Virus record (IMG/VR): IMGVR_UViG_3300021378_001495
Coordinates: 1-41,210 of that record
Strand: one strand, 5' to 3'
Length of the DNA stretch: 41,210 nucleotides
DNA from: a virus
Shown: positions 1 through 41,210 of the stretch, one piece after another
Layout of the letters: the number at the start of each line of letters is the position of its first letter
Numbering within the stretch: the first letter of the stretch is position 1
Program-made: the position numbers and the translations under genes
The notes under the pieces: model-generated
Told to the model about the DNA's origin: nothing
The model's input: the letters and a program-made list of their open reading frames with translations, nothing else
Databases searched by the model: none

Positions 1-2
1 AT

Positions 3-494
3 GAAGAATTACTAGAGGGGTTGCCCACCCAACGTAAAATAGAAATATTACAGGGCTTGGGTTGGGATATAGATCCAGTTCGGGTTGCTGATATTAAACA
101 ACAGTGGACTTTCGCACATATCCAAAACTATGTACAGCCTAATCCACGCCTTAAAACAAGGATAAAAGAACTAGGTGAACAGGGTTGGGACATGAGTGTA
201 TGTTCAAATGCTACTCAAAAATTCGTAAACACTTGCCTAGAAATACTGGAAATAAAAGATTTAATTAATTCAGGAATATATACAGCAACAGATAATTGGG
301 CAAAACCTGCAACAGATATGTGGCATACATGTGATCAGTTCTGGGGTAAACGTGGAGACATATGGATATATGAGGACTCACCGATAGGGATTTTAGGCGC
401 TACACAGTTTGCAAAAGAACGCCGTTGGGGTAAAACTAGAGTAATTAAAGTGGATAACAGTGGAGATCTACTTGACAAGCTGGCGGAAATATAA
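3..494 (+). CDS. HAD-superfamily phosphatase, 5' end cut by window
   Basis: The reading frame is open to the left edge, so the N-terminus is missing. No start is assigned: the TTG at 21 is in frame but has sense codons before it. Visible HAD motifs are motif II in VCSNA, the motif III lysine in KPATDMW and the acidic motif IV in YEDSPIGILGA. The nucleophile motif DxDxT should lie just upstream of the window. HAD proteins of this type remove phosphate from sugars or other small molecules. The following nucleotidyltransferase and GDPD-like genes suggest a phosphosugar substrate, which is inference. The last 20 bases overlap a perfect sigma70 promoter for the next gene. Confidence 0.75.
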   Translation, partial: EELLEGLPTQRKIEILQGLGWDIDPVRVADIKQQWTFAHIQNYVQPNPRLKTRIKELGEQGWDMSVCSNATQKFVNTCLEILEIKDLINSGIYTATDNWAKPATDMWHTCDQFWGKRGDIWIYEDSPIGILGATQFAKERRWGKTRVIKVDNSGDLLDKLAEI

Positions 495-500
495 TATAAT
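472..500 (+). promoter_or_regulatory. Perfect consensus sigma70 promoter
   Basis: TTGACA at 472-477, a 17-bp spacer and TATAAT at 495-500. The -35 box and spacer lie in the end of the HAD gene. The -10 box ends only 5 bp before the ATG at 506, so transcription should begin at or within a base or two of the start codon and give a leaderless or nearly leaderless mRNA. Confidence 0.75.
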
Positions 501-505
501 ACACT

Positions 506-1243
506 ATGATGGAATATAAATTAAAATTAATTATGCCCATGGCTGGTTTGGGAAGTCGCTTTACAAGTATCACACCCATACCCAAGCCACTAATTGATGT
601 GGCGGGCAAGCCTATGTTTGTGAGAGCAGTGGAAAGTATTCAATTAGAGTTTACTGATATGATATTTCTAGTTGCACGTGAACATGACATAGTTGATAAA
701 GTCCTGGAATATTATCCTGATGCCACAGTAATAGAAATACCCGAATTAACTGACGGCACAGCATCAACACTACAATATGCACGTGAACACTGGCAGGATG
801 GAAGCTCCGTCTTTATTAGTAATTGCGATCAACTAATAGACTATAATCCCACAGATTTCTATAATATTATGAATTCAGGTGTGGATGGAGCAATAGCAGT
901 ATTTCCTTGCCCTGAAAGAGATCCTAAATGGAGTTATGCACTATGTGATTCAGCAATGCAGGTAACTCGTGTAGCTGAAAAAGAAGCAATTAGTGACTGG
1001 GCAACAGTGGGATGGTATTATTTTAAAGATGGTCGTGCATTTGAAACAGCAGTGGATAGAATGAAACAGGCTGATGATCGTGTAAATGGAGAGTTTTATA
1101 CTTGTCCAAGTTATAATTATCTATTAGATGCACACATACAGGCATGGCCTGTAGATCGTATGCAGGGTATAGGCACACCGGAGGATTTAAATGAATTTCA
1201 TAGCACACAGGGGCAATTTAACTGGCCCGGGCAATCCCGATGA
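506..1243 (+). CDS. Sugar-phosphate nucleotidyltransferase (NTP_transferase family)
   Basis: A 245-residue protein beginning with the nucleotidyltransferase signature: MPMAGLGSRF (a G-x-G-x-R loop that binds the NTP) followed by PKPLIDVAGKPM. Later SNCDQLID matches the metal-binding Asp region of RmlA/GlmU-like enzymes. It would join a sugar-1-phosphate to a nucleotide to make an activated sugar. The length is that of the catalytic Rossmann domain alone, with no left-handed beta-helix. The start is ATG ATG at 506/509. No Shine-Dalgarno sits at the usual spacing, which fits the leaderless reading of the promoter at 472-500. The end overlaps the next gene by 53 bp. Confidence 0.8.
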   Translation: MMEYKLKLIMPMAGLGSRFTSITPIPKPLIDVAGKPMFVRAVESIQLEFTDMIFLVAREHDIVDKVLEYYPDATVIEIPELTDGTASTLQYAREHWQDGSSVFISNCDQLIDYNPTDFYNIMNSGVDGAIAVFPCPERDPKWSYALCDSAMQVTRVAEKEAISDWATVGWYYFKDGRAFETAVDRMKQADDRVNGEFYTCPSYNYLLDAHIQAWPVDRMQGIGTPEDLNEFHSTQGQFNWPGQSR

Positions 1244-1640
1244 GAATAAATTTGATTATTTAAATCATGCATTAAACTCAGCATGGGGTATAGAAGTAGA
1301 TATACAATCACATAATGATGTCCTATATCTGGGGCATGATGAACCACAGGAACAAGTGGGTCCTAAAGTAATTCGTTTATTACAAAAACATAATGTTTTT
1401 TGTCATGCAAAAGATGTTGAGAGTGTACGTCCACTCCTACAAATGGGAGTAGAAGTATTCTTTCATACAAAGGAAAAGTTTGTATTTACAAGCAAGGGAA
1501 TGATGTGGTGCTATCCAGGAGTGTATCCTCCTGATATTACTCGTGCAATATGGACAGATTTTCACTGGGCACCACTGAATGTCAATCAGAAACTACATTG
1601 TTTAGCAATATGTGGTGATGATCAGGATAAATACAAATAG
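1191..1640 (+). CDS. Glycerophosphodiester phosphodiesterase-like protein (short)
   Basis: A 149-residue protein whose start, MNFIAHRG, together with EVDIQ and YLGHDEP, matches the AHRG...E-x-D...HD catalytic pattern of the GDPD TIM-barrel family. These enzymes cleave glycerophosphodiesters to an alcohol and glycerol-3-phosphate. It is much shorter than typical enzymes (about 240-300 residues), so it is a minimal or truncated version. An AGGATTTAA stretch just before the ATG can act as ribosome binding site. It overlaps the nucleotidyltransferase by 53 bp in another frame, so the pair is probably translationally coupled. HAD, nucleotidyltransferase and GDPD-like protein form a small sugar/phosphodiester cassette. 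Confidence 0.7.
   Translation: MNFIAHRGNLTGPGNPDENKFDYLNHALNSAWGIEVDIQSHNDVLYLGHDEPQEQVGPKVIRLLQKHNVFCHAKDVESVRPLLQMGVEVFFHTKEKFVFTSKGMMWCYPGVYPPDITRAIWTDFHWAPLNVNQKLHCLAICGDDQDKYK
1626..1633 (+). promoter_or_regulatory. Candidate late-promoter box (GATAAATA)
   Basis: GATAAATA lies 38 bp before the start of the small gene at 1672, in the end of the GDPD-like gene. It resembles the T4 late promoter TATAAATA. The 8-mer is AT-rich and will occur often by chance, so position is the main support. Confidence 0.35.
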
Positions 1641-1671
1641 CAATAATTATATTGTCATAAGGAGAAATAAA

Positions 1672-1941
1672 ATGGCTTTTACACATACAAGCACATTAAC
1701 AACCAACAACGCTAATACATATGCTGATGTTGACGCATGGATCGCAGAGCATGGTCCTTGTGGCATCTATAACGATGACTATGTAAGTTCAGGAACTATG
1801 GTTCTTGAAGGTAATAATGCAGTTGTTAGAACACTAGTTTACGCTGATGAAGCAACAGCAGACACACATGCGGCCGCTTACGCAGACGACAAATCAGGTT
1901 ACGCATACACAGTATCAGACGCAAGCACAGCCACAAGCTAA
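1672..1941 (+). CDS. Small Ala/Thr-rich hypothetical protein
   Basis: An 89-residue protein starting at the ATG at 1672, chosen because AAGGAG stands 7 bases upstream; in-frame codons further upstream lack such a site. It is rich in Ala, Thr, Asp and Tyr, has no signal peptide or membrane segment, and ends in a Ser/Thr-rich tail. The family is not recognised. A late-like box 38 bp upstream and a strong ribosome binding site would fit a structural or abundant small phage protein, but that is inference. Confidence 0.6.
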   Translation: MAFTHTSTLTTNNANTYADVDAWIAEHGPCGIYNDDYVSSGTMVLEGNNAVVRTLVYADEATADTHAAAYADDKSGYAYTVSDASTATS

Positions 1942-1988
1942 TCTTAAATTAGATTATATTGTAAGTCCAGTTCGGAGAAACAAAATAT

Positions 1989-3497
1989 ATGATTAATTGG
2001 GGAATTTCAGCTAATAGCCATGACGCAAGTATCGCAGTTGTAGAAAATAATACAATTAAATATGCGGCCCATTCAGAGCGTTCAAGTGGCATTAAGAACG
2101 ACAAACATTTAAATCAAACAATTATTAATGAGGCAATGGAATTCGGTAATCCAGATAATATAATCTGGTATGAGAGCCATTGGCTTAAACGTATGCGACA
2201 GTTACGTGCTGGACAATATAAAACAGCATTTACTAAACCATTCCCACGTCACACCCTAGCTGATTTTGGCTTATTAGTTGACGAACCATATGCTGAAATA
2301 ATGAATTGGAACGCTAGTAGATATAGCAGTGTGAAACATCATCATGCACATGCCGCCGCAGGATATTATACAAGTCCTTATAGAAATGCGGCCGTATTAG
2401 TTGTAGACAGTATTGGAGAGTTTGAAACTCTCACCATCTGGGAAGGCCAAGGCAGGCATCTTAAACAAGTGTATTCGCAGGGATACCCACATAGTTTAGG
2501 CTTGTGGTATAGTGCAATGACTCAGCGTATAGGACTAAAGCCTAATGAGGATGAATATATCCTAATGGGTATGGCGGCATGTGGTGATCCAGACAAATAT
2601 GCTGATTTAATATACAATGACTTCTTTACAACAGGTAAGAAGTATGTTACATTTAAGGACAACCTACATCGCGGATGTATGTGGTGGAGGCCAGAGTTAA
2701 ATAGTATACAAGACATAGCGGATATAGCCGCAGGAACACAGAGGGTATATGAGAAAATCTTTTCTACACTTATACAAAAAGCACAGTCTTTGGTTAGCTC
2801 TAAGAATTTGGTGCTTGGAGGCGGGTGTGCTCTTAATTGTGTGGCTAACAGTATAGCCCATGAAGCATATGATGGTAATGTATGGATCGTTCCTAACCCA
2901 GGTGATGCGGGTAATAGTTTAGGTGCCATACTAGCTAGACAAAAAGACTTTATTAAATGGACTGGACCTTACTTGGGACATAATATTCCAGGTAAATATC
3001 CAATTAAAAGTTTATTAAATGAATTACATTTAAACGGCATAGTAGGAGTAGCCAATGGTAGGGCGGAGTTCGGACCACGGGCCCTGGGTAACAGAAGCCT
3101 ACTAGCAGATCCAAGAGGTGGCGAAACAAAAGACAGAGTCAACGCAGTTAAGCGTAGGCAGGAATTCCGCCCATTTGCTCCCATGATATTAGAACAATAT
3201 GCAGGTGAATACTTTGATGGACCTGTTGGTCCTTATATGCAGTTCGTAAGCACATGTAAACGTCCTGATCTGTTTCCTGCTATTGTGCATTTGGATAACA
3301 CAAGTCGTGTACAAACAGTAAACAAAGAACAACACCCTGGACTTCACAGTCTTTTAACAAAATGGTTTAAAGCAACAGGCTGTCCAATGTTACTTAATAC
3401 GTCACTAAATATTAAAGGGAAGCCTATGGTGGACACAATAGGTGATGCTAAAAAATGGGAACAAACATACAAAATTAAAGTATGTACGGAGGATTAA
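1989..3497 (+). CDS. Carbamoyltransferase (NodU/CmcH family)
   Basis: A 502-residue protein with the full family layout. The N-terminal Kae1/HypF-like ATPase fold begins INWGISANSHDASIAVVE and has the metal-binding KHHHAHAAAGYY and LVVDSIGE. The C-terminal carbamoyl-transfer domain contains GRAEFGPRALGNRSLLADPR, EFRPFAPMIL and LLNTSLNIKGKP. Known members use carbamoyl phosphate and ATP to carbamoylate a hydroxyl on antibiotics, Nod factors or sugars. CGGAGA precedes the ATG. It abuts the radical SAM gene with no spacer. Carbamoyltransferases of this family are known in T4-like marine phages. The substrate here is unknown; a glycan or modified nucleotide is possible. Confidence 0.92.
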   Translation: MINWGISANSHDASIAVVENNTIKYAAHSERSSGIKNDKHLNQTIINEAMEFGNPDNIIWYESHWLKRMRQLRAGQYKTAFTKPFPRHTLADFGLLVDEPYAEIMNWNASRYSSVKHHHAHAAAGYYTSPYRNAAVLVVDSIGEFETLTIWEGQGRHLKQVYSQGYPHSLGLWYSAMTQRIGLKPNEDEYILMGMAACGDPDKYADLIYNDFFTTGKKYVTFKDNLHRGCMWWRPELNSIQDIADIAAGTQRVYEKIFSTLIQKAQSLVSSKNLVLGGGCALNCVANSIAHEAYDGNVWIVPNPGDAGNSLGAILARQKDFIKWTGPYLGHNIPGKYPIKSLLNELHLNGIVGVANGRAEFGPRALGNRSLLADPRGGETKDRVNAVKRRQEFRPFAPMILEQYAGEYFDGPVGPYMQFVSTCKRPDLFPAIVHLDNTSRVQTVNKEQHPGLHSLLTKWFKATGCPMLLNTSLNIKGKPMVDTIGDAKKWEQTYKIKVCTED

Positions 3498-4433
3498 TTG
3501 AATTACTTTGAACAAGAAGCACACGAAAATACCTTTAGTAATATTGTGGTTGATTTAACACACAGATGTAATATGGAATGTGCCAACTGTTATATCCCAA
3601 ATAGAGATGTTCCTGACTTGGATAAACATAAATTAAATGATTTTTTAAGTAAATTACCATCACGTACATATATTAGATTAATTGGTGCAGAGCCAACCAT
3701 GCGTGAGGATTTACCAGAGATAATTAGGATGGTCAAGAAGCATGGACACAGACCAAGTTTAACTACTAATGGATTAAAACTTGCTCAACATGCATATGTA
3801 AAAGAGTTAAAGAAGACAGGACTTAGATTATTACTCCATAGTATGAACGGTGCTGATAGCGATGAAGCCTACAAAGCCTTAGACAATGGCAAGTGGGCAA
3901 AAGTTAAAGTCCGTGCTCTTGATAACATCTTTGCAGAGAGGTTGCCTATTAATACAGGAACAATTATTGCTCGTGGAGTAAATGAATTTGTTTTTAAAAG
4001 ACAGGTAGAACTATTTGCAGAACGTGCTGAACTAAGTGGTATTAATTTTGATACCACAGCACCATATAGTAGAATAACTCCAGTGCTACGAATTAAATCA
4101 GTTGGAAGCATTGGTCGTTATATGGAAGGCAAAGCATACGGAATAAATGAATTAATTAAAATGGCAGAAGAACAGTTGGGAATTAAACCAGAGGATATGA
4201 TTAGAACAAGTGCAGGCGTAGTAAAAGCAGGACCACAATCAGGTGAGGCTCTTACAAGTTATATGTTTCCATATAAAACAAAAGCAGGCACAGTATTAAT
4301 TAGATTAATTGACTGGCAAGTAGATGACGAAGGCGTTATAGATCATGACAATCCTAATCGTGGCAGACTAACTGAGAACTTTAAAGTTGCACCATTTTTT
4401 GAGCATGTGAAACAGAATGAATACGGTTACTAG
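3498..4433 (+). CDS. Radical SAM enzyme
   Basis: A 311-residue protein with the radical SAM [4Fe-4S] motif CNMECANC (C24, C28, C31), a SAM-binding stretch IRLIGAEPTMR in place of the usual GGEP, and LTTNGLKL. It resembles MoaA-like enzymes in order. The C-terminal part lacks a clear cysteine cluster, so a SPASM domain is not evident. It starts with TTG directly after the TAA of the carbamoyltransferase; ACGGAGGA at 3486-3493 places the ribosome there. The end overlaps the next gene by 17 bp. Target unknown; its neighbours (carbamoyltransferase, oxygenases) suggest modification of a common small molecule, glycan or base. Confidence 0.88.
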   Translation: MNYFEQEAHENTFSNIVVDLTHRCNMECANCYIPNRDVPDLDKHKLNDFLSKLPSRTYIRLIGAEPTMREDLPEIIRMVKKHGHRPSLTTNGLKLAQHAYVKELKKTGLRLLLHSMNGADSDEAYKALDNGKWAKVKVRALDNIFAERLPINTGTIIARGVNEFVFKRQVELFAERAELSGINFDTTAPYSRITPVLRIKSVGSIGRYMEGKAYGINELIKMAEEQLGIKPEDMIRTSAGVVKAGPQSGEALTSYMFPYKTKAGTVLIRLIDWQVDDEGVIDHDNPNRGRLTENFKVAPFFEHVKQNEYGY

Positions 4434-4941
4434 TGAATCAATAGAATATAATAAGTATATTGATCTCATCAGGGAGATGACTCAAACAATACCTGATGAT
4501 AAGTTAAGAGAGAACTACAGGTTTGATACTCTAAAGTTAGAAGAGTGGATAGCAGTATCCTATTATGACGGAGGCTTCAGCAGTATAGCATGGCGTCCTA
4601 TATGGGGAAATAATTGTAGAATATTAAATCGTTTTTATAAAAAGCCTGAAGCAAGGTTTGAGAATAAAAAACGTAGAGTTTCAGATGTAACTCTAAATAT
4701 GATAGAGCAACAGTTAGCAGTTGCTAAAGACTTGGGTTTTGATTGTGCTTTTATGAGCAGAGAAACAAGACATCAAGCATTTAATCATTATAAAAAACAT
4801 CTGCCACAGACGTGGACCACACCAGATGAAAAGTATCTAATGTGGAAACAGAATACTACAGTGTATCAAAATATTATGTGGACACCGGTAAATAGTAGTA
4901 TACTTACAATGGAGAGAGAAGATGGCAGTTACGGTCAGTAA
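4417..4941 (+). CDS. Hypothetical protein in tailoring operon (possible N-acyltransferase fold)
   Basis: A 174-residue soluble protein that overlaps both neighbours (17 and 20 bp), so it belongs to the same translationally coupled operon. Segments such as EWIAVSYYDGGFSSIAWRPI and the helix MIEQQLAVAKDLGFDCAFMS recall the strand-helix rhythm of GNAT-type acyltransferases, but no acetyl-CoA loop is clear. Function is not assigned. Confidence 0.65.
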   Translation: MNTVTSESIEYNKYIDLIREMTQTIPDDKLRENYRFDTLKLEEWIAVSYYDGGFSSIAWRPIWGNNCRILNRFYKKPEARFENKKRRVSDVTLNMIEQQLAVAKDLGFDCAFMSRETRHQAFNHYKKHLPQTWTTPDEKYLMWKQNTTVYQNIMWTPVNSSILTMEREDGSYGQ

Positions 4942-5734
4942 TACAAATGCTCCAGAAATAAGAGAACTGTTAGGTGATAACCGCACAGTCATTATTAGGA
5001 GAGGTTCAGCCTGGGAACCAGAAGAACTTATTGAGTTCTACAAAGAACTAGGCAACGTAATACAACAGAACGATAAAGTTACAGGCACAGTAGCCACGGG
5101 CGAACTTGTTAAAGTACGTCAGAACGGTTTGTTCGCTGGTAAAGAAGATGGCGAACTAGAATGGCACAGTGCTGGTATGAATAGATCAATCCATGATGAT
5201 ATTGTTGCAATGTATATGCACCAACCCGCAGAGGAAGGTGGTGATACTTATTTTACAGATCATCAGACTGCCTGGGATGATTTAGATGACGATACAAAAG
5301 ACTTATGTCGTGACTTAAAGTCTAAAACACCAACTTACAATGATCGCATGAAGTTGGATCGTATGGGCATTTACAAAAATGTCTTTAGTGATGAACAAAC
5401 TATGATGGAGTTCAGAGATATTAATGGCAACACTAGTTTTGAATCACAAGTACCTAGGAAAGACCTAGTAACCAAGCACCCTATTAATGGTAAAGAAGGA
5501 TTGTATTATCCATGGACAATAATTAGAGGCTTTTCAGGTAGACAAATGGATAAAGATGCACAGCATGATCTTTATTTTAAATTAAAGGAACATACATTGC
5601 AGGAAAAATATATTTACAGCCACAAGTGGGAACAAGGTGATGTTGTACTAAGTGATCAACATCATAGTTTACATAGGCGTGATGCATATACTGGTGACAG
5701 AGAACTATGGAGGGCTGGTATATGTTTGAAATAG
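4922..5734 (+). CDS. TauD/TfdA-family Fe(II)/2-oxoglutarate enzyme with HxA motif
   Basis: A 270-residue protein aligning with the TauD/TfdA fold: ELEWHSAGMN, then EEGGDTYFTDHQTAWDDL, distal histidine H251 in SLHRRDA, and the 2OG-binding arginine R264 in ELWRAG. The usual iron ligands are H-x-D...H. Here the first pair is H82-S-A84, with Ala (codon GCT) where Asp is expected. Loss of that carboxylate is the hallmark of non-haem iron halogenases such as SyrB2, where chloride takes the open site. An inactive enzyme, an alternative ligand or a base error (GAT to GCT is one base) remain possible. It overlaps the next oxygenase by 13 bp. Confidence 0.85.
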   Translation: MAVTVSNTNAPEIRELLGDNRTVIIRRGSAWEPEELIEFYKELGNVIQQNDKVTGTVATGELVKVRQNGLFAGKEDGELEWHSAGMNRSIHDDIVAMYMHQPAEEGGDTYFTDHQTAWDDLDDDTKDLCRDLKSKTPTYNDRMKLDRMGIYKNVFSDEQTMMEFRDINGNTSFESQVPRKDLVTKHPINGKEGLYYPWTIIRGFSGRQMDKDAQHDLYFKLKEHTLQEKYIYSHKWEQGDVVLSDQHHSLHRRDAYTGDRELWRAGICLK

Positions 5735-6450
5735 AATACAGTGATATAGAACACAGTGACCTTAACAAGTTAGTTCTAGAGAATGGATTAGTTGTTGTAC
5801 GTAATGCAGACTTAGACATGCCAGGCTTTGAGGGTATTGCAAACAGTTTAGGTAGACTACTTAAAACTAATCTACACGCAATTAATGAGAGTAGAAACAT
5901 TCAGGAACTTAGTAACAATGAACTACTGAGAGATGGTGATGTTGACTGGCATAACGATTGGAGTTATGGCAGGGGTAACTATTATGGCACAATGTTATAC
6001 AATGTTAAAAATGCACACCTAAGTGAAACATGGTTTGTAGACACAAGCAAGGTTCCAAACTGGTTAAAAGAAGAGTATAAAGAGTGTGTAGGATATTATT
6101 GGTTACCACAGTTTGATGGTGAAGTACAAGCATTTGGTACTGACAGTGAGATACGCAAATGTTTTACTGAGAAGCAGTTAAAAGTATTACAGAAATATGT
6201 ACAGGAAAGACCATTTATACAAAATCACTTTAAAACAGAAGAGGAACTTCTATATTGTAGTCTAGGAACTCTACAACGTATGGATAACGATAGAGAAGTA
6301 GATACCTTTAGAAAGTATTGTGATGAGAACAATTACAAACACAAGTGGAAAGAAGGCGATATACTTTTGTGGGATAATCTAAAAATGATTCACAAACGTT
6401 TTGCCTTTGCTGGAGATAGGATGCTATGGCGAACACAGTTTTCAATATAG
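5722..6450 (+). CDS. TauD/TfdA-family Fe(II)/2-oxoglutarate dioxygenase
   Basis: A 242-residue oxygenase with an intact facial triad: H77-N-D79 in VDWHNDWSYG, distal H224 in MIHKRFAFAG, and R237 in MLWRTQF for 2-oxoglutarate. The start is the ATG at 5722: GGAGG at 5709-5713 lies 8 bases upstream, whereas the in-frame ATG at 5707 contains that site. It follows the HxA enzyme with a 13-bp overlap and resembles it in the C-terminal pattern (HKR or HRR, then DR-x-LWR), so the two may be old duplicates, one hydroxylase-like and one altered. Confidence 0.87.
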   Translation: MFEIEYSDIEHSDLNKLVLENGLVVVRNADLDMPGFEGIANSLGRLLKTNLHAINESRNIQELSNNELLRDGDVDWHNDWSYGRGNYYGTMLYNVKNAHLSETWFVDTSKVPNWLKEEYKECVGYYWLPQFDGEVQAFGTDSEIRKCFTEKQLKVLQKYVQERPFIQNHFKTEEELLYCSLGTLQRMDNDREVDTFRKYCDENNYKHKWKEGDILLWDNLKMIHKRFAFAGDRMLWRTQFSI

Positions 6451-6869
6451 CTGTCATAAGTTTTCCTAGAACTTGTAGCAAAACTCTTGCTCAACATTAC
6501 GGAAAGTTATATAACAGACCAGTTGCTGAAGGTAGCTTACATGATCCAGAATATATGGCTAGTGATTGTTTTAATCCTAGTCTAGTATTTGATGAAACAC
6601 ATGTATTACATGGACACTGGCATAGTTTATATAAACTAGAACCAGATGTACTTGCCCACCTAAGAGAACATTACAAGATCGTAACATCATATAGGAAAGA
6701 AGAACTAGTCAGAGAGAGTGTTCTAAAAATTACTGGCTACAGAAATGCATTTAATAATGCAATGGATCTTACAATCCCAGCCAGAAAAGAATGGGACATC
6801 TGGAAACAATACGTAATTGAAGGTGATAACATTGAAACAGTTAAAAGTATACCAGCCGGCTATTGCTAG
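6426..6869 (+). CDS. Small sulfotransferase-like P-loop protein
   Basis: A 147-residue protein with an N-terminal strand-loop, AVISFPRTCSKTLAQHYG, resembling the 5'-phosphosulfate loop of sulfotransferases (SFPRTGSTxL) with Cys and Lys changes. SYRKEELVRESVLK is like the 3'-phosphate-binding Arg/Ser region. It is about half the length of ordinary sulfotransferases, so it is either a minimal form or a relative of other function. The start overlaps the oxygenase by 25 bp and GGAGAT lies 10 bases before the ATG. Confidence 0.55.
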   Translation: MANTVFNIAVISFPRTCSKTLAQHYGKLYNRPVAEGSLHDPEYMASDCFNPSLVFDETHVLHGHWHSLYKLEPDVLAHLREHYKIVTSYRKEELVRESVLKITGYRNAFNNAMDLTIPARKEWDIWKQYVIEGDNIETVKSIPAGYC

Positions 6870-6870
6870 T

Positions 6871-7362
6871 ATGAAATGGTTTGCTATAGACGTCAAGTTA
6901 AAGCAAGAAGATATAGACTGGGCATTTAATATTGGTGACAACATAACAGAACCTGCTTGGACTATCAGACCATACAAACTAAACGAACAAGAGATGGAAA
7001 GGATTGCTTATCTAAATGAACAGATAGGCACAGTGCCTGCATATGCGGCCATCATTATGGTTCCAGCAAATAGTATATGTAAAACACACGTAGATGATAA
7101 AGCAGATGCTCAGGGAGTAAGGCAGAGGATTACAGCAATAAATATACCTATAAGAGTACACGAAACATCTGTATTTCAATACATGGAAGACGAAGAGCCA
7201 GTTGAAACACTGAGCTTAACAGAAGCAAAGTGTTGGAGAGTGGATATACCTCATAGAATAGACAATAACAATAGTCCATATAATAGAGTTGTGTTAAGTT
7301 TATCCTATGTAGAAACTGTAGAGGAAATACGCAAGGAGTATAATAATGGCAAAAGAAGATAA
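6871..7362 (+). CDS. Aspartyl/asparaginyl beta-hydroxylase-like 2OG oxygenase
   Basis: A 163-residue protein of double-stranded beta-helix type: H73-V-D75 in CKTHVDDKAD, INIPIRVH, distal H128 in WRVDIPHRIDN, and R139 in NRVVLSLSY. This spacing matches the Asp/Asn beta-hydroxylase-like phage oxygenases rather than TauD. The ATG at 6871 is chosen over an in-frame TTG at 6817, which would overlap the previous gene by 53 bp. It is the third iron oxygenase in 2.5 kb, from a second subfamily, so the cluster probably acts in several oxidation steps. Confidence 0.78.
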   Translation: MKWFAIDVKLKQEDIDWAFNIGDNITEPAWTIRPYKLNEQEMERIAYLNEQIGTVPAYAAIIMVPANSICKTHVDDKADAQGVRQRITAINIPIRVHETSVFQYMEDEEPVETLSLTEAKCWRVDIPHRIDNNNSPYNRVVLSLSYVETVEEIRKEYNNGKRR

Positions 7363-7540
7363 CACAGGTAAAATGGAAGTATCAGTCCGCATCTTAGGCA
7401 ACGAGTTAGTTGCACTAAAGATGATTGTAGACGACTTCAAAGTTAAATGGTTAATATACGGAGTGATTACAATCGTGGCACTAGGTTGGGCCGCAAGTAG
7501 TTTTGGTCCAGAACTATTTAAAATGGTAGGCGGTGCGTAA
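7346..7540 (+). CDS. Small single-pass membrane protein
   Basis: 64 residues: a charged N-terminal half followed by one hydrophobic segment, WLIYGVITIVALGWAASSF, and a short tail. AAGGAG stands 7 bases before the ATG. It overlaps the gene before by 17 bp and shares one base with the next start (TAATG). Role unknown; holin-accessory or membrane-anchoring functions cannot be told apart by sequence. Confidence 0.7.
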   Translation: MAKEDNTGKMEVSVRILGNELVALKMIVDDFKVKWLIYGVITIVALGWAASSFGPELFKMVGGA

Positions 7541-7644
7541 TGTTTAAATGGATTAAAAATCTAATTGCAGATTGGAAATACAAACGCAAACTAAAAGCAA
7601 AGATGAAAAAGTTAAAAGAGGAAGATCCTTTTATATATGACTAA
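7540..7644 (+). CDS. 34-residue basic amphipathic peptide
   Basis: Starts at the ATG that overlaps the preceding TAA. It begins MFKWIKNLIADWKYKRKLKA and then has KMKKLKEED, a strongly basic amphipathic helix with Trp residues, and ends DPFIYD. The next gene starts inside its last codons. Conserved-looking coupling on both sides supports a real gene. A membrane- or nucleic-acid-binding helix is likely from composition only. Confidence 0.6.
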   Translation: MFKWIKNLIADWKYKRKLKAKMKKLKEEDPFIYD

Positions 7645-8254
7645 TTGCCAGACGTACAAGAGAACATGGCATTGGTATGTAAGACAACACTATACAGGTA
7701 GACGCAAAGAGTTCAATCCCTACTATATCAATAGCCAGTTGTATAACTTTTTAAAGGTTCATACTCACAACCAAATATTAGATATAGGTTGTGGTGAGAA
7801 CAATCTACGTTTGTTCTTTAAGAACATTACAGGAATAGATCATACACTAGAAGCAGATGAATGGTGTTGGCCAAGAGAACCTGCTTGGTGGAATATAGAA
7901 TACCATAAGGTAGGCGTAGCAATCAACAGTTTGCATTGGGGTGACATCAAACACAATATTCAAACATGTTTAGACAAATGTGAAACTATGTTTATTACAT
8001 TAAACAATAACCAGGACATAGACGAATTTAGGCAACGCAAGGCATGGGACGAACTTGGAAAAGTAGAGTGGTTCTGGCATGACGATAATAAAGAACAAAC
8101 TAAGGATGAAGTTAAACAGTTTCTGTTACAAGATCATCTATATAATGGAATTTTTAATAAAAAAGATGTTGACAAACACGTAGAAGACGTATATAATAAT
8201 TCTATAATACACGATCCAATATATGGTGTTGTGAGAGCAATCATTAGAAGGTAA
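7637..8254 (+). CDS. Class I SAM methyltransferase-like protein
   Basis: 205 residues. ILDIGCGENNLRLFF is the glycine-rich motif I of class I SAM methyltransferases and is followed by ITGIDHT, as for the acidic strand 2. FITLNNNQDI may be the motif IV region. The N-terminus is rich in aromatic and basic residues (TWHWYVRQHYTGRRKEF). The substrate is unknown. It overlaps the 34-residue peptide by 8 bp, and a perfect promoter for the next gene lies in its end. Confidence 0.7.
   Translation: MTNCQTYKRTWHWYVRQHYTGRRKEFNPYYINSQLYNFLKVHTHNQILDIGCGENNLRLFFKNITGIDHTLEADEWCWPREPAWWNIEYHKVGVAINSLHWGDIKHNIQTCLDKCETMFITLNNNQDIDEFRQRKAWDELGKVEWFWHDDNKEQTKDEVKQFLLQDHLYNGIFNKKDVDKHVEDVYNNSIIHDPIYGVVRAIIRR
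8169..8197 (+). promoter_or_regulatory. Perfect consensus sigma70 promoter inside methyltransferase gene
   Basis: TTGACA at 8169-8174, a 17-bp spacer and TATAAT at 8192-8197, all in the coding sequence of the methyltransferase-like gene, 61 bp upstream of the ATG at 8258. It would allow separate early expression of the membrane protein gene and those after it. Confidence 0.7.
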
Positions 8255-8257
8255 CCA

Positions 8258-8686
8258 ATGTACAAGGTAACAGCATACTTTAAAAATCATAAGGTGGTTG
8301 AAAAGTTTCATGATCTATATGATGCAATAGATTTTAGAGATAGTGCAGATGCTAACTATCCTAAAGAGGTAAAGTTTGAAAAGGTAAAAGATATGAGAGA
8401 ATGGGTATTTAACTGTTGGAATAGTGTTATGGATCACGAGCGTAATCCACTAAGTGCAATTCCAGACTTTAGTACACGACATATGGTAATGCAAATACTA
8501 GCATGGATGTGGTGTACAGTATTCGGTATCATTGTAGGCAGTATGTACATGGGAGTCTTTAGTATGATTCTACATACACTATTATTAGGTGCCATTGCAG
8601 TTACAGTAGCAACATTTGAAACAGCAAAAAGACACCCACAATACTTTGGCGGTTTTGGTCGCGGCCGTGGTGGTGAACATGAGTAA
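8258..8686 (+). CDS. Two-helix membrane protein with cytosolic N-domain
   Basis: 142 residues: about 75 polar residues (MYKVTAYFKNHKVVEKFHDL), then two hydrophobic helices around residues 75-120 (MQILAWMWCTVFGIIVG and MILHTLLLGAIAVTVATF), and a Gly/Arg tail GGFGRGRGGEHE. The N-terminal part may be a small alpha/beta fold. The family is not recognised. The promoter at 8169-8197 is placed to drive it. Confidence 0.7.
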   Translation: MYKVTAYFKNHKVVEKFHDLYDAIDFRDSADANYPKEVKFEKVKDMREWVFNCWNSVMDHERNPLSAIPDFSTRHMVMQILAWMWCTVFGIIVGSMYMGVFSMILHTLLLGAIAVTVATFETAKRHPQYFGGFGRGRGGEHE

Positions 8687-8692
8687 TGCAAG

Positions 8693-8729
8693 ATGTTGGA
8701 TAGAGTTGCCGTCAAATGTTGGATAGAGT
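8693..8729 (+). repeat. Direct repeat ATGTTGGATAGAGT (two copies) in gap
   Basis: Two exact 14-bp copies at 8693-8706 and 8716-8729 lie just after the stop of the membrane protein gene, in a 129-bp gap. The rest of the gap holds further CACTA/TAGTG repeats and no convincing gene. Function unknown; a regulator site or decayed coding sequence are options. Confidence 0.6.
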
Positions 8730-8815
8730 ATACAACTACTACACTAGTGTTAGTTAGAGCATGTATAAGCACACTAGTAATACAATAGTGTTAGAAGTAA
8801 TTAGAGAAATATAAT

Positions 8816-9463
8816 ATGAATATAAAAATTTATCGCGAACTTGATAGGATAATTAAAAATTGTCCTGGTGCAAGCAAACATGAGTTGTGTGAATTAATAA
8901 GAACTAAGTTTGGTGTGGCCGTTACCTCACCAAACGTAGAGGATATTGATAGTGCAGTATTGGAACGATACTTTACAAAAGTATGGCAACCTAAGCATAA
9001 GAAATACAAATACAGTGGACTAAGCATAGTTGATGAGATCAACAGTATGAATCTTAGTAATGTACTTGATATTGGCTGTGGTTACAATGAGTTCAAAGGC
9101 AAAATCAATAACCTAGTAGGCATTGATGCTTACAACAATAGAGCAGATCATCAAGTATCACTGCTCGACTATCAGACACCAGATAGATATCAAGCTATTA
9201 TCTGTTTTGGTAGTATAAACTTTGGCAGTGTCACAAAGATCATTGCTGAAATGCGTAAAGCAGTAACACTGGCAACAGTTGGTGGACTACTTTACTTTAG
9301 GGTTAATCCTGGTATCCAACATGATGATGAAGAAGCTAAATGGATAGACTTCTTTGAATGGACTCCAGAGTTCATCTATAATATATCACGTGAACTAAAT
9401 TGTGATATATTGAGTATGCGAAATGACGCAAACAGAATATATTTTGTCCTTAAGAAAGGATAA
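8816..9463 (+). CDS. Class I SAM methyltransferase
   Basis: 215 residues. NVLDIGCGYNEFKGKINNLVGIDAY is motif I plus the strand that ends in the adenosine-binding acidic residue; YQAIICFGSINFGSV fits motif IV and GGLLYFRVNPG motif VI. About 70 N-terminal residues precede the SAM fold and may recognise substrate. Similar small methyltransferases occur in T4-like marine phages. Its TAA is embedded in a late-like box at 9459-9466. Confidence 0.75.
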   Translation: MNIKIYRELDRIIKNCPGASKHELCELIRTKFGVAVTSPNVEDIDSAVLERYFTKVWQPKHKKYKYSGLSIVDEINSMNLSNVLDIGCGYNEFKGKINNLVGIDAYNNRADHQVSLLDYQTPDRYQAIICFGSINFGSVTKIIAEMRKAVTLATVGGLLYFRVNPGIQHDDEEAKWIDFFEWTPEFIYNISRELNCDILSMRNDANRIYFVLKKG

Positions 9464-9490
9464 ATAATATTAATGCAACGAGCGTTGCAT
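9459..9490 (+). promoter_or_regulatory. Late-like box and 18-bp perfect palindrome
   Basis: GATAAATA at 9459-9466 is followed by ATGCAACG-AG-CGTTGCAT at 9473-9490, with 8-bp perfect arms. No T-run follows, so it is not a typical intrinsic terminator. A dyad operator or mRNA 5' hairpin is likelier. It lies in the 142-bp gap before the transporter genes. Confidence 0.5.
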
Positions 9491-9537
9491 GAAATCTCCA
9501 ATCAATACGTGAATAACTAACCGCCGAGTGGCATCAG

Positions 9538-9566
9538 TTCAGATCACTTTAAACCTTGACTATAAT
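9538..9566 (+). promoter_or_regulatory. Sigma70-like promoter for tctC-tctA
   Basis: TTCAGA at 9538-9543 (4 of 6 bases), a 17-bp spacer and a perfect TATAAT at 9561-9566, 40 bp before the ATG of the TctC-like gene. The -10 box lies in a short dyad (GACTA...TAGTC). Confidence 0.5.
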
Positions 9567-9605
9567 TATCGTAGTCAAATTCAAAAATCAATCAAAGGAA
9601 AAAAG

Positions 9606-10706
9606 ATGAAAAAACTTTTAGCAACAGTTGCCTTGGCGACTATGATGGCTACTTCAGCAGTAGCAGACACTTTGACACTACAGTTTCCAAACGGCCCAGG
9701 TAAGGGCGGAACGGCATTCTGGGGTGACAATGTAATGAAAGAGCTTAATGCAAAGCTCGAAAAGCATGGACATAATATTGTTCCACGTTACCTACCTGGA
9801 CAACGTGGTAAAAAGTCCCTTAAAGATTGGGCAGGATCATATATGGAGCGTGGTGATACGCTCATGATTGCTCACGGCGGTAACGGCGAAGGCTTCCTAC
9901 TAGAAGATGTAGGTGGTTTTGATTATCGTGACTACGATCCAGTAGTTGTAATGAACACAAACATTTGGGTTTCTATTAACTCAGACGTTGACTGGAAAAA
10001 TGACGTAGTTAAATTTCCAGCAACAGGTGGTACAGGCTTTGCGGCTGACATCGTTGCAGTAGGACTTATGATGTGTGGACCAGAAGTTAATGCCACAGTT
10101 GAATCATTCCTAGAGTGTACAAACGAACGTGTACGTTTTATCCCAGGATTTAACTCTGGTGGTGAAAAGCGCCAAGCATTCCGTAGAGGACAGTTAGACG
10201 CAACACGTGATACTCCACAGACTTCTTTAATGGGTTATGCTAAAGAGTATGAGTCAGGACAAAGTCGTGTATGGTTTGCACACGGTATTGTAGACGGTAA
10301 AGGTTCTGTTTACGGTGATCCAAACGCACCAGAAGGCGCACAGTCTTTTAACGAAGTGTACGTTGCAGAGTGGGGCGTTGAACCAACAGGTCCTGTTTAT
10401 GATGCTTATAGAGCATTCCAAGGATATCGTGATGGTTTCCAAAAGACAGTATGGATTGCACCTAATTCTCCATACAAAGACGTAGTTAATCAAGCAGTTC
10501 AAGAAATGATTAACGATCCAGAAGCAATGGCTCGTTTAGATAAGAAACTTGGAGCGTTCCCTTGGTTAGCCGGTGATGAAGTTGTCGAATTTAGTGACTA
10601 CTTGTTCTCACTTATTAAAAGAGAGCGTCTTGAGACACTAGTTATTCTTGCAAATGACGTGTTTAAGTACCAAGATGCATACGTTAAGGAAGAACTACTC
10701 AAGTAA
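9606..10706 (+). CDS. tctC: TctC-like periplasmic solute-binding protein of a TTT transporter
   Basis: A 366-residue protein. The ATG at 9606 follows AAAGGAA and begins a clear signal peptide (MKKLLATVALATMMATSAVA, cut near residue 21). The mature part has the TctC/Bug family layout: a ligand-binding start with FPNGPGKGGTAFWGDN, the middle FNSGGEKRQAFRRGQLDATR and C-terminal WIAPNSPYKDVVNQAVQEM. Such proteins capture carboxylates (citrate, tricarballylate and others) and deliver them to TctA/TctB. At about 345 mature residues it is somewhat longer than usual. It overlaps TctA by one base. The ligand cannot be read from sequence. Carriage by a phage is unusual and probably feeds host carbon metabolism during infection. 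Confidence 0.82.
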   Translation: MKKLLATVALATMMATSAVADTLTLQFPNGPGKGGTAFWGDNVMKELNAKLEKHGHNIVPRYLPGQRGKKSLKDWAGSYMERGDTLMIAHGGNGEGFLLEDVGGFDYRDYDPVVVMNTNIWVSINSDVDWKNDVVKFPATGGTGFAADIVAVGLMMCGPEVNATVESFLECTNERVRFIPGFNSGGEKRQAFRRGQLDATRDTPQTSLMGYAKEYESGQSRVWFAHGIVDGKGSVYGDPNAPEGAQSFNEVYVAEWGVEPTGPVYDAYRAFQGYRDGFQKTVWIAPNSPYKDVVNQAVQEMINDPEAMARLDKKLGAFPWLAGDEVVEFSDYLFSLIKRERLETLVILANDVFKYQDAYVKEELLK

Positions 10707-12271
10707 TGGAGTGGATTCTACAATATCCAGTTGCCGTGCAGTGGGCTATTATGCTTACTGCCGGCATCTTTTATGGGGGCTTAATTGGATTAATTCCTAG
10801 TGCTGGCCCTGGTAAAGCAATCATTATGCTCTTCGTTATTGTACAGAGCTTTGATTTTACTGGCGGTAATTATCTATTCGTATTGTTTTCTATTGCAACA
10901 ATGGTATCATGTACTATTGGTGATAGTTTTGCAAGTGTACTCTTGGGGATACCAGGAGCATCAGGAGCGGCAAGTACAATGGTAGATGGATTTCCTCTAG
11001 CAAAGCAGGGTAAGGCAAGTTACGCTCTTAGTTCTGCAATTACAGTAAGCACAATTAATGGTTTATTATTTGGTGCATTAGGTATGGCTATTATTCCTTT
11101 TTATGGAGCGATAGCAGACTATGTTGGTGTACCAGAGATAGCTGGATTAATATTGGTAGCATTCTGTTTAATATCAGTTGTTACTACAAGAAATACGGGC
11201 AGAAGTTTAATTGCTATTGCAGTAGGTTTGTTTATTGGATCTATTGGTTATGGTATGATGGGCGAAGTTCGTAATACAGGCGGCTGGGCATACCTAGAAG
11301 ATGGTGTACCAGTTGTTATTGTGGCGGCTGGTTTGTTTGCACTTCCTGAATTATATGAAGCACTAACAACCAAGTATGAAGTCGCAAGAATTTCACGTAA
11401 GGAACACAATCAACAAACATGGGATGGCATTTTGGCTGTCTGGAAACACAAGTACCTAGCCTTTATGGGTGGGTGTATTGGTTTCGTTGTTGGTATCTTA
11501 CCTGGAACAGGTGGTGGTATTGGTGACTGGACAAGTTATAGTGCTACAGTTGCAATAAACAAAAATGAAAAAGTAAAGTTTGGTACTGGTAATATTAAAG
11601 GTGTTATCGGTCCTGAAGGCGCTAACAACGCTGGCAAGATGGGAGGCTTATTGCCTACTATTATGTTTGGTATTCCAGGCGGCAAAGTTTTTGCATTATT
11701 AATGGCCTTATGGCTTTATGTAGGCTTTGAAGTTGGTAGTCCATACATCATGGATGATACGCAGTTTATGAATAGTTTACTGGGTGGCTATATGTTTGGA
11801 ACATTCTTTGCTGGTGTACTGATGTTAGTGTTTGCAAGATGGTGTTGCAAAATCGTTTACATTAATCCATTATATTGGATCCCCCCAATGTTGGCGTTGA
11901 CGATTTGGGCAGTTCTTGCAAGTAGATTCTACGCAAGTGTGTATGAAGATTTAACCATGCTAGTAATATTTGGTATTATTGGTATGATAGCTAAGTATGG
12001 TAAGTTTAGTAGACCTGCCCTACTTATGAGTTATATCTTATTCCCACGTATTGAAGGATCTTATCTACAGTTGTCTAACGTATTCTTTTATGATGATATA
12101 CAGTCTGTGTCAGCGGCACTGGGCGGTGACTTTAGTTTATTAAGTCAAAACTATATCTTTAATAATCCTACGTTTATTCAACACCCTGTATTACCGATTG
12201 CTATTATAATTGGTATACTACTTCTATTGTACGGATTTTTTAATAAATCTCGGACAATGGATTACGCATAA
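10706..12271 (+). CDS. tctA: TctA-like large membrane subunit of a TTT transporter
   Basis: A 521-residue, many-helix membrane protein with the two repeat signatures of TctA: GLIPSAGPGKAIIMLF near the N-terminus and GILPGTGGGIGDWTSY in the middle, plus LLGIPGASGAASTMVDGFPL and MFGIPGGKVFALLMAL. Length matches TctA (about 500 residues). It forms the ion-coupled carboxylate channel and normally works with the small four-helix TctB. No TctB-like gene is present; the next gene has only one helix. TctC and TctA abut, as in bacterial operons, but the order is C-A without B. The host's TctB may serve, or the pair may work alone. Confidence 0.88.
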   Translation: MEWILQYPVAVQWAIMLTAGIFYGGLIGLIPSAGPGKAIIMLFVIVQSFDFTGGNYLFVLFSIATMVSCTIGDSFASVLLGIPGASGAASTMVDGFPLAKQGKASYALSSAITVSTINGLLFGALGMAIIPFYGAIADYVGVPEIAGLILVAFCLISVVTTRNTGRSLIAIAVGLFIGSIGYGMMGEVRNTGGWAYLEDGVPVVIVAAGLFALPELYEALTTKYEVARISRKEHNQQTWDGILAVWKHKYLAFMGGCIGFVVGILPGTGGGIGDWTSYSATVAINKNEKVKFGTGNIKGVIGPEGANNAGKMGGLLPTIMFGIPGGKVFALLMALWLYVGFEVGSPYIMDDTQFMNSLLGGYMFGTFFAGVLMLVFARWCCKIVYINPLYWIPPMLALTIWAVLASRFYASVYEDLTMLVIFGIIGMIAKYGKFSRPALLMSYILFPRIEGSYLQLSNVFFYDDIQSVSAALGGDFSLLSQNYIFNNPTFIQHPVLPIAIIIGILLLLYGFFNKSRTMDYA

Positions 12272-12292
12272 ACAAAAATCTGAGCTCCCTCC

Positions 12293-12300
12293 TATAAATA
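12293..12300 (+). promoter_or_regulatory. Candidate late promoter, exact TATAAATA
   Basis: An exact match to the T4 late promoter core, in the 67-bp gap after tctA and 38 bp before the ATG at 12339, which has a strong GGGGGGAG ribosome binding site. A dyad (CTACT-GA-AGTAG) follows directly at 12301-12312. Confidence 0.5.
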
Positions 12301-12338
12301 CTACTGAAGTAGTAATTTCAATAGGGGGGAGTTCTACC

Positions 12339-12821
12339 ATGATAGATCCTATTACGGCTATGTCAGCCGCAACAGCCGCTTTTAGCACAGTGAAACGTTT
12401 AGTTAGTGCTGGCCAAGACTTTGAAAATTGTATGGGCAGTATGAGTAAATGGTATACTAACGTAAGCGACTTTCGTAAAGGGCAACAGCTCAATAAAAAT
12501 CCACCATTGTTTAAGAAGTTATTCAATGCTGGCTCAGTAGAAGAAGAGGCGTTAAACCTTATTATACAAGAGAAGAAACTTATAGAAATGGAAAAAGAGT
12601 TACAAACCTTACTAAATTTTAGATTTGGATTTGGTACGTGGGATGAACTCAAAGAAATGCAACGTAAGATACGCAAAGAGCGTGAAGCGACTATTTACAA
12701 ACAAGAAGAACGTAAGAGAGCATTATTTGAAGCACTAGCGATCGGTGCCATGTTGTTGGTCTTAAGTGGAATAGTTGTTTTTGTATTTTATTTAATTGGT
12801 ATAGATAGGGGCGTTCTATAG
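12339..12821 (+). CDS. Coiled-coil protein with C-terminal membrane helix
   Basis: 160 residues. The ATG at 12339 is chosen for its strong GGGGGGAG site 7-8 bases upstream; upstream in-frame codons fall in tctA. It begins MIDPITAMSAATAAFSTVKR, has a long charged helix (KKLIEMEKELQTLL... KEMQRKIRKEREATIYKQEE) and one C-terminal membrane helix (ALAIGAMLLVLSGIVVFVFY). This tail-anchored coiled-coil form and the late-like box suggest a late function at the membrane or in the virion. The family is not named. Confidence 0.75.
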   Translation: MIDPITAMSAATAAFSTVKRLVSAGQDFENCMGSMSKWYTNVSDFRKGQQLNKNPPLFKKLFNAGSVEEEALNLIIQEKKLIEMEKELQTLLNFRFGFGTWDELKEMQRKIRKEREATIYKQEERKRALFEALAIGAMLLVLSGIVVFVFYLIGIDRGVL

Positions 12822-12822
12822 A

Positions 12823-13050
12823 ATGATGACACATGTTTTTCTTCTAGTTTATATGCTAGGAGATCAAGTACAAGGAGGCCAACCTATGTACTTTAGAAGT
12901 ATCCAGACATGTAATTGGTACGCAAGCAAGATCGTCAAAAGGTATGGAAACTATTCATACTCCAGCCTTGTTCCTAAAGAACATAAAGCTACAGCGTATT
13001 GTAAGCCAGTGTGGCGAGACACTGACAGGATACTGGTCTATGATTGGTAA
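12823..13050 (+). CDS. Small protein with hydrophobic N-terminus and Cys pair
   Basis: 75 residues beginning MMTHVFLLVYMLGDQVQGGQ, a short hydrophobic stretch that could be a signal peptide. The rest is basic and aromatic, with C31 and C60 (NWYASKIVKRYG, TAYCKPVW), which could pair outside the cytoplasm. It follows the coiled-coil gene with a 1-bp gap. Function unknown. Confidence 0.6.
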   Translation: MMTHVFLLVYMLGDQVQGGQPMYFRSIQTCNWYASKIVKRYGNYSYSSLVPKEHKATAYCKPVWRDTDRILVYDW

Positions 13051-13055
13051 GGGGA

Positions 13056-13283
13056 ATGATCTATAGGTTTAAAGATAAAGTAATAGAATGGGATGGTAAA
13101 GCCAGAGTTTATTCAGGGGGCTGGTTAGTCTTTAAGGGCTGTGGTTTTATCGGGATCTTAACTTTTATCAAGTTATGTGACAACCACCCTGATGTAGTTG
13201 AAAAATTTAAACCGCAATTAGAACAACGAGAAAAAACTCGCTTTAAGGAAGCAAAGCCTAATGACAATCAATTGTCTGGCTAG
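13056..13283 (+). CDS. Small hypothetical protein, one hydrophobic segment
   Basis: About 75 residues from the ATG at 13056 (MIYRFKDKVIEWDGKARVY). The purine-rich AAGGGGA lies too close to that ATG, so the in-frame TTG at 13044 is an alternative start. A moderately hydrophobic stretch (FKGCGFIGILTFIKLC) is followed by a charged tail. Its last 4 bp overlap the convergent Fis-like gene. No family recognised. Confidence 0.5.
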   Translation: MIYRFKDKVIEWDGKARVYSGGWLVFKGCGFIGILTFIKLCDNHPDVVEKFKPQLEQREKTRFKEAKPNDNQLSG

Positions 13284-13567
13284 GCTTCTTTTTCTTCTAT
13301 AAAACATCTTGCTGGCGACTTCAAACTAATCCCCAACCTTTTACAACGTGCAATTAAATTTGTTCTTCCCACCTTTAATAACGAGGCAGTATGTGTTTGA
13401 TTATAATCACACGCTTCTAGTGCTTCAACAACCATATTGGTTTCTTTATCTCGCAATTCAGCCTCTAAACTTGTATCATCAAATTTGGAAGGATAAATAT
13501 TTATTGTAGTGTTAAAGATCTCATCGAGTGAATCCCATAGATAGTCTTGTTCTGTTTTTTCGCTCAT
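13280..13567 (-). CDS. Fis-type helix-turn-helix DNA-binding protein
   Basis: A 95-residue minus-strand protein. Its C-terminal half, MVVEALEACDYNQTHTASLL followed by KVGRTNLIARCKRLGI, is a Fis-type HTH_8 domain (pattern ALxxxxxNQTxAAxxLxVxRxxLxxxxKxLGI). The N-terminal half is acidic and helical, probably for dimerisation. It is the only minus-strand gene among plus-strand genes and is divergent from the curli cassette, with the shared 75-bp gap holding a perfect inverted repeat. It is thus a natural candidate to control csgF and its followers, or its own expression. Convergent overlap with the gene to its left is 4 bp. Confidence 0.85.
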   Translation of the reverse strand: MSEKTEQDYLWDSLDEIFNTTINIYPSKFDDTSLEAELRDKETNMVVEALEACDYNQTHTASLLKVGRTNLIARCKRLGISLKSPARCFIEEKEA

Positions 13568-13592
13568 ATTTCACTAACTCTATTCTATATAG

Positions 13593-13622
13593 GTGTAAAA
13601 ATATTTACACTATACATAAATA
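13593..13622 (+). promoter_or_regulatory. Perfect inverted repeat and late-like box upstream of csgF
   Basis: GTGTAAA-AATA-TTTACAC at 13593-13610 has 7-bp perfect arms. CATAAATA at 13615-13622 lies 20 bp before the csgF start. The dyad is midway between the divergent Fis-like gene and csgF, fitting an operator for a dimeric regulator. Confidence 0.5.
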
Positions 13623-13642
13623 CCACATGGAGGGTATAATTT

Positions 13643-14122
13643 ATGCAGATTATAAAGTATTTAGTAGCAACAGTTATTCTTACCTGGGCATCAGCTAGTA
13701 TAGCTGGTGAACTTGAATGGTCCTTTAAATCACCAGCTTTTCATTACGGCAATGGATATAGTAACCATGTTCTAAGTGTAGAACAGTTAGGATATCAACG
13801 TAAAAAGGAACTGGAAGAATCCAAAAGGTCTGAAGAAGCTAGGCTGGAACGTGAACTAGAAAATACTACACTCAATAAGTTCTTAAAGAACGTTGAGTCA
13901 CGCATATATGCTACTCTTTCCAAACAAATGGTAGACAGTATGTTTGAGACTTGTGATGAAACTACTACAACCTGTCCAACAGGCGGTACAGCAGAAATCG
14001 AAGGATCAACTATTACTTGGTTGAAAGATTCTACAACAGGAAGTATTAAACTTACTATAGTTGGAGAAGATGGAACCACTACCGAAATCACGATTCCAGG
14101 TGCGGGGGAGTTTAACTTTTGA
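13643..14122 (+). CDS. csgF: CsgF-like curli assembly factor
   Basis: A 159-residue protein with a signal peptide (MQIIKYLVATVILTWASASIAG) and then GELEWSFKSPAFHYGN, which matches the mature CsgF N-terminus (F-x-F-R-N-P-x-F-G-G) that plugs into the CsgG pore. A charged helix (QRKKELEESKRSEEARLER), a Cys pair (ETCDETTTTC) and a C-terminal beta region ending in ITIPGAGEFNF follow. In curli systems CsgF couples CsgG secretion to surface nucleation by CsgB. GGAGGG lies before the ATG. It overlaps csgG by 4 bp. The Cys pair is not found in enteric CsgF, as far as I recall. Confidence 0.8.
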   Translation: MQIIKYLVATVILTWASASIAGELEWSFKSPAFHYGNGYSNHVLSVEQLGYQRKKELEESKRSEEARLERELENTTLNKFLKNVESRIYATLSKQMVDSMFETCDETTTTCPTGGTAEIEGSTITWLKDSTTGSIKLTIVGEDGTTTEITIPGAGEFNF

Positions 14123-15282
14123 AAAAACAAATACTCCTAAGTTTCCTGGCAGTAATACTCGGCGGGTGTTCGTCAATGAATCAATCTCTAGACGTTTATA
14201 GAGAGAGTCAAGACAATAACGCTTCGCCTAAAGTGCAAGTCAGCCCTATAGCAGAAAGACTAGAAGATGTCCCGAAGCTAGACGGCAAAAAGATTACAAT
14301 CGCAGTCTACGGTTTTCAAGATAAAACAGGACAGCGTAAACCAGTAGCTGGTGTGTCTAGTTTATCTAGTGCAGTTACACAAGGTTCAGAAGTTTGGGTA
14401 ATCAAAGGCTTACAAGATGTAGGTGGACAATCGTGGTTTGAGGTGGTAGAGCGTGTAGGCATGGACAATCTAATCAAGGAACGCCAGTTGATACGCAATA
14501 CGAGAGAAGTTTATGAGAAGGAAAAGGTTTCAGGACCTACTCCTTTAAAACCACTCCGTTTTGCTGGGCTAATACTTGAAGGTGGGATTGTCGGCTATGA
14601 TGCTAACACCGCTGTTGGCGGCATAGGTGCCCGTTTCTTGGGTATAGGCGCACAAACAGAGTATAGAGTAGATACAGTGACAGTAGTCATACGTATGGTT
14701 AGTGTAAGCACAGGGAGAGTGATGCTCAGCATCGCGACAGAGAAATCAATTGCAAGCACGAGAAGTGGAGCCGACATATTTAAGTTTTTAGACTTGGGTA
14801 CAAAAGCAATAGAGAGTGAAACTGGTTACAGTGTCAATGAACCAGTAAACTATGCCGTAAGGGCGGCTATTGAATGTGCCATTATAGAATTAGTATATGA
14901 AGGTGAAAAGACAGGCTTGTGGAAATTTAAACAAGACATAGATGATAAAAAGGCAGAAGTAAAAGAACTAAGTTCTGACAGACCAGTATTAAGACCCGAG
15001 GATAAGATTCAAAAACTAGCAATGCAAGCATTGTCTGGTGTAGAGATGAAAAGAACGGCACAGGATTCTGGACAATTACCCATTATTAGTGATGGGCCAC
15101 ATGGGACAAAGACGTGGCAACCAACTATAGAATGGAAGTGGAGCAAAGACTTAAACACAACAACAGATCGTGAATATCAATTTTGTGATAAAGACGAACG
15201 GTGTTTCAAAACTAGTACTGATCTATATAGGTTTGAATCATTACAAGCAATTAAAAAGGATAGTTTGACCATGTCAGACTAA
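14119..15282 (+). CDS. csgG: CsgG-like outer-membrane curli secretion lipoprotein
   Basis: A 387-residue lipoprotein. It starts with TTG at 14119, inside the csgF stop (TTGA), with GGGGGAG 8 bases upstream. The lipobox is LGGCSS. ITIAVYGFQDKTGQRKP matches the CsgG family strand (VAVYxFxDxTGQ), with VWVIKGLQDVGGQSWFEVVE, RFAGLILEGGIVGYDANT and RVDTVTVVIRMVSVSTG following in the order of the CsgG nonameric pore domain. A C-terminal extension of about 100 residues goes beyond the usual 260-280. CsgG forms the export channel for curlin subunits. A complete form with lipobox and transmembrane strands suggests it is functional in the host outer membrane. Confidence 0.9.
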   Translation: MKKQILLSFLAVILGGCSSMNQSLDVYRESQDNNASPKVQVSPIAERLEDVPKLDGKKITIAVYGFQDKTGQRKPVAGVSSLSSAVTQGSEVWVIKGLQDVGGQSWFEVVERVGMDNLIKERQLIRNTREVYEKEKVSGPTPLKPLRFAGLILEGGIVGYDANTAVGGIGARFLGIGAQTEYRVDTVTVVIRMVSVSTGRVMLSIATEKSIASTRSGADIFKFLDLGTKAIESETGYSVNEPVNYAVRAAIECAIIELVYEGEKTGLWKFKQDIDDKKAEVKELSSDRPVLRPEDKIQKLAMQALSGVEMKRTAQDSGQLPIISDGPHGTKTWQPTIEWKWSKDLNTTTDREYQFCDKDERCFKTSTDLYRFESLQAIKKDSLTMSD

Positions 15283-15300
15283 CAAATATTGGGGGATATT

Positions 15301-16005
15301 ATGAGATTGTTTTTCGTCGTGCTTATGCTACTCACAGCAGGGTATGCATCAGCGAATGAGATTTACATACAGCAAGTAGGTGACACTTTGGATTTGGACA
15401 TCACACAAGATGGTACAGATAACAAAATTGGTACAAGCTCGCAAGATGTAATTTTAGGTGCAACAGGCACCGCAAGTGATACTATGACATTTGCTATCAC
15501 ACAAACAGGTAACAGCAACGCTATTACCGCACAAATATTAGGTACTACATATACAGGTACATGGACTTTTACAGGTAACAGCAACACAGTTGACTTACTT
15601 TGTGATAGTAGTGGCGCAGGTAACTGTGATACCGTAATAATGAATATTGCCACAACAGGTAATAGTAACGCTTACACAATTAAGGTTGGTGAATCAGCTG
15701 ATTCAGATGGCTTAACAGCTAACTTTACTGTAACAGATGATGGTGCAGTTATTGCAACAGATGTTAATGGTAAAGCCGCAAACTTAACAGTGACAGTTAA
15801 CAAGAATAGTTCATCTATTAGTACAGTGAACACTTTAGATCTTGATATGGCTGGTGATGGCGATATTTTAGGTCACACACAAATATTAAGTGTAAAAGGA
15901 AGAGGAAATAGTGTAACGATTAACCAATCTGGTGTTAAGGATAATCACGTTGATTTGGATATGACAGGCGATAACGCTGACGTAGACATCATTCAATCAG
16001 ATTAA
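15301..16005 (+). CDS. Curlin-repeat amyloid protein 1 (CsgA/CsgB-like)
   Basis: A 234-residue secreted protein. The ATG at 15301 follows GGGGGAT. The signal peptide MRLFFVVLMLLTAGYASA is followed by NEIYIQQVGDTLDLDITQDG, a curlin repeat, and further repeats of the Q-x-G-x-x-N-x-x-x-x-Q type (FAITQTGNSNAITAQILG, TFTGNSNTV, TTGNSNAYTI, SVTINQSGVKDNHV). These beta-strand-loop-strand units stack as the amyloid core of curli. The middle repeats are degenerate. It shares its mature N-terminus with the second curlin at 17150. The next short gene begins 20 bp later. Confidence 0.83.
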   Translation: MRLFFVVLMLLTAGYASANEIYIQQVGDTLDLDITQDGTDNKIGTSSQDVILGATGTASDTMTFAITQTGNSNAITAQILGTTYTGTWTFTGNSNTVDLLCDSSGAGNCDTVIMNIATTGNSNAYTIKVGESADSDGLTANFTVTDDGAVIATDVNGKAANLTVTVNKNSSSISTVNTLDLDMAGDGDILGHTQILSVKGRGNSVTINQSGVKDNHVDLDMTGDNADVDIIQSD

Positions 16006-16025
16006 CTTATAGCTAGGAGGCAATT

Positions 16026-16079
16026 ATGTACATTATAAAAAATACTAAGATTCCTTCAGGGGATCACAATGATACTTAG
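16026..16079 (+). CDS. 17-residue leader-like peptide between curlin and FecR genes
   Basis: ATG at 16026 with a near-ideal CTAGGAGG site 5 bases upstream. It reads MYIIKNTKIPSGDHNDT and stops at TAG 16077-16079, overlapping the FecR-gene start (16069) by 11 bp. The strong ribosome site and coupling suggest a translated leader that controls FecR synthesis. It may also be a remnant. Confidence 0.45.
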   Translation: MYIIKNTKIPSGDHNDT

Positions 16080-17202
16080 GTTTTTACTATTATTAGTATT
16101 AGCAACGCCAGCGTATGCTGACATTGGTGACATAGGAAAGATTAAAGGATCAGGCGCCCTTGAACGTGGCAATGAAAGTATTATTGCAGAACAGGGCGTG
16201 TCTGTGCAAACCATGGACACGGCTGTTACCGCAAATGCCAAGATGCGTATTGACTTTATTGATGATACTCGTGTTGATATAACACAACACAGTAGATTAT
16301 TAATAGATGAGTTTGTTTACGATCCTGCAAATGATATTGGATCACTAAGCATTAAAGCAACATTAGGAACAGTCCGTTATGCAAGCGGACAAATCGCAAA
16401 AAAATACCAACAAAATGTAAAGATTAGAACACCAAGTGCAACAATTGGTGTACGTGGTACCGACTTCATTATGGTTGTAGATGAGATGGGTGGATCAATG
16501 ATTACCCTATTACCCAGCTGTGATGTTAGCGGTAACTGTTATACAGGTGAGATTGAGGTAGAAACAGACACTGGTTTCGTTATACTTAATCAAGCATTCC
16601 AAGCTACATTAACTTCAACAAGATGGCAACCTCCTGCAAAGCCACTGTTACTTAATATAGACGAGAAGGAGATTAACAGTCTTCTAATCTTACGTAAAAA
16701 GAACCCTTATGAAGATGAAGAGTATGAAGAATATGTTAAGCGTAAGAAGCTTGCAGATTTTTTAGGTATTGACTTCTTAGAATTTGATGGACTTGATGCT
16801 GATGCACTAACTGATGATATACAAAATATATGGGAAACAGAACTTGATGCACATTCTTATATGTTACAAGATCTTCTGTTTGATATCCTAGATCAGTTAA
16901 ATGCATCAATTAGTGCAAGTTTTCAAGATGAATTAAAAAGACAAAACAAATTATTTTTATCAGAAGGTTCTAAGAGTATAAACAAAGATCAATACGGATT
17001 TGATCCAGCTACAGGTATTAATTTAATTAAAGAAGAACCATATAGAATATTAGAAAGACGTGATCCAATAACAGGTGATTACTTGCGGCTTAAATTATAT
17101 CTACATGGTGGTTATACGATAAATATGACACAAGGGGAGTGGGAACAATATGATTACAAATTGGGCGCCGATAGCTCTAGTACTATTGATATTAAACAGT
17201 AG
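16069..17202 (+). CDS. FecR-domain periplasmic/surface protein
   Basis: A 377-residue protein with a signal peptide (MILRFLLLLVLATPAYA). It then carries a FecR domain: a strand-rich N-terminal part with VQTMDTAVTANAKMRIDF and the signature KIRTPSATIGVRGTDFIM (TPxAxxGVRGT), about residues 30-140. The C-terminal part is acidic, coiled-coil-like and without repeats. AGGGGA lies 5 bases before the ATG. In bacteria, FecR-domain proteins of this soluble type are often encoded beside CHASE2 cyclases, and one lies two genes downstream here, so it may sense or present a surface signal. It overlaps the second curlin by 53 bp. Confidence 0.87.
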   Translation: MILRFLLLLVLATPAYADIGDIGKIKGSGALERGNESIIAEQGVSVQTMDTAVTANAKMRIDFIDDTRVDITQHSRLLIDEFVYDPANDIGSLSIKATLGTVRYASGQIAKKYQQNVKIRTPSATIGVRGTDFIMVVDEMGGSMITLLPSCDVSGNCYTGEIEVETDTGFVILNQAFQATLTSTRWQPPAKPLLLNIDEKEINSLLILRKKNPYEDEEYEEYVKRKKLADFLGIDFLEFDGLDADALTDDIQNIWETELDAHSYMLQDLLFDILDQLNASISASFQDELKRQNKLFLSEGSKSINKDQYGFDPATGINLIKEEPYRILERRDPITGDYLRLKLYLHGGYTINMTQGEWEQYDYKLGADSSSTIDIKQ

Positions 17203-18175
17203 TGCAGTACTAGCAAATGATATCTATATACAACAGGTAGGTGATGATCTTGATATGGACATCACTCAAGATGGTTCCAATAATCAGGTTGAAGGATTGT
17301 CTGGCAGTGGTGATGCCCAAATAAGTGGGAACAATAAAACAATCGCACTAACACAACAAGGTGACAACAACCAGTATCGTATCTGGACAAACGGTGACAA
17401 TCAACAAATGACAGCAACAACCACAGGAAACAATAATATAACCGCCATGGATAATCATGGAAACAATAATAATATGTCTATAAGTATTACTGGTGGCTAC
17501 AATCAAACTCATACTGAAATAGGAAACGGTGGCGATAACGATAACGCCATAAGTTTAACTATAGACAATGGTGATGATAATTATATATACTCTGAAGTAC
17601 AAAACGGCGATTATAATCAAATAGACACACAAATACATAGCCAAGACGATGGTTATATAAAAGTAACAGTCAATGGTAATAGTAATAATATTAAAGCATG
17701 GCAAGGCAAGCACGAAGATGGTAATGTAGATTCAGATGAAACTGGTGACAATGAGGTATATTGGATTGTATCAGGTAACAGCAATAACCTTGCAAGTTAT
17801 CAGACAGATGATAACGGTAATGGTGGACAGCATATTGCAAACTATGTTACAGGTAATAGTAATACAGTAAAACACACACAGCGTGGTGCAAGTGATCACA
17901 GAGGCTTCATTGAAATAGGTGGCGATAGCAATACTGTAGAGCTTAAACAAAGAGGGAATAGCAATGTACAGTTCGCTGATATAGTTTTAGATGACGGACA
18001 CACAGTTGATGTACATCAGAGATACGGTAGTCATACCGCTAACATTGACCTTACAAACGCAGGCGGCGGATATACATTAGATTTAGATCAAACTGCCAGC
18101 ACTAACCAAACATATAACCTAACAGGTACGTGTGCGACTGTGGGTGGTTGTGGCTTAACAATAACACAAAACTAA
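17150..18175 (+). CDS. Curlin-repeat amyloid protein 2 (larger)
   Basis: A 341-residue secreted protein: signal peptide ending SSAVLA, then NDIYIQQVGDDLDMDITQDG, almost the same as in curlin 1, and about a dozen Asn/Gly/Gln-rich repeats (LTQQGDNNQYRI, TTTGNNNITAMD, VNGNSNNIKAWQ, VSGNSNNLASYQ, VTGNSNTVKHTQ, IGGDSNTVELKQ). The period is about 20-23 residues, as in CsgA. It ends TCATVGGCGLTITQN with a Cys pair. The start lies in the FecR gene (53-bp overlap) after AGGGGAG. With curlin 1 it may form a major-subunit and nucleator pair like CsgA/CsgB, which is inference. Confidence 0.85.
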   Translation: MITNWAPIALVLLILNSSAVLANDIYIQQVGDDLDMDITQDGSNNQVEGLSGSGDAQISGNNKTIALTQQGDNNQYRIWTNGDNQQMTATTTGNNNITAMDNHGNNNNMSISITGGYNQTHTEIGNGGDNDNAISLTIDNGDDNYIYSEVQNGDYNQIDTQIHSQDDGYIKVTVNGNSNNIKAWQGKHEDGNVDSDETGDNEVYWIVSGNSNNLASYQTDDNGNGGQHIANYVTGNSNTVKHTQRGASDHRGFIEIGGDSNTVELKQRGNSNVQFADIVLDDGHTVDVHQRYGSHTANIDLTNAGGGYTLDLDQTASTNQTYNLTGTCATVGGCGLTITQN

Positions 18176-18187
18176 GGAGACTTATGC

Positions 18188-18424
18188 ATGATAGAATTGG
18201 TAATGGCAGGATATTTACAGTGCTCACTAGCCGCACAAATAATAGTCAACGAAGACCGAAAATGTTTCTATCAGTGCCGAGACTCAAGCAGAGAGTTCGC
18301 TTCAACACTAAAGCAATATCAATGCCCTAAAACACTTTATGCTGATAGACCAGCATTACCCTTTAAAGAACGAGACCGTAAAAACAAATGGACCAAAGAG
18401 GAAATAGAAAAATATGCTGAGTAA
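18188..18424 (+). CDS. Small Cys-rich protein in curli cassette
   Basis: 78 residues with AAGGAG 8 bases before the ATG. The N-terminus MIELVMAGYLQCSLAAQII may be a weak signal peptide. Four cysteines (C12, C26, C30, C46) are in place for two disulfides outside the cytoplasm, and the C-terminal third is charged. By position between curlin and cyclase it may be an assembly helper in the manner of CsgC/CsgE, but no sequence similarity to them is visible. It overlaps the cyclase by 11 bp. Confidence 0.6.
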   Translation: MIELVMAGYLQCSLAAQIIVNEDRKCFYQCRDSSREFASTLKQYQCPKTLYADRPALPFKERDRKNKWTKEEIEKYAE

Positions 18425-20468
18425 ATATATAACACATTGGTTAACACCACTACTTACGGCAACGTTAATAGCACTCTTTCACTATTCAGATAACTTTGTA
18501 GTTGAAACAGTAAGACTTAAATCATTTGACCTATTACAACAAACTGATAAACCTATTGCAAGTCAGGATATAGCAGTTGTTGAAATAGACGAAGCCTCTA
18601 TAGAAAAATATGGACAGTGGCCCTGGAGCAGAGAAGTAATTGCAGATATTATATGGCAGTTGCGTGAAGCTGGTGCAGGCATTATAGTATTACCCATGCT
18701 GTTCAGCGAGGACGATAGACTTGGAGGCGATGAAGCCCTAGCTGATGCACTATACGAAAATGGTGTTATCATTGCACAAACAGGAAGTATACAGGCGAAT
18801 AAGAATGCAGTGCCACGTGGTGTTGCAAAGATAGGTGACCCTCTACCCTACTTGTTTGAATGGCCAGGCATGCTTGGACCAATTCCATTACTAGGCGAAA
18901 CAGCAACAGGTGTTGGCGTACTAAACACAGCACCAGAGATAGATGGCGTAGTTCGTCGTGTACCATTAATCATGCGTGTGGGAGAAGAAACATACCCTAG
19001 TATCGCAGTTGAAGTTATACGTGTAGCAACCAACGCTCCAAGCTATCAGATCAAAGCAAATGCAGGCGGCGTAGAAAAAGTACGTGTGCCTGGATATCCA
19101 ATAATTAATACTGATCCCAACGGACAAATATGGTTACGTTGGAACAAAGAGTTTTCATCAGTTAGTGCCACTGATACTTCTAACTTTGCACTATTACAAG
19201 GTAAAACTGTAATAGTTGGAGTTACGGCAGAGGGTATTGGTGGTATTATAGCGAGTCCAAAAGGGCCACAGTTCAATTACATTCCAGCGGCTACAACACT
19301 ACAAAATTTGCTGGATGGAGATCAAATTGAACGTCCCTTTTGGGCTCTCCTAGCAGAACTAATAGCAACAGCCGCAGTTGGTTTAATAATTGTAGTTGTT
19401 GCAGGATTGGCACCCTACTGGTTAGTAGGGGCTGTCGTAGTTGGGTTAGGAGCAGGCTTGGGGTATGGTAGTTTATATGCTTGGCAAAACTATTTGTATC
19501 TGATTGATGTAAGTATGCCACTATTAGCAGTTGTAATCGTTGCATTACATGCAGTGTTTAATAGGTTTATAAGTGAATACTTTCAGAAGATGGAAATTAA
19601 AAAGCAGTTTGCTGGATACGCATCACCTACAGTTGTGCGTATGCTACAGGAAAATCCAGCATTAATTAAAGACGGTATGAAGAAGGAAGTTTCAATTTGC
19701 TTCTCAGACTTGCGTGGATTTACACCACTGGGCGAATCATTTGGAGATGATGTTAAAGGTCTTACAAAGATTATGAATGGCTACATGGATGCAATTACCC
19801 AACCAATACTTGATGCTGATGGAATGGTAATCAAGTATATTGGTGATGCAAGTATGCATGTACACAATGCACCAATTGAAGACCCAGACCATCCTAAAAC
19901 AGCAGTACAATGTGGACTGGATATGTTAAAAGCAGTGGAGATATTTAATGACAAAATTACAGCAGAAGGTAGACCACCAGTGGGTATGGGGGCTGGTATT
20001 AATACTGGTCTTGGGTATTTGGGCGAGATGGGTTCCACAGCCAGACACAGTTACGATGTCCTTGGGGACTCAGTGTCCACAGCCGCCAGAATTGAAAGTA
20101 AATGTAAAGAGTATGGATGCGTATTACTTATTGGACAAGCCACTTACGATCAGACAAAGGATGATTTCTTTTACTTAAAAATAGATGACCTAGCAGTTAA
20201 AGGTAAGAGTGTTGGTATTGGTATATGGACTGTACTAGATGATGCAAAGCCAGCGTGGCGTACAGCAAAACGCAAGCATGAAGAGATGTATGAGTTCTAC
20301 CTAGCACAAAAGTTTGATGATGCTATAGCGAGTTGTAATTTATTACACAACCACTTTGATGGTAAGATGTCTGGATATTACGATATGTGGATTGAACGTT
20401 GTGAGTATATGAAAACACAAGAGTTACCTAAGGACTGGAACGGTGTGTTTATTGCTACTACAAAGTGA
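18414..20468 (+). CDS. CHASE2-domain class III adenylate cyclase
   Basis: A 684-residue membrane enzyme. One N-terminal helix (residues 7-24) leads into a CHASE2 sensor outside the membrane (about 30-305, with IAVVEIDEASIEKYGQWPWS typical). Three helices follow at about 312-380 and then a class III cyclase domain (about 425-615). Catalytic residues seen are D432 in CFSDLRGFT, K474 and D478 in KYIGDASM, D548 in YDVLGD, and R559. The usual Asn of VNxAAR is Ser555. The Lys/Asp pair favours ATP over GTP. All key metal ligands are present, so it looks active. It closes the curli/FecR cassette, right before a terminator-like hairpin. A cyclic nucleotide signal made by a phage enzyme would be very unusual. 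Confidence 0.92.
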   Translation: MLSKYITHWLTPLLTATLIALFHYSDNFVVETVRLKSFDLLQQTDKPIASQDIAVVEIDEASIEKYGQWPWSREVIADIIWQLREAGAGIIVLPMLFSEDDRLGGDEALADALYENGVIIAQTGSIQANKNAVPRGVAKIGDPLPYLFEWPGMLGPIPLLGETATGVGVLNTAPEIDGVVRRVPLIMRVGEETYPSIAVEVIRVATNAPSYQIKANAGGVEKVRVPGYPIINTDPNGQIWLRWNKEFSSVSATDTSNFALLQGKTVIVGVTAEGIGGIIASPKGPQFNYIPAATTLQNLLDGDQIERPFWALLAELIATAAVGLIIVVVAGLAPYWLVGAVVVGLGAGLGYGSLYAWQNYLYLIDVSMPLLAVVIVALHAVFNRFISEYFQKMEIKKQFAGYASPTVVRMLQENPALIKDGMKKEVSICFSDLRGFTPLGESFGDDVKGLTKIMNGYMDAITQPILDADGMVIKYIGDASMHVHNAPIEDPDHPKTAVQCGLDMLKAVEIFNDKITAEGRPPVGMGAGINTGLGYLGEMGSTARHSYDVLGDSVSTAARIESKCKEYGCVLLIGQATYDQTKDDFFYLKIDDLAVKGKSVGIGIWTVLDDAKPAWRTAKRKHEEMYEFYLAQKFDDAIASCNLLHNHFDGKMSGYYDMWIERCEYMKTQELPKDWNGVFIATTK

Positions 20469-20481
20469 TAGTCAACAAAAT

Positions 20482-20510
20482 ATTAATGCGTCCCAAGACG
20501 CAATTAATTT
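20482..20510. terminator. Bidirectional terminator hairpin between convergent genes
   Basis: ATTAATGCGTC - CCAA loop - GACGCAATTAAT, with one bulged A, then TTT, in the 60-bp gap between the cyclase (plus) and the minus-strand block. AT-rich arms around a 5-bp GC-rich core can work in both directions. Confidence 0.6.
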
Positions 20511-20528
20511 AACCTTACCTTAACGAAA

Positions 20529-20690
20529 TTACATCATTGATAAATGCACTAGCCACATACATATTTTAGCTGAAATAACACCTATTAATACACCACATAA
20601 GCCAATTAATATAACTTCATAAGTATGCCAAGTAGGCTGTTTCTTCATCCACGCTTGTGTAGTCTCATTTTGTCTTTCGAGCCATCCCAC
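20529..20690 (-). CDS. Small membrane protein with one helix
   Basis: About 53 residues. A GTG start at 20690 is chosen because GGGGAG stands 7 bases upstream; an in-frame ATG at 20717 lacks this. The sequence has a polar N-terminus (GWLERQNETTQAWMKK) and one hydrophobic helix (VILIGLCGVLIGVISAKI). It overlaps the upstream coiled-coil gene by 26 bp. Last gene of the minus-strand block. Confidence 0.6.
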   Translation of the reverse strand: MGWLERQNETTQAWMKKQPTWHTYEVILIGLCGVLIGVISAKICMWLVHLSMM

Positions 20691-21012
20691 GATCTTTCTC
20701 CCCTTTGAAACTTTCAATGTCGTCGAGATCTATATCAAGTTTCTTACCAGTCATCTTTTCGTATTCTTCTTTATACTCGATAACCATATTTAGTTTTTGC
20801 TGGAGACGGATCATATCATTATCTAACATTCTAATACGATCAATCAAACCAATAAGAGTTCCCATAGCATCTCCAAGAACAGGTTTCACTTCATTTACTA
20901 CCCATTTCCATACGTAGTAAATTATAAATCCCATGCCAACAGCCGCTACAATAGGAAACCCATATTGGCTGATTGCTTCTGTTAATGTATTAGGACTCAG
21001 AGCCTTCTCCAC
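20665..21012 (-). CDS. Membrane-anchored coiled-coil protein, paralogue A (holin-like layout)
   Basis: 115 residues: a short N-terminus, one helix at about residues 17-37 (GFPIVAAVGMGFIIYYVWKW) and a coiled coil (LIGLIDRIRMLDNDMIRLQQ). It is similar to the protein at 21195: GFPIxxAxGxGFxI and MxxLIxxxDxRxxxxxNDxxxxx line up. One helix plus coiled coil is the layout of small BhlA-like holins and of spanin-like helpers, but function is not proved. Confidence 0.65.
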   Translation of the reverse strand: MEKALSPNTLTEAISQYGFPIVAAVGMGFIIYYVWKWVVNEVKPVLGDAMGTLIGLIDRIRMLDNDMIRLQQKLNMVIEYKEEYEKMTGKKLDIDLDDIESFKGEKDRGMARKTK

Positions 21013-21193
21013 TTACTTCTTTAACTTTCACTAGCCAACCATTTTCGTTGACAATGAATCGGTCACCAGGTTTATAGAGCCAATGGTCTTTTGCTGAGCC
21101 GTCCTTTTGAACACCCATCACTTCACCTGGCCAGTCTCCTGTGACACGAAAATTTTCGCCTGCTTGATCTATATTATAATCAATCCACATCAT
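20990..21193 (-). CDS. Small beta-rich hypothetical protein
   Basis: 67 residues from the ATG ATG at 21193 with AAGGAGAG upstream; a longer frame to 21235 overlaps the previous gene without a ribosome site. The sequence MMWIDYNIDQAGENFRVTG, then KPGDRFIVNENGWLVKV, suggests a small SH3-like or beta-barrel fold. It sits between the two paralogous membrane coiled-coil genes. Function unknown. Confidence 0.6.
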   Translation of the reverse strand: MMWIDYNIDQAGENFRVTGDWPGEVMGVQKDGSAKDHWLYKPGDRFIVNENGWLVKVKEVSGEGSES

Positions 21194-21194
21194 T

Positions 21195-21473
21195 TTAGTC
21201 TCTCCTTGCGTCCGCTTTACCTTCGTTTGCGGCAATACGGTCGGTATTAGGTTTCACGCCCATGGCGTATGACATCAAGGCATCAATCTTAACTAAATCA
21301 TTATTCATTGTTTGCACTCTATTGTCGAGACCCTTAATCATTCCATTTATTGTCTTCACCTGAACTGTTACACTACCAAGTATAAACTTTAGCGTAGTAA
21401 AGATAAAGAACCCAGCACCCAAAGCACTGGCGATTGGAAATCCTACGTCTCCTATAAAACCAAAGAACTCCAT
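21195..21473 (-). CDS. Membrane-anchored coiled-coil protein, paralogue B (holin-like layout)
   Basis: 92 residues: MEFFGFIGDVGFPIASALGA starts a membrane helix (about 11-33), followed by a coiled coil (INGMIKGLDNRVQTMNNDLV). It is a clear relative of the protein at 20665-21012. GGGGGG at 21479-21484 (minus) and an AATAAATA late-like box precede the start. Pairs of this type could be holin and antiholin, which is inference. Confidence 0.65.
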   Translation of the reverse strand: MEFFGFIGDVGFPIASALGAGFFIFTTLKFILGSVTVQVKTINGMIKGLDNRVQTMNNDLVKIDALMSYAMGVKPNTDRIAANEGKADARRD

Positions 21474-21501
21474 GTTCTGCCCCCCAACAGTATTATAGTG
21501 G

Positions 21502-21509
21502 TATTTATT
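21502..21509 (-). promoter_or_regulatory. Candidate late promoter box (AATAAATA, minus strand)
   Basis: On the minus strand AATAAATA followed by CCACT lies 28 bp before the start at 21473 and overlaps the stop of the GT8-like gene. It shares the extended form ATAAATACYAC with the sites near 12293 and 13615. Confidence 0.4.
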
Positions 21510-22212
21510 AAGATTGTAGTTTTTTGTAGTCTAAACCAGTCAATTCTTGGAAGTATTGTAACCATATATCTTCATTGTCTTGTCCCCACACTTGGTTAAA
21601 TGGCCCACCATTTGTAAAGTGTAGAGCATAAGGTTCTGGGTTAATGTCATATTCTCCTACTAACCAATTCCAACGAACATCTAATGATCCTATTCTAATA
21701 TCATCTGTCCATTGAAATCTATGTAAGTATTGTGGTGACATATTGTTTACGGCTATGGTACTGAGCTTTTGCACGTCTGGGTGACTGCAATTAAAAAGTA
21801 TTAAGCTACTCCAGTTCTTTTTAGGAACAGCTTCTTGTTGCTCACCGTAAAATTTAAATTCGTTTTTGGGAGTGTACTCTGCATGTCTTACAACAAAACA
21901 GCTATATCTTTCTGAGCCTGGACGTTGTATAATATCCTCAACGACTGGTGTTATATCTTTTAGGAACACAAAGTCGCTGTCAACAAACATTGCCCAGCCT
22001 TCAAACTTTTCTAAGTGTGGTATTAGAAATCTACTGTAGGTAAACTCTGTACTTGCTTTACCCTCTGTACGCCAATAGACTCCATCTTTTACGAGTTTAT
22101 CCATACGTAATATATCAATATCTATATTGTATTTGGCGTGCTTATGTAAACTGTACTCGCAAACTTTAGTTGCATCTTGTTGTTTACTGTCATGTCCTAT
22201 GTATATTTTCAT
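21508..22212 (-). CDS. GT8-like glycosyltransferase
   Basis: About 234 residues from the ATG at 22212 (MKIYIGHDSKQQDATKVCEY); an in-frame GTG at 22266 is an alternative. AMFVDSDFVFL carries the D-x-D metal-binding motif of GT-A enzymes. YSRFLIPHL, SLILFNCSHPDVQKL and ALHFTNGGPFNQVW match the order of GT8-type sugar transferases, whose C-terminal H-x-x-G-x-x-K region is similar. It would transfer a sugar from a nucleotide donor to an unknown acceptor. It overlaps the radical SAM gene by 23 bp. Confidence 0.75.
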   Translation of the reverse strand: MKIYIGHDSKQQDATKVCEYSLHKHAKYNIDIDILRMDKLVKDGVYWRTEGKASTEFTYSRFLIPHLEKFEGWAMFVDSDFVFLKDITPVVEDIIQRPGSERYSCFVVRHAEYTPKNEFKFYGEQQEAVPKKNWSSLILFNCSHPDVQKLSTIAVNNMSPQYLHRFQWTDDIRIGSLDVRWNWLVGEYDINPEPYALHFTNGGPFNQVWGQDNEDIWLQYFQELTGLDYKKLQS

Positions 22213-23050
22213 TCCAGATATTGGCGCTCTCTTCTCCGCTTTTACAACCGTTTGTATTACACCCACTACAAGCAGGTAGGTTGCTTCTATTTCCTAATAA
22301 CAGTTCCTTGCGAACTGCCATGAATTCAGCAGACATCCATATGTTATTGAATGTATCAGTATTTATATTGCCGAAATCTTGTTGTTTTCTAGCCCAATCG
22401 TTACAACACAAACCTACTCCGCCGTCCCAATCAATGAATGCTTTATACATAGGCATCCAACATTGTTGTTGCAATGATTCAATCATACCCATTGTACCAC
22501 CACGATTGTTAAAGTCGTATACTTCTAATAGGTTTGATTCTCCAGTGTCGTAGTTATTTCTAATCCTGCACTTGCCTACAAAGTTTGACATAAGTTCTGT
22601 CATTGCTTTTGTCTGTTCAGGACCATCGTAACAGTCTATTATTATATGGCTCAAGCCATACGCACTTAGCTCTTGGTGTGTGAGTTTACCATTCAGTAAA
22701 CGATCACCATTAGTAATCATTTCAGTGTGGAAGTTTTTACTGAATGCATCAATGATCTCTAATATATGTGGATTAAGTGTAGGTTCACCCCAGCCTGTAA
22801 TATGTATATCACCACTGTAGTTTGCATCAAGCAGTTGTTTACTCAATGTTTCCGCAGTTGCTACAGACATATGTAAGTTGCGATTAGGATATATGTCTGG
22901 ATCAACTCTAGGACAGAAGCTACATTTTCTGTTACATAATTCAGTAGGATTTATCTCTACAGTTGCTAGACCCAATAGTTTTTCGTTAGTTGTGTCAAGC
23001 TCGTTGTATCTATTCTTTCTATGGGTAATGTGTTCTAGGAAGTCGTTCAC
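22190..23050 (-). CDS. Radical SAM/SPASM protein
   Basis: 286 residues. The radical SAM motif is CNRKCSFC (C39, C43, C46), followed by HITGWGEPTLN (the GGEP-like SAM site) and EMITNGDRL. C-terminal cysteines in CWMPMY, GLCCNDW, LPACSGC and TNGCKSG form a SPASM domain with two auxiliary clusters. SPASM enzymes modify peptides, sugars or proteins. The start is directly at the stop of the protein at 23050-24012, so the two are coupled. Confidence 0.87.
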   Translation of the reverse strand: MNDFLEHITHRKNRYNELDTTNEKLLGLATVEINPTELCNRKCSFCPRVDPDIYPNRNLHMSVATAETLSKQLLDANYSGDIHITGWGEPTLNPHILEIIDAFSKNFHTEMITNGDRLLNGKLTHQELSAYGLSHIIIDCYDGPEQTKAMTELMSNFVGKCRIRNNYDTGESNLLEVYDFNNRGGTMGMIESLQQQCWMPMYKAFIDWDGGVGLCCNDWARKQQDFGNINTDTFNNIWMSAEFMAVRKELLLGNRSNLPACSGCNTNGCKSGEESANIWNENIHRT

Positions 23051-24012
23051 TACAAATCTTTCCTATTCTTACTGATATTATTTTTAGTGTTAGTTATAAC
23101 TCTTTGTTTACTTGGATCTGGTGTGAAGTCAGTGTCCACTAAGCTCTTTGGATAATGATCAAATCCTTCATACAACCATCCATCTTCCTTCTTTTTGAAC
23201 ATATAATCACCCATCATAAAGATATCACCTTTAAATACACATTGGTTTAATAACTTTTGAGGACCATATTCAATCATTGCTTCGCGGTGTATTGTATCTG
23301 TGTATGAGAATGAAGGTAATACAAGTCTAAACTTTTGTGGATTGCTTTTGTATTTGCCAAACTTCCTTAACCACCTAGCCATACCCTTTGCCCATGGTCC
23401 AAACTGATCGTCTTCATATGAATATCCATCGTCACCTGCAGTGAATACAACCTCTTCGTAGTGCCAATTAAATCTAGGATCACTTGACTTTTTAAATATG
23501 CTTGCAAGTTGTTTAGCAGTATGTATCTGTGTCCAATCGTCTAAACTCCAAAAGAAAGGCTGTTGATCTATTTCAGGATACCATATATAAAATAGCTCTA
23601 TCTCTTCTAAGTCTTGTAAGAAAACAGTTGCAATCTTTTTATCACCGCCTGGATGGCATGTATAGTATCTACCAGAGTTAATTATTTGCATGGGAGCCAT
23701 AATACCATTCTCTTTAATATCGTTTACTAACCACAGCTTCTTTGCAATCCTATAACATGTGTATAGATCCTCATCATTATTCCATTCCCAATGCTCACAC
23801 TCTGAAAAGCGTTGCTTTGTTTCTTTATCAAGTTGTCTGAACTCTTCTATTTGATTACTAAATCCTAACATGACACTACCTATTCTACCACCATTTGGGA
23901 TTGGATCTAGCAGTGATCGCAGTTGTCTACTATTAGATTTGACGTGTATAACTTGAGCTCTCCCAGTAGTATGAGCCCAATCAAACCATTGATCTAAATT
24001 TTTTACTCTCAC
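23050..24012 (-). CDS. Hypothetical protein with possible ParB-like motif
   Basis: 320 residues, soluble. The part ENGIMAPMQIINSGRYYTCH, then PGGDKKIAT, resembles the ParB/sulfiredoxin-like pattern G-x-x-x-P-hydrophobic with a later HPGxxR/K-like box seen in some phage proteins. No other domain is recognised, and the C-terminal third is basic. It overlaps the radical SAM gene upstream by 4 bp and shares one base with the one downstream, so it belongs to the same modification cassette and may be a substrate-handling partner. Confidence 0.6.
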   Translation of the reverse strand: MRVKNLDQWFDWAHTTGRAQVIHVKSNSRQLRSLLDPIPNGGRIGSVMLGFSNQIEEFRQLDKETKQRFSECEHWEWNNDEDLYTCYRIAKKLWLVNDIKENGIMAPMQIINSGRYYTCHPGGDKKIATVFLQDLEEIELFYIWYPEIDQQPFFWSLDDWTQIHTAKQLASIFKKSSDPRFNWHYEEVVFTAGDDGYSYEDDQFGPWAKGMARWLRKFGKYKSNPQKFRLVLPSFSYTDTIHREAMIEYGPQKLLNQCVFKGDIFMMGDYMFKKKEDGWLYEGFDHYPKSLVDTDFTPDPSKQRVITNTKNNISKNRKDL

Positions 24013-25100
24013 ATCTTATCCTCTATTTCAGCAAACCAATCTTTAAATTCAGGACGTAAGTCTAAAACATTTGATTTACGTACTTTGTCTAATGCAGTTA
24101 TAAACTTATAAAATTTTATTTGCATATCTATTTCTGGTTTACTGGTTGGCCATATACTTGTAGGTAATACTCTATCTACATCTAGGTATTCAGGCTTGTA
24201 TACTTTTTGGTGGTGGTATTGGAGTTGACTTCGGTACACACCCTTGTCATACCATTCTCTCATAATTGGTTTAGCTAGTGTTGACTGATCATATGTTATA
24301 GGATGAATTGTATCTATAACAAATACTCGCCTACATATTGATAATATCCTTGTAATATTATCTTTCACTTCCTCAATACCAAAGTGATCACCTCTAGCAT
24401 ATCTATATATTTTATCGTCCCATGCGTCAACACTAATTTGCATGTTCAGTCTTTTAAATTTGGATAGTTTGTTTAATATATCTGTATCTATCAATGTTCC
24501 ATTTGTCATTATACGCAAGTGACAATCAGGTACATGTTCACTTAGAAATTTAATAAACTCTAACGCATCTTCTTGGTAGAGTGGCTCTCCACCTGATAGT
24601 TCAACAGTACCTAAGTCTCTCCACCACTCTAAAGGTATTTTTGTCCACCAGTCTATTCCCATTGTACTATAAGGAACCTCAGGTAATCGCATGTCGTGAT
24701 CAAGTAACTGATTCATCCTCTTCTCATCTTTGAGCCACGCAGTGCTACGATCACTGCCACACATCACACACTTAAGGTTACACTTGTTTGAGAAGTCTAT
24801 CTTAAGATAGAATTTGTTACCATTATTAGTATACTTTTTTAGCTTGAATCGTTGGCTAATACCTTCTGGATCTGCTTCTCTGTCTATGCAGACAGCACAG
24901 TCGTTATTGTAACCGCCATGCTGTAACACACTATACTTTTTAATGTACTCAGGACTTTGTAGTATGCTTAGAAAGTCTTCAGTGTTATTTAACTTATATG
25001 TATGGCTATCTACATTACTGGCAAGTGAACAACACAGTCGCATAGTATTGTCTTGTCTTAGCCATACGTGTTGATTGCCTGCCTGGCACCATCTAGTCAT
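24009..25100 (-). CDS. Radical SAM protein with N-terminal cysteine cluster
   Basis: 363 residues. The radical SAM motif CNLKCVMC (C107, C111, C114) lies late in the chain, with ELSGGEPLYQ and RIMTNGTLI following. Before it come C5, C23, C24 and the C68-x-x-C71 pair, so what looks like a SPASM/twitch-type auxiliary cluster region is in front of the core instead of behind it. Similar layouts occur in radical SAM proteins of marine T4-like phages. The ATG at 25100 is the first gene of the minus-strand operon reading to 20529. Target unknown. Confidence 0.85.
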   Translation of the reverse strand: MTRWCQAGNQHVWLRQDNTMRLCCSLASNVDSHTYKLNNTEDFLSILQSPEYIKKYSVLQHGGYNNDCAVCIDREADPEGISQRFKLKKYTNNGNKFYLKIDFSNKCNLKCVMCGSDRSTAWLKDEKRMNQLLDHDMRLPEVPYSTMGIDWWTKIPLEWWRDLGTVELSGGEPLYQEDALEFIKFLSEHVPDCHLRIMTNGTLIDTDILNKLSKFKRLNMQISVDAWDDKIYRYARGDHFGIEEVKDNITRILSICRRVFVIDTIHPITYDQSTLAKPIMREWYDKGVYRSQLQYHHQKVYKPEYLDVDRVLPTSIWPTSKPEIDMQIKFYKFITALDKVRKSNVLDLRPEFKDWFAEIEDKM

Positions 25101-25125
25101 TAGTTTACGCTTTCTAAGTTTTTTA

Positions 25126-25159
25126 TTGACATTCAGGGGGTTTCCATGTATAATAAATA
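25126..25159 (+). promoter_or_regulatory. Perfect consensus sigma70 promoter, with overlapping late-like box
   Basis: TTGACA at 25126-25131, a 17-bp spacer containing a run of five G, and TATAAT at 25149-25154; AATAAATA at 25152-25159 overlaps the -10 box. It drives the plus-strand operon from 25190. The 89-bp gap (25101-25189) must also hold the divergent minus-strand promoter. No equally good consensus is seen for that one. Confidence 0.78.
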
Positions 25160-25189
25160 CATATATAATTATATTTAGCTAGGAATAGA

Positions 25190-25822
25190 ATGAAGCAAAT
25201 GCTTATCATAACCGGACCGCAAGGTTCCGGTAACCATGTCTTCAGTAAAGTATTTGCTTTACATGACAAAGTGTTTGGATGGAGTTCACTAAATGAAACC
25301 TATTGGGAAGGACATCATCACGAACCGTTCGCTGATATGTGGCAAGACCCTGAGCTATTAAGAGAATTTGATTGGACACAAAGTGAGTACTTTGTTACCA
25401 GTGTTAGCTGTCCCTATGTATACGACGGAGAGCAAACAATTCCAGATTACACAAGTTTCATACAAGAAGCCACTAACCATTGTGATGTACAGTTAGCCAT
25501 CATAGGAAGAGATCAGAATATATTAGAAATGCAACAAAAACGTGTAAGAGGTATGCACACTACGCCTATAGCAATGGAATGGATTAAGATTTTAAAACAA
25601 ACGCCATATCCTACACACTTTTTAAGTCAAGAACTATTGTATATGTATAAAGAGAAATACCTACAAAGTGTTGCCAAACAGTTGAACTGGCCAGTAGCAT
25701 GGTGGAATGAGGAGTTAGATAAGATCCTCAAAGAAGATGCAAACAAAAAGTATATTAGCCCAGTAAAAGAACACTGGTTAGATAAAGAAGTTAAAAAAGC
25801 AATTAAGGATAGTAAATGCTAG
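25190..25822 (+). CDS. P-loop protein (sulfotransferase/NTPase-like)
   Basis: 210 residues. The N-terminus IITGPQGSGNHVFSKVFALH has a P-loop-like turn (G-P-x-G-S-G-N), close to Walker A but with NH in place of K-S/T, as in sulfotransferase-like proteins. QLAIIGRDQNILEMQQKRVR resembles the later strand and Arg/Ser-binding part. It may bind a nucleotide such as PAPS; the substrate is unknown. First gene after the strong promoter; it overlaps the next by 7 bp. Confidence 0.6.
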   Translation: MKQMLIITGPQGSGNHVFSKVFALHDKVFGWSSLNETYWEGHHHEPFADMWQDPELLREFDWTQSEYFVTSVSCPYVYDGEQTIPDYTSFIQEATNHCDVQLAIIGRDQNILEMQQKRVRGMHTTPIAMEWIKILKQTPYPTHFLSQELLYMYKEKYLQSVAKQLNWPVAWWNEELDKILKEDANKKYISPVKEHWLDKEVKKAIKDSKC

Positions 25823-26520
25823 ATGTATTCATGCTCACGTTTGGTGAGCCAGAGGCAGATGATAATTTTGCCCACTTACAAACTTTTGCACCACATGCAA
25901 AACGTATTGACAATATACCAGGACTATTAAATGCACACAAAGCATGTGCTGAAGAAAGTAGGACTAAATACTTTTATGTTTGTGATGCCGATGCATACAT
26001 TCAACCCAACTTCCAATTCAAGTTTGAACCAAGCGAAAGAAGAGAGGCCTATCCTGGAGTTCCCGAAACAGAATGCGTATTTACTTATCGTAGTCATAAC
26101 CCTGTTAATGATCTCATATATGGATATGGTGCAGTCAAACTCTTTCCTAAACAACGGCTACTTGCTACCCCAGAGTTTAAGGTAGATATGACTACAAGTA
26201 TTGGAGCAAAGTTTAAACCTCTATTTGAGATTAGTAATATTACAGCATACAATACAAGTCCATTTGATACTTGGAAGAGTGCATTTCGTGAATGTACTAA
26301 ACTATCAAGTGGTATTATTGATCACAACAAACAAGTTGATGATGCATATAGATTGCAAGTCTGGTGTGAGCGTGGAGAGAATCGTAAGTACGGTGAGTAC
26401 GCACTACTAGGTGCTCAGCAAGGAAGAGATTTCGGAATGCATTACAAAAATAATAAACAAGCACTTAGCCGTATTAACGACTGGAAGTGGCTAAAGGAGA
26501 CATTTGATGGAGCACTCTAA
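25816..26520 (+). CDS. GT-A-like glycosyltransferase family protein
   Basis: 234 residues. GLLNAHKACAEESRTKYFYV leads to CDADAYI, a D-x-D-type metal/nucleotide-sugar site after a predicted strand, as in GT2/GT-A enzymes. The rest (FTYRSHNPVNDLIYGYGAVK, KLSSGIIDHNKQVDDAY) matches proteins that T4-like marine phages carry in modification regions. Catalytic acid/base not recognised. Operonic with both neighbours (7 and 14 bp overlaps). Confidence 0.6.
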   Translation: MLDVFMLTFGEPEADDNFAHLQTFAPHAKRIDNIPGLLNAHKACAEESRTKYFYVCDADAYIQPNFQFKFEPSERREAYPGVPETECVFTYRSHNPVNDLIYGYGAVKLFPKQRLLATPEFKVDMTTSIGAKFKPLFEISNITAYNTSPFDTWKSAFRECTKLSSGIIDHNKQVDDAYRLQVWCERGENRKYGEYALLGAQQGRDFGMHYKNNKQALSRINDWKWLKETFDGAL

Positions 26521-27628
26521 ATTCCAAGAGCAACATCACTGGTTATGTGGACTAAGCGAATACTTTCGCTACACTGAATCATATGATGAAGACTTTGAAT
26601 TAATATTCCGTGCATTGTATCACGATAATAAGTTTAGGAAACGTGACTTAATTATTAACATGGCAAAAAAGTATGCTCGCAAAGAGCTTGCAAGTTTAGA
26701 AGATGCTAAGTTAGAACAGATGGACGATAAGATGCAGAGCTTTTTTAACATTGCTATGCACAGTGAACTAGAAGATTATGATATTAAAGCAAGACAGCTA
26801 ATTGGTTTCCTTGCATGGTATATTCCTGAAGTACCATTACTAGAACGTACAAGTAGATTCATGGCATACTTTGCTAATCAAGACTTGGATCTGCCTGATC
26901 TAGGAGACTTCTACAGTAGAGGACAAATTAAAAGTAAAATCTGGTTAGTATCAGAACTAGCTAAAGTTATAGGTGATGAGCCCGTTGGTAACGTAGTATT
27001 TTATGGTGGCTGGTATAACTTCATTGCACAGTTCTTATATGAAATGTTTAACGTAAAGAAGATATACAGTATTGATTTAGACGAGGCAGTAGTAGGACCA
27101 TGTAAACGATTGTATGCAGAAGAGCTAGACGATAAACGTTTTATTCCCTTTACAGCAGACGTAGGCAAAATGCAATGGCGTGATAAAGGCTTATGGTATA
27201 TTGATCATACTAAACGTGATGAACAAATTGAACGCTGGATGGAAAAGCAAGAAGAAAAGTATGCATCTGAAATTGAAGCAAAACAAGATGAGATCATGCA
27301 AGGTTACACTAGTAAAGAAAAGATTAGAGAAGATATATTTAAAGACAAAGATGAAACATTCAAAAATTATGGTTGGAGACATCTAAACGACTTTAACATG
27401 GTTGTCAATACAAGTTGTGAACATATGAATAATGATTGGTTTAATAATTTGCCTGACGGCACGTTTGTTGTACTACATCAGAACGATTACTTCTCAAACG
27501 AACAACATATTAACTGCATGAAAGACATAGAGGACACTAAAAAGAACTATCCTATGTCAGAGATATATTATGAAGGTACACTTGATACACACCTTTATAA
27601 TAGATTCATGCTTATTGGAAGAAAATAA
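26507..27628 (+). CDS. Class I SAM methyltransferase-like protein with helical insertion
   Basis: About 373 residues from the ATG at 26507, 5 bases after AAAGGAGA (a TTG at 26504 is an alternative). The N-terminal 150 residues are helical. Then NVVFYGGWYNFIAQF and IYSIDLDEAVVGPC form motif I and the acidic strand end, and MVVNTSCEHMNNDWFNNLPDG the motif IV/V region. A charged coiled-coil insertion (about residues 230-290, KQEEKYASEIEAKQDEI) splits the fold. Target unknown; the size and inserted helix suggest a macromolecular substrate. The TAA overlaps the next start by one base. Confidence 0.68.
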   Translation: MEHSKFQEQHHWLCGLSEYFRYTESYDEDFELIFRALYHDNKFRKRDLIINMAKKYARKELASLEDAKLEQMDDKMQSFFNIAMHSELEDYDIKARQLIGFLAWYIPEVPLLERTSRFMAYFANQDLDLPDLGDFYSRGQIKSKIWLVSELAKVIGDEPVGNVVFYGGWYNFIAQFLYEMFNVKKIYSIDLDEAVVGPCKRLYAEELDDKRFIPFTADVGKMQWRDKGLWYIDHTKRDEQIERWMEKQEEKYASEIEAKQDEIMQGYTSKEKIREDIFKDKDETFKNYGWRHLNDFNMVVNTSCEHMNNDWFNNLPDGTFVVLHQNDYFSNEQHINCMKDIEDTKKNYPMSEIYYEGTLDTHLYNRFMLIGRK

Positions 27629-27891
27629 TGGCAGAAAATGTAACTTCACATTTAATTGAAGATCACACAATATTCAGAGATGGCAAAGAAATGCCATACA
27701 TAGATGCAATGGGTCACATTGTAAACCAGTTAGCAAAACAAGATTGTTGGTATAAAGAAGATTATATTATAGATGAGATTACTCTTAATCAGCAGGGCAA
27801 ACGTGTAATGAACTTAAAGTGGTTAACAGAACGAAAAGGAATGTTAATTAAGATTGGTGGCGTTACTAATGTCTGGGGAGAACAAGGTTAA
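27628..27891 (+). CDS. Small hypothetical protein
   Basis: 87 residues, soluble and mixed charge (GKEMPYIDAMGHIVNQLAKQ ... LKWLTERKGMLIKIGGVTN). Shares one base with each neighbour (TAATG junctions), so it is firmly in the operon. No family recognised. Confidence 0.6.
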   Translation: MAENVTSHLIEDHTIFRDGKEMPYIDAMGHIVNQLAKQDCWYKEDYIIDEITLNQQGKRVMNLKWLTERKGMLIKIGGVTNVWGEQG

Positions 27892-28136
27892 TGGATCAAG
27901 AACTATGGGATACCATACTTGACCAGTATTCATTAAGGGAGTTGCAAAAAGAAGCGGCTCGTGCAATTAATACAATGCAAGCTGACAACAATAGCATACA
28001 CAAGTTTAATAGTAAAGCACATCATAATAGTCAGCTATGGTATAGAGCAGTAATACAATATTACATTGAAGAGCATGGTGGATTACCAAGTGAGATTGGT
28101 CCAGGCGTAGATATAAAGTTAATTTTAGATGAATAG
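27891..28136 (+). CDS. Small hypothetical helical protein
   Basis: 81 residues, mostly helical, with MDQELWDTILDQYSLRELQK and an IEEHGGLPSEIGPGVDIKL tail. Overlaps the next gene by 8 bp. Function unknown. Confidence 0.6.
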   Translation: MDQELWDTILDQYSLRELQKEAARAINTMQADNNSIHKFNSKAHHNSQLWYRAVIQYYIEEHGGLPSEIGPGVDIKLILDE

Positions 28137-28365
28137 AGATCATGTATGGTATATAAAATATGCAAGTGCTATAGCAATTCTTATCGCAATGGTGATGCAT
28201 GTTGCAGGATTTACCCCCTGGAATAGTTTTATGCAGTTAATTGGAGCCGCGGGCTGGTGCTATGTAGGCTACAAATGGAAAGAGAACGCAATGTTACTCA
28301 ACTTTATTCCACAGTTTATGATTATAATTCCTATGTTGGTTTGGATATATGTTATTAATAGTTAG
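28129..28365 (+). CDS. Small three-helix membrane protein
   Basis: 78 residues that are nearly all membrane: helices at about 8-27 (YIKYASAIAILIAMVMHVAG), 34-48 and 55-75 (LNFIPQFMIIIPMLVWIYVI). The motif GAAGWCYVGYKWKENAM between helices 2 and 3 is of a type common in T4-like marine phage proteins. Role unknown. Overlaps both neighbours. Confidence 0.65.
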   Translation: MNRDHVWYIKYASAIAILIAMVMHVAGFTPWNSFMQLIGAAGWCYVGYKWKENAMLLNFIPQFMIIIPMLVWIYVINS

Positions 28366-28918
28366 ATACAATCCAGGTAATGGTGGCTGGGCAGTTGCAA
28401 ATATAATTAACACTTGCCTTGGACATACATTACAACCAAGTGAAGCAGAACAGTTTGAAGGTAACGGCCATAACACAAGTTTATACGACAGGCTAAGTTC
28501 AGAGAAAGAATTAATGCGTACACAAACTGATACCAGTATAAATTTTGAATATGAAGCATATTCGGAAGGAATTTGTTTGCCCATACATTATGAGTTTAAC
28601 ACACCAACAAGTGCAGAACATGTTATAGATGTGTTCCGTAGTAGCAATCATCACTATGTTCCTTGGAACTTATATAATAAAGAAGAAGATTGGGAACTAA
28701 CACCTCAATTTATTGATAGGGCAATAGAGATGAGTACTAATAAAAATACTGGTGATTTTGATACAGCAATAGCATTTGATGATCATAACCCAGACTATGT
28801 AGGAAAATTCCTAAGCAAATATAGTTTAGTACCAACAGAAGAAACATGGCATTTTTATTATGACTATGTAACAAAACAAAAAGAGTTGAATAGTAAATGT
28901 ACAATTACTCAGACGTAA
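28349..28918 (+). CDS. Hypothetical protein, possible sulfotransferase-like fold
   Basis: 189 residues. The N-terminus MLLIVRYNPGNGGWAVANII has a Gly-rich turn after a strand that recalls the P-loop of phage sulfotransferase-like proteins, though no Lys is present. No other motif is clear. It overlaps the membrane gene by 17 bp and the radical SAM gene by 22 bp. Function not assigned. Confidence 0.6.
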   Translation: MLLIVRYNPGNGGWAVANIINTCLGHTLQPSEAEQFEGNGHNTSLYDRLSSEKELMRTQTDTSINFEYEAYSEGICLPIHYEFNTPTSAEHVIDVFRSSNHHYVPWNLYNKEEDWELTPQFIDRAIEMSTNKNTGDFDTAIAFDDHNPDYVGKFLSKYSLVPTEETWHFYYDYVTKQKELNSKCTITQT

Positions 28919-29988
28919 GAGAAGTACACTTAGAAATTACCCAAAGGTGTAATGCGGCTTGTCCTATGTGTGACCGTAATCACAATGGTGGTGAAGTCAA
29001 TAGACATATACGTGGTGATGAAAAGGAACTATCACTTGAGGATATCAAGACTATGTTCCCACCTGATTTTATTAAGCAGTTGAACACTATGTATATGTGT
29101 GGAAACCTAGGCGATCCAATCAGTGCCAGAGACACTCTTGAGGTATTCAAATACTTTAGAGAACACAACAGTAAGATGTGGTTAAGCATGAATACAAATG
29201 CAGGCGCACGTGATGCAGAGTGGTGGGCAGAAGTTGCCAAGGCAATAGGACGTATGGGTTGTGTTATTTTTAGTGTAGATGGACTTGAGAATACAAACCA
29301 TCTGTACAGACAAAATGTACGTTGGGAGTTTGTAGAACGTAATATGAAAGCATTTATTGCCGCAGGTGGTAGAGCTAGATGGGATTACTTGATATTTGAA
29401 CACAGTGAATGTGATGTAGAACGTGCAGAACAGCTTGCTAAAGAGTGGGGTGTTGAACGTTTTATGAAGAAGAAGACTGGTCGCTTTATTAAAAGTAGTG
29501 ATAGTAGTGCTAAAACAAGCCATCAGTCAGTTAATCGTAAGGGTAAGGAAACACAGAAGTTAGCAAAGCCTAAAAAAGCAGAGCATCAGAACCTTGCACT
29601 TGTAAAACAAAAAGAGATAGAAAAGACTTACGGCAGTATGATGGACTATTATAACAAAGCCCACATTGATTGTAAGATTCTTAAGAACATGAGTGTCTTT
29701 ATTACAGCAGAAGGCCTTGTTTTGCCTTGTTGTTGGACAGCAGGACGCATGTATAAGTGGTGGCACGAAGACTATCGTGCTGAACAAATATGGGACTTTA
29801 TTGATGAAGCTGGTGGTAAGGATGCAATCAATGCTAAGTTATTTGGCATTGAAGGTATATTTGAATCAGGCATTATGGATAACATTAAACGCAGTTGGAC
29901 TCTAAATTCTATTAAAGAGGGAAAACTTGGCGTTTGTGCTATGAAATGCGGATCTGAGTTCGATCCTTACGCAGAACAATTCAAATAA
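28897..29988 (+). CDS. Radical SAM/SPASM protein
   Basis: 363 residues. CNAACPMC (C18, C22, C25) is the radical SAM motif. MYMCGNLGDPIS stands where GGEP is usual, and MNTNAG follows. A lysine-rich linker (about 190-235, KPKKAEHQNLALVKQKEIEK) separates a C-terminal domain with cysteines DCKIL, LPCCW and GVCAMKCGSE (SPASM). It closes the operon from 25190 and is followed by a promoter gap. The target is unknown; the basic linker could touch nucleic acid. Confidence 0.85.
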   Translation: MYNYSDVREVHLEITQRCNAACPMCDRNHNGGEVNRHIRGDEKELSLEDIKTMFPPDFIKQLNTMYMCGNLGDPISARDTLEVFKYFREHNSKMWLSMNTNAGARDAEWWAEVAKAIGRMGCVIFSVDGLENTNHLYRQNVRWEFVERNMKAFIAAGGRARWDYLIFEHSECDVERAEQLAKEWGVERFMKKKTGRFIKSSDSSAKTSHQSVNRKGKETQKLAKPKKAEHQNLALVKQKEIEKTYGSMMDYYNKAHIDCKILKNMSVFITAEGLVLPCCWTAGRMYKWWHEDYRAEQIWDFIDEAGGKDAINAKLFGIEGIFESGIMDNIKRSWTLNSIKEGKLGVCAMKCGSEFDPYAEQFK

Positions 29989-30025
29989 AAAAGGCCATTT
30001 TATTCAATAAAAACACATATTTAGG

Positions 30026-30054
30026 TTGACATTGTCTAAATAGTATCATATAAT
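30026..30054 (+). promoter_or_regulatory. Perfect consensus sigma70 promoter for the clamp operon
   Basis: TTGACA at 30026-30031, a 17-bp spacer and TATAAT at 30049-30054, 29 bp before the sliding clamp ATG (which has AAAGGAGA). An AT-only dyad (AATAAAA...TTTTATT, about 29985-30005) just upstream could end transcription from the left. Confidence 0.8.
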
Positions 30055-30083
30055 AAACATAATCATACATAAAGGAGACTCTA

Positions 30084-30839
30084 ATGAGTACAACAGTAAA
30101 AGACGCAGTACAGGATATCGTACGCATGACAGCTGGATTGGGCTTTATCAATGCAGTTAAAGTAACAGGAACTGATAGTGGAACAACACTTGATGCCATG
30201 GATGCAGATCGTACAGTAATTGTAAAGGCATCAATTCATAATACTATTCCAGAATTTACAGGTGAATTTGGATTAGGTAACTTGGGGTTTCTCTCAGGTG
30301 TAACTAACTTGCCTAACTATCGTGAGGATGACGCAACGATTGAAGTTATATCACGTGAACGCAATGGCGTTTCAAGTCCAGATCATTTGTTGTTTAAAGA
30401 CAAAGATGATAACACAGATCAGTATCGTTTTATGTCTAAAGAGATTATTGAACAAACACTACAAACAGTTAAGTTTAAAGGTACTGAGTGGGACGTAACA
30501 TTTGAACCTACTAAGGCAAAGGTAAGTGAGCTTACACAAGTAGCAGGTATCTATGGTGGCATTGAACCAAACTTTACAGTAAAGACAGAAGATGGTAATC
30601 TTATTATTACTGTTGGAGCGGCTGATGGATCGCTAACAGGTAAACGTACATTTGCAAACAATGTAGATGGTGAATTAAATGAAGGTTATGCTTGGCCTCT
30701 AAATCAAGTATTAAGTATTCTTAAATTGGGCATGACAGGAACATGTGTTATGCAAATTAGTAAACGAGGTGCTCTGCAGATCAGTATTGATACTGGCATG
30801 GGCAAGTATGATTATATCCTTCCAGCACTAACGGTATAA
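30084..30839 (+). CDS. 45: gp45-like DNA polymerase sliding clamp
   Basis: A 251-residue protein resembling the T4 gp45 clamp (228 residues). TIPEFTGEFGLGNLGFLSGV corresponds to the gp45 stretch with DxAIYDLNGFLGILSL; DATIEVISRE follows. The C-terminal end, MQISKRGALQISIDTGMG then KYDYILPAL, fits the last strands of gp45 (WAKGKQGAAKFEG...YVVAL). Gp45 is a trimeric ring that holds the polymerase and also activates late transcription in T4. It is the main marker that this is a T4-like phage. AAAGGAGA and a perfect promoter precede it. DpdA follows after 1 bp. Confidence 0.82.
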   Translation: MSTTVKDAVQDIVRMTAGLGFINAVKVTGTDSGTTLDAMDADRTVIVKASIHNTIPEFTGEFGLGNLGFLSGVTNLPNYREDDATIEVISRERNGVSSPDHLLFKDKDDNTDQYRFMSKEIIEQTLQTVKFKGTEWDVTFEPTKAKVSELTQVAGIYGGIEPNFTVKTEDGNLIITVGAADGSLTGKRTFANNVDGELNEGYAWPLNQVLSILKLGMTGTCVMQISKRGALQISIDTGMGKYDYILPALTV

Positions 30840-30840
30840 A

Positions 30841-32340
30841 ATGAAGAACAAAATTAATTTAACAGAACGTAATAGAGATTACTCTGTGTTCCTGCCTAGT
30901 ATTTCTAGTTTTTACGACAGAACTATTAGCAGGTATCGACAGCAAGGAGACGCTTTCTTCCCCCCTGAAAGAATTCCTGCTGGCTTTGAGGACGGTCTAG
31001 ATGGGTGTGACTTTCTAAAACCTGATGCTTATTATTCCTATAAATGGGGATTGTATTCTGCGGGTCACGCTCAACTAGACCTGTCTAAGGCAAATGCACA
31101 CGATAATATGGTGCAGGAGCGAGATAAACCCAACACATTTATACTAGGTGATAGTGGAGGATTCCAGATCATTAAAGGTGTTATACAATGTGATTGGGAT
31201 AACTTTAAGACAGATGATAGTTTACGTAAAACAATCTTGAACTGGTTAGAACATACCGCAGATTATAGTATGATACTTGATATTCCTACTATGGCGGCAA
31301 GTGAACCTTATAAACAAAAGACAGGCATCCAAAACTTTGGACAGTGTCTAGATTACACACTTCATAACTGTGATTGGTTTGTTAAAAATAGACAAGGCAA
31401 AACAAAGTATCTAAACGTTTTACAAGGTAGAGATAAAGCTGAAGCAGATACATGGATTGATGCAGTAAAGCATTTACCTTTTGAAGGTTATGCATTTGGT
31501 GGTGCTACGAAGTATGACATTAATATTACACTACATCACTTGTTAAAGTTACGTGACGAAGGCAAGTTAGATAGAGGTGTATGTGATGTCCTACACTTCC
31601 TAGGTACAAGTAAGTTGGACTGGGCAGTAGCATTGACAGCGATTAAACGTGCATTACGTGCAACAGTTAATCCAGATATAGAAGTTATGTTTGATTGTGC
31701 ATCACCTTTCATTGCAACGGCAAAAGGTCAGATGTATACACAACACGTTCATAGGAATGACCGCTTTGGTTATGTTATGGATAGTGCAATAGATGATAAG
31801 CGATTAGCTGGTGTAGACATTCAATATCCTTGGGCAAGTCCTATTGGTGACAGGCTCACAATGGGAGATGTATGTTGGTATAAACCAGGTATGCTTAATA
31901 AGATTGGTAAAGAAGGTAAAACTAGTTGGGATAGCTTGACATACTTCTTACTAATGTCGCACAATGTTTATCAGCATATTGAAAGTGTTCAACGTGCTAA
32001 TGAATTAACTGATGCAACAAATTTAATTACCAGTGTTAATCACAAACATTGGCGTAAGCTAAAGAATGGCAGTAAAGAGGAACAGTTCTCTCCTTGGGTG
32101 CCACGTGATATTGTTTACATCACGCAGTTTATTTATGAACTATTCCAAAGTGAAACTCCTTATCAGATGTTAGAAGAAGCGGCTCCAATGCTTGCCAACT
32201 TTAACGGAAAGAAATCCCTAGCTACAAGTACTGATAGCTTCAACAGTCTTTTTGAGGTTGATGTTCCAGAACACGATAGCGATACTGAGTATACTACAGA
32301 GGATGAAGAACAAGCAGAACAATTCTTGGAGACAGTATGA
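30841..32340 (+). CDS. dpdA: DpdA-like DNA guanine transglycosylase (TGT family)
   Basis: 499 residues, TGT (tRNA-guanine transglycosylase) fold. ILGDSGGFQIIKGV is the D-S-G-G-F-Q motif (D104). MILDIP gives D147, GYAFGGATKYD stands for the GG substrate loop, HFLGTSK follows, and EVMFDCASPF contains D285, the nucleophile equivalent (FDCxxPT in TGT). The tRNA enzyme's CxCxxC zinc site is missing, although MSHNVYQHIESVQRA resembles the later His helix. Phage DpdA proteins have this pattern and swap guanine in DNA for a 7-deazaguanine such as preQ0. A host-like tRNA enzyme is less likely given the missing zinc site, the extended C-terminus (acidic) and the neighbours. Confidence 0.82.
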   Translation: MKNKINLTERNRDYSVFLPSISSFYDRTISRYRQQGDAFFPPERIPAGFEDGLDGCDFLKPDAYYSYKWGLYSAGHAQLDLSKANAHDNMVQERDKPNTFILGDSGGFQIIKGVIQCDWDNFKTDDSLRKTILNWLEHTADYSMILDIPTMAASEPYKQKTGIQNFGQCLDYTLHNCDWFVKNRQGKTKYLNVLQGRDKAEADTWIDAVKHLPFEGYAFGGATKYDINITLHHLLKLRDEGKLDRGVCDVLHFLGTSKLDWAVALTAIKRALRATVNPDIEVMFDCASPFIATAKGQMYTQHVHRNDRFGYVMDSAIDDKRLAGVDIQYPWASPIGDRLTMGDVCWYKPGMLNKIGKEGKTSWDSLTYFLLMSHNVYQHIESVQRANELTDATNLITSVNHKHWRKLKNGSKEEQFSPWVPRDIVYITQFIYELFQSETPYQMLEEAAPMLANFNGKKSLATSTDSFNSLFEVDVPEHDSDTEYTTEDEEQAEQFLETV

Positions 32341-32531
32341 TGAATGATAAGATTGAAAGACGCATTGATTCTCTAACAAAAAAGCATAAAGAGCTTGACA
32401 AGGAAGTAGAACAAATGTATAATAATAACAGTTTTAATGATGATACTATACATGAAATGAAGAAACAAAAGTTGTATCTAAAAGACGAAATTAACAACCT
32501 TCAACAACAATTAGGAGAAGCAAATGGCTAA
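32337..32531 (+). CDS. DUF465 (YdcH-like) coiled-coil protein
   Basis: 64 residues: RIDSLTKKHKELDKEVEQMY, then MKKQKLYLKDEINNLQQQL. The K-K-x-K-L-x-L-K-D-E-I ending is the hallmark of DUF465, a small helical-hairpin family of proteobacteria with unknown function. ATG at 32337 overlaps the dpdA stop (ATGA). A phage copy may mimic or bind the host protein. Confidence 0.75.
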   Translation: MMNDKIERRIDSLTKKHKELDKEVEQMYNNNSFNDDTIHEMKKQKLYLKDEINNLQQQLGEANG

Positions 32532-32697
32532 GAAAATTAGATTAATGGATGAGCCAGCAGAAGAAGGTCTATCAAGTGAGGAAGTACAAGGCAGTCCAGA
32601 CATGGACAGGCTAATGAAGTACGCCGAGCAGATAGATTGGAAGCTCTGGGAAATTCTTAAACTTATGCGTAAACAAGCCGGCGAAAGCGAGACTTGA
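32524..32697 (+). CDS. Small 57-residue hypothetical protein
   Basis: ATG at 32524, after TTAGGAG and inside the end of the previous gene (8-bp overlap). Begins MAKKIRLMDEPAEEGLSSEE and ends with a helix KLWEILKLMRKQAGE. Next gene starts 1 bp after its TGA. Acidic first half, basic helix last. Function unknown. Confidence 0.6.
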   Translation: MAKKIRLMDEPAEEGLSSEEVQGSPDMDRLMKYAEQIDWKLWEILKLMRKQAGESET

Positions 32698-32698
32698 T

Positions 32699-33082
32699 AT
32701 GCAACCAAGTAAGAGAATGATTTGGGTTAAGTTCCAGAAGGAGGGTATTCATAAATATCCTGCGGCACTTGATGATCCAAAACTAGCTACTGGCGATGAG
32801 TATGATGTATCCTTCCTTGGATACCCACACCGCCACACTTTCCACTTTAGAGTAGAAATAGAAGTATTCCACGATGATAGAGATATTGAATTTATTCAAT
32901 TCAAACGTTGGTTGGAAAAACTCTATTCTGATGAAGTCATTCAACTAGATTACAAGTCTTGTGAGATGATTGCTGAAGAGCTCGCATTTAAAATACATAT
33001 GAAACATCCTGGACGTGATATTACTATCACTGTTTCAGAAGATGACGAAAACGGCGCAACACTACAATTTGAAGGAAAATGA
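32699..33082 (+). CDS. QueD/PTPS-like T-fold protein (catalytic Cys not evident)
   Basis: 127 residues that follow the 6-carboxy-tetrahydropterin synthase plan: an N-terminal His (H18 in EGIHKYPAAL), then YPHRHTFHFRVEIEV with H44 and H46 as the HxH zinc pair, DIEFIQFKRWLEKL for the D-F-x-x-L-K strand-helix, a helix SCEMIAEELAFKI as in P-T-x-E-N-L-A, and ITVSEDDENGA for the late V-x-E-T. The usual catalytic Cys four residues before HxH is replaced by Leu or Phe. This is either a divergent QueD or a T-fold relative with another role. QueD turns the FolE product to 6-carboxy-tetrahydropterin; FolE lies 1.4 kb downstream and QueE at the window edge. Confidence 0.5.
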   Translation: MQPSKRMIWVKFQKEGIHKYPAALDDPKLATGDEYDVSFLGYPHRHTFHFRVEIEVFHDDRDIEFIQFKRWLEKLYSDEVIQLDYKSCEMIAEELAFKIHMKHPGRDITITVSEDDENGATLQFEGK

Positions 33083-33085
33083 TGA

Positions 33086-33430
33086 ATGAGTGTTTTTATT
33101 TCGGGTTCATATAATCTACAGGATATCAAACATGATCTCCTTAAAATCATGAAGCCATATGATGGTTATATGTACAACAACGTAGATACTGAAACAGTAA
33201 CTAGGTTGTTCAATAGTTTTTTGGGTGACCTTAAAACGGCGCATAGAATTTATGCGTTTACACAAGAATGTAGCGACAAAGAAAATGCCGTTACTTTCGA
33301 CATTAGTATACAGATCCATCGTGATCGTACACCTAAGAAACTAAAAATTCACGTGGGTAGGTTAAACTATAACGTGAAGGAAACAGGTTGGCAAGAGATT
33401 GTCCTACCTGGGGAGTATAGTTTCGTATGA
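33086..33430 (+). CDS. Hypothetical protein conserved-looking in clamp operon
   Basis: 114 residues: MSVFISGSYNLQDIKHDLLK then HRIYAFTQECSDKENAVTFD and a basic beta segment RTPKKLKIHVGRLNYNV. Mixed alpha/beta, soluble. It overlaps the GT-B gene by 4 bp. No family recognised. Its fixed place between the QueD-like and glycosyltransferase genes suggests part of the same pathway. Confidence 0.6.
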   Translation: MSVFISGSYNLQDIKHDLLKIMKPYDGYMYNNVDTETVTRLFNSFLGDLKTAHRIYAFTQECSDKENAVTFDISIQIHRDRTPKKLKIHVGRLNYNVKETGWQEIVLPGEYSFV

Positions 33431-34473
33431 TCTACATTGTAGACATCGAAGCAGTGGATACTCGTTATACGGCGCAATGGAAGAAACATCTTCCAGAGCA
33501 ATTACGTGAACATGCTGGTGGTGATGTAACAGTCATCAGCGGTGGAGAAGTTCCTCAGGCTACAACGCCTGGGGCATTCCTCAATTTTGGAGGAACAAAT
33601 GTTTATAAGAGTAATCAACTCCAGCAAATTGCCACATTATTTTGCAATGGGCAAATTAATGATGGTGACTATTTTTTATATACTGACGCTTGGAACCCTA
33701 CTGTCATTCAGCTTCGTTATATGTCTAGCCTACTTGGTGTTGACATTAACATTGGGGGCATGTGGCATGCTGGTTCATATGATCCACAAGACTTTTTGGG
33801 GAGACTCATTGGTGATAAACCGTGGGTAAGAAATGCAGAGCGTAGTATGTTCGATTGTTATGATCATAATTACTTTGCTACACAGTTTCACATAGATATG
33901 TTTTTAAAAGCATTTCCTGATTGTGCAGTATACAGTGATACGATTATAAGATGCGGATGGCCAATGGAATATTTGAAGGATACTCTAGCACCATATAAGG
34001 GAATGGATAAGGAAAATATAATCCTATTTCCACATAGGATGGCGCCAGAGAAACAACCAGAGATATTCCGTGATTTGGCAAAAGAATTTCCTGACTATGA
34101 ATTTGTGTTTGCACAAGAAAAAGAACTTACTAAAGACGAGTATCACGATTTACTAGGACGTAGTAAGATGGTGTTTAGTGCTAACACACAGGAAACATTA
34201 GGGATAAGTTGGTATGAAGGTGCCCTTGTAGGTGCTATCCCACTTGTTCCAGATAGGCTCAGTTACACTGAGATGGGCACAGATGAAGTACTATATTTAA
34301 GCGAATGGAGTGAAGATTTCGATAAATATGTATTACACAAAGAAAAACTTGTTCAACGTATGCAATTCTTGCTACAATCTAACACCAACGAACAAGTATG
34401 TAATAAGGTAGCGAACCATTTAGATGGCTACTTTAATGGAAAAGAATTATATAAAACAATAAAAGGAACATAG
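33427..34473 (+). CDS. GT-B glycosyltransferase (GT4-like)
   Basis: 348 residues. Two-domain GT-B layout: an N-terminal domain with FGGTNVYKSNQLQQI and YTDAWNP, and a C-terminal donor-binding domain with ILFPHRMAPEKQPEIF (the GRLxxxK-like start of GT4), FVFAQEKELT, and the signature FSANTQETLGISWYEGALVG (E-x-x-G-x-x-x-x-E) that holds the nucleotide sugar. GT4-like transferases are common on glycans, but phages also use them to sugar-coat DNA bases. Place inside a DNA-modification module (DpdA, FolE) makes a base glycosyltransferase possible. Begins 4 bp before the previous gene ends. Confidence 0.78.
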   Translation: MIYIVDIEAVDTRYTAQWKKHLPEQLREHAGGDVTVISGGEVPQATTPGAFLNFGGTNVYKSNQLQQIATLFCNGQINDGDYFLYTDAWNPTVIQLRYMSSLLGVDINIGGMWHAGSYDPQDFLGRLIGDKPWVRNAERSMFDCYDHNYFATQFHIDMFLKAFPDCAVYSDTIIRCGWPMEYLKDTLAPYKGMDKENIILFPHRMAPEKQPEIFRDLAKEFPDYEFVFAQEKELTKDEYHDLLGRSKMVFSANTQETLGISWYEGALVGAIPLVPDRLSYTEMGTDEVLYLSEWSEDFDKYVLHKEKLVQRMQFLLQSNTNEQVCNKVANHLDGYFNGKELYKTIKGT

Positions 34474-34474
34474 T

Positions 34475-35161
34475 ATGAAAAAGACTTCCGAAATTAAACA
34501 ACGTCTATTAGATGCTAACATTAGGCATTGGGCAGGAGATAATATTTCTTCTGTATTAAATGAGGGTGATAAAGATGCCCTTATCGATGAAGCCACGGTA
34601 GCATTTGAAGGCGTGTTGGATGCCCTACTAATTGATCGTGAGAATGATCCTAATAGTATGGGTACGGCTCATCGTCTAGCAAAGATGTATTTCAATGAAA
34701 TTATGTCTGGACGATATGACGAAGCGCCTAATCCAACGGCATTCCCAAATAACAACGGACATACATATAAAGGTATGTTAGTAGTTCGCAGTGAACTAAA
34801 ATCAATGTGTTCTCACCACCACCAACCAGTGGCTGGTGTTGCATACATTGGTATTATTCCTGGTGAAAAGGTTATTGGATTGTCAAAATATACACGTATT
34901 GCACAATGGTGTGCAAGACGGGGTACACTACAAGAGGAACTCGCTAATGATATCACTCGTGAAATCAGAAAAGCGACTGACAGTGAGCATGTAGGTGTCT
35001 ATATTCAAGCAACACATGGTTGTTGTGAGAACAGAGGCATAATGGCACACAGTAGTTTAACACAGACGACTGTACTTAATGGTGGGTTCTTAGATGATCC
35101 TAGTGTTAAAGAAGAGTTTTTTAATAACATTAAACTACAACAAGAGTTTGCTCCACGTTAA
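34475..35161 (+). CDS. folE: GTP cyclohydrolase I
   Basis: 228 residues, about the family length (E. coli FolE 222). Motifs: NSMGTAHRLAKMYFNEIMSG (usual D-x-x-x-TPxRvAkm...), zinc ligands C112 and H115 in MCSHHHQPVAG and C183 in HGCCENRG, IPGEKVIGLSKYTRIAQWCA and QEELANDIT. It converts GTP to 7,8-dihydroneopterin triphosphate, the first step to folate and to preQ0/queuosine. AAAAGGAA precedes the ATG, 1 bp after the glycosyltransferase stop. With DpdA, a QueD-like protein and QueE nearby, the preQ0 route is favoured over folate. Confidence 0.95.
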   Translation: MKKTSEIKQRLLDANIRHWAGDNISSVLNEGDKDALIDEATVAFEGVLDALLIDRENDPNSMGTAHRLAKMYFNEIMSGRYDEAPNPTAFPNNNGHTYKGMLVVRSELKSMCSHHHQPVAGVAYIGIIPGEKVIGLSKYTRIAQWCARRGTLQEELANDITREIRKATDSEHVGVYIQATHGCCENRGIMAHSSLTQTTVLNGGFLDDPSVKEEFFNNIKLQQEFAPR

Positions 35162-35180
35162 CTGGTGCAAACAACAATTA

Positions 35181-35206
35181 GACCCTAACCTTACACAGTA
35201 AGGGTC
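35181..35206 (+). promoter_or_regulatory. Leader hairpin before purine permease
   Basis: CCTTAC-ACA-GTAAGG (35189-35203) with outer GAC...GTC pairing, or GACCCT pairing with AGGGTC, two alternative folds. No T-run follows. It sits 6 bp before the AAGGAGG site of the permease, so it may control translation start. No match to a known purine or preQ1 riboswitch was recognised. Confidence 0.45.
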
Positions 35207-35226
35207 GCAATCAAGGAGGCATAAAA

Positions 35227-36519
35227 ATGCTAGAAAAAATCTTTAAGTTGTCCGAGAAAGGTACTACTATCAACAAAGAGTTGATGGCAGGACTTGCCAC
35301 GTTCCTAACAATGGCATACATCGTAGTTGTTAACCCAGCTATTTTGTCAACGGAAGGAACTGGAATGGACTTTGGCGCCGTATTTACGGCAACGATTATC
35401 GCGGCCATAGTTGGCACGTTAATCATGGGACTGTGGGCTAACTGGCCTGTAGCTCTCGCACCAGGTATGGGACTGAATGCGTTCTTTGCATTTGGTGTTA
35501 TATTTGGAATGGGGTATACATACCAGCAAGCATTAGCGGCGGTCTTCGTTGCAGGATTGGTGTTTATTGGTTTAAGTGTAACTCCTGCACGAAAATATAT
35601 CATTAATAGTATCCCACGAAGTATGAAACTGGGTATTGGAGCAGGCATTGGCTTGTTCTTAGCTATTATTGGTCTCAAGAACGCAGGGATCGTTGTTGAC
35701 AATCCAGCTACATTAGTTGGTTTAGGTGATATTTCATCTTGGCCAGTACTACTTGCTGGACTAGGATTTGCTTCAATGGCAGTTCTAGACAAACGAGGAA
35801 TTCCTGGTGCTATTATTATTGGTATCTTAGGTGTAAGCATCATTGCTTGGATCATGGGTGTCAGTGATATTAACGGAGTTGTTGGAAGCATTCCAAGCCC
35901 AGCACATGCATTTAGTATGGACTTTAGTCTAATTGCAACAGCAGGCTTTATTGGGACGGCTTTTGCTTTCCTATTCGTAGACTTCTTTGACACGGCAGGC
36001 ACACTAACAAGTGTAGCGAACCTTACTGACAAAGTAGACGAGAATGGAGAAGTAGAAGGTATTGACAGAGCCTTAATGGCAGATTCAGTAGCTACTACAG
36101 TAGGTGCCCTTGCAGGTACAAGTAACACAACCTCATATATTGAGAGTGGTGCTGGTATTAAAGAGGGTGGCGTAACTGGCTTAACGGCAGTAACAGTTGC
36201 GGTCCTATTTGCGGCATGCTTATGGTTATCACCATTAGCGACAAGTATTCCAGCGTTCGCAACGGCACCAGCATTGGTGTTTATTGCAACGTATTTCTTA
36301 CGTAACCTCAAAGATATTAATTGGGATGATGTAAGTGATTACGCACCAGCAGTGTTGGCGGCAATTATTATGCCACTAACATTCAATATTGCGTATGGTA
36401 TCGCACTAGGCTTTATTGCTCACGTAGTAATTAAAGCGGCGGCTGGCAAAGGTAATGAACTTAATATGGGTTCAATATCTGTTGCGGCAGTATCTGTTCT
36501 ATATTTTGTAGTACAGTAA
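35227..36519 (+). CDS. AzgA/GhxP-type purine permease (NCS2 family)
   Basis: 430 residues, of family length, with about 12 membrane segments. Starts LEKIFKLSEKGTTINKELMA, then GLATFLTMAYIVVVNPAIL and GLWANWPVALAPGMGLNAFF, which are diagnostic of the AzgA-type NCS2 group. LFVDFFDTAGTLTSVANLTD and ESGAGIKEGGVTGLTAVTVA carry the substrate/proton site. Members import adenine, guanine or hypoxanthine with protons. AAGGAGG stands 7 bases before the ATG. Next to FolE, DpdA and a guanine-type phosphoribosyltransferase it probably supplies guanine for GTP. Permeases in phage genomes are rare. Confidence 0.92.
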   Translation: MLEKIFKLSEKGTTINKELMAGLATFLTMAYIVVVNPAILSTEGTGMDFGAVFTATIIAAIVGTLIMGLWANWPVALAPGMGLNAFFAFGVIFGMGYTYQQALAAVFVAGLVFIGLSVTPARKYIINSIPRSMKLGIGAGIGLFLAIIGLKNAGIVVDNPATLVGLGDISSWPVLLAGLGFASMAVLDKRGIPGAIIIGILGVSIIAWIMGVSDINGVVGSIPSPAHAFSMDFSLIATAGFIGTAFAFLFVDFFDTAGTLTSVANLTDKVDENGEVEGIDRALMADSVATTVGALAGTSNTTSYIESGAGIKEGGVTGLTAVTVAVLFAACLWLSPLATSIPAFATAPALVFIATYFLRNLKDINWDDVSDYAPAVLAAIIMPLTFNIAYGIALGFIAHVVIKAAAGKGNELNMGSISVAAVSVLYFVVQ

Positions 36520-36532
36520 TACATTAGGGAGA

Positions 36533-36559
36533 GAGCCCAAGTGGCTCCTCCCACTTTTT
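36533..36559 (+). terminator. Terminator hairpin with alternative upstream hairpin
   Basis: AAGTGG-CTCCTC-CCACTT at 36539-36556 followed by TTT forms an intrinsic-terminator shape after the permease. GAGCC-CAAGT-GGCTC at 36533-36547 overlaps its left arm, so only one of the two hairpins can form. This is the logic of an attenuator. The histone-like gene follows 14 bp later. Confidence 0.6.
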
Positions 36560-36572
36560 AAAGGAGAAACAA

Positions 36573-36800
36573 ATGTTTGAATGGATGAAAAAAATGCTAA
36601 AACCTAGCATTAAAGAACCAACAGATGAGAATGCTGGTAAGCCTGGCATGACATCGCCAGTTGTAATCAAACCTTCTGCACCAAAGAAGAAAAGAGCGAC
36701 AACGAAAAAACCCGCGGCTAAGAAACCTGCCGCAAAAAAGCCAGCGGCAAAAAAGCCAGCGGCTAAGAAAAAACCAGCCAAAGCTAAGGCTAAAAAATAA
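36573..36800 (+). CDS. Histone-H1-like Lys/Ala/Pro-rich protein
   Basis: 75 residues. An N-terminal part of about 38 residues (MFEWMKKMLKPSIKEPTDEN) is followed by a basic tail with five AAKKP-type tandem repeats ending PAKAKAKK. This low-complexity tail resembles bacterial/eukaryotic histone-H1-like proteins that bind DNA by charge. The repeats at 36690-36797 are nearly identical also in DNA. AAAGGAG precedes the ATG. It may compact phage or host DNA, or dock modification enzymes on it. Confidence 0.8.
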   Translation: MFEWMKKMLKPSIKEPTDENAGKPGMTSPVVIKPSAPKKKRATTKKPAAKKPAAKKPAAKKPAAKKKPAKAKAKK

Positions 36801-36843
36801 GCTGACTAATTCCATACTTGAGAAATTAAAAGGATAAAAACTC

Positions 36844-37395
36844 ATGAACGTAAAAAAGTCACATTATACATGGAAAGATATTGAACATCAGATTCAAGTA
36901 ATTAATAACTTAATGTTTGCAGATAACTGGCGCCCAGACTACATTGTGGGATTAACCCGTGGTGGCTTAGTACCGTCAGTTATTTTATCTAACATGACTG
37001 GTATTCCAATGCATGCCTTAGATGTAAGGTTCCGTGATACAAACGATACATATGGTCCAGAGAGTAATCTTTGGATGGCAGAAGATGCACTAGGATACAA
37101 GGGAGATGGATTAACACACAAACAGCACCGTAAAAATATTCTTATTATGGATGATATTAATGATAGCGGTCGTACATTGTCTTGGATTAAAGACGATTGG
37201 CGTGGAGGTTGTTTACCAAATGATCCAGCATGGAATGAGATTTGGGGCGATACAGTTCGCTCAGCATGTCTAATTGATAATGCATGTAGTGGCTTTGGTG
37301 AGGTAGATTATACCGCACTTGAGATCAATAAAGAAGAAGATCCAGTTTGGATCGTTTTTCCTTGGGAAGGCGAACGGGACTATGGCAAGCTCTAA
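36844..37395 (+). CDS. Purine phosphoribosyltransferase (Gpt/HPRT-like)
   Basis: 183 residues. YIVGLTRGGLVPSVILSNM is the strand-loop-helix start of type I phosphoribosyltransferases, and ILIMDDINDSGRTLSWI is the PRPP-binding motif (hhhhDDhxDSGxT). MHALDVRFRDT matches the xanthine/guanine enzymes. It would make GMP, XMP or IMP from base and PRPP. Together with the purine permease 1.6 kb upstream, this gives a base-to-nucleotide salvage line. AAAAGGA lies before the ATG. A 14-bp overlap joins it to the next gene. Confidence 0.85.
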   Translation: MNVKKSHYTWKDIEHQIQVINNLMFADNWRPDYIVGLTRGGLVPSVILSNMTGIPMHALDVRFRDTNDTYGPESNLWMAEDALGYKGDGLTHKQHRKNILIMDDINDSGRTLSWIKDDWRGGCLPNDPAWNEIWGDTVRSACLIDNACSGFGEVDYTALEINKEEDPVWIVFPWEGERDYGKL

Positions 37396-37630
37396 TCATT
37401 TGCCAGGACCAATAACAAGTTTACCTGGTGGTGATTTAGAAATTACATTCACACATAAAGGGCAGTCAATTTCAATAAATGAAATGTATGAAGATATAAC
37501 TTTACGCCTGGAAGTCATAAGTGAAATCATAGATGATATAGTATCTATGTATCCTGCAGAACGAGATAGGTTAAATATCAATAAGCGTATAGAACAAAAA
37601 CTTATGCTTAGAAAACTCGCTGGAGAATAA
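37382..37630 (+). CDS. Small hypothetical protein
   Basis: 82 residues from the ATG at 37382 (MASSNHLPGPITSLPGGDLE), chosen because the in-frame upstream part lies wholly in the phosphoribosyltransferase gene. C-terminal helix ITLRLEVISEIIDDIVSMYP and a basic end. Coupled to the gene before it. Function unknown. Confidence 0.6.
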   Translation: MASSNHLPGPITSLPGGDLEITFTHKGQSISINEMYEDITLRLEVISEIIDDIVSMYPAERDRLNINKRIEQKLMLRKLAGE

Positions 37631-37631
37631 A

Positions 37632-38210
37632 ATGAAAAAGACATATGAAATTGAAATATATGGATATGGCGCAGAAGTTATAATGGGCACATTAACAGAT
37701 GTCCAATATGATTTCTGGATACCATATGCAGATAAAGAATCAGAAGCATTAAATAGTCATTTATTCTGGGATTCAACTTCAGAAGAAGAAGGAAATCCAG
37801 TAACAGATCCTGAAGATGAACGCTTCTTAGGTGAATGGCATGAGCTAGATGATATTGTACATATATGTGCAGTGTTATGGGATAATTGTAAGGTTGAGAT
37901 CATAGATCCATCAAATGGAGATATAGTATGGTCATCAGAGGATTTAGAGATAACAAAGACAGAATTCTATGATCCAGATGATATGGAAGGCAAGTTTATC
38001 AAAGCATGGAGTTCTGAAAAAGGAATGTTTTATGGTGGTGAATTTGAAATAGAAGGTGAATTTGATCCATCTAAATTAAAGTTCTATGCTAGTAATATAG
38101 ACTGTGAAGTCTTTGTTGATTCTGTAGAGTATGATAATGAAGTGATTGAGAATGATACTGGCGGTGAAACCACTGGTAAAGGCTACGGCTATCTTCTTTA
38201 TGAATCATGA
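37632..38210 (+). CDS. Acidic hypothetical protein
   Basis: 192 residues, very acidic (many DD, EE and ED pairs), beta-rich: MKKTYEIEIYGYGAEVIMGT, then DELDDIVHICAVLWDNCKVE-like stretches. Acidic single-domain phage proteins of this kind include DNA mimics, but no family motif is seen. It starts 1 bp after the previous stop and overlaps the thymidine kinase by 4 bp. Confidence 0.65.
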   Translation: MKKTYEIEIYGYGAEVIMGTLTDVQYDFWIPYADKESEALNSHLFWDSTSEEEGNPVTDPEDERFLGEWHELDDIVHICAVLWDNCKVEIIDPSNGDIVWSSEDLEITKTEFYDPDDMEGKFIKAWSSEKGMFYGGEFEIEGEFDPSKLKFYASNIDCEVFVDSVEYDNEVIENDTGGETTGKGYGYLLYES

Positions 38211-38830
38211 ACAGTAGTATGATATTCAACATACCTGAAGATATAGACGAAGCTTCAGGAATACAACAGAAAGGATATCCACGTGGTAAACTGGAGGTAA
38301 TTTCTGGACCTATGTTTGCTGGTAAAAGTAGTGAACTATTAAAGCGTCTATTATTTTTAGAACACAGTGGTAAGAATGTTTTAGCACTGAAGCCTGTCGT
38401 TGATGATAGGTATGATAGCAAAAGTATTGTAACACATAACCATTTACGTCACGATGCACTAGCAGTTATTGACTTAGAACTAGTAAAAGATAATTACACA
38501 CTCCTACCATATAACTTCCATACAATCTTTATTGATGAAGTTCAGTTCTTTGACCCAAAAGAAACAATATGGTTTGTTGAGGAAACCTTGCGTAATGGCG
38601 TTAATGTAGTTGCCGCAGGTTTAGATCAAGATAGCAGAGGCGTACCATTTGAAACAACGGCTAGACTATTAGCTCTTGCAGATGAAGTTGTAAAAATTCG
38701 TGCGTTCTGTAATATATGTGGCAAGGAAGCCAGCAAGACTCAAAGGATGAGTCGCAAAACAAGTAGAGTTGCGGTAGGTGGATCACAAGATTATGAACCA
38801 CGTTGCCACGCACATTGGGAGCCAAAATGA
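38207..38830 (+). CDS. tdk: Thymidine kinase
   Basis: 207 residues. Walker A in ISGPMFAGKSSELLKRL, Walker B in IFIDEVQFF, and AAGLDQDSRGVPFE for the flexible region. The zinc knuckle is CNICGKEASKTQRM with a second C-x-H half (PRCHAHW). Type II thymidine kinase makes dTMP from thymidine and ATP. About 27 residues precede the usual start; ATGs at 38207 and 38219 are both possible. It is typical of T-even-like and other large phages. Overlaps a membrane gene by 4 bp. Confidence 0.95.
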   Translation: MNSSMIFNIPEDIDEASGIQQKGYPRGKLEVISGPMFAGKSSELLKRLLFLEHSGKNVLALKPVVDDRYDSKSIVTHNHLRHDALAVIDLELVKDNYTLLPYNFHTIFIDEVQFFDPKETIWFVEETLRNGVNVVAAGLDQDSRGVPFETTARLLALADEVVKIRAFCNICGKEASKTQRMSRKTSRVAVGGSQDYEPRCHAHWEPK

Positions 38831-38988
38831 AAATTATTAAACTTATTTTAGGAGTACAAGCCTGTGTTTTAGGTTTACTTTTTATAATTTATATGCTAGG
38901 TGAATTACTATATATGGGTATGGAACTTGAGATGTATGAAGATATGATGGATACAAGACCACAAGGAACAATGTACATTGAAAATTAA
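38827..38988 (+). CDS. Small single-pass membrane protein
   Basis: 53 residues from the ATG at 38827, which overlaps the tdk stop (ATGA). MKIIKLILGVQACVLGLLFI opens a hydrophobic helix that runs to about residue 30, followed by an acidic Met-rich tail. The next gene starts inside its end. Confidence 0.65.
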   Translation: MKIIKLILGVQACVLGLLFIIYMLGELLYMGMELEMYEDMMDTRPQGTMYIEN

Positions 38989-39166
38989 AAATCAAAAAGG
39001 TCCGTTTTCATATACAGTAGAAGTACAAAAGAATGGAAAGACAGACGAATTGTTTATAGAGTTTCCTGAAGGATGTATGGATCAAGTAGGATGGGACGTG
39101 GGTGACACACTCATCTGGGAAGAACTGGACCATGGTGCTTGGGGAATTACAAAAAAAGAAGAGTAG
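38978..39166 (+). CDS. Small protein of AbrB-like type
   Basis: 62 residues from a TTG at 38978 (11-bp overlap with the previous gene). LFIEFPEGCMDQVGWDVGDT then LIWEELDHGAWGITKKE has the swapped-hairpin AbrB-like rhythm (lPxelx..lgwxxGDxlxw). Similar small proteins recur in T4-like marine phages. It may bind DNA as a dimer, which is inference. Confidence 0.6.
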   Translation: MKIKNQKGPFSYTVEVQKNGKTDELFIEFPEGCMDQVGWDVGDTLIWEELDHGAWGITKKEE

Positions 39167-39179
39167 CTAGGAGGCAAAA

Positions 39180-39677
39180 ATGAATGATTCAAGAGATTGG
39201 AAATTTAAATATCCAGCAGAAACTGTTATGATGTTGGGTATTTTTAATCCTTGGACAGTAAAAGATACTGAAGTTTTTAAACGTGCAATTACGTACACTG
39301 GACAAGTCAGTATTGGTATTCGTGAAGTTCTTATTACAGAGAATAACGAATGCACTGTTGAAGAGATTCAAGATCAAATAAAAGCAGAACTAGAACCATT
39401 AGGATTTTTTGAAGGTAAACACTATATTGTTGGGCAAGTGCCTAATATAGTTAGAATGTTTGCAGGTCCTGATAAAGATTACAAAGACACACAAACTATG
39501 TTGGATACTCCTCCACCAGATAGTGCGTTTAAGACAGCAGAATTAAAAGATCCTTGGGCGGGTGATGAAAGCCTTGTCCATGTGGATCAGTTTAATAACA
39601 AGGCACAGAAACATGAAGAAGCTGAGGATGAATTTCCAACTAGCAATATGCGACATGAAGACTGGCCTGAAGGATGA
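39180..39677 (+). CDS. Hypothetical protein, possibly degenerate nucleotidylyltransferase
   Basis: 165 residues with CTAGGAGG 6 bases before the ATG. VMMLGIFNPWTVKDTEVFKR is like the first strand and loop of cytidylyl/adenylyltransferases (GxFxPxHxGH), but without the HxGH. EVLITENNECTVEEIQDQI and YIVGQVPNIVRMFAGPDKDY match the later part of phage versions. The acidic tail ends in EDEFPTSNMRHEDW. A catalytically dead or structural relative is likely. Confidence 0.5.
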   Translation: MNDSRDWKFKYPAETVMMLGIFNPWTVKDTEVFKRAITYTGQVSIGIREVLITENNECTVEEIQDQIKAELEPLGFFEGKHYIVGQVPNIVRMFAGPDKDYKDTQTMLDTPPPDSAFKTAELKDPWAGDESLVHVDQFNNKAQKHEEAEDEFPTSNMRHEDWPEG

Positions 39678-39916
39678 AGATAAGATTTTATAAAAACATA
39701 GATGGCGGTAGATGGTTAGGCTTTGTATTAGCTATGATCGCCGCATATATTCTATCAGATGCTAACCCTGCTACACAGTGGATAGGTTGGTCAATAGCAA
39801 CAATATCTTGTACAATGTGGATATGGTTTGCTTATAAGGATAAAGATACCCCAAGGGCATTGATGGAATTATTTTATTTACTATTAGCAATAAGGGCGGT
39901 GTATAATTGGCTATAA
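39674..39916 (+). CDS. Small membrane protein, two to three helices
   Basis: 80 residues: MKIRFYKNIDGGRW, then helices at about 15-29 (LGFVLAMIAAYILSD), 36-53 (WIGWSIATISCTMWIWF) and 64-79. It overlaps the previous gene by 4 bp (ATGA) and the next by 10 bp. Function unknown. Confidence 0.65.
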   Translation: MKIRFYKNIDGGRWLGFVLAMIAAYILSDANPATQWIGWSIATISCTMWIWFAYKDKDTPRALMELFYLLLAIRAVYNWL

Positions 39917-40680
39917 AGAATTTAGTTGTATTTGGATATGGGTTTGTAGGTAGTACAGTTGCAGACTTTTTAAAGGCAGAAACAGAACATAATGTTGTTA
40001 TAATAGATCCAAAGTATGATCATTTTAACAATGATCCATTACAAGCAGTAATGGAAGCTGACGGTGTTATCATTTGTGTTCCTACTCCATCAAGGAGTTT
40101 TGGAGATTGTGATGATAGAGCTATTAAGAATATACTTGAACTATGTGATTACAGGCATAATATTCTTATTAAAAGCACAGTGCCATATGATTTACTTGAC
40201 AAGTATGATGTTAATGTAGTATACTCACCAGAGTTTCTTAAACAAAACAATGCAAGAGATGATTTCTACGCACAAGATAAGATGATATTTGGCTATGCAG
40301 ACTTTAATGAATCAGGCTGTGATTGGTGGATTGATGTATTCAAAGATGGATTACCAGATGTAGATTATATTAAGACTGACAGAGCAACAGCAAGTATGGT
40401 TAAATACGTACACAACAGTTGGTTGGCTACAAAGGTTGCTTTCTTTCATGAACTATTTAAAGTAGGTCCTGATCACATAGACTATAATAATTTAACAGAT
40501 ATATTGGCTAAGTTTCCTAATATAGGACCAAGTCATATGAAGGCACCAAACGATGTAGGTGGCTTAGGATACGATGGGGCATGTTTCCCCAAAGATGTAC
40601 TTGCATTGTTACACATAATGCCACATACAATCTTAAAACAAGTACATGACACAAACACAAAATTAAAGGAAGGTTCTTAA
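39907..40680 (+). CDS. UDP-glucose/GDP-mannose dehydrogenase lacking the C-terminal domain
   Basis: 257 residues from TTG 39907. N-terminal Rossmann domain LVVFGYGFVGSTVADFL and VIICVPTPS, then IKSTVPYDLL and VVYSPEFLKQNNARDDF. The middle domain holds K166 and N170 in MVKYVHNSWLATK and the catalytic C226 in GYDGACFPKDVLALL. All catalytic residues of the family are thus present, but full enzymes have about 390-450 residues and a third domain that binds the UDP part, which is absent. It could need a partner or act on another substrate. It shares one base with the next gene. Confidence 0.82.
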   Translation: MAIKNLVVFGYGFVGSTVADFLKAETEHNVVIIDPKYDHFNNDPLQAVMEADGVIICVPTPSRSFGDCDDRAIKNILELCDYRHNILIKSTVPYDLLDKYDVNVVYSPEFLKQNNARDDFYAQDKMIFGYADFNESGCDWWIDVFKDGLPDVDYIKTDRATASMVKYVHNSWLATKVAFFHELFKVGPDHIDYNNLTDILAKFPNIGPSHMKAPNDVGGLGYDGACFPKDVLALLHIMPHTILKQVHDTNTKLKEGS

Positions 40681-40991
40681 TGTTTAGAAAAGCAGATGGC
40701 AAAGAAGATGATGTTCTCATCAATGCATGTAATGATACAGATGGTGTAATTAAACACGAATTACATACATATAGAATTAAACAGGGTGCATTTATTAAGG
40801 AAGTTGTTACTCGCAGATATGCTGGTACTGAAGTTATTGATACTAATGATAGTGATCCCTTGTTTATATTTGAGGGCAGTGAAGCAGATAACTCAGCATT
40901 TCAAGCACCAGAAGTTATGGCAAAGCAAAAAGAATTAGCAGAAACTAGTGGTTTAAAGAAATCTAAAGGGATACCAAGGAAGAAAAAGTAG
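40680..40991 (+). CDS. Hypothetical protein with basic tail
   Basis: 103 residues: MFRKADGKEDDVLINACNDT then YRIKQGAFIKEVVTRRYAGT, an acidic middle and a basic end KKSKGIPRKKK. The start overlaps the previous stop (TAATG). Last gene before a promoter gap. Function unknown. Confidence 0.6.
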   Translation: MFRKADGKEDDVLINACNDTDGVIKHELHTYRIKQGAFIKEVVTRRYAGTEVIDTNDSDPLFIFEGSEADNSAFQAPEVMAKQKELAETSGLKKSKGIPRKKK

Positions 40992-41020
40992 TTGACTTAC
41001 ATACAAAAAGAGTGTATTAT
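40992..41020 (+). promoter_or_regulatory. Sigma70 promoter before the queE-containing operon
   Basis: TTGACT (5 of 6) at 40992-40997, a 17-bp spacer and TATTAT (5 of 6) at 41015-41020, in the gap after the previous gene. It drives the 37-residue gene at 41054 (with AGGAGA) and the QueE-like gene after it. Confidence 0.7.
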
Positions 41021-41053
41021 AGTATATAATTATAACCTACAGGAGATCTATAA

Positions 41054-41167
41054 ATGAAACTAAGTGAATTCAGAAGAAAGTTCGGTGAAGGCACAGACTT
41101 TGATTTAGATTGGGGTAAGCTAATGATCCTCGGTTTATGCATTTACATTGCAGTAAAGGTAAGTTAA
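41054..41167 (+). CDS. 37-residue protein with a membrane-like segment
   Basis: ATG at 41054 with CAGGAGA upstream: MKLSEFRRKFGEGTDFDLDW then a hydrophobic run GKLMILGLCIYIAVKVS. First gene after the promoter at 40992. Its TAA overlaps the next ATG (TAATG). Function unknown; a small leader or membrane peptide. Confidence 0.55.
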   Translation: MKLSEFRRKFGEGTDFDLDWGKLMILGLCIYIAVKVS

Positions 41168-41210
41168 TGAAGCTAAGATACTCAGAAGCATTTTATTCAG
41201 TGCAAGGTGA
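41167..41210 (+). CDS. queE: N-terminus of QueE-like 7-carboxy-7-deazaguanine synthase (cut by window)
   Basis: Only 14 codons are seen: MKLRYSEAFYSVQG, then GA. The stretch S-E-x-F-Y-S-x-Q-G (E) is the conserved start of QueE, a radical SAM enzyme (xxEIFYSxQGEGxxxG) that makes 7-carboxy-7-deazaguanine from 6-carboxy-tetrahydropterin. The CX3CX2C-type cluster would be beyond the window. FolE, a QueD-like protein and DpdA within 11 kb strengthen the call. The start shares one base with the preceding TAA. Confidence 0.65.
   Translation, partial: MKLRYSEAFYSVQG

Follow-up and report, generated by a model that had tools for sequence, protein, structure and literature searches.

What would a virus do with a curli-type operon that also encodes a FecR-domain protein and a CHASE2 nucleotide cyclase? 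The question is raised by one block of genes in the window, by which we mean the whole stretch of DNA analyzed, a complete IMG/VR virus record of 41,210 bases. The sequence points to a curlin fibre, expressed late on infected cells, as the most likely role. The cassette is a known but intriguing viral one, with new regulatory and protein-level details.

Organization of the operon

Profile searches of the window ORFs placed the named genes all on the plus strand, in a single operon at 13643-20468 (Table 1). CsgF, CsgG, two curlins, a small Cys protein, a FecR protein and a CHASE2 cyclase had been named in an earlier, sequence-only reading of this DNA, and each of them was confirmed. The same reading described the genes as joined by short overlaps, which is true of three of the six joints (4, 53, and 11 bp); the other three are gaps of 6, 63, and 12 bp. 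That reading did not include the divergent Fis-like ORF, the palindrome, or the late promoter motif. No match to tRNA, tmRNA, or Rfam families was found in the window.

Table 1. Features of the cassette and its control region, with positions in the window.
Feature	Position	Strand	Basis
Fis-like (HTH_8) small DNA-binding protein	13280..13567	-	PF02954 9.4e-08; divergent from operon
18-bp palindrome GTGTAAAAATATTTACAC, putative Fis-like operator	13593..13610	.	association with Fis-like ORF across loci
T4-type late promoter motif CATAAATA	13615..13622	+	motif enrichment upstream of csgF
CsgF	13643..14122	+	PF10614 6.5e-10 (above cut-off); phrog_35372 4.5e-49
CsgG outer-membrane pore lipoprotein	14119..15282	+	PF03783 4.1e-46; PDB 4uv2 2.1e-46
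Curlin 1	15289..16005	+	PF07012 8.7e-5 (above cut-off); AlphaFold beta-solenoid
FecR-domain protein, signal peptide, curlin-type C-terminal strand	16069..17202	+	PF04773 3e-8
Curlin 2 (Asn/Gln-rich)	17150..18175	+	PF07012 0.048 (weak); strand-motif enrichment; signal-peptide-like N-terminus
Small Cys-containing ORF	18188..18424	+	homologues in 15 loci
CHASE2 - class III nucleotide cyclase	18414..20468	+	PF05226 9.7e-44, PF00211 1.7e-15

Distribution in viruses and bacteria

IMG/VR was scanned for CsgG (79 loci) and for the cyclase (the best 80 of 390). When each distinct CsgG protein was counted once and 7.5 kb or more of sequence downstream was required, 60 of 61 viral loci combined CsgG with CsgF, curlin 1, FecR, curlin 2, and the cyclase, and the sole exception begins at its contig end. 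Median gaps at the first three joints were -1, +1, and -1 bp in the viral loci. The search for csgG with fecR and CHASE2 neighbours was thus positive in many viral contigs and also in isolated phages: HTVC008M and Melnitz have the same block, close to baseplate and tail genes. The annotation of HTVC008M names CsgF, CsgG, a curlin, and the cyclase. A gp23-type major capsid gene is present in HTVC008M, Melnitz, and two cassette contigs of about 300 kb; the T4 major capsid gene was not found in the 41-kb window, which is possibly a fragment.

Full-set matches were also obtained in four bacterial bins (L164, L165, L167, L169), on contigs of 6.8-36 kb; these look like phage contamination. In the flanks (as much as about 10 kb per side) of the 73 nearest bacterial CsgG loci, no FecR match was detected, and one partial cyclase match was seen at the very edge of its stretch. 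In a quick CsgG tree the viral sequences stood apart from the 73 bacterial ones, with node support that is unreliable after re-rooting. Several bacterial loci have a FecR-domain gene adjoining a CHASE2 cyclase.

The secretion pore and the curlins

By sequence, the locus belongs to type VIII (curli) secretion, with a predicted CsgG pore lipoprotein, its CsgF partner, and curlin-repeat subunits with signal peptides. Signal-peptide-like N-terminal segments are present in CsgF, both curlins, and the FecR protein. The CsgG lipobox is intact, as first described (LGGC at residues 14-17), and residues 43-273 match the solved E. coli CsgG (phmmer 2e-46). An unusual C-terminal extension of about 110 residues follows the CsgG domain; a minority of CsgG relatives have long tails with a C-x5-C type motif. 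CsgE and CsgC, which had not been evident on first inspection, gave no match in 13 records (the window and 12 related or reference viral records), which argues against their location elsewhere in the same viral genomes. The missing CsgE leaves the gating of the pore unexplained and was counted against a curli fibre; Alphaproteobacteria are likewise without CsgE (PMC3521004).

The two curlin-repeat proteins with signal peptides were confirmed, with more secure support for curlin 1 than for curlin 2, in which the strand motif [hydrophobic]-x-[hydrophobic]-x-Q occurs 7 times vs 1.4 in shuffles. Curlin 1 was modeled by AlphaFold as a beta-solenoid (pLDDT 79, pTM 0.71), with rows from the named phage records left out of the structure-prediction inputs. 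VIA-align comparison of this model listed no solved curlin and only other beta-helices, e.g., SufB/SufD. The same motif forms the C-terminal ending of 85/92 curlin 1 and 70/104 curlin 2 proteins (distinct viral proteins). A slightly wider version of it ends 138 of 226 bacterial curlin-like ORFs near csgG, vs 70 of 2791 background ORFs.

The FecR-domain protein

In the window's FecR protein the signal peptide is followed directly by the FecR domain, the only domain that Pfam recognized. The arrangement of FecI/FecR-type proteins, with a cytoplasmic anti-sigma part and an inner-membrane anchor ahead of the FecR domain, was not found. AlphaFold predicted two beta domains with confidence, one N-terminal (residues 20-182) and one C-terminal (about 310-377), separated by a poorly predicted linker. 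For the N-terminal domain, structural comparison gave a match to the signalling domain of PupR (Z 15.3, rmsd 2.7, 138 aligned) and a weaker one to a surface-anchoring domain of an adhesin (Z 7.6, rmsd 2.2, 73 of 76).

The C-terminus of the protein is curlin-like: in 94 of 96 distinct FecR proteins it consists of the curlin ending motif plus 0-4 residues. The same ending was rare elsewhere (1/88 CsgF, 5/86 CsgG, 3/87 cyclases, and 13/1005 other viral ORFs). Full curlin-repeat homology of the tail received no support from profile methods: the signal peptide was the only shared part found when the FecR and curlin 1 alignments were compared profile to profile, and FecR tails received low scores (median 0.3 bits) from an HMM of curlin tails. 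The proposed FecR-curlin link is therefore one of a short positional motif, not of a proven curlin repeat. We also considered whether the tail is a by-product of the overlap with curlin 2. All 70 junctions scored overlap (52 by at least 20 bp, 18 by less) and the motif is kept in 70/70, independent of overlap length; a by-product is excluded only in part, since no scored junction lacks an overlap. Because it ends in a curlin-type strand, the protein resembles a component linked to the fibre more than an iron anti-sigma factor.

The CHASE2 cyclase

The two metal Asp residues, the adenine Lys, and the transition-state Arg of canonical class III adenylate cyclases, whose active-site roles are well established, are all present in the viral cyclases: D432, D478, K474, and R559 are invariant in 90/90. 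Two further positions depart from the canonical form. Asp548 occupies the adenine position in 85 of 90 viral sequences, and Ser555, in place of the canonical Asn, occupies the transition-state position in the window and in 85 of the 90. In 30 bacterial CHASE2 relatives the same two positions hold Ser/Thr (30/30) and Asn (29/30). Five viral sequences retain Asn at 555 (L075, L076, L077, L146, and L161, the last being HTVC008M). The Asp/Ser form, searched as an exact DNA pattern, was found in more than 120 loci, almost all viral, and in none of 398 bacterial genomes of the phylum searched, which argues against a bacterial source of this motif in those genomes. Because Ser555 replaces the transition-state Asn, we refer to a cyclase-domain protein and not to a proven adenylate cyclase. 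Homologues of the small Cys ORF lie nearly all immediately 5' of the cyclase gene (15 loci).

Ten viral records gave no match to the cNMP_binding domain, which is also absent from 58 of 60 genomes in the family of a Pelagibacter bin (SAR11), which may not be the host of the window. The output of the cyclase is therefore unexplained, and a sharp question over this enzyme is raised by the SAR11-family genomes tested, nearly all of which appear to have no cAMP receptor. The suggestion that the operon pairs a sensor with a signal enzyme stands in half: the cyclase domain is there, but the supposed sensor has a curlin-type C-terminus in place of an anti-sigma part, and no receptor domain was found in related phages or in nearly all of those genomes.

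Control region upstream of csgF

Between the start of the divergent Fis-like gene and csgF lie, in this order, the palindrome and the late promoter motif. In the 150 bp ahead of csgF, 40 of 89 distinct loci carry the motif NATAAATA, vs 4.5% for random windows and 7.7% for shuffles. The motif also stands before structural genes in HTVC008M, and both observations were counted in favor of a late fibre. The Fis-like gene is the divergent neighbour of csgF in 25/82 distinct loci. The 18-bp palindrome was present in 20 of the 25 csgF upstream regions with a Fis-like ORF and in 0/60 without one, counts that come from related viruses and are not independent; 37 of its 40 occurrences in 2.5 Mb fall within 250 bp upstream of csgF (loci partly overlapping). 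Part of the cassette family has a divergent Fis-like gene, the palindrome, and a T4-type late promoter before csgF.

This switch also faces other secreted proteins. When IMG/VR was scanned with the Fis-like alignment, 45 loci were returned, 35 of them distinct. Of these, 22 have csgF, 11 have a secreted Asn/Thr-repeat protein opposite the Fis-like gene, and two have a related secreted protein without Asn/Thr repeats in that place. Three alternative secreted proteins that were tested matched phrog_20531 and had no Pfam match. Relatives of these proteins occur in the Pelagibacter phage isolates HTVC023P, HTVC115P, HTVC202P, HTVC033P, Baldr, and Mosig, all absent from the CsgG search results; HTVC008M and Melnitz were absent from the results of the alternative secreted-protein search. 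The Fis-like protein of the window had no match in the named phages. That csg phages and Asn/Thr-repeat phages were found in separate searches suggests a possible exchangeable slot for secreted structures in marine phages. We tentatively propose, with less than even confidence, a late slot for a secreted surface structure, run by the Fis-like protein at GTGTWAAWWWWTTWACAC and filled by curli or by an Asn/Thr-repeat protein plus a large companion; in the curli version, the FecR-curlin hybrid would connect the fibre with a CHASE2 cyclase that is altered and may be non-canonical.

Proposed role of the cassette

Taken as a whole, the locus is best explained as a late viral curli secretion operon that places a FecR-linked fibre on the infected cell; we give this reading a probability of about 0.55. 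The operon would be a type VIII (curli) system like those already known from viruses, in a marine phage that is probably T4-like. Gene content, order, and conservation, the motifs, and the pairing of regulator and operator are observed; for timing, fibre formation, FecR-curlin contact, and benefit we infer the following. Transcription would probably occur late in infection, and in this subgroup the divergent Fis-like regulator may also act, with the palindrome as its site. The pore in the outer membrane would consist of CsgG and CsgF, and the two curlins, once exported, would assemble into a fibre on the infected cell. Also exported, to the periplasm or the surface, the FecR protein would bind or cap the fibre with its curlin-type C-terminus, as an anchor or nucleator, and may also signal fibre status to the inner-membrane CHASE2 cyclase. 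Such a fibre would alter the infected-cell surface late, so that sibling cells come into contact more readily or progeny are retained. On very small, curli-free ocean bacteria a viral fibre could alter how cells meet one another, aggregate, and encounter phages at sea; the regulator/operator pair and the FecR C-terminus are concrete handles on when and how it is made.

Four other explanations were weighed. The fibre, or a changed surface, could mainly stop superinfection by competitor phages (raised in PMC9599517), and the surface-directed cassette does lie in a variable region with NTP-transferase, carbamoyltransferase, and UDP-glucose dehydrogenase-like genes; however, late expression would follow much of the superinfection risk, and we regard this as unlikely. 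For Melnitz it has been proposed that CsgG/CsgF are repurposed as a gated lysis-timing pore, the fibre not being the point (PMC9004378). Its authors saw no clumping during infection, which was counted against a fibre, and both the absent CsgE gate and the late-promoter position fit a lysis pore. Such a pore needs no curlins, yet nearly every virus keeps both curlin genes, and the GenBank record of Melnitz has two annotated curlin-repeat proteins, contrary to the absence of csgA/B stated in the paper; we find the lysis pore rather improbable. An open CsgG pore for the uptake of iron carriers or large nutrients in the infected cell, where FecR would sense iron, appears quite improbable: the PupR-like fold, a TctA transporter gene just upstream of the cassette, and the lack of CsgE agree with it, but FecR begins with a signal peptide and lacks a cytoplasmic anti-sigma part, and the curlins and CsgF are left unexplained. 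A chimeric assembly of bacterial and phage DNA, or a cassette found in no other virus, is refuted, since the block recurs in many independent viral contigs, in isolated phages, and in a second contig that is almost identical (L002/L081); nothing was found in favor of a chimera.

Comparison with known systems

Bacterial FecR/CHASE2 modules, e.g., in Campylobacterota (PMC9239204), share with the window an exported FecR-domain protein adjoining a CHASE2 cyclase, but no curli genes are reported there. In the bacterial FecR/CHASE2 loci listed, unlike the viral ones, no FecR tail showed the curlin-type C-terminus, and the cyclases have Ser/Thr and Asn at the two altered positions. The curli operons of Alphaproteobacteria (for the most part Sphingomonadales in the loci found) have the closest bacterial CsgG found (39-52% identity) and share CsgF-CsgG with curlin-like ORFs and no CsgE (PMC3521004); they differ in the FecR and cyclase results for the 73 loci described above.

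The nearest system is the Pelagiphage T8SS cassette (PMC9599517; HTVC008M, KC465899), with the same order CsgF-CsgG-curlin-FecR-curlin-cyclase and neither CsgE nor CsgC. Curli genes have been described in pelagimyophages (PMC7029224) and in Melnitz (PMC9004378), and podo- and myoviral Pelagiphages were reported with CsgF, CsgG, CsgA/B, FecR, a second CsgA/B, and adenylate cyclase (PMC9599517). The window has what the latter study uses to define a viral T8SS cassette, i.e., CsgF-CsgG-curlin-FecR, usually with a second curlin and cyclase, in phage DNA. The idea of a complete surface-amyloid programme in a phage is thus supported as to its complete-looking gene set, but the set is not unusual as had been supposed: the cassette, including FecR and cyclase, was already published in 2020-2022 and is not new. 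The podoviral version reportedly has an upstream histidine kinase; none was recognized in the window ORFs just before csgF. The window adds the small Cys ORF, the long CsgG tail, and the divergent Fis-like gene with its palindrome. Relative to these three studies (PMC7029224, PMC9004378, PMC9599517), the control switch, the curlin-type tail of FecR, and the altered cyclase active site appear to be new, as do the switch facing Asn/Thr-repeat proteins and the lack of cNMP-binding domains.

The curli cassette and its regulatory elements

In the database locus L126 the cyclase gene and the csg block were found on opposite strands, so the cyclase is separable from the csg operon. Among the CsgG proteins of viruses, a minority carry a C-terminal tail with a two-Cys motif.

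The Fis-like regulator and late promoter that precede csgF were also detected without csg genes, at loci encoding secreted Asn/Thr-repeat proteins, where the repeat-protein gene lies divergently beside the Fis-like ORF (L354, L367, L370-L375, and L378-L380). The C-terminal domain of these proteins is conserved and contains Cys, and a large companion gene was located 3' of the repeat-protein gene in the loci examined. The same 18-bp palindrome, a putative operator of the Fis-like protein, precedes a gene for a 319-residue membrane-like protein at L315, L318, L323, L332, and L333; no Fis-like gene was found in the stretch read at these loci. The palindrome at this position may represent a second site, or chance.

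Enzyme and transporter genes

Coordinates of enzyme and transporter genes and of the CsgG tail in the phage window
Feature	Position	Strand	Remarks
Carbamoyltransferase	1989-3497		
Radical SAM genes	3498-4433, 22190-23050, 24009-25100, 28897-29988		four in 41 kb
TauD-like dioxygenases	4922-6450		two
TctA-family (tripartite tricarboxylate transporter) gene	10706-12271	+	
CsgG tail, residues about 280-387	gene 14119-15282		two-Cys motif, e.g. CDKDERCF

Relatives of the TctA-family gene were identified in 13 IMG/VR loci, and at least two contigs among these also carry the curli cassette; matches in named phage records were distant only.

Follow-up and report, generated by a model that had tools for sequence, protein, structure and literature searches.

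What does a membrane-bound nucleotide cyclase do in a marine phage? The question is raised by a gene at 18414–20468 in a 41,210-nucleotide stretch of viral DNA from a marine phage (IMG/VR record IMGVR_UViG_3300021378_001495, positions 1 to 41,210), the whole of which we refer to as the window. The gene lies beside curli genes, which are widespread in marine phages and unexplained.

Architecture and active site of the cyclase

The gene (+ strand, ATG start) encodes a 684-residue protein that we identified as a CHASE2/class III nucleotide cyclase from Pfam, PHROG, an AlphaFold2 model and a fold match. A CHASE2 sensor domain (residues 18–324, 18465–19385; PF05226, E 9.7e-44), which we take to be periplasmic from what is known of the family, is followed by three long helices predicted by AlphaFold2 (residues 311–332, 335–360 and 367–399, 19344–19610) that would form the membrane part and the linker. 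The active-site alignment and the fold match place the class III catalytic domain at residues 420–612 (19671–20249), and the alignment and the model place a conserved helical extension at the C-terminus (residues 613–684, 20250–20465). Pfam Guanylate_cyc (PF00211) matches residues 423–599 above its cut-off (E 1.7e-15). In the model, built from 62 aligned sequences (mean pLDDT 88.7, pTM 0.63), the helices sit between CHASE2 and the catalytic domain, giving the order CHASE2 and then membrane helices. The modelled catalytic domain aligns to CyaB of P. aeruginosa (Z 25.9, rmsd 1.9 over 189 residues) and also to Cya2 and CyaC. The protein matches PHROG 35576 (E 9e-195) and is 66% identical to its counterpart in phage Melnitz and 45% to that in HTVC008M, both annotated as adenylate/guanylate cyclases. 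These results agree with an earlier note on this DNA, which had described the gene as a phage copy of a membrane-bound class III cyclase carrying a CHASE2 sensor.

No near phage came up when the window region was compared by megablast, and a peptide-pattern search found relatives of the cyclase encoded on 390 viral stretches. Against its relatives, dN/dS was about 0.04–0.11 for the catalytic domain, which is conserved more strongly than any other part of the protein, and 0.07–0.13 for CHASE2, with dS partly saturated in these comparisons. Because of the low catalytic dN/dS and the many viral relatives, the gene is not a chance reading frame; it is real and under strong purifying selection. The PHROG match and the copies in Melnitz and HTVC008M show that the family is fixed in phages.

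The alignment shows D432, K474, D478, D548, R559 and K598 in the window cyclase, and Ser555 (codon 20076–20078) at the position of the usual catalytic Asn. The two metal Asp, the Lys/Asp pair, the Arg and the Ser are thus exactly as the note had listed them. D432 and D478 are found without exception in the phage and bacterial relatives that cover these positions, and K474, R559 and K598 are invariant across the phage sequences where covered. The window protein therefore has the metal Asp pair, the fold, the substrate Lys with its Asp/Thr/Ser partner and the catalytic Arg of class III, and is without the catalytic Asn. This Asn is usual in the class but does not define it, being absent from accepted members such as Rv1900c, which is not known to have a CHASE2 domain. 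The Lys474/Asp548 pair favours adenine, so that the product would most likely be cAMP. The change from Asn to Ser could lower or change activity. As a comparison, Rv1900c, a mycobacterial class III cyclase, also departs from Asn at this position, with His where the window has Ser, yet is active, so loss of the Asn alone does not mean inactivity (PMC4886424).

To see how common this active site is, we typed the 95 unique phage proteins in which the motif could be read. Asp548/Ser555 occurs in 80 of these and Ser or Thr548/Asn555 in the other 15, and none of the 95 has a mixed pair. Positions 473, 480, 482 (Ala to His), 484 (Trp to His), 538 (Asn to Glu) and 545 change together with the Asp/Ser pair. 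By contrast, bacterial CHASE2 cyclases, at about 30–38% identity to the window protein, have Ser or Thr at 548 and Asn at 555: all 72 covered bacterial relatives are of this kind, and the Asp/Ser type was found in 0 of 91. In the catalytic-domain tree the Asp/Ser type forms a single clade on a long branch. A search for a bacterial donor of this domain in 289 genomes from one alphaproteobacterial class gave best matches of at most 45% identity, and all 20 best matches that were fetched are Asn-type; phyla outside this class were covered through CHASE2 patterns only. Among the proteins compared, the Asp548/Ser555 type is thus seen only in phages, and on these data it appears to be phage-specific and monophyletic.

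These changes bear on whether the protein is an enzyme. Ser in place of the catalytic Asn in 80 of the 95 typed proteins, along with the changes at 473, 480, 482, 484, 538, 545 and 548, would fit a weak or inactive pseudo-cyclase in which the protein serves as a FecR/CHASE2 membrane scaffold and nucleotide only stabilizes the dimer. We think this unlikely, since the metal Asp pair, Lys474, Arg559 and Lys598 do not vary where covered, the catalytic domain is the best-conserved part of the protein and Rv1900c works with His for Asn. The invariant metal residues, Lys474 and Arg559, the low dN/dS and the fold match to active cyclases argue instead for an enzymatic role.

The curli module of the window and of other phages

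In the window the cyclase is the last gene of a csgF-csgG-curlin-fecR-curlin-cyclase module on the + strand. It is preceded by genes for a CsgF-like protein (13643–14122; PF10614, E 6.5e-10), the CsgG outer-membrane pore (14119–15282; PF03783, E 4.1e-46), a first curlin-repeat protein (15289–16005; PF07012, E 8.7e-5), a FecR-domain protein with a signal-peptide-like start (16069–17202; PF04773, E 3e-8) and a second curlin-repeat protein (17150–18175). The last of these has a weak PF07012 match (E 0.048) and a match to a CsgA model (E 0.0016), and by position and HMM it is homologous to the annotated curlin of Melnitz. As the csgF, csgG, curlin and fecR genes are neighbours on the same strand, this is a phage T8SS (curli) module. 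The same cyclase gene with the same neighbours in the same order is found in HTVC008M (AGE60353) and Melnitz (gp104). The Melnitz cyclase shares Asp548/Ser555 with the window, whereas that of HTVC008M has the ordinary Ser548/Asn555 and is without the C-terminal extension present in the window.

A phage cyclase in a curli setting is not new. Wittmers et al. (2022; PMC9599517) described, in the part of their article on which we draw, a phage T8SS cluster with CsgF, CsgG, CsgA/B, FecR and adenylate cyclase that occurs in myo- and podo-pelagiphages, with an alphaproteobacterial origin and metatranscriptome support. The same part does not describe the CHASE2 domain, the type of active site or an exchange of domains. 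Others have considered phage curli genes as a means of 'sibling capture' or as a lysis pore (Zaragoza-Solas, 2020, PMC7029224; Buchholz, 2022, PMC9004378). Apart from Wittmers et al., we found no open-access work that deals with phage CHASE2 domains or with cAMP in SAR11. What is new here is the phage catalytic type, the domain exchange, a sensor that tracks FecR, the consistent linkage described next, a Caulobacteraceae operon and a survey of the SAR11 order. The earlier note was right about a CHASE2 class III cyclase on a phage contig but overlooked its linkage to CsgF, CsgG, curlin and FecR.

To measure this linkage without counting loci that had been selected by the cyclase itself, we searched viral contigs for matches to a CsgG profile and chose loci by csgG. 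The best 80 csgG loci include 34 with 6 kb or more of downstream sequence, and every one of these 34 encodes both FecR and the cyclase. Some of these contigs overlap those of our first, cyclase-based scan, and podovirus modules may be under-represented because the best 80 loci are biased to closer relatives. We conclude that the cyclase probably provides the signalling function of a curli secretion module carried by phages, given this linkage, the gene order shared with HTVC008M and Melnitz and the bacterial FecR precedent described below. The link to the module could also be a case of a bacterial operon that has hitchhiked genetically. The whole module has bacterial relatives, which would be expected if bacterial DNA had been misassembled into, or were passing through, a phage contig. 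We regard this as hardly credible, because the same order is shared by two phages in culture and by dozens of independent contigs, the phage type of active site was not seen in the bacterial relatives compared, and the window carries a phage sliding-clamp gene and PHROG genes. On this evidence the cyclase is a constant component of the phage curli module, with FecR as its likely partner.

Several other features were noted around these modules. A Fis-type HTH protein (13280–13567, – strand; PF02954, E 9.4e-8) is encoded divergently from csgF and is found in 18 related loci; it is a possible regulator of the module. Two short membrane/coiled-coil proteins assigned by homology to PHROG 18771 (20665–21012 and 21195–21473, – strand), one with a weak holin match and the first without a Pfam domain, have homologues in HTVC008M and Melnitz, where the pair lies immediately upstream of csgF; in the window it is inverted and lies downstream of the cyclase. 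These may be the 'histidine kinase' genes of the literature. On one viral contig (L047, 1–6612) the cyclase is still next to the module, but the curli genes have the inverted orientation with respect to it. Four contigs from MAGs labelled Pirellulales, Rhodobacteraceae and Flavobacteriaceae (L085–L088) carry a phage-type module or cyclase, and we therefore treated them as misbinned phage contigs, as they appear to be, and not as bacterial. Matches labelled as Acinetobacter 'phage' look like host DNA because of their housekeeping neighbours.

The sensor domain, FecR and bacterial relatives

Domain trees placed the monophyletic catalytic type on two deep CHASE2 clades. The window cyclase and that of one phage locus (L064) are 91% identical in the catalytic domain and 39% in CHASE2, whereas with another (L067) the values are 43% and 70%. 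Sliding identity shifts sharply near residues 385–400, which marks the exchange breakpoint. These patterns of identity indicate that the catalytic domain has been exchanged between different sensor backgrounds.

We then compared distances across 68 dereplicated loci with partial Mantel-type tests and permutation p values. With CsgG and CsgF controlled, CHASE2 distance correlated with FecR distance (partial r 0.34, permutation p 0.001), and showed no correlation with that of CsgG (–0.04) or CsgF (–0.06). Catalytic-domain distance was not correlated with FecR distance (partial r –0.09, p 0.89). Direct contact between FecR and CHASE2, with an interchangeable output domain, fits this pattern. The correlation is supportive and not decisive, because tests of this type are anti-conservative for related sequences and overstate significance.

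From this we propose that, in the periplasm, the FecR protein of the phage would assemble with or monitor the CsgG/curlin apparatus and set the state of CHASE2. CHASE2 would then switch the cytoplasmic cyclase dimer, leading to production of a cyclic nucleotide, most likely cAMP, that would signal the state of the envelope or of curli while infection proceeds. The FecR–CHASE2 switch in this model is suggested by the correlation of CHASE2 with FecR, which the catalytic domain does not share.

Similar arrangements occur in bacteria. A scan of genome contigs with CHASE2 patterns gave about 76 cellular loci. Where a bacterial CHASE2-cyclase locus had at least 5 kb on each side, FecR was present in the stretch in 25 of 42 cases and within 500 bp in 12 of 42. 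Whole genomes have 1–9 FecR domains (30 genomes checked), so a gene-density estimate predicts about one FecR-adjacent locus by chance. CHASE2 cyclases of Campylobacterota likewise cluster with FecR proteins (PMC9239204), as does cyaD1 of S. meliloti with the gene for a FecR protein (PMC5498481). The architecture of these proteins and of the alphaproteobacterial CHASE2 cyclases is that of the window protein, and a FecR-domain neighbour is frequent. Deletion of CHASE2 from S. meliloti CyaD1 leads to constitutive cAMP, and SMc02177, which has a FecR domain, is dispensable for sensing of the plant signal (PMC5498481). The latter result counts against a simple ligand role for FecR.

The closest cellular counterparts are in two Caulobacteraceae MAGs (L089 and L136), each with a csgF-csgG-curlin-curlin-fecR-cyclase operon. 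In L136, the one whose surroundings were inspected, ordinary metabolic chromosomal genes flank the operon. Like the phage module, these operons contain csgF, csgG, two curlins and fecR, together with the nearest cellular cyclase. Unlike the phage module, both curlins precede fecR, and the active site is the ordinary Thr548/Asn555. Trees of the two domains both unite the L089 cyclase with the phage copies (SH-aLRT 100 for CHASE2 and 96 for the catalytic domain). Gene content and trees thus identify this operon as a chromosomal relative of the whole phage operon. The phylogeny called for in the note places the phage copies outside the copies of any one bacterial genome, in a clade of their own with this one chromosomal relative. 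The Caulobacteraceae cells have 6–7 cNMP-binding proteins.

Possible readers of the signal

We searched for a receptor with the cNMP-binding domain PF00027 and found none in the window, in 16 other phage contigs or in the complete genomes of HTVC008M and Melnitz. This bears on whether the cyclase could be a Pycsar-like (PycC) enzyme of defence or counter-defence. PADLOC PycC models do match the catalytic domain (best E 1.3e-14), but the match is confined to the core common to class III, at 52 bits against 57.5 for generic Guanylate_cyc. No cNMP-binding effector, adjacent or elsewhere, was found on the contig or the relatives searched, and the constant partners are curli genes. We rejected a PycC identity for want of the adjacent effector and consider a role of this kind very unlikely.

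For hosts, we defined a SAR11 order as the one to which two genomes (1.2 and 1.3 Mb) with exact matches to a SAR11 16S probe sequence belong; it comprises 117 genomes and may not include the host of the window phage. A class III cyclase (PF00211) was found in 0 of the 117 and a CRP-like match likewise in 0. Seven have a weak PF00027 match, in frames of 870 residues in six genomes and 372 residues at a contig end in one. Where sizes are given, these frames are too large for a CRP, and we did not accept them as such. The one inspected by eye is a large, fused protein with a putative acyltransferase-type part. A second family, reached via tandem hxlA genes, is by inference Methylophilaceae and would be the host family of Melnitz-type phages. 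In this family 54 of 57 genomes have Crp/Fnr-type PF00027 proteins, three small genomes have no PF00027 and 55 of 57 have no PF00211. Because of these absences, its Crp-like proteins may not be cAMP receptors.

The note had suggested that the cyclase raises host cAMP and alters CRP-dependent control. Reprogramming of CRP/Clr-dependent host genes in this way would be in keeping with the adenylate-type Lys/Asp pair and with the Crp/Fnr-type proteins of the Methylophilaceae-like genomes. It finds no support for SAR11 phages, where neither a class III cyclase nor a CRP-like match occurs in the 117 genomes and the weak cNMP-binding matches are not CRP-sized, and it is weakened in the Methylophilaceae-like family by the genomes without class III cyclase or PF00027. 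We therefore consider this explanation distinctly unlikely. Judging from genome content, the CRP route appears to be unavailable in SAR11-type hosts and is uncertain in other hosts. For signalling from the curli module, which we still favour, the reader in SAR11-type hosts would thus be something other than a host CRP. Counting against this model are the change from Asn to Ser at 555 and the lack of a cNMP receptor in the phages and SAR11-order genomes searched.

These data raise the question of what a cyclase with an altered active site does in cells without known cAMP receptors, and the variant catalytic domain, its modular exchange and the missing receptor lift the gene above routine annotation. 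A more speculative idea, which we hold to be possible but rather doubtful, is that the Asp548/Ser555 domain, with His482, His484 and Glu538, represents a new subtype of class III that evolved in phages and whose chemistry or product is altered. Occurring widely in marine phages and joined to different sensors tuned by FecR, it would feed an orphan second-messenger circuit through a non-CRP receptor in hosts without known cAMP machinery.

Some genes elsewhere on the contig were also recorded. A sliding-clamp-like protein (30084–30839) is closest to those of the jumbo phages Phosso (41%) and PA5oct (38%), and curli-cyclase modules related to that of the window lie on contigs of 307 kb (L067) and 203 kb (L068). 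Together these suggest that the window phage may come from a large-phage lineage and that the curli-cyclase module may have reached jumbo phages. A gene for TctA (PF01970, E 6.9e-75) follows one for a TctC-like secreted protein, the latter recognized by eye, at 9528–12271; these are tripartite tricarboxylate transporter genes. The protein at 35227–36519 is a xanthine/uracil-type permease (PF00860, E 2.7e-51), and its PHROG 27398 label of 'tail protein' is probably a misannotation. Several radical SAM proteins, of SPASM and twitch types, are encoded on this one contig at 3498–4433 (recognized by eye only), 22190–25100 and 28897–29988.
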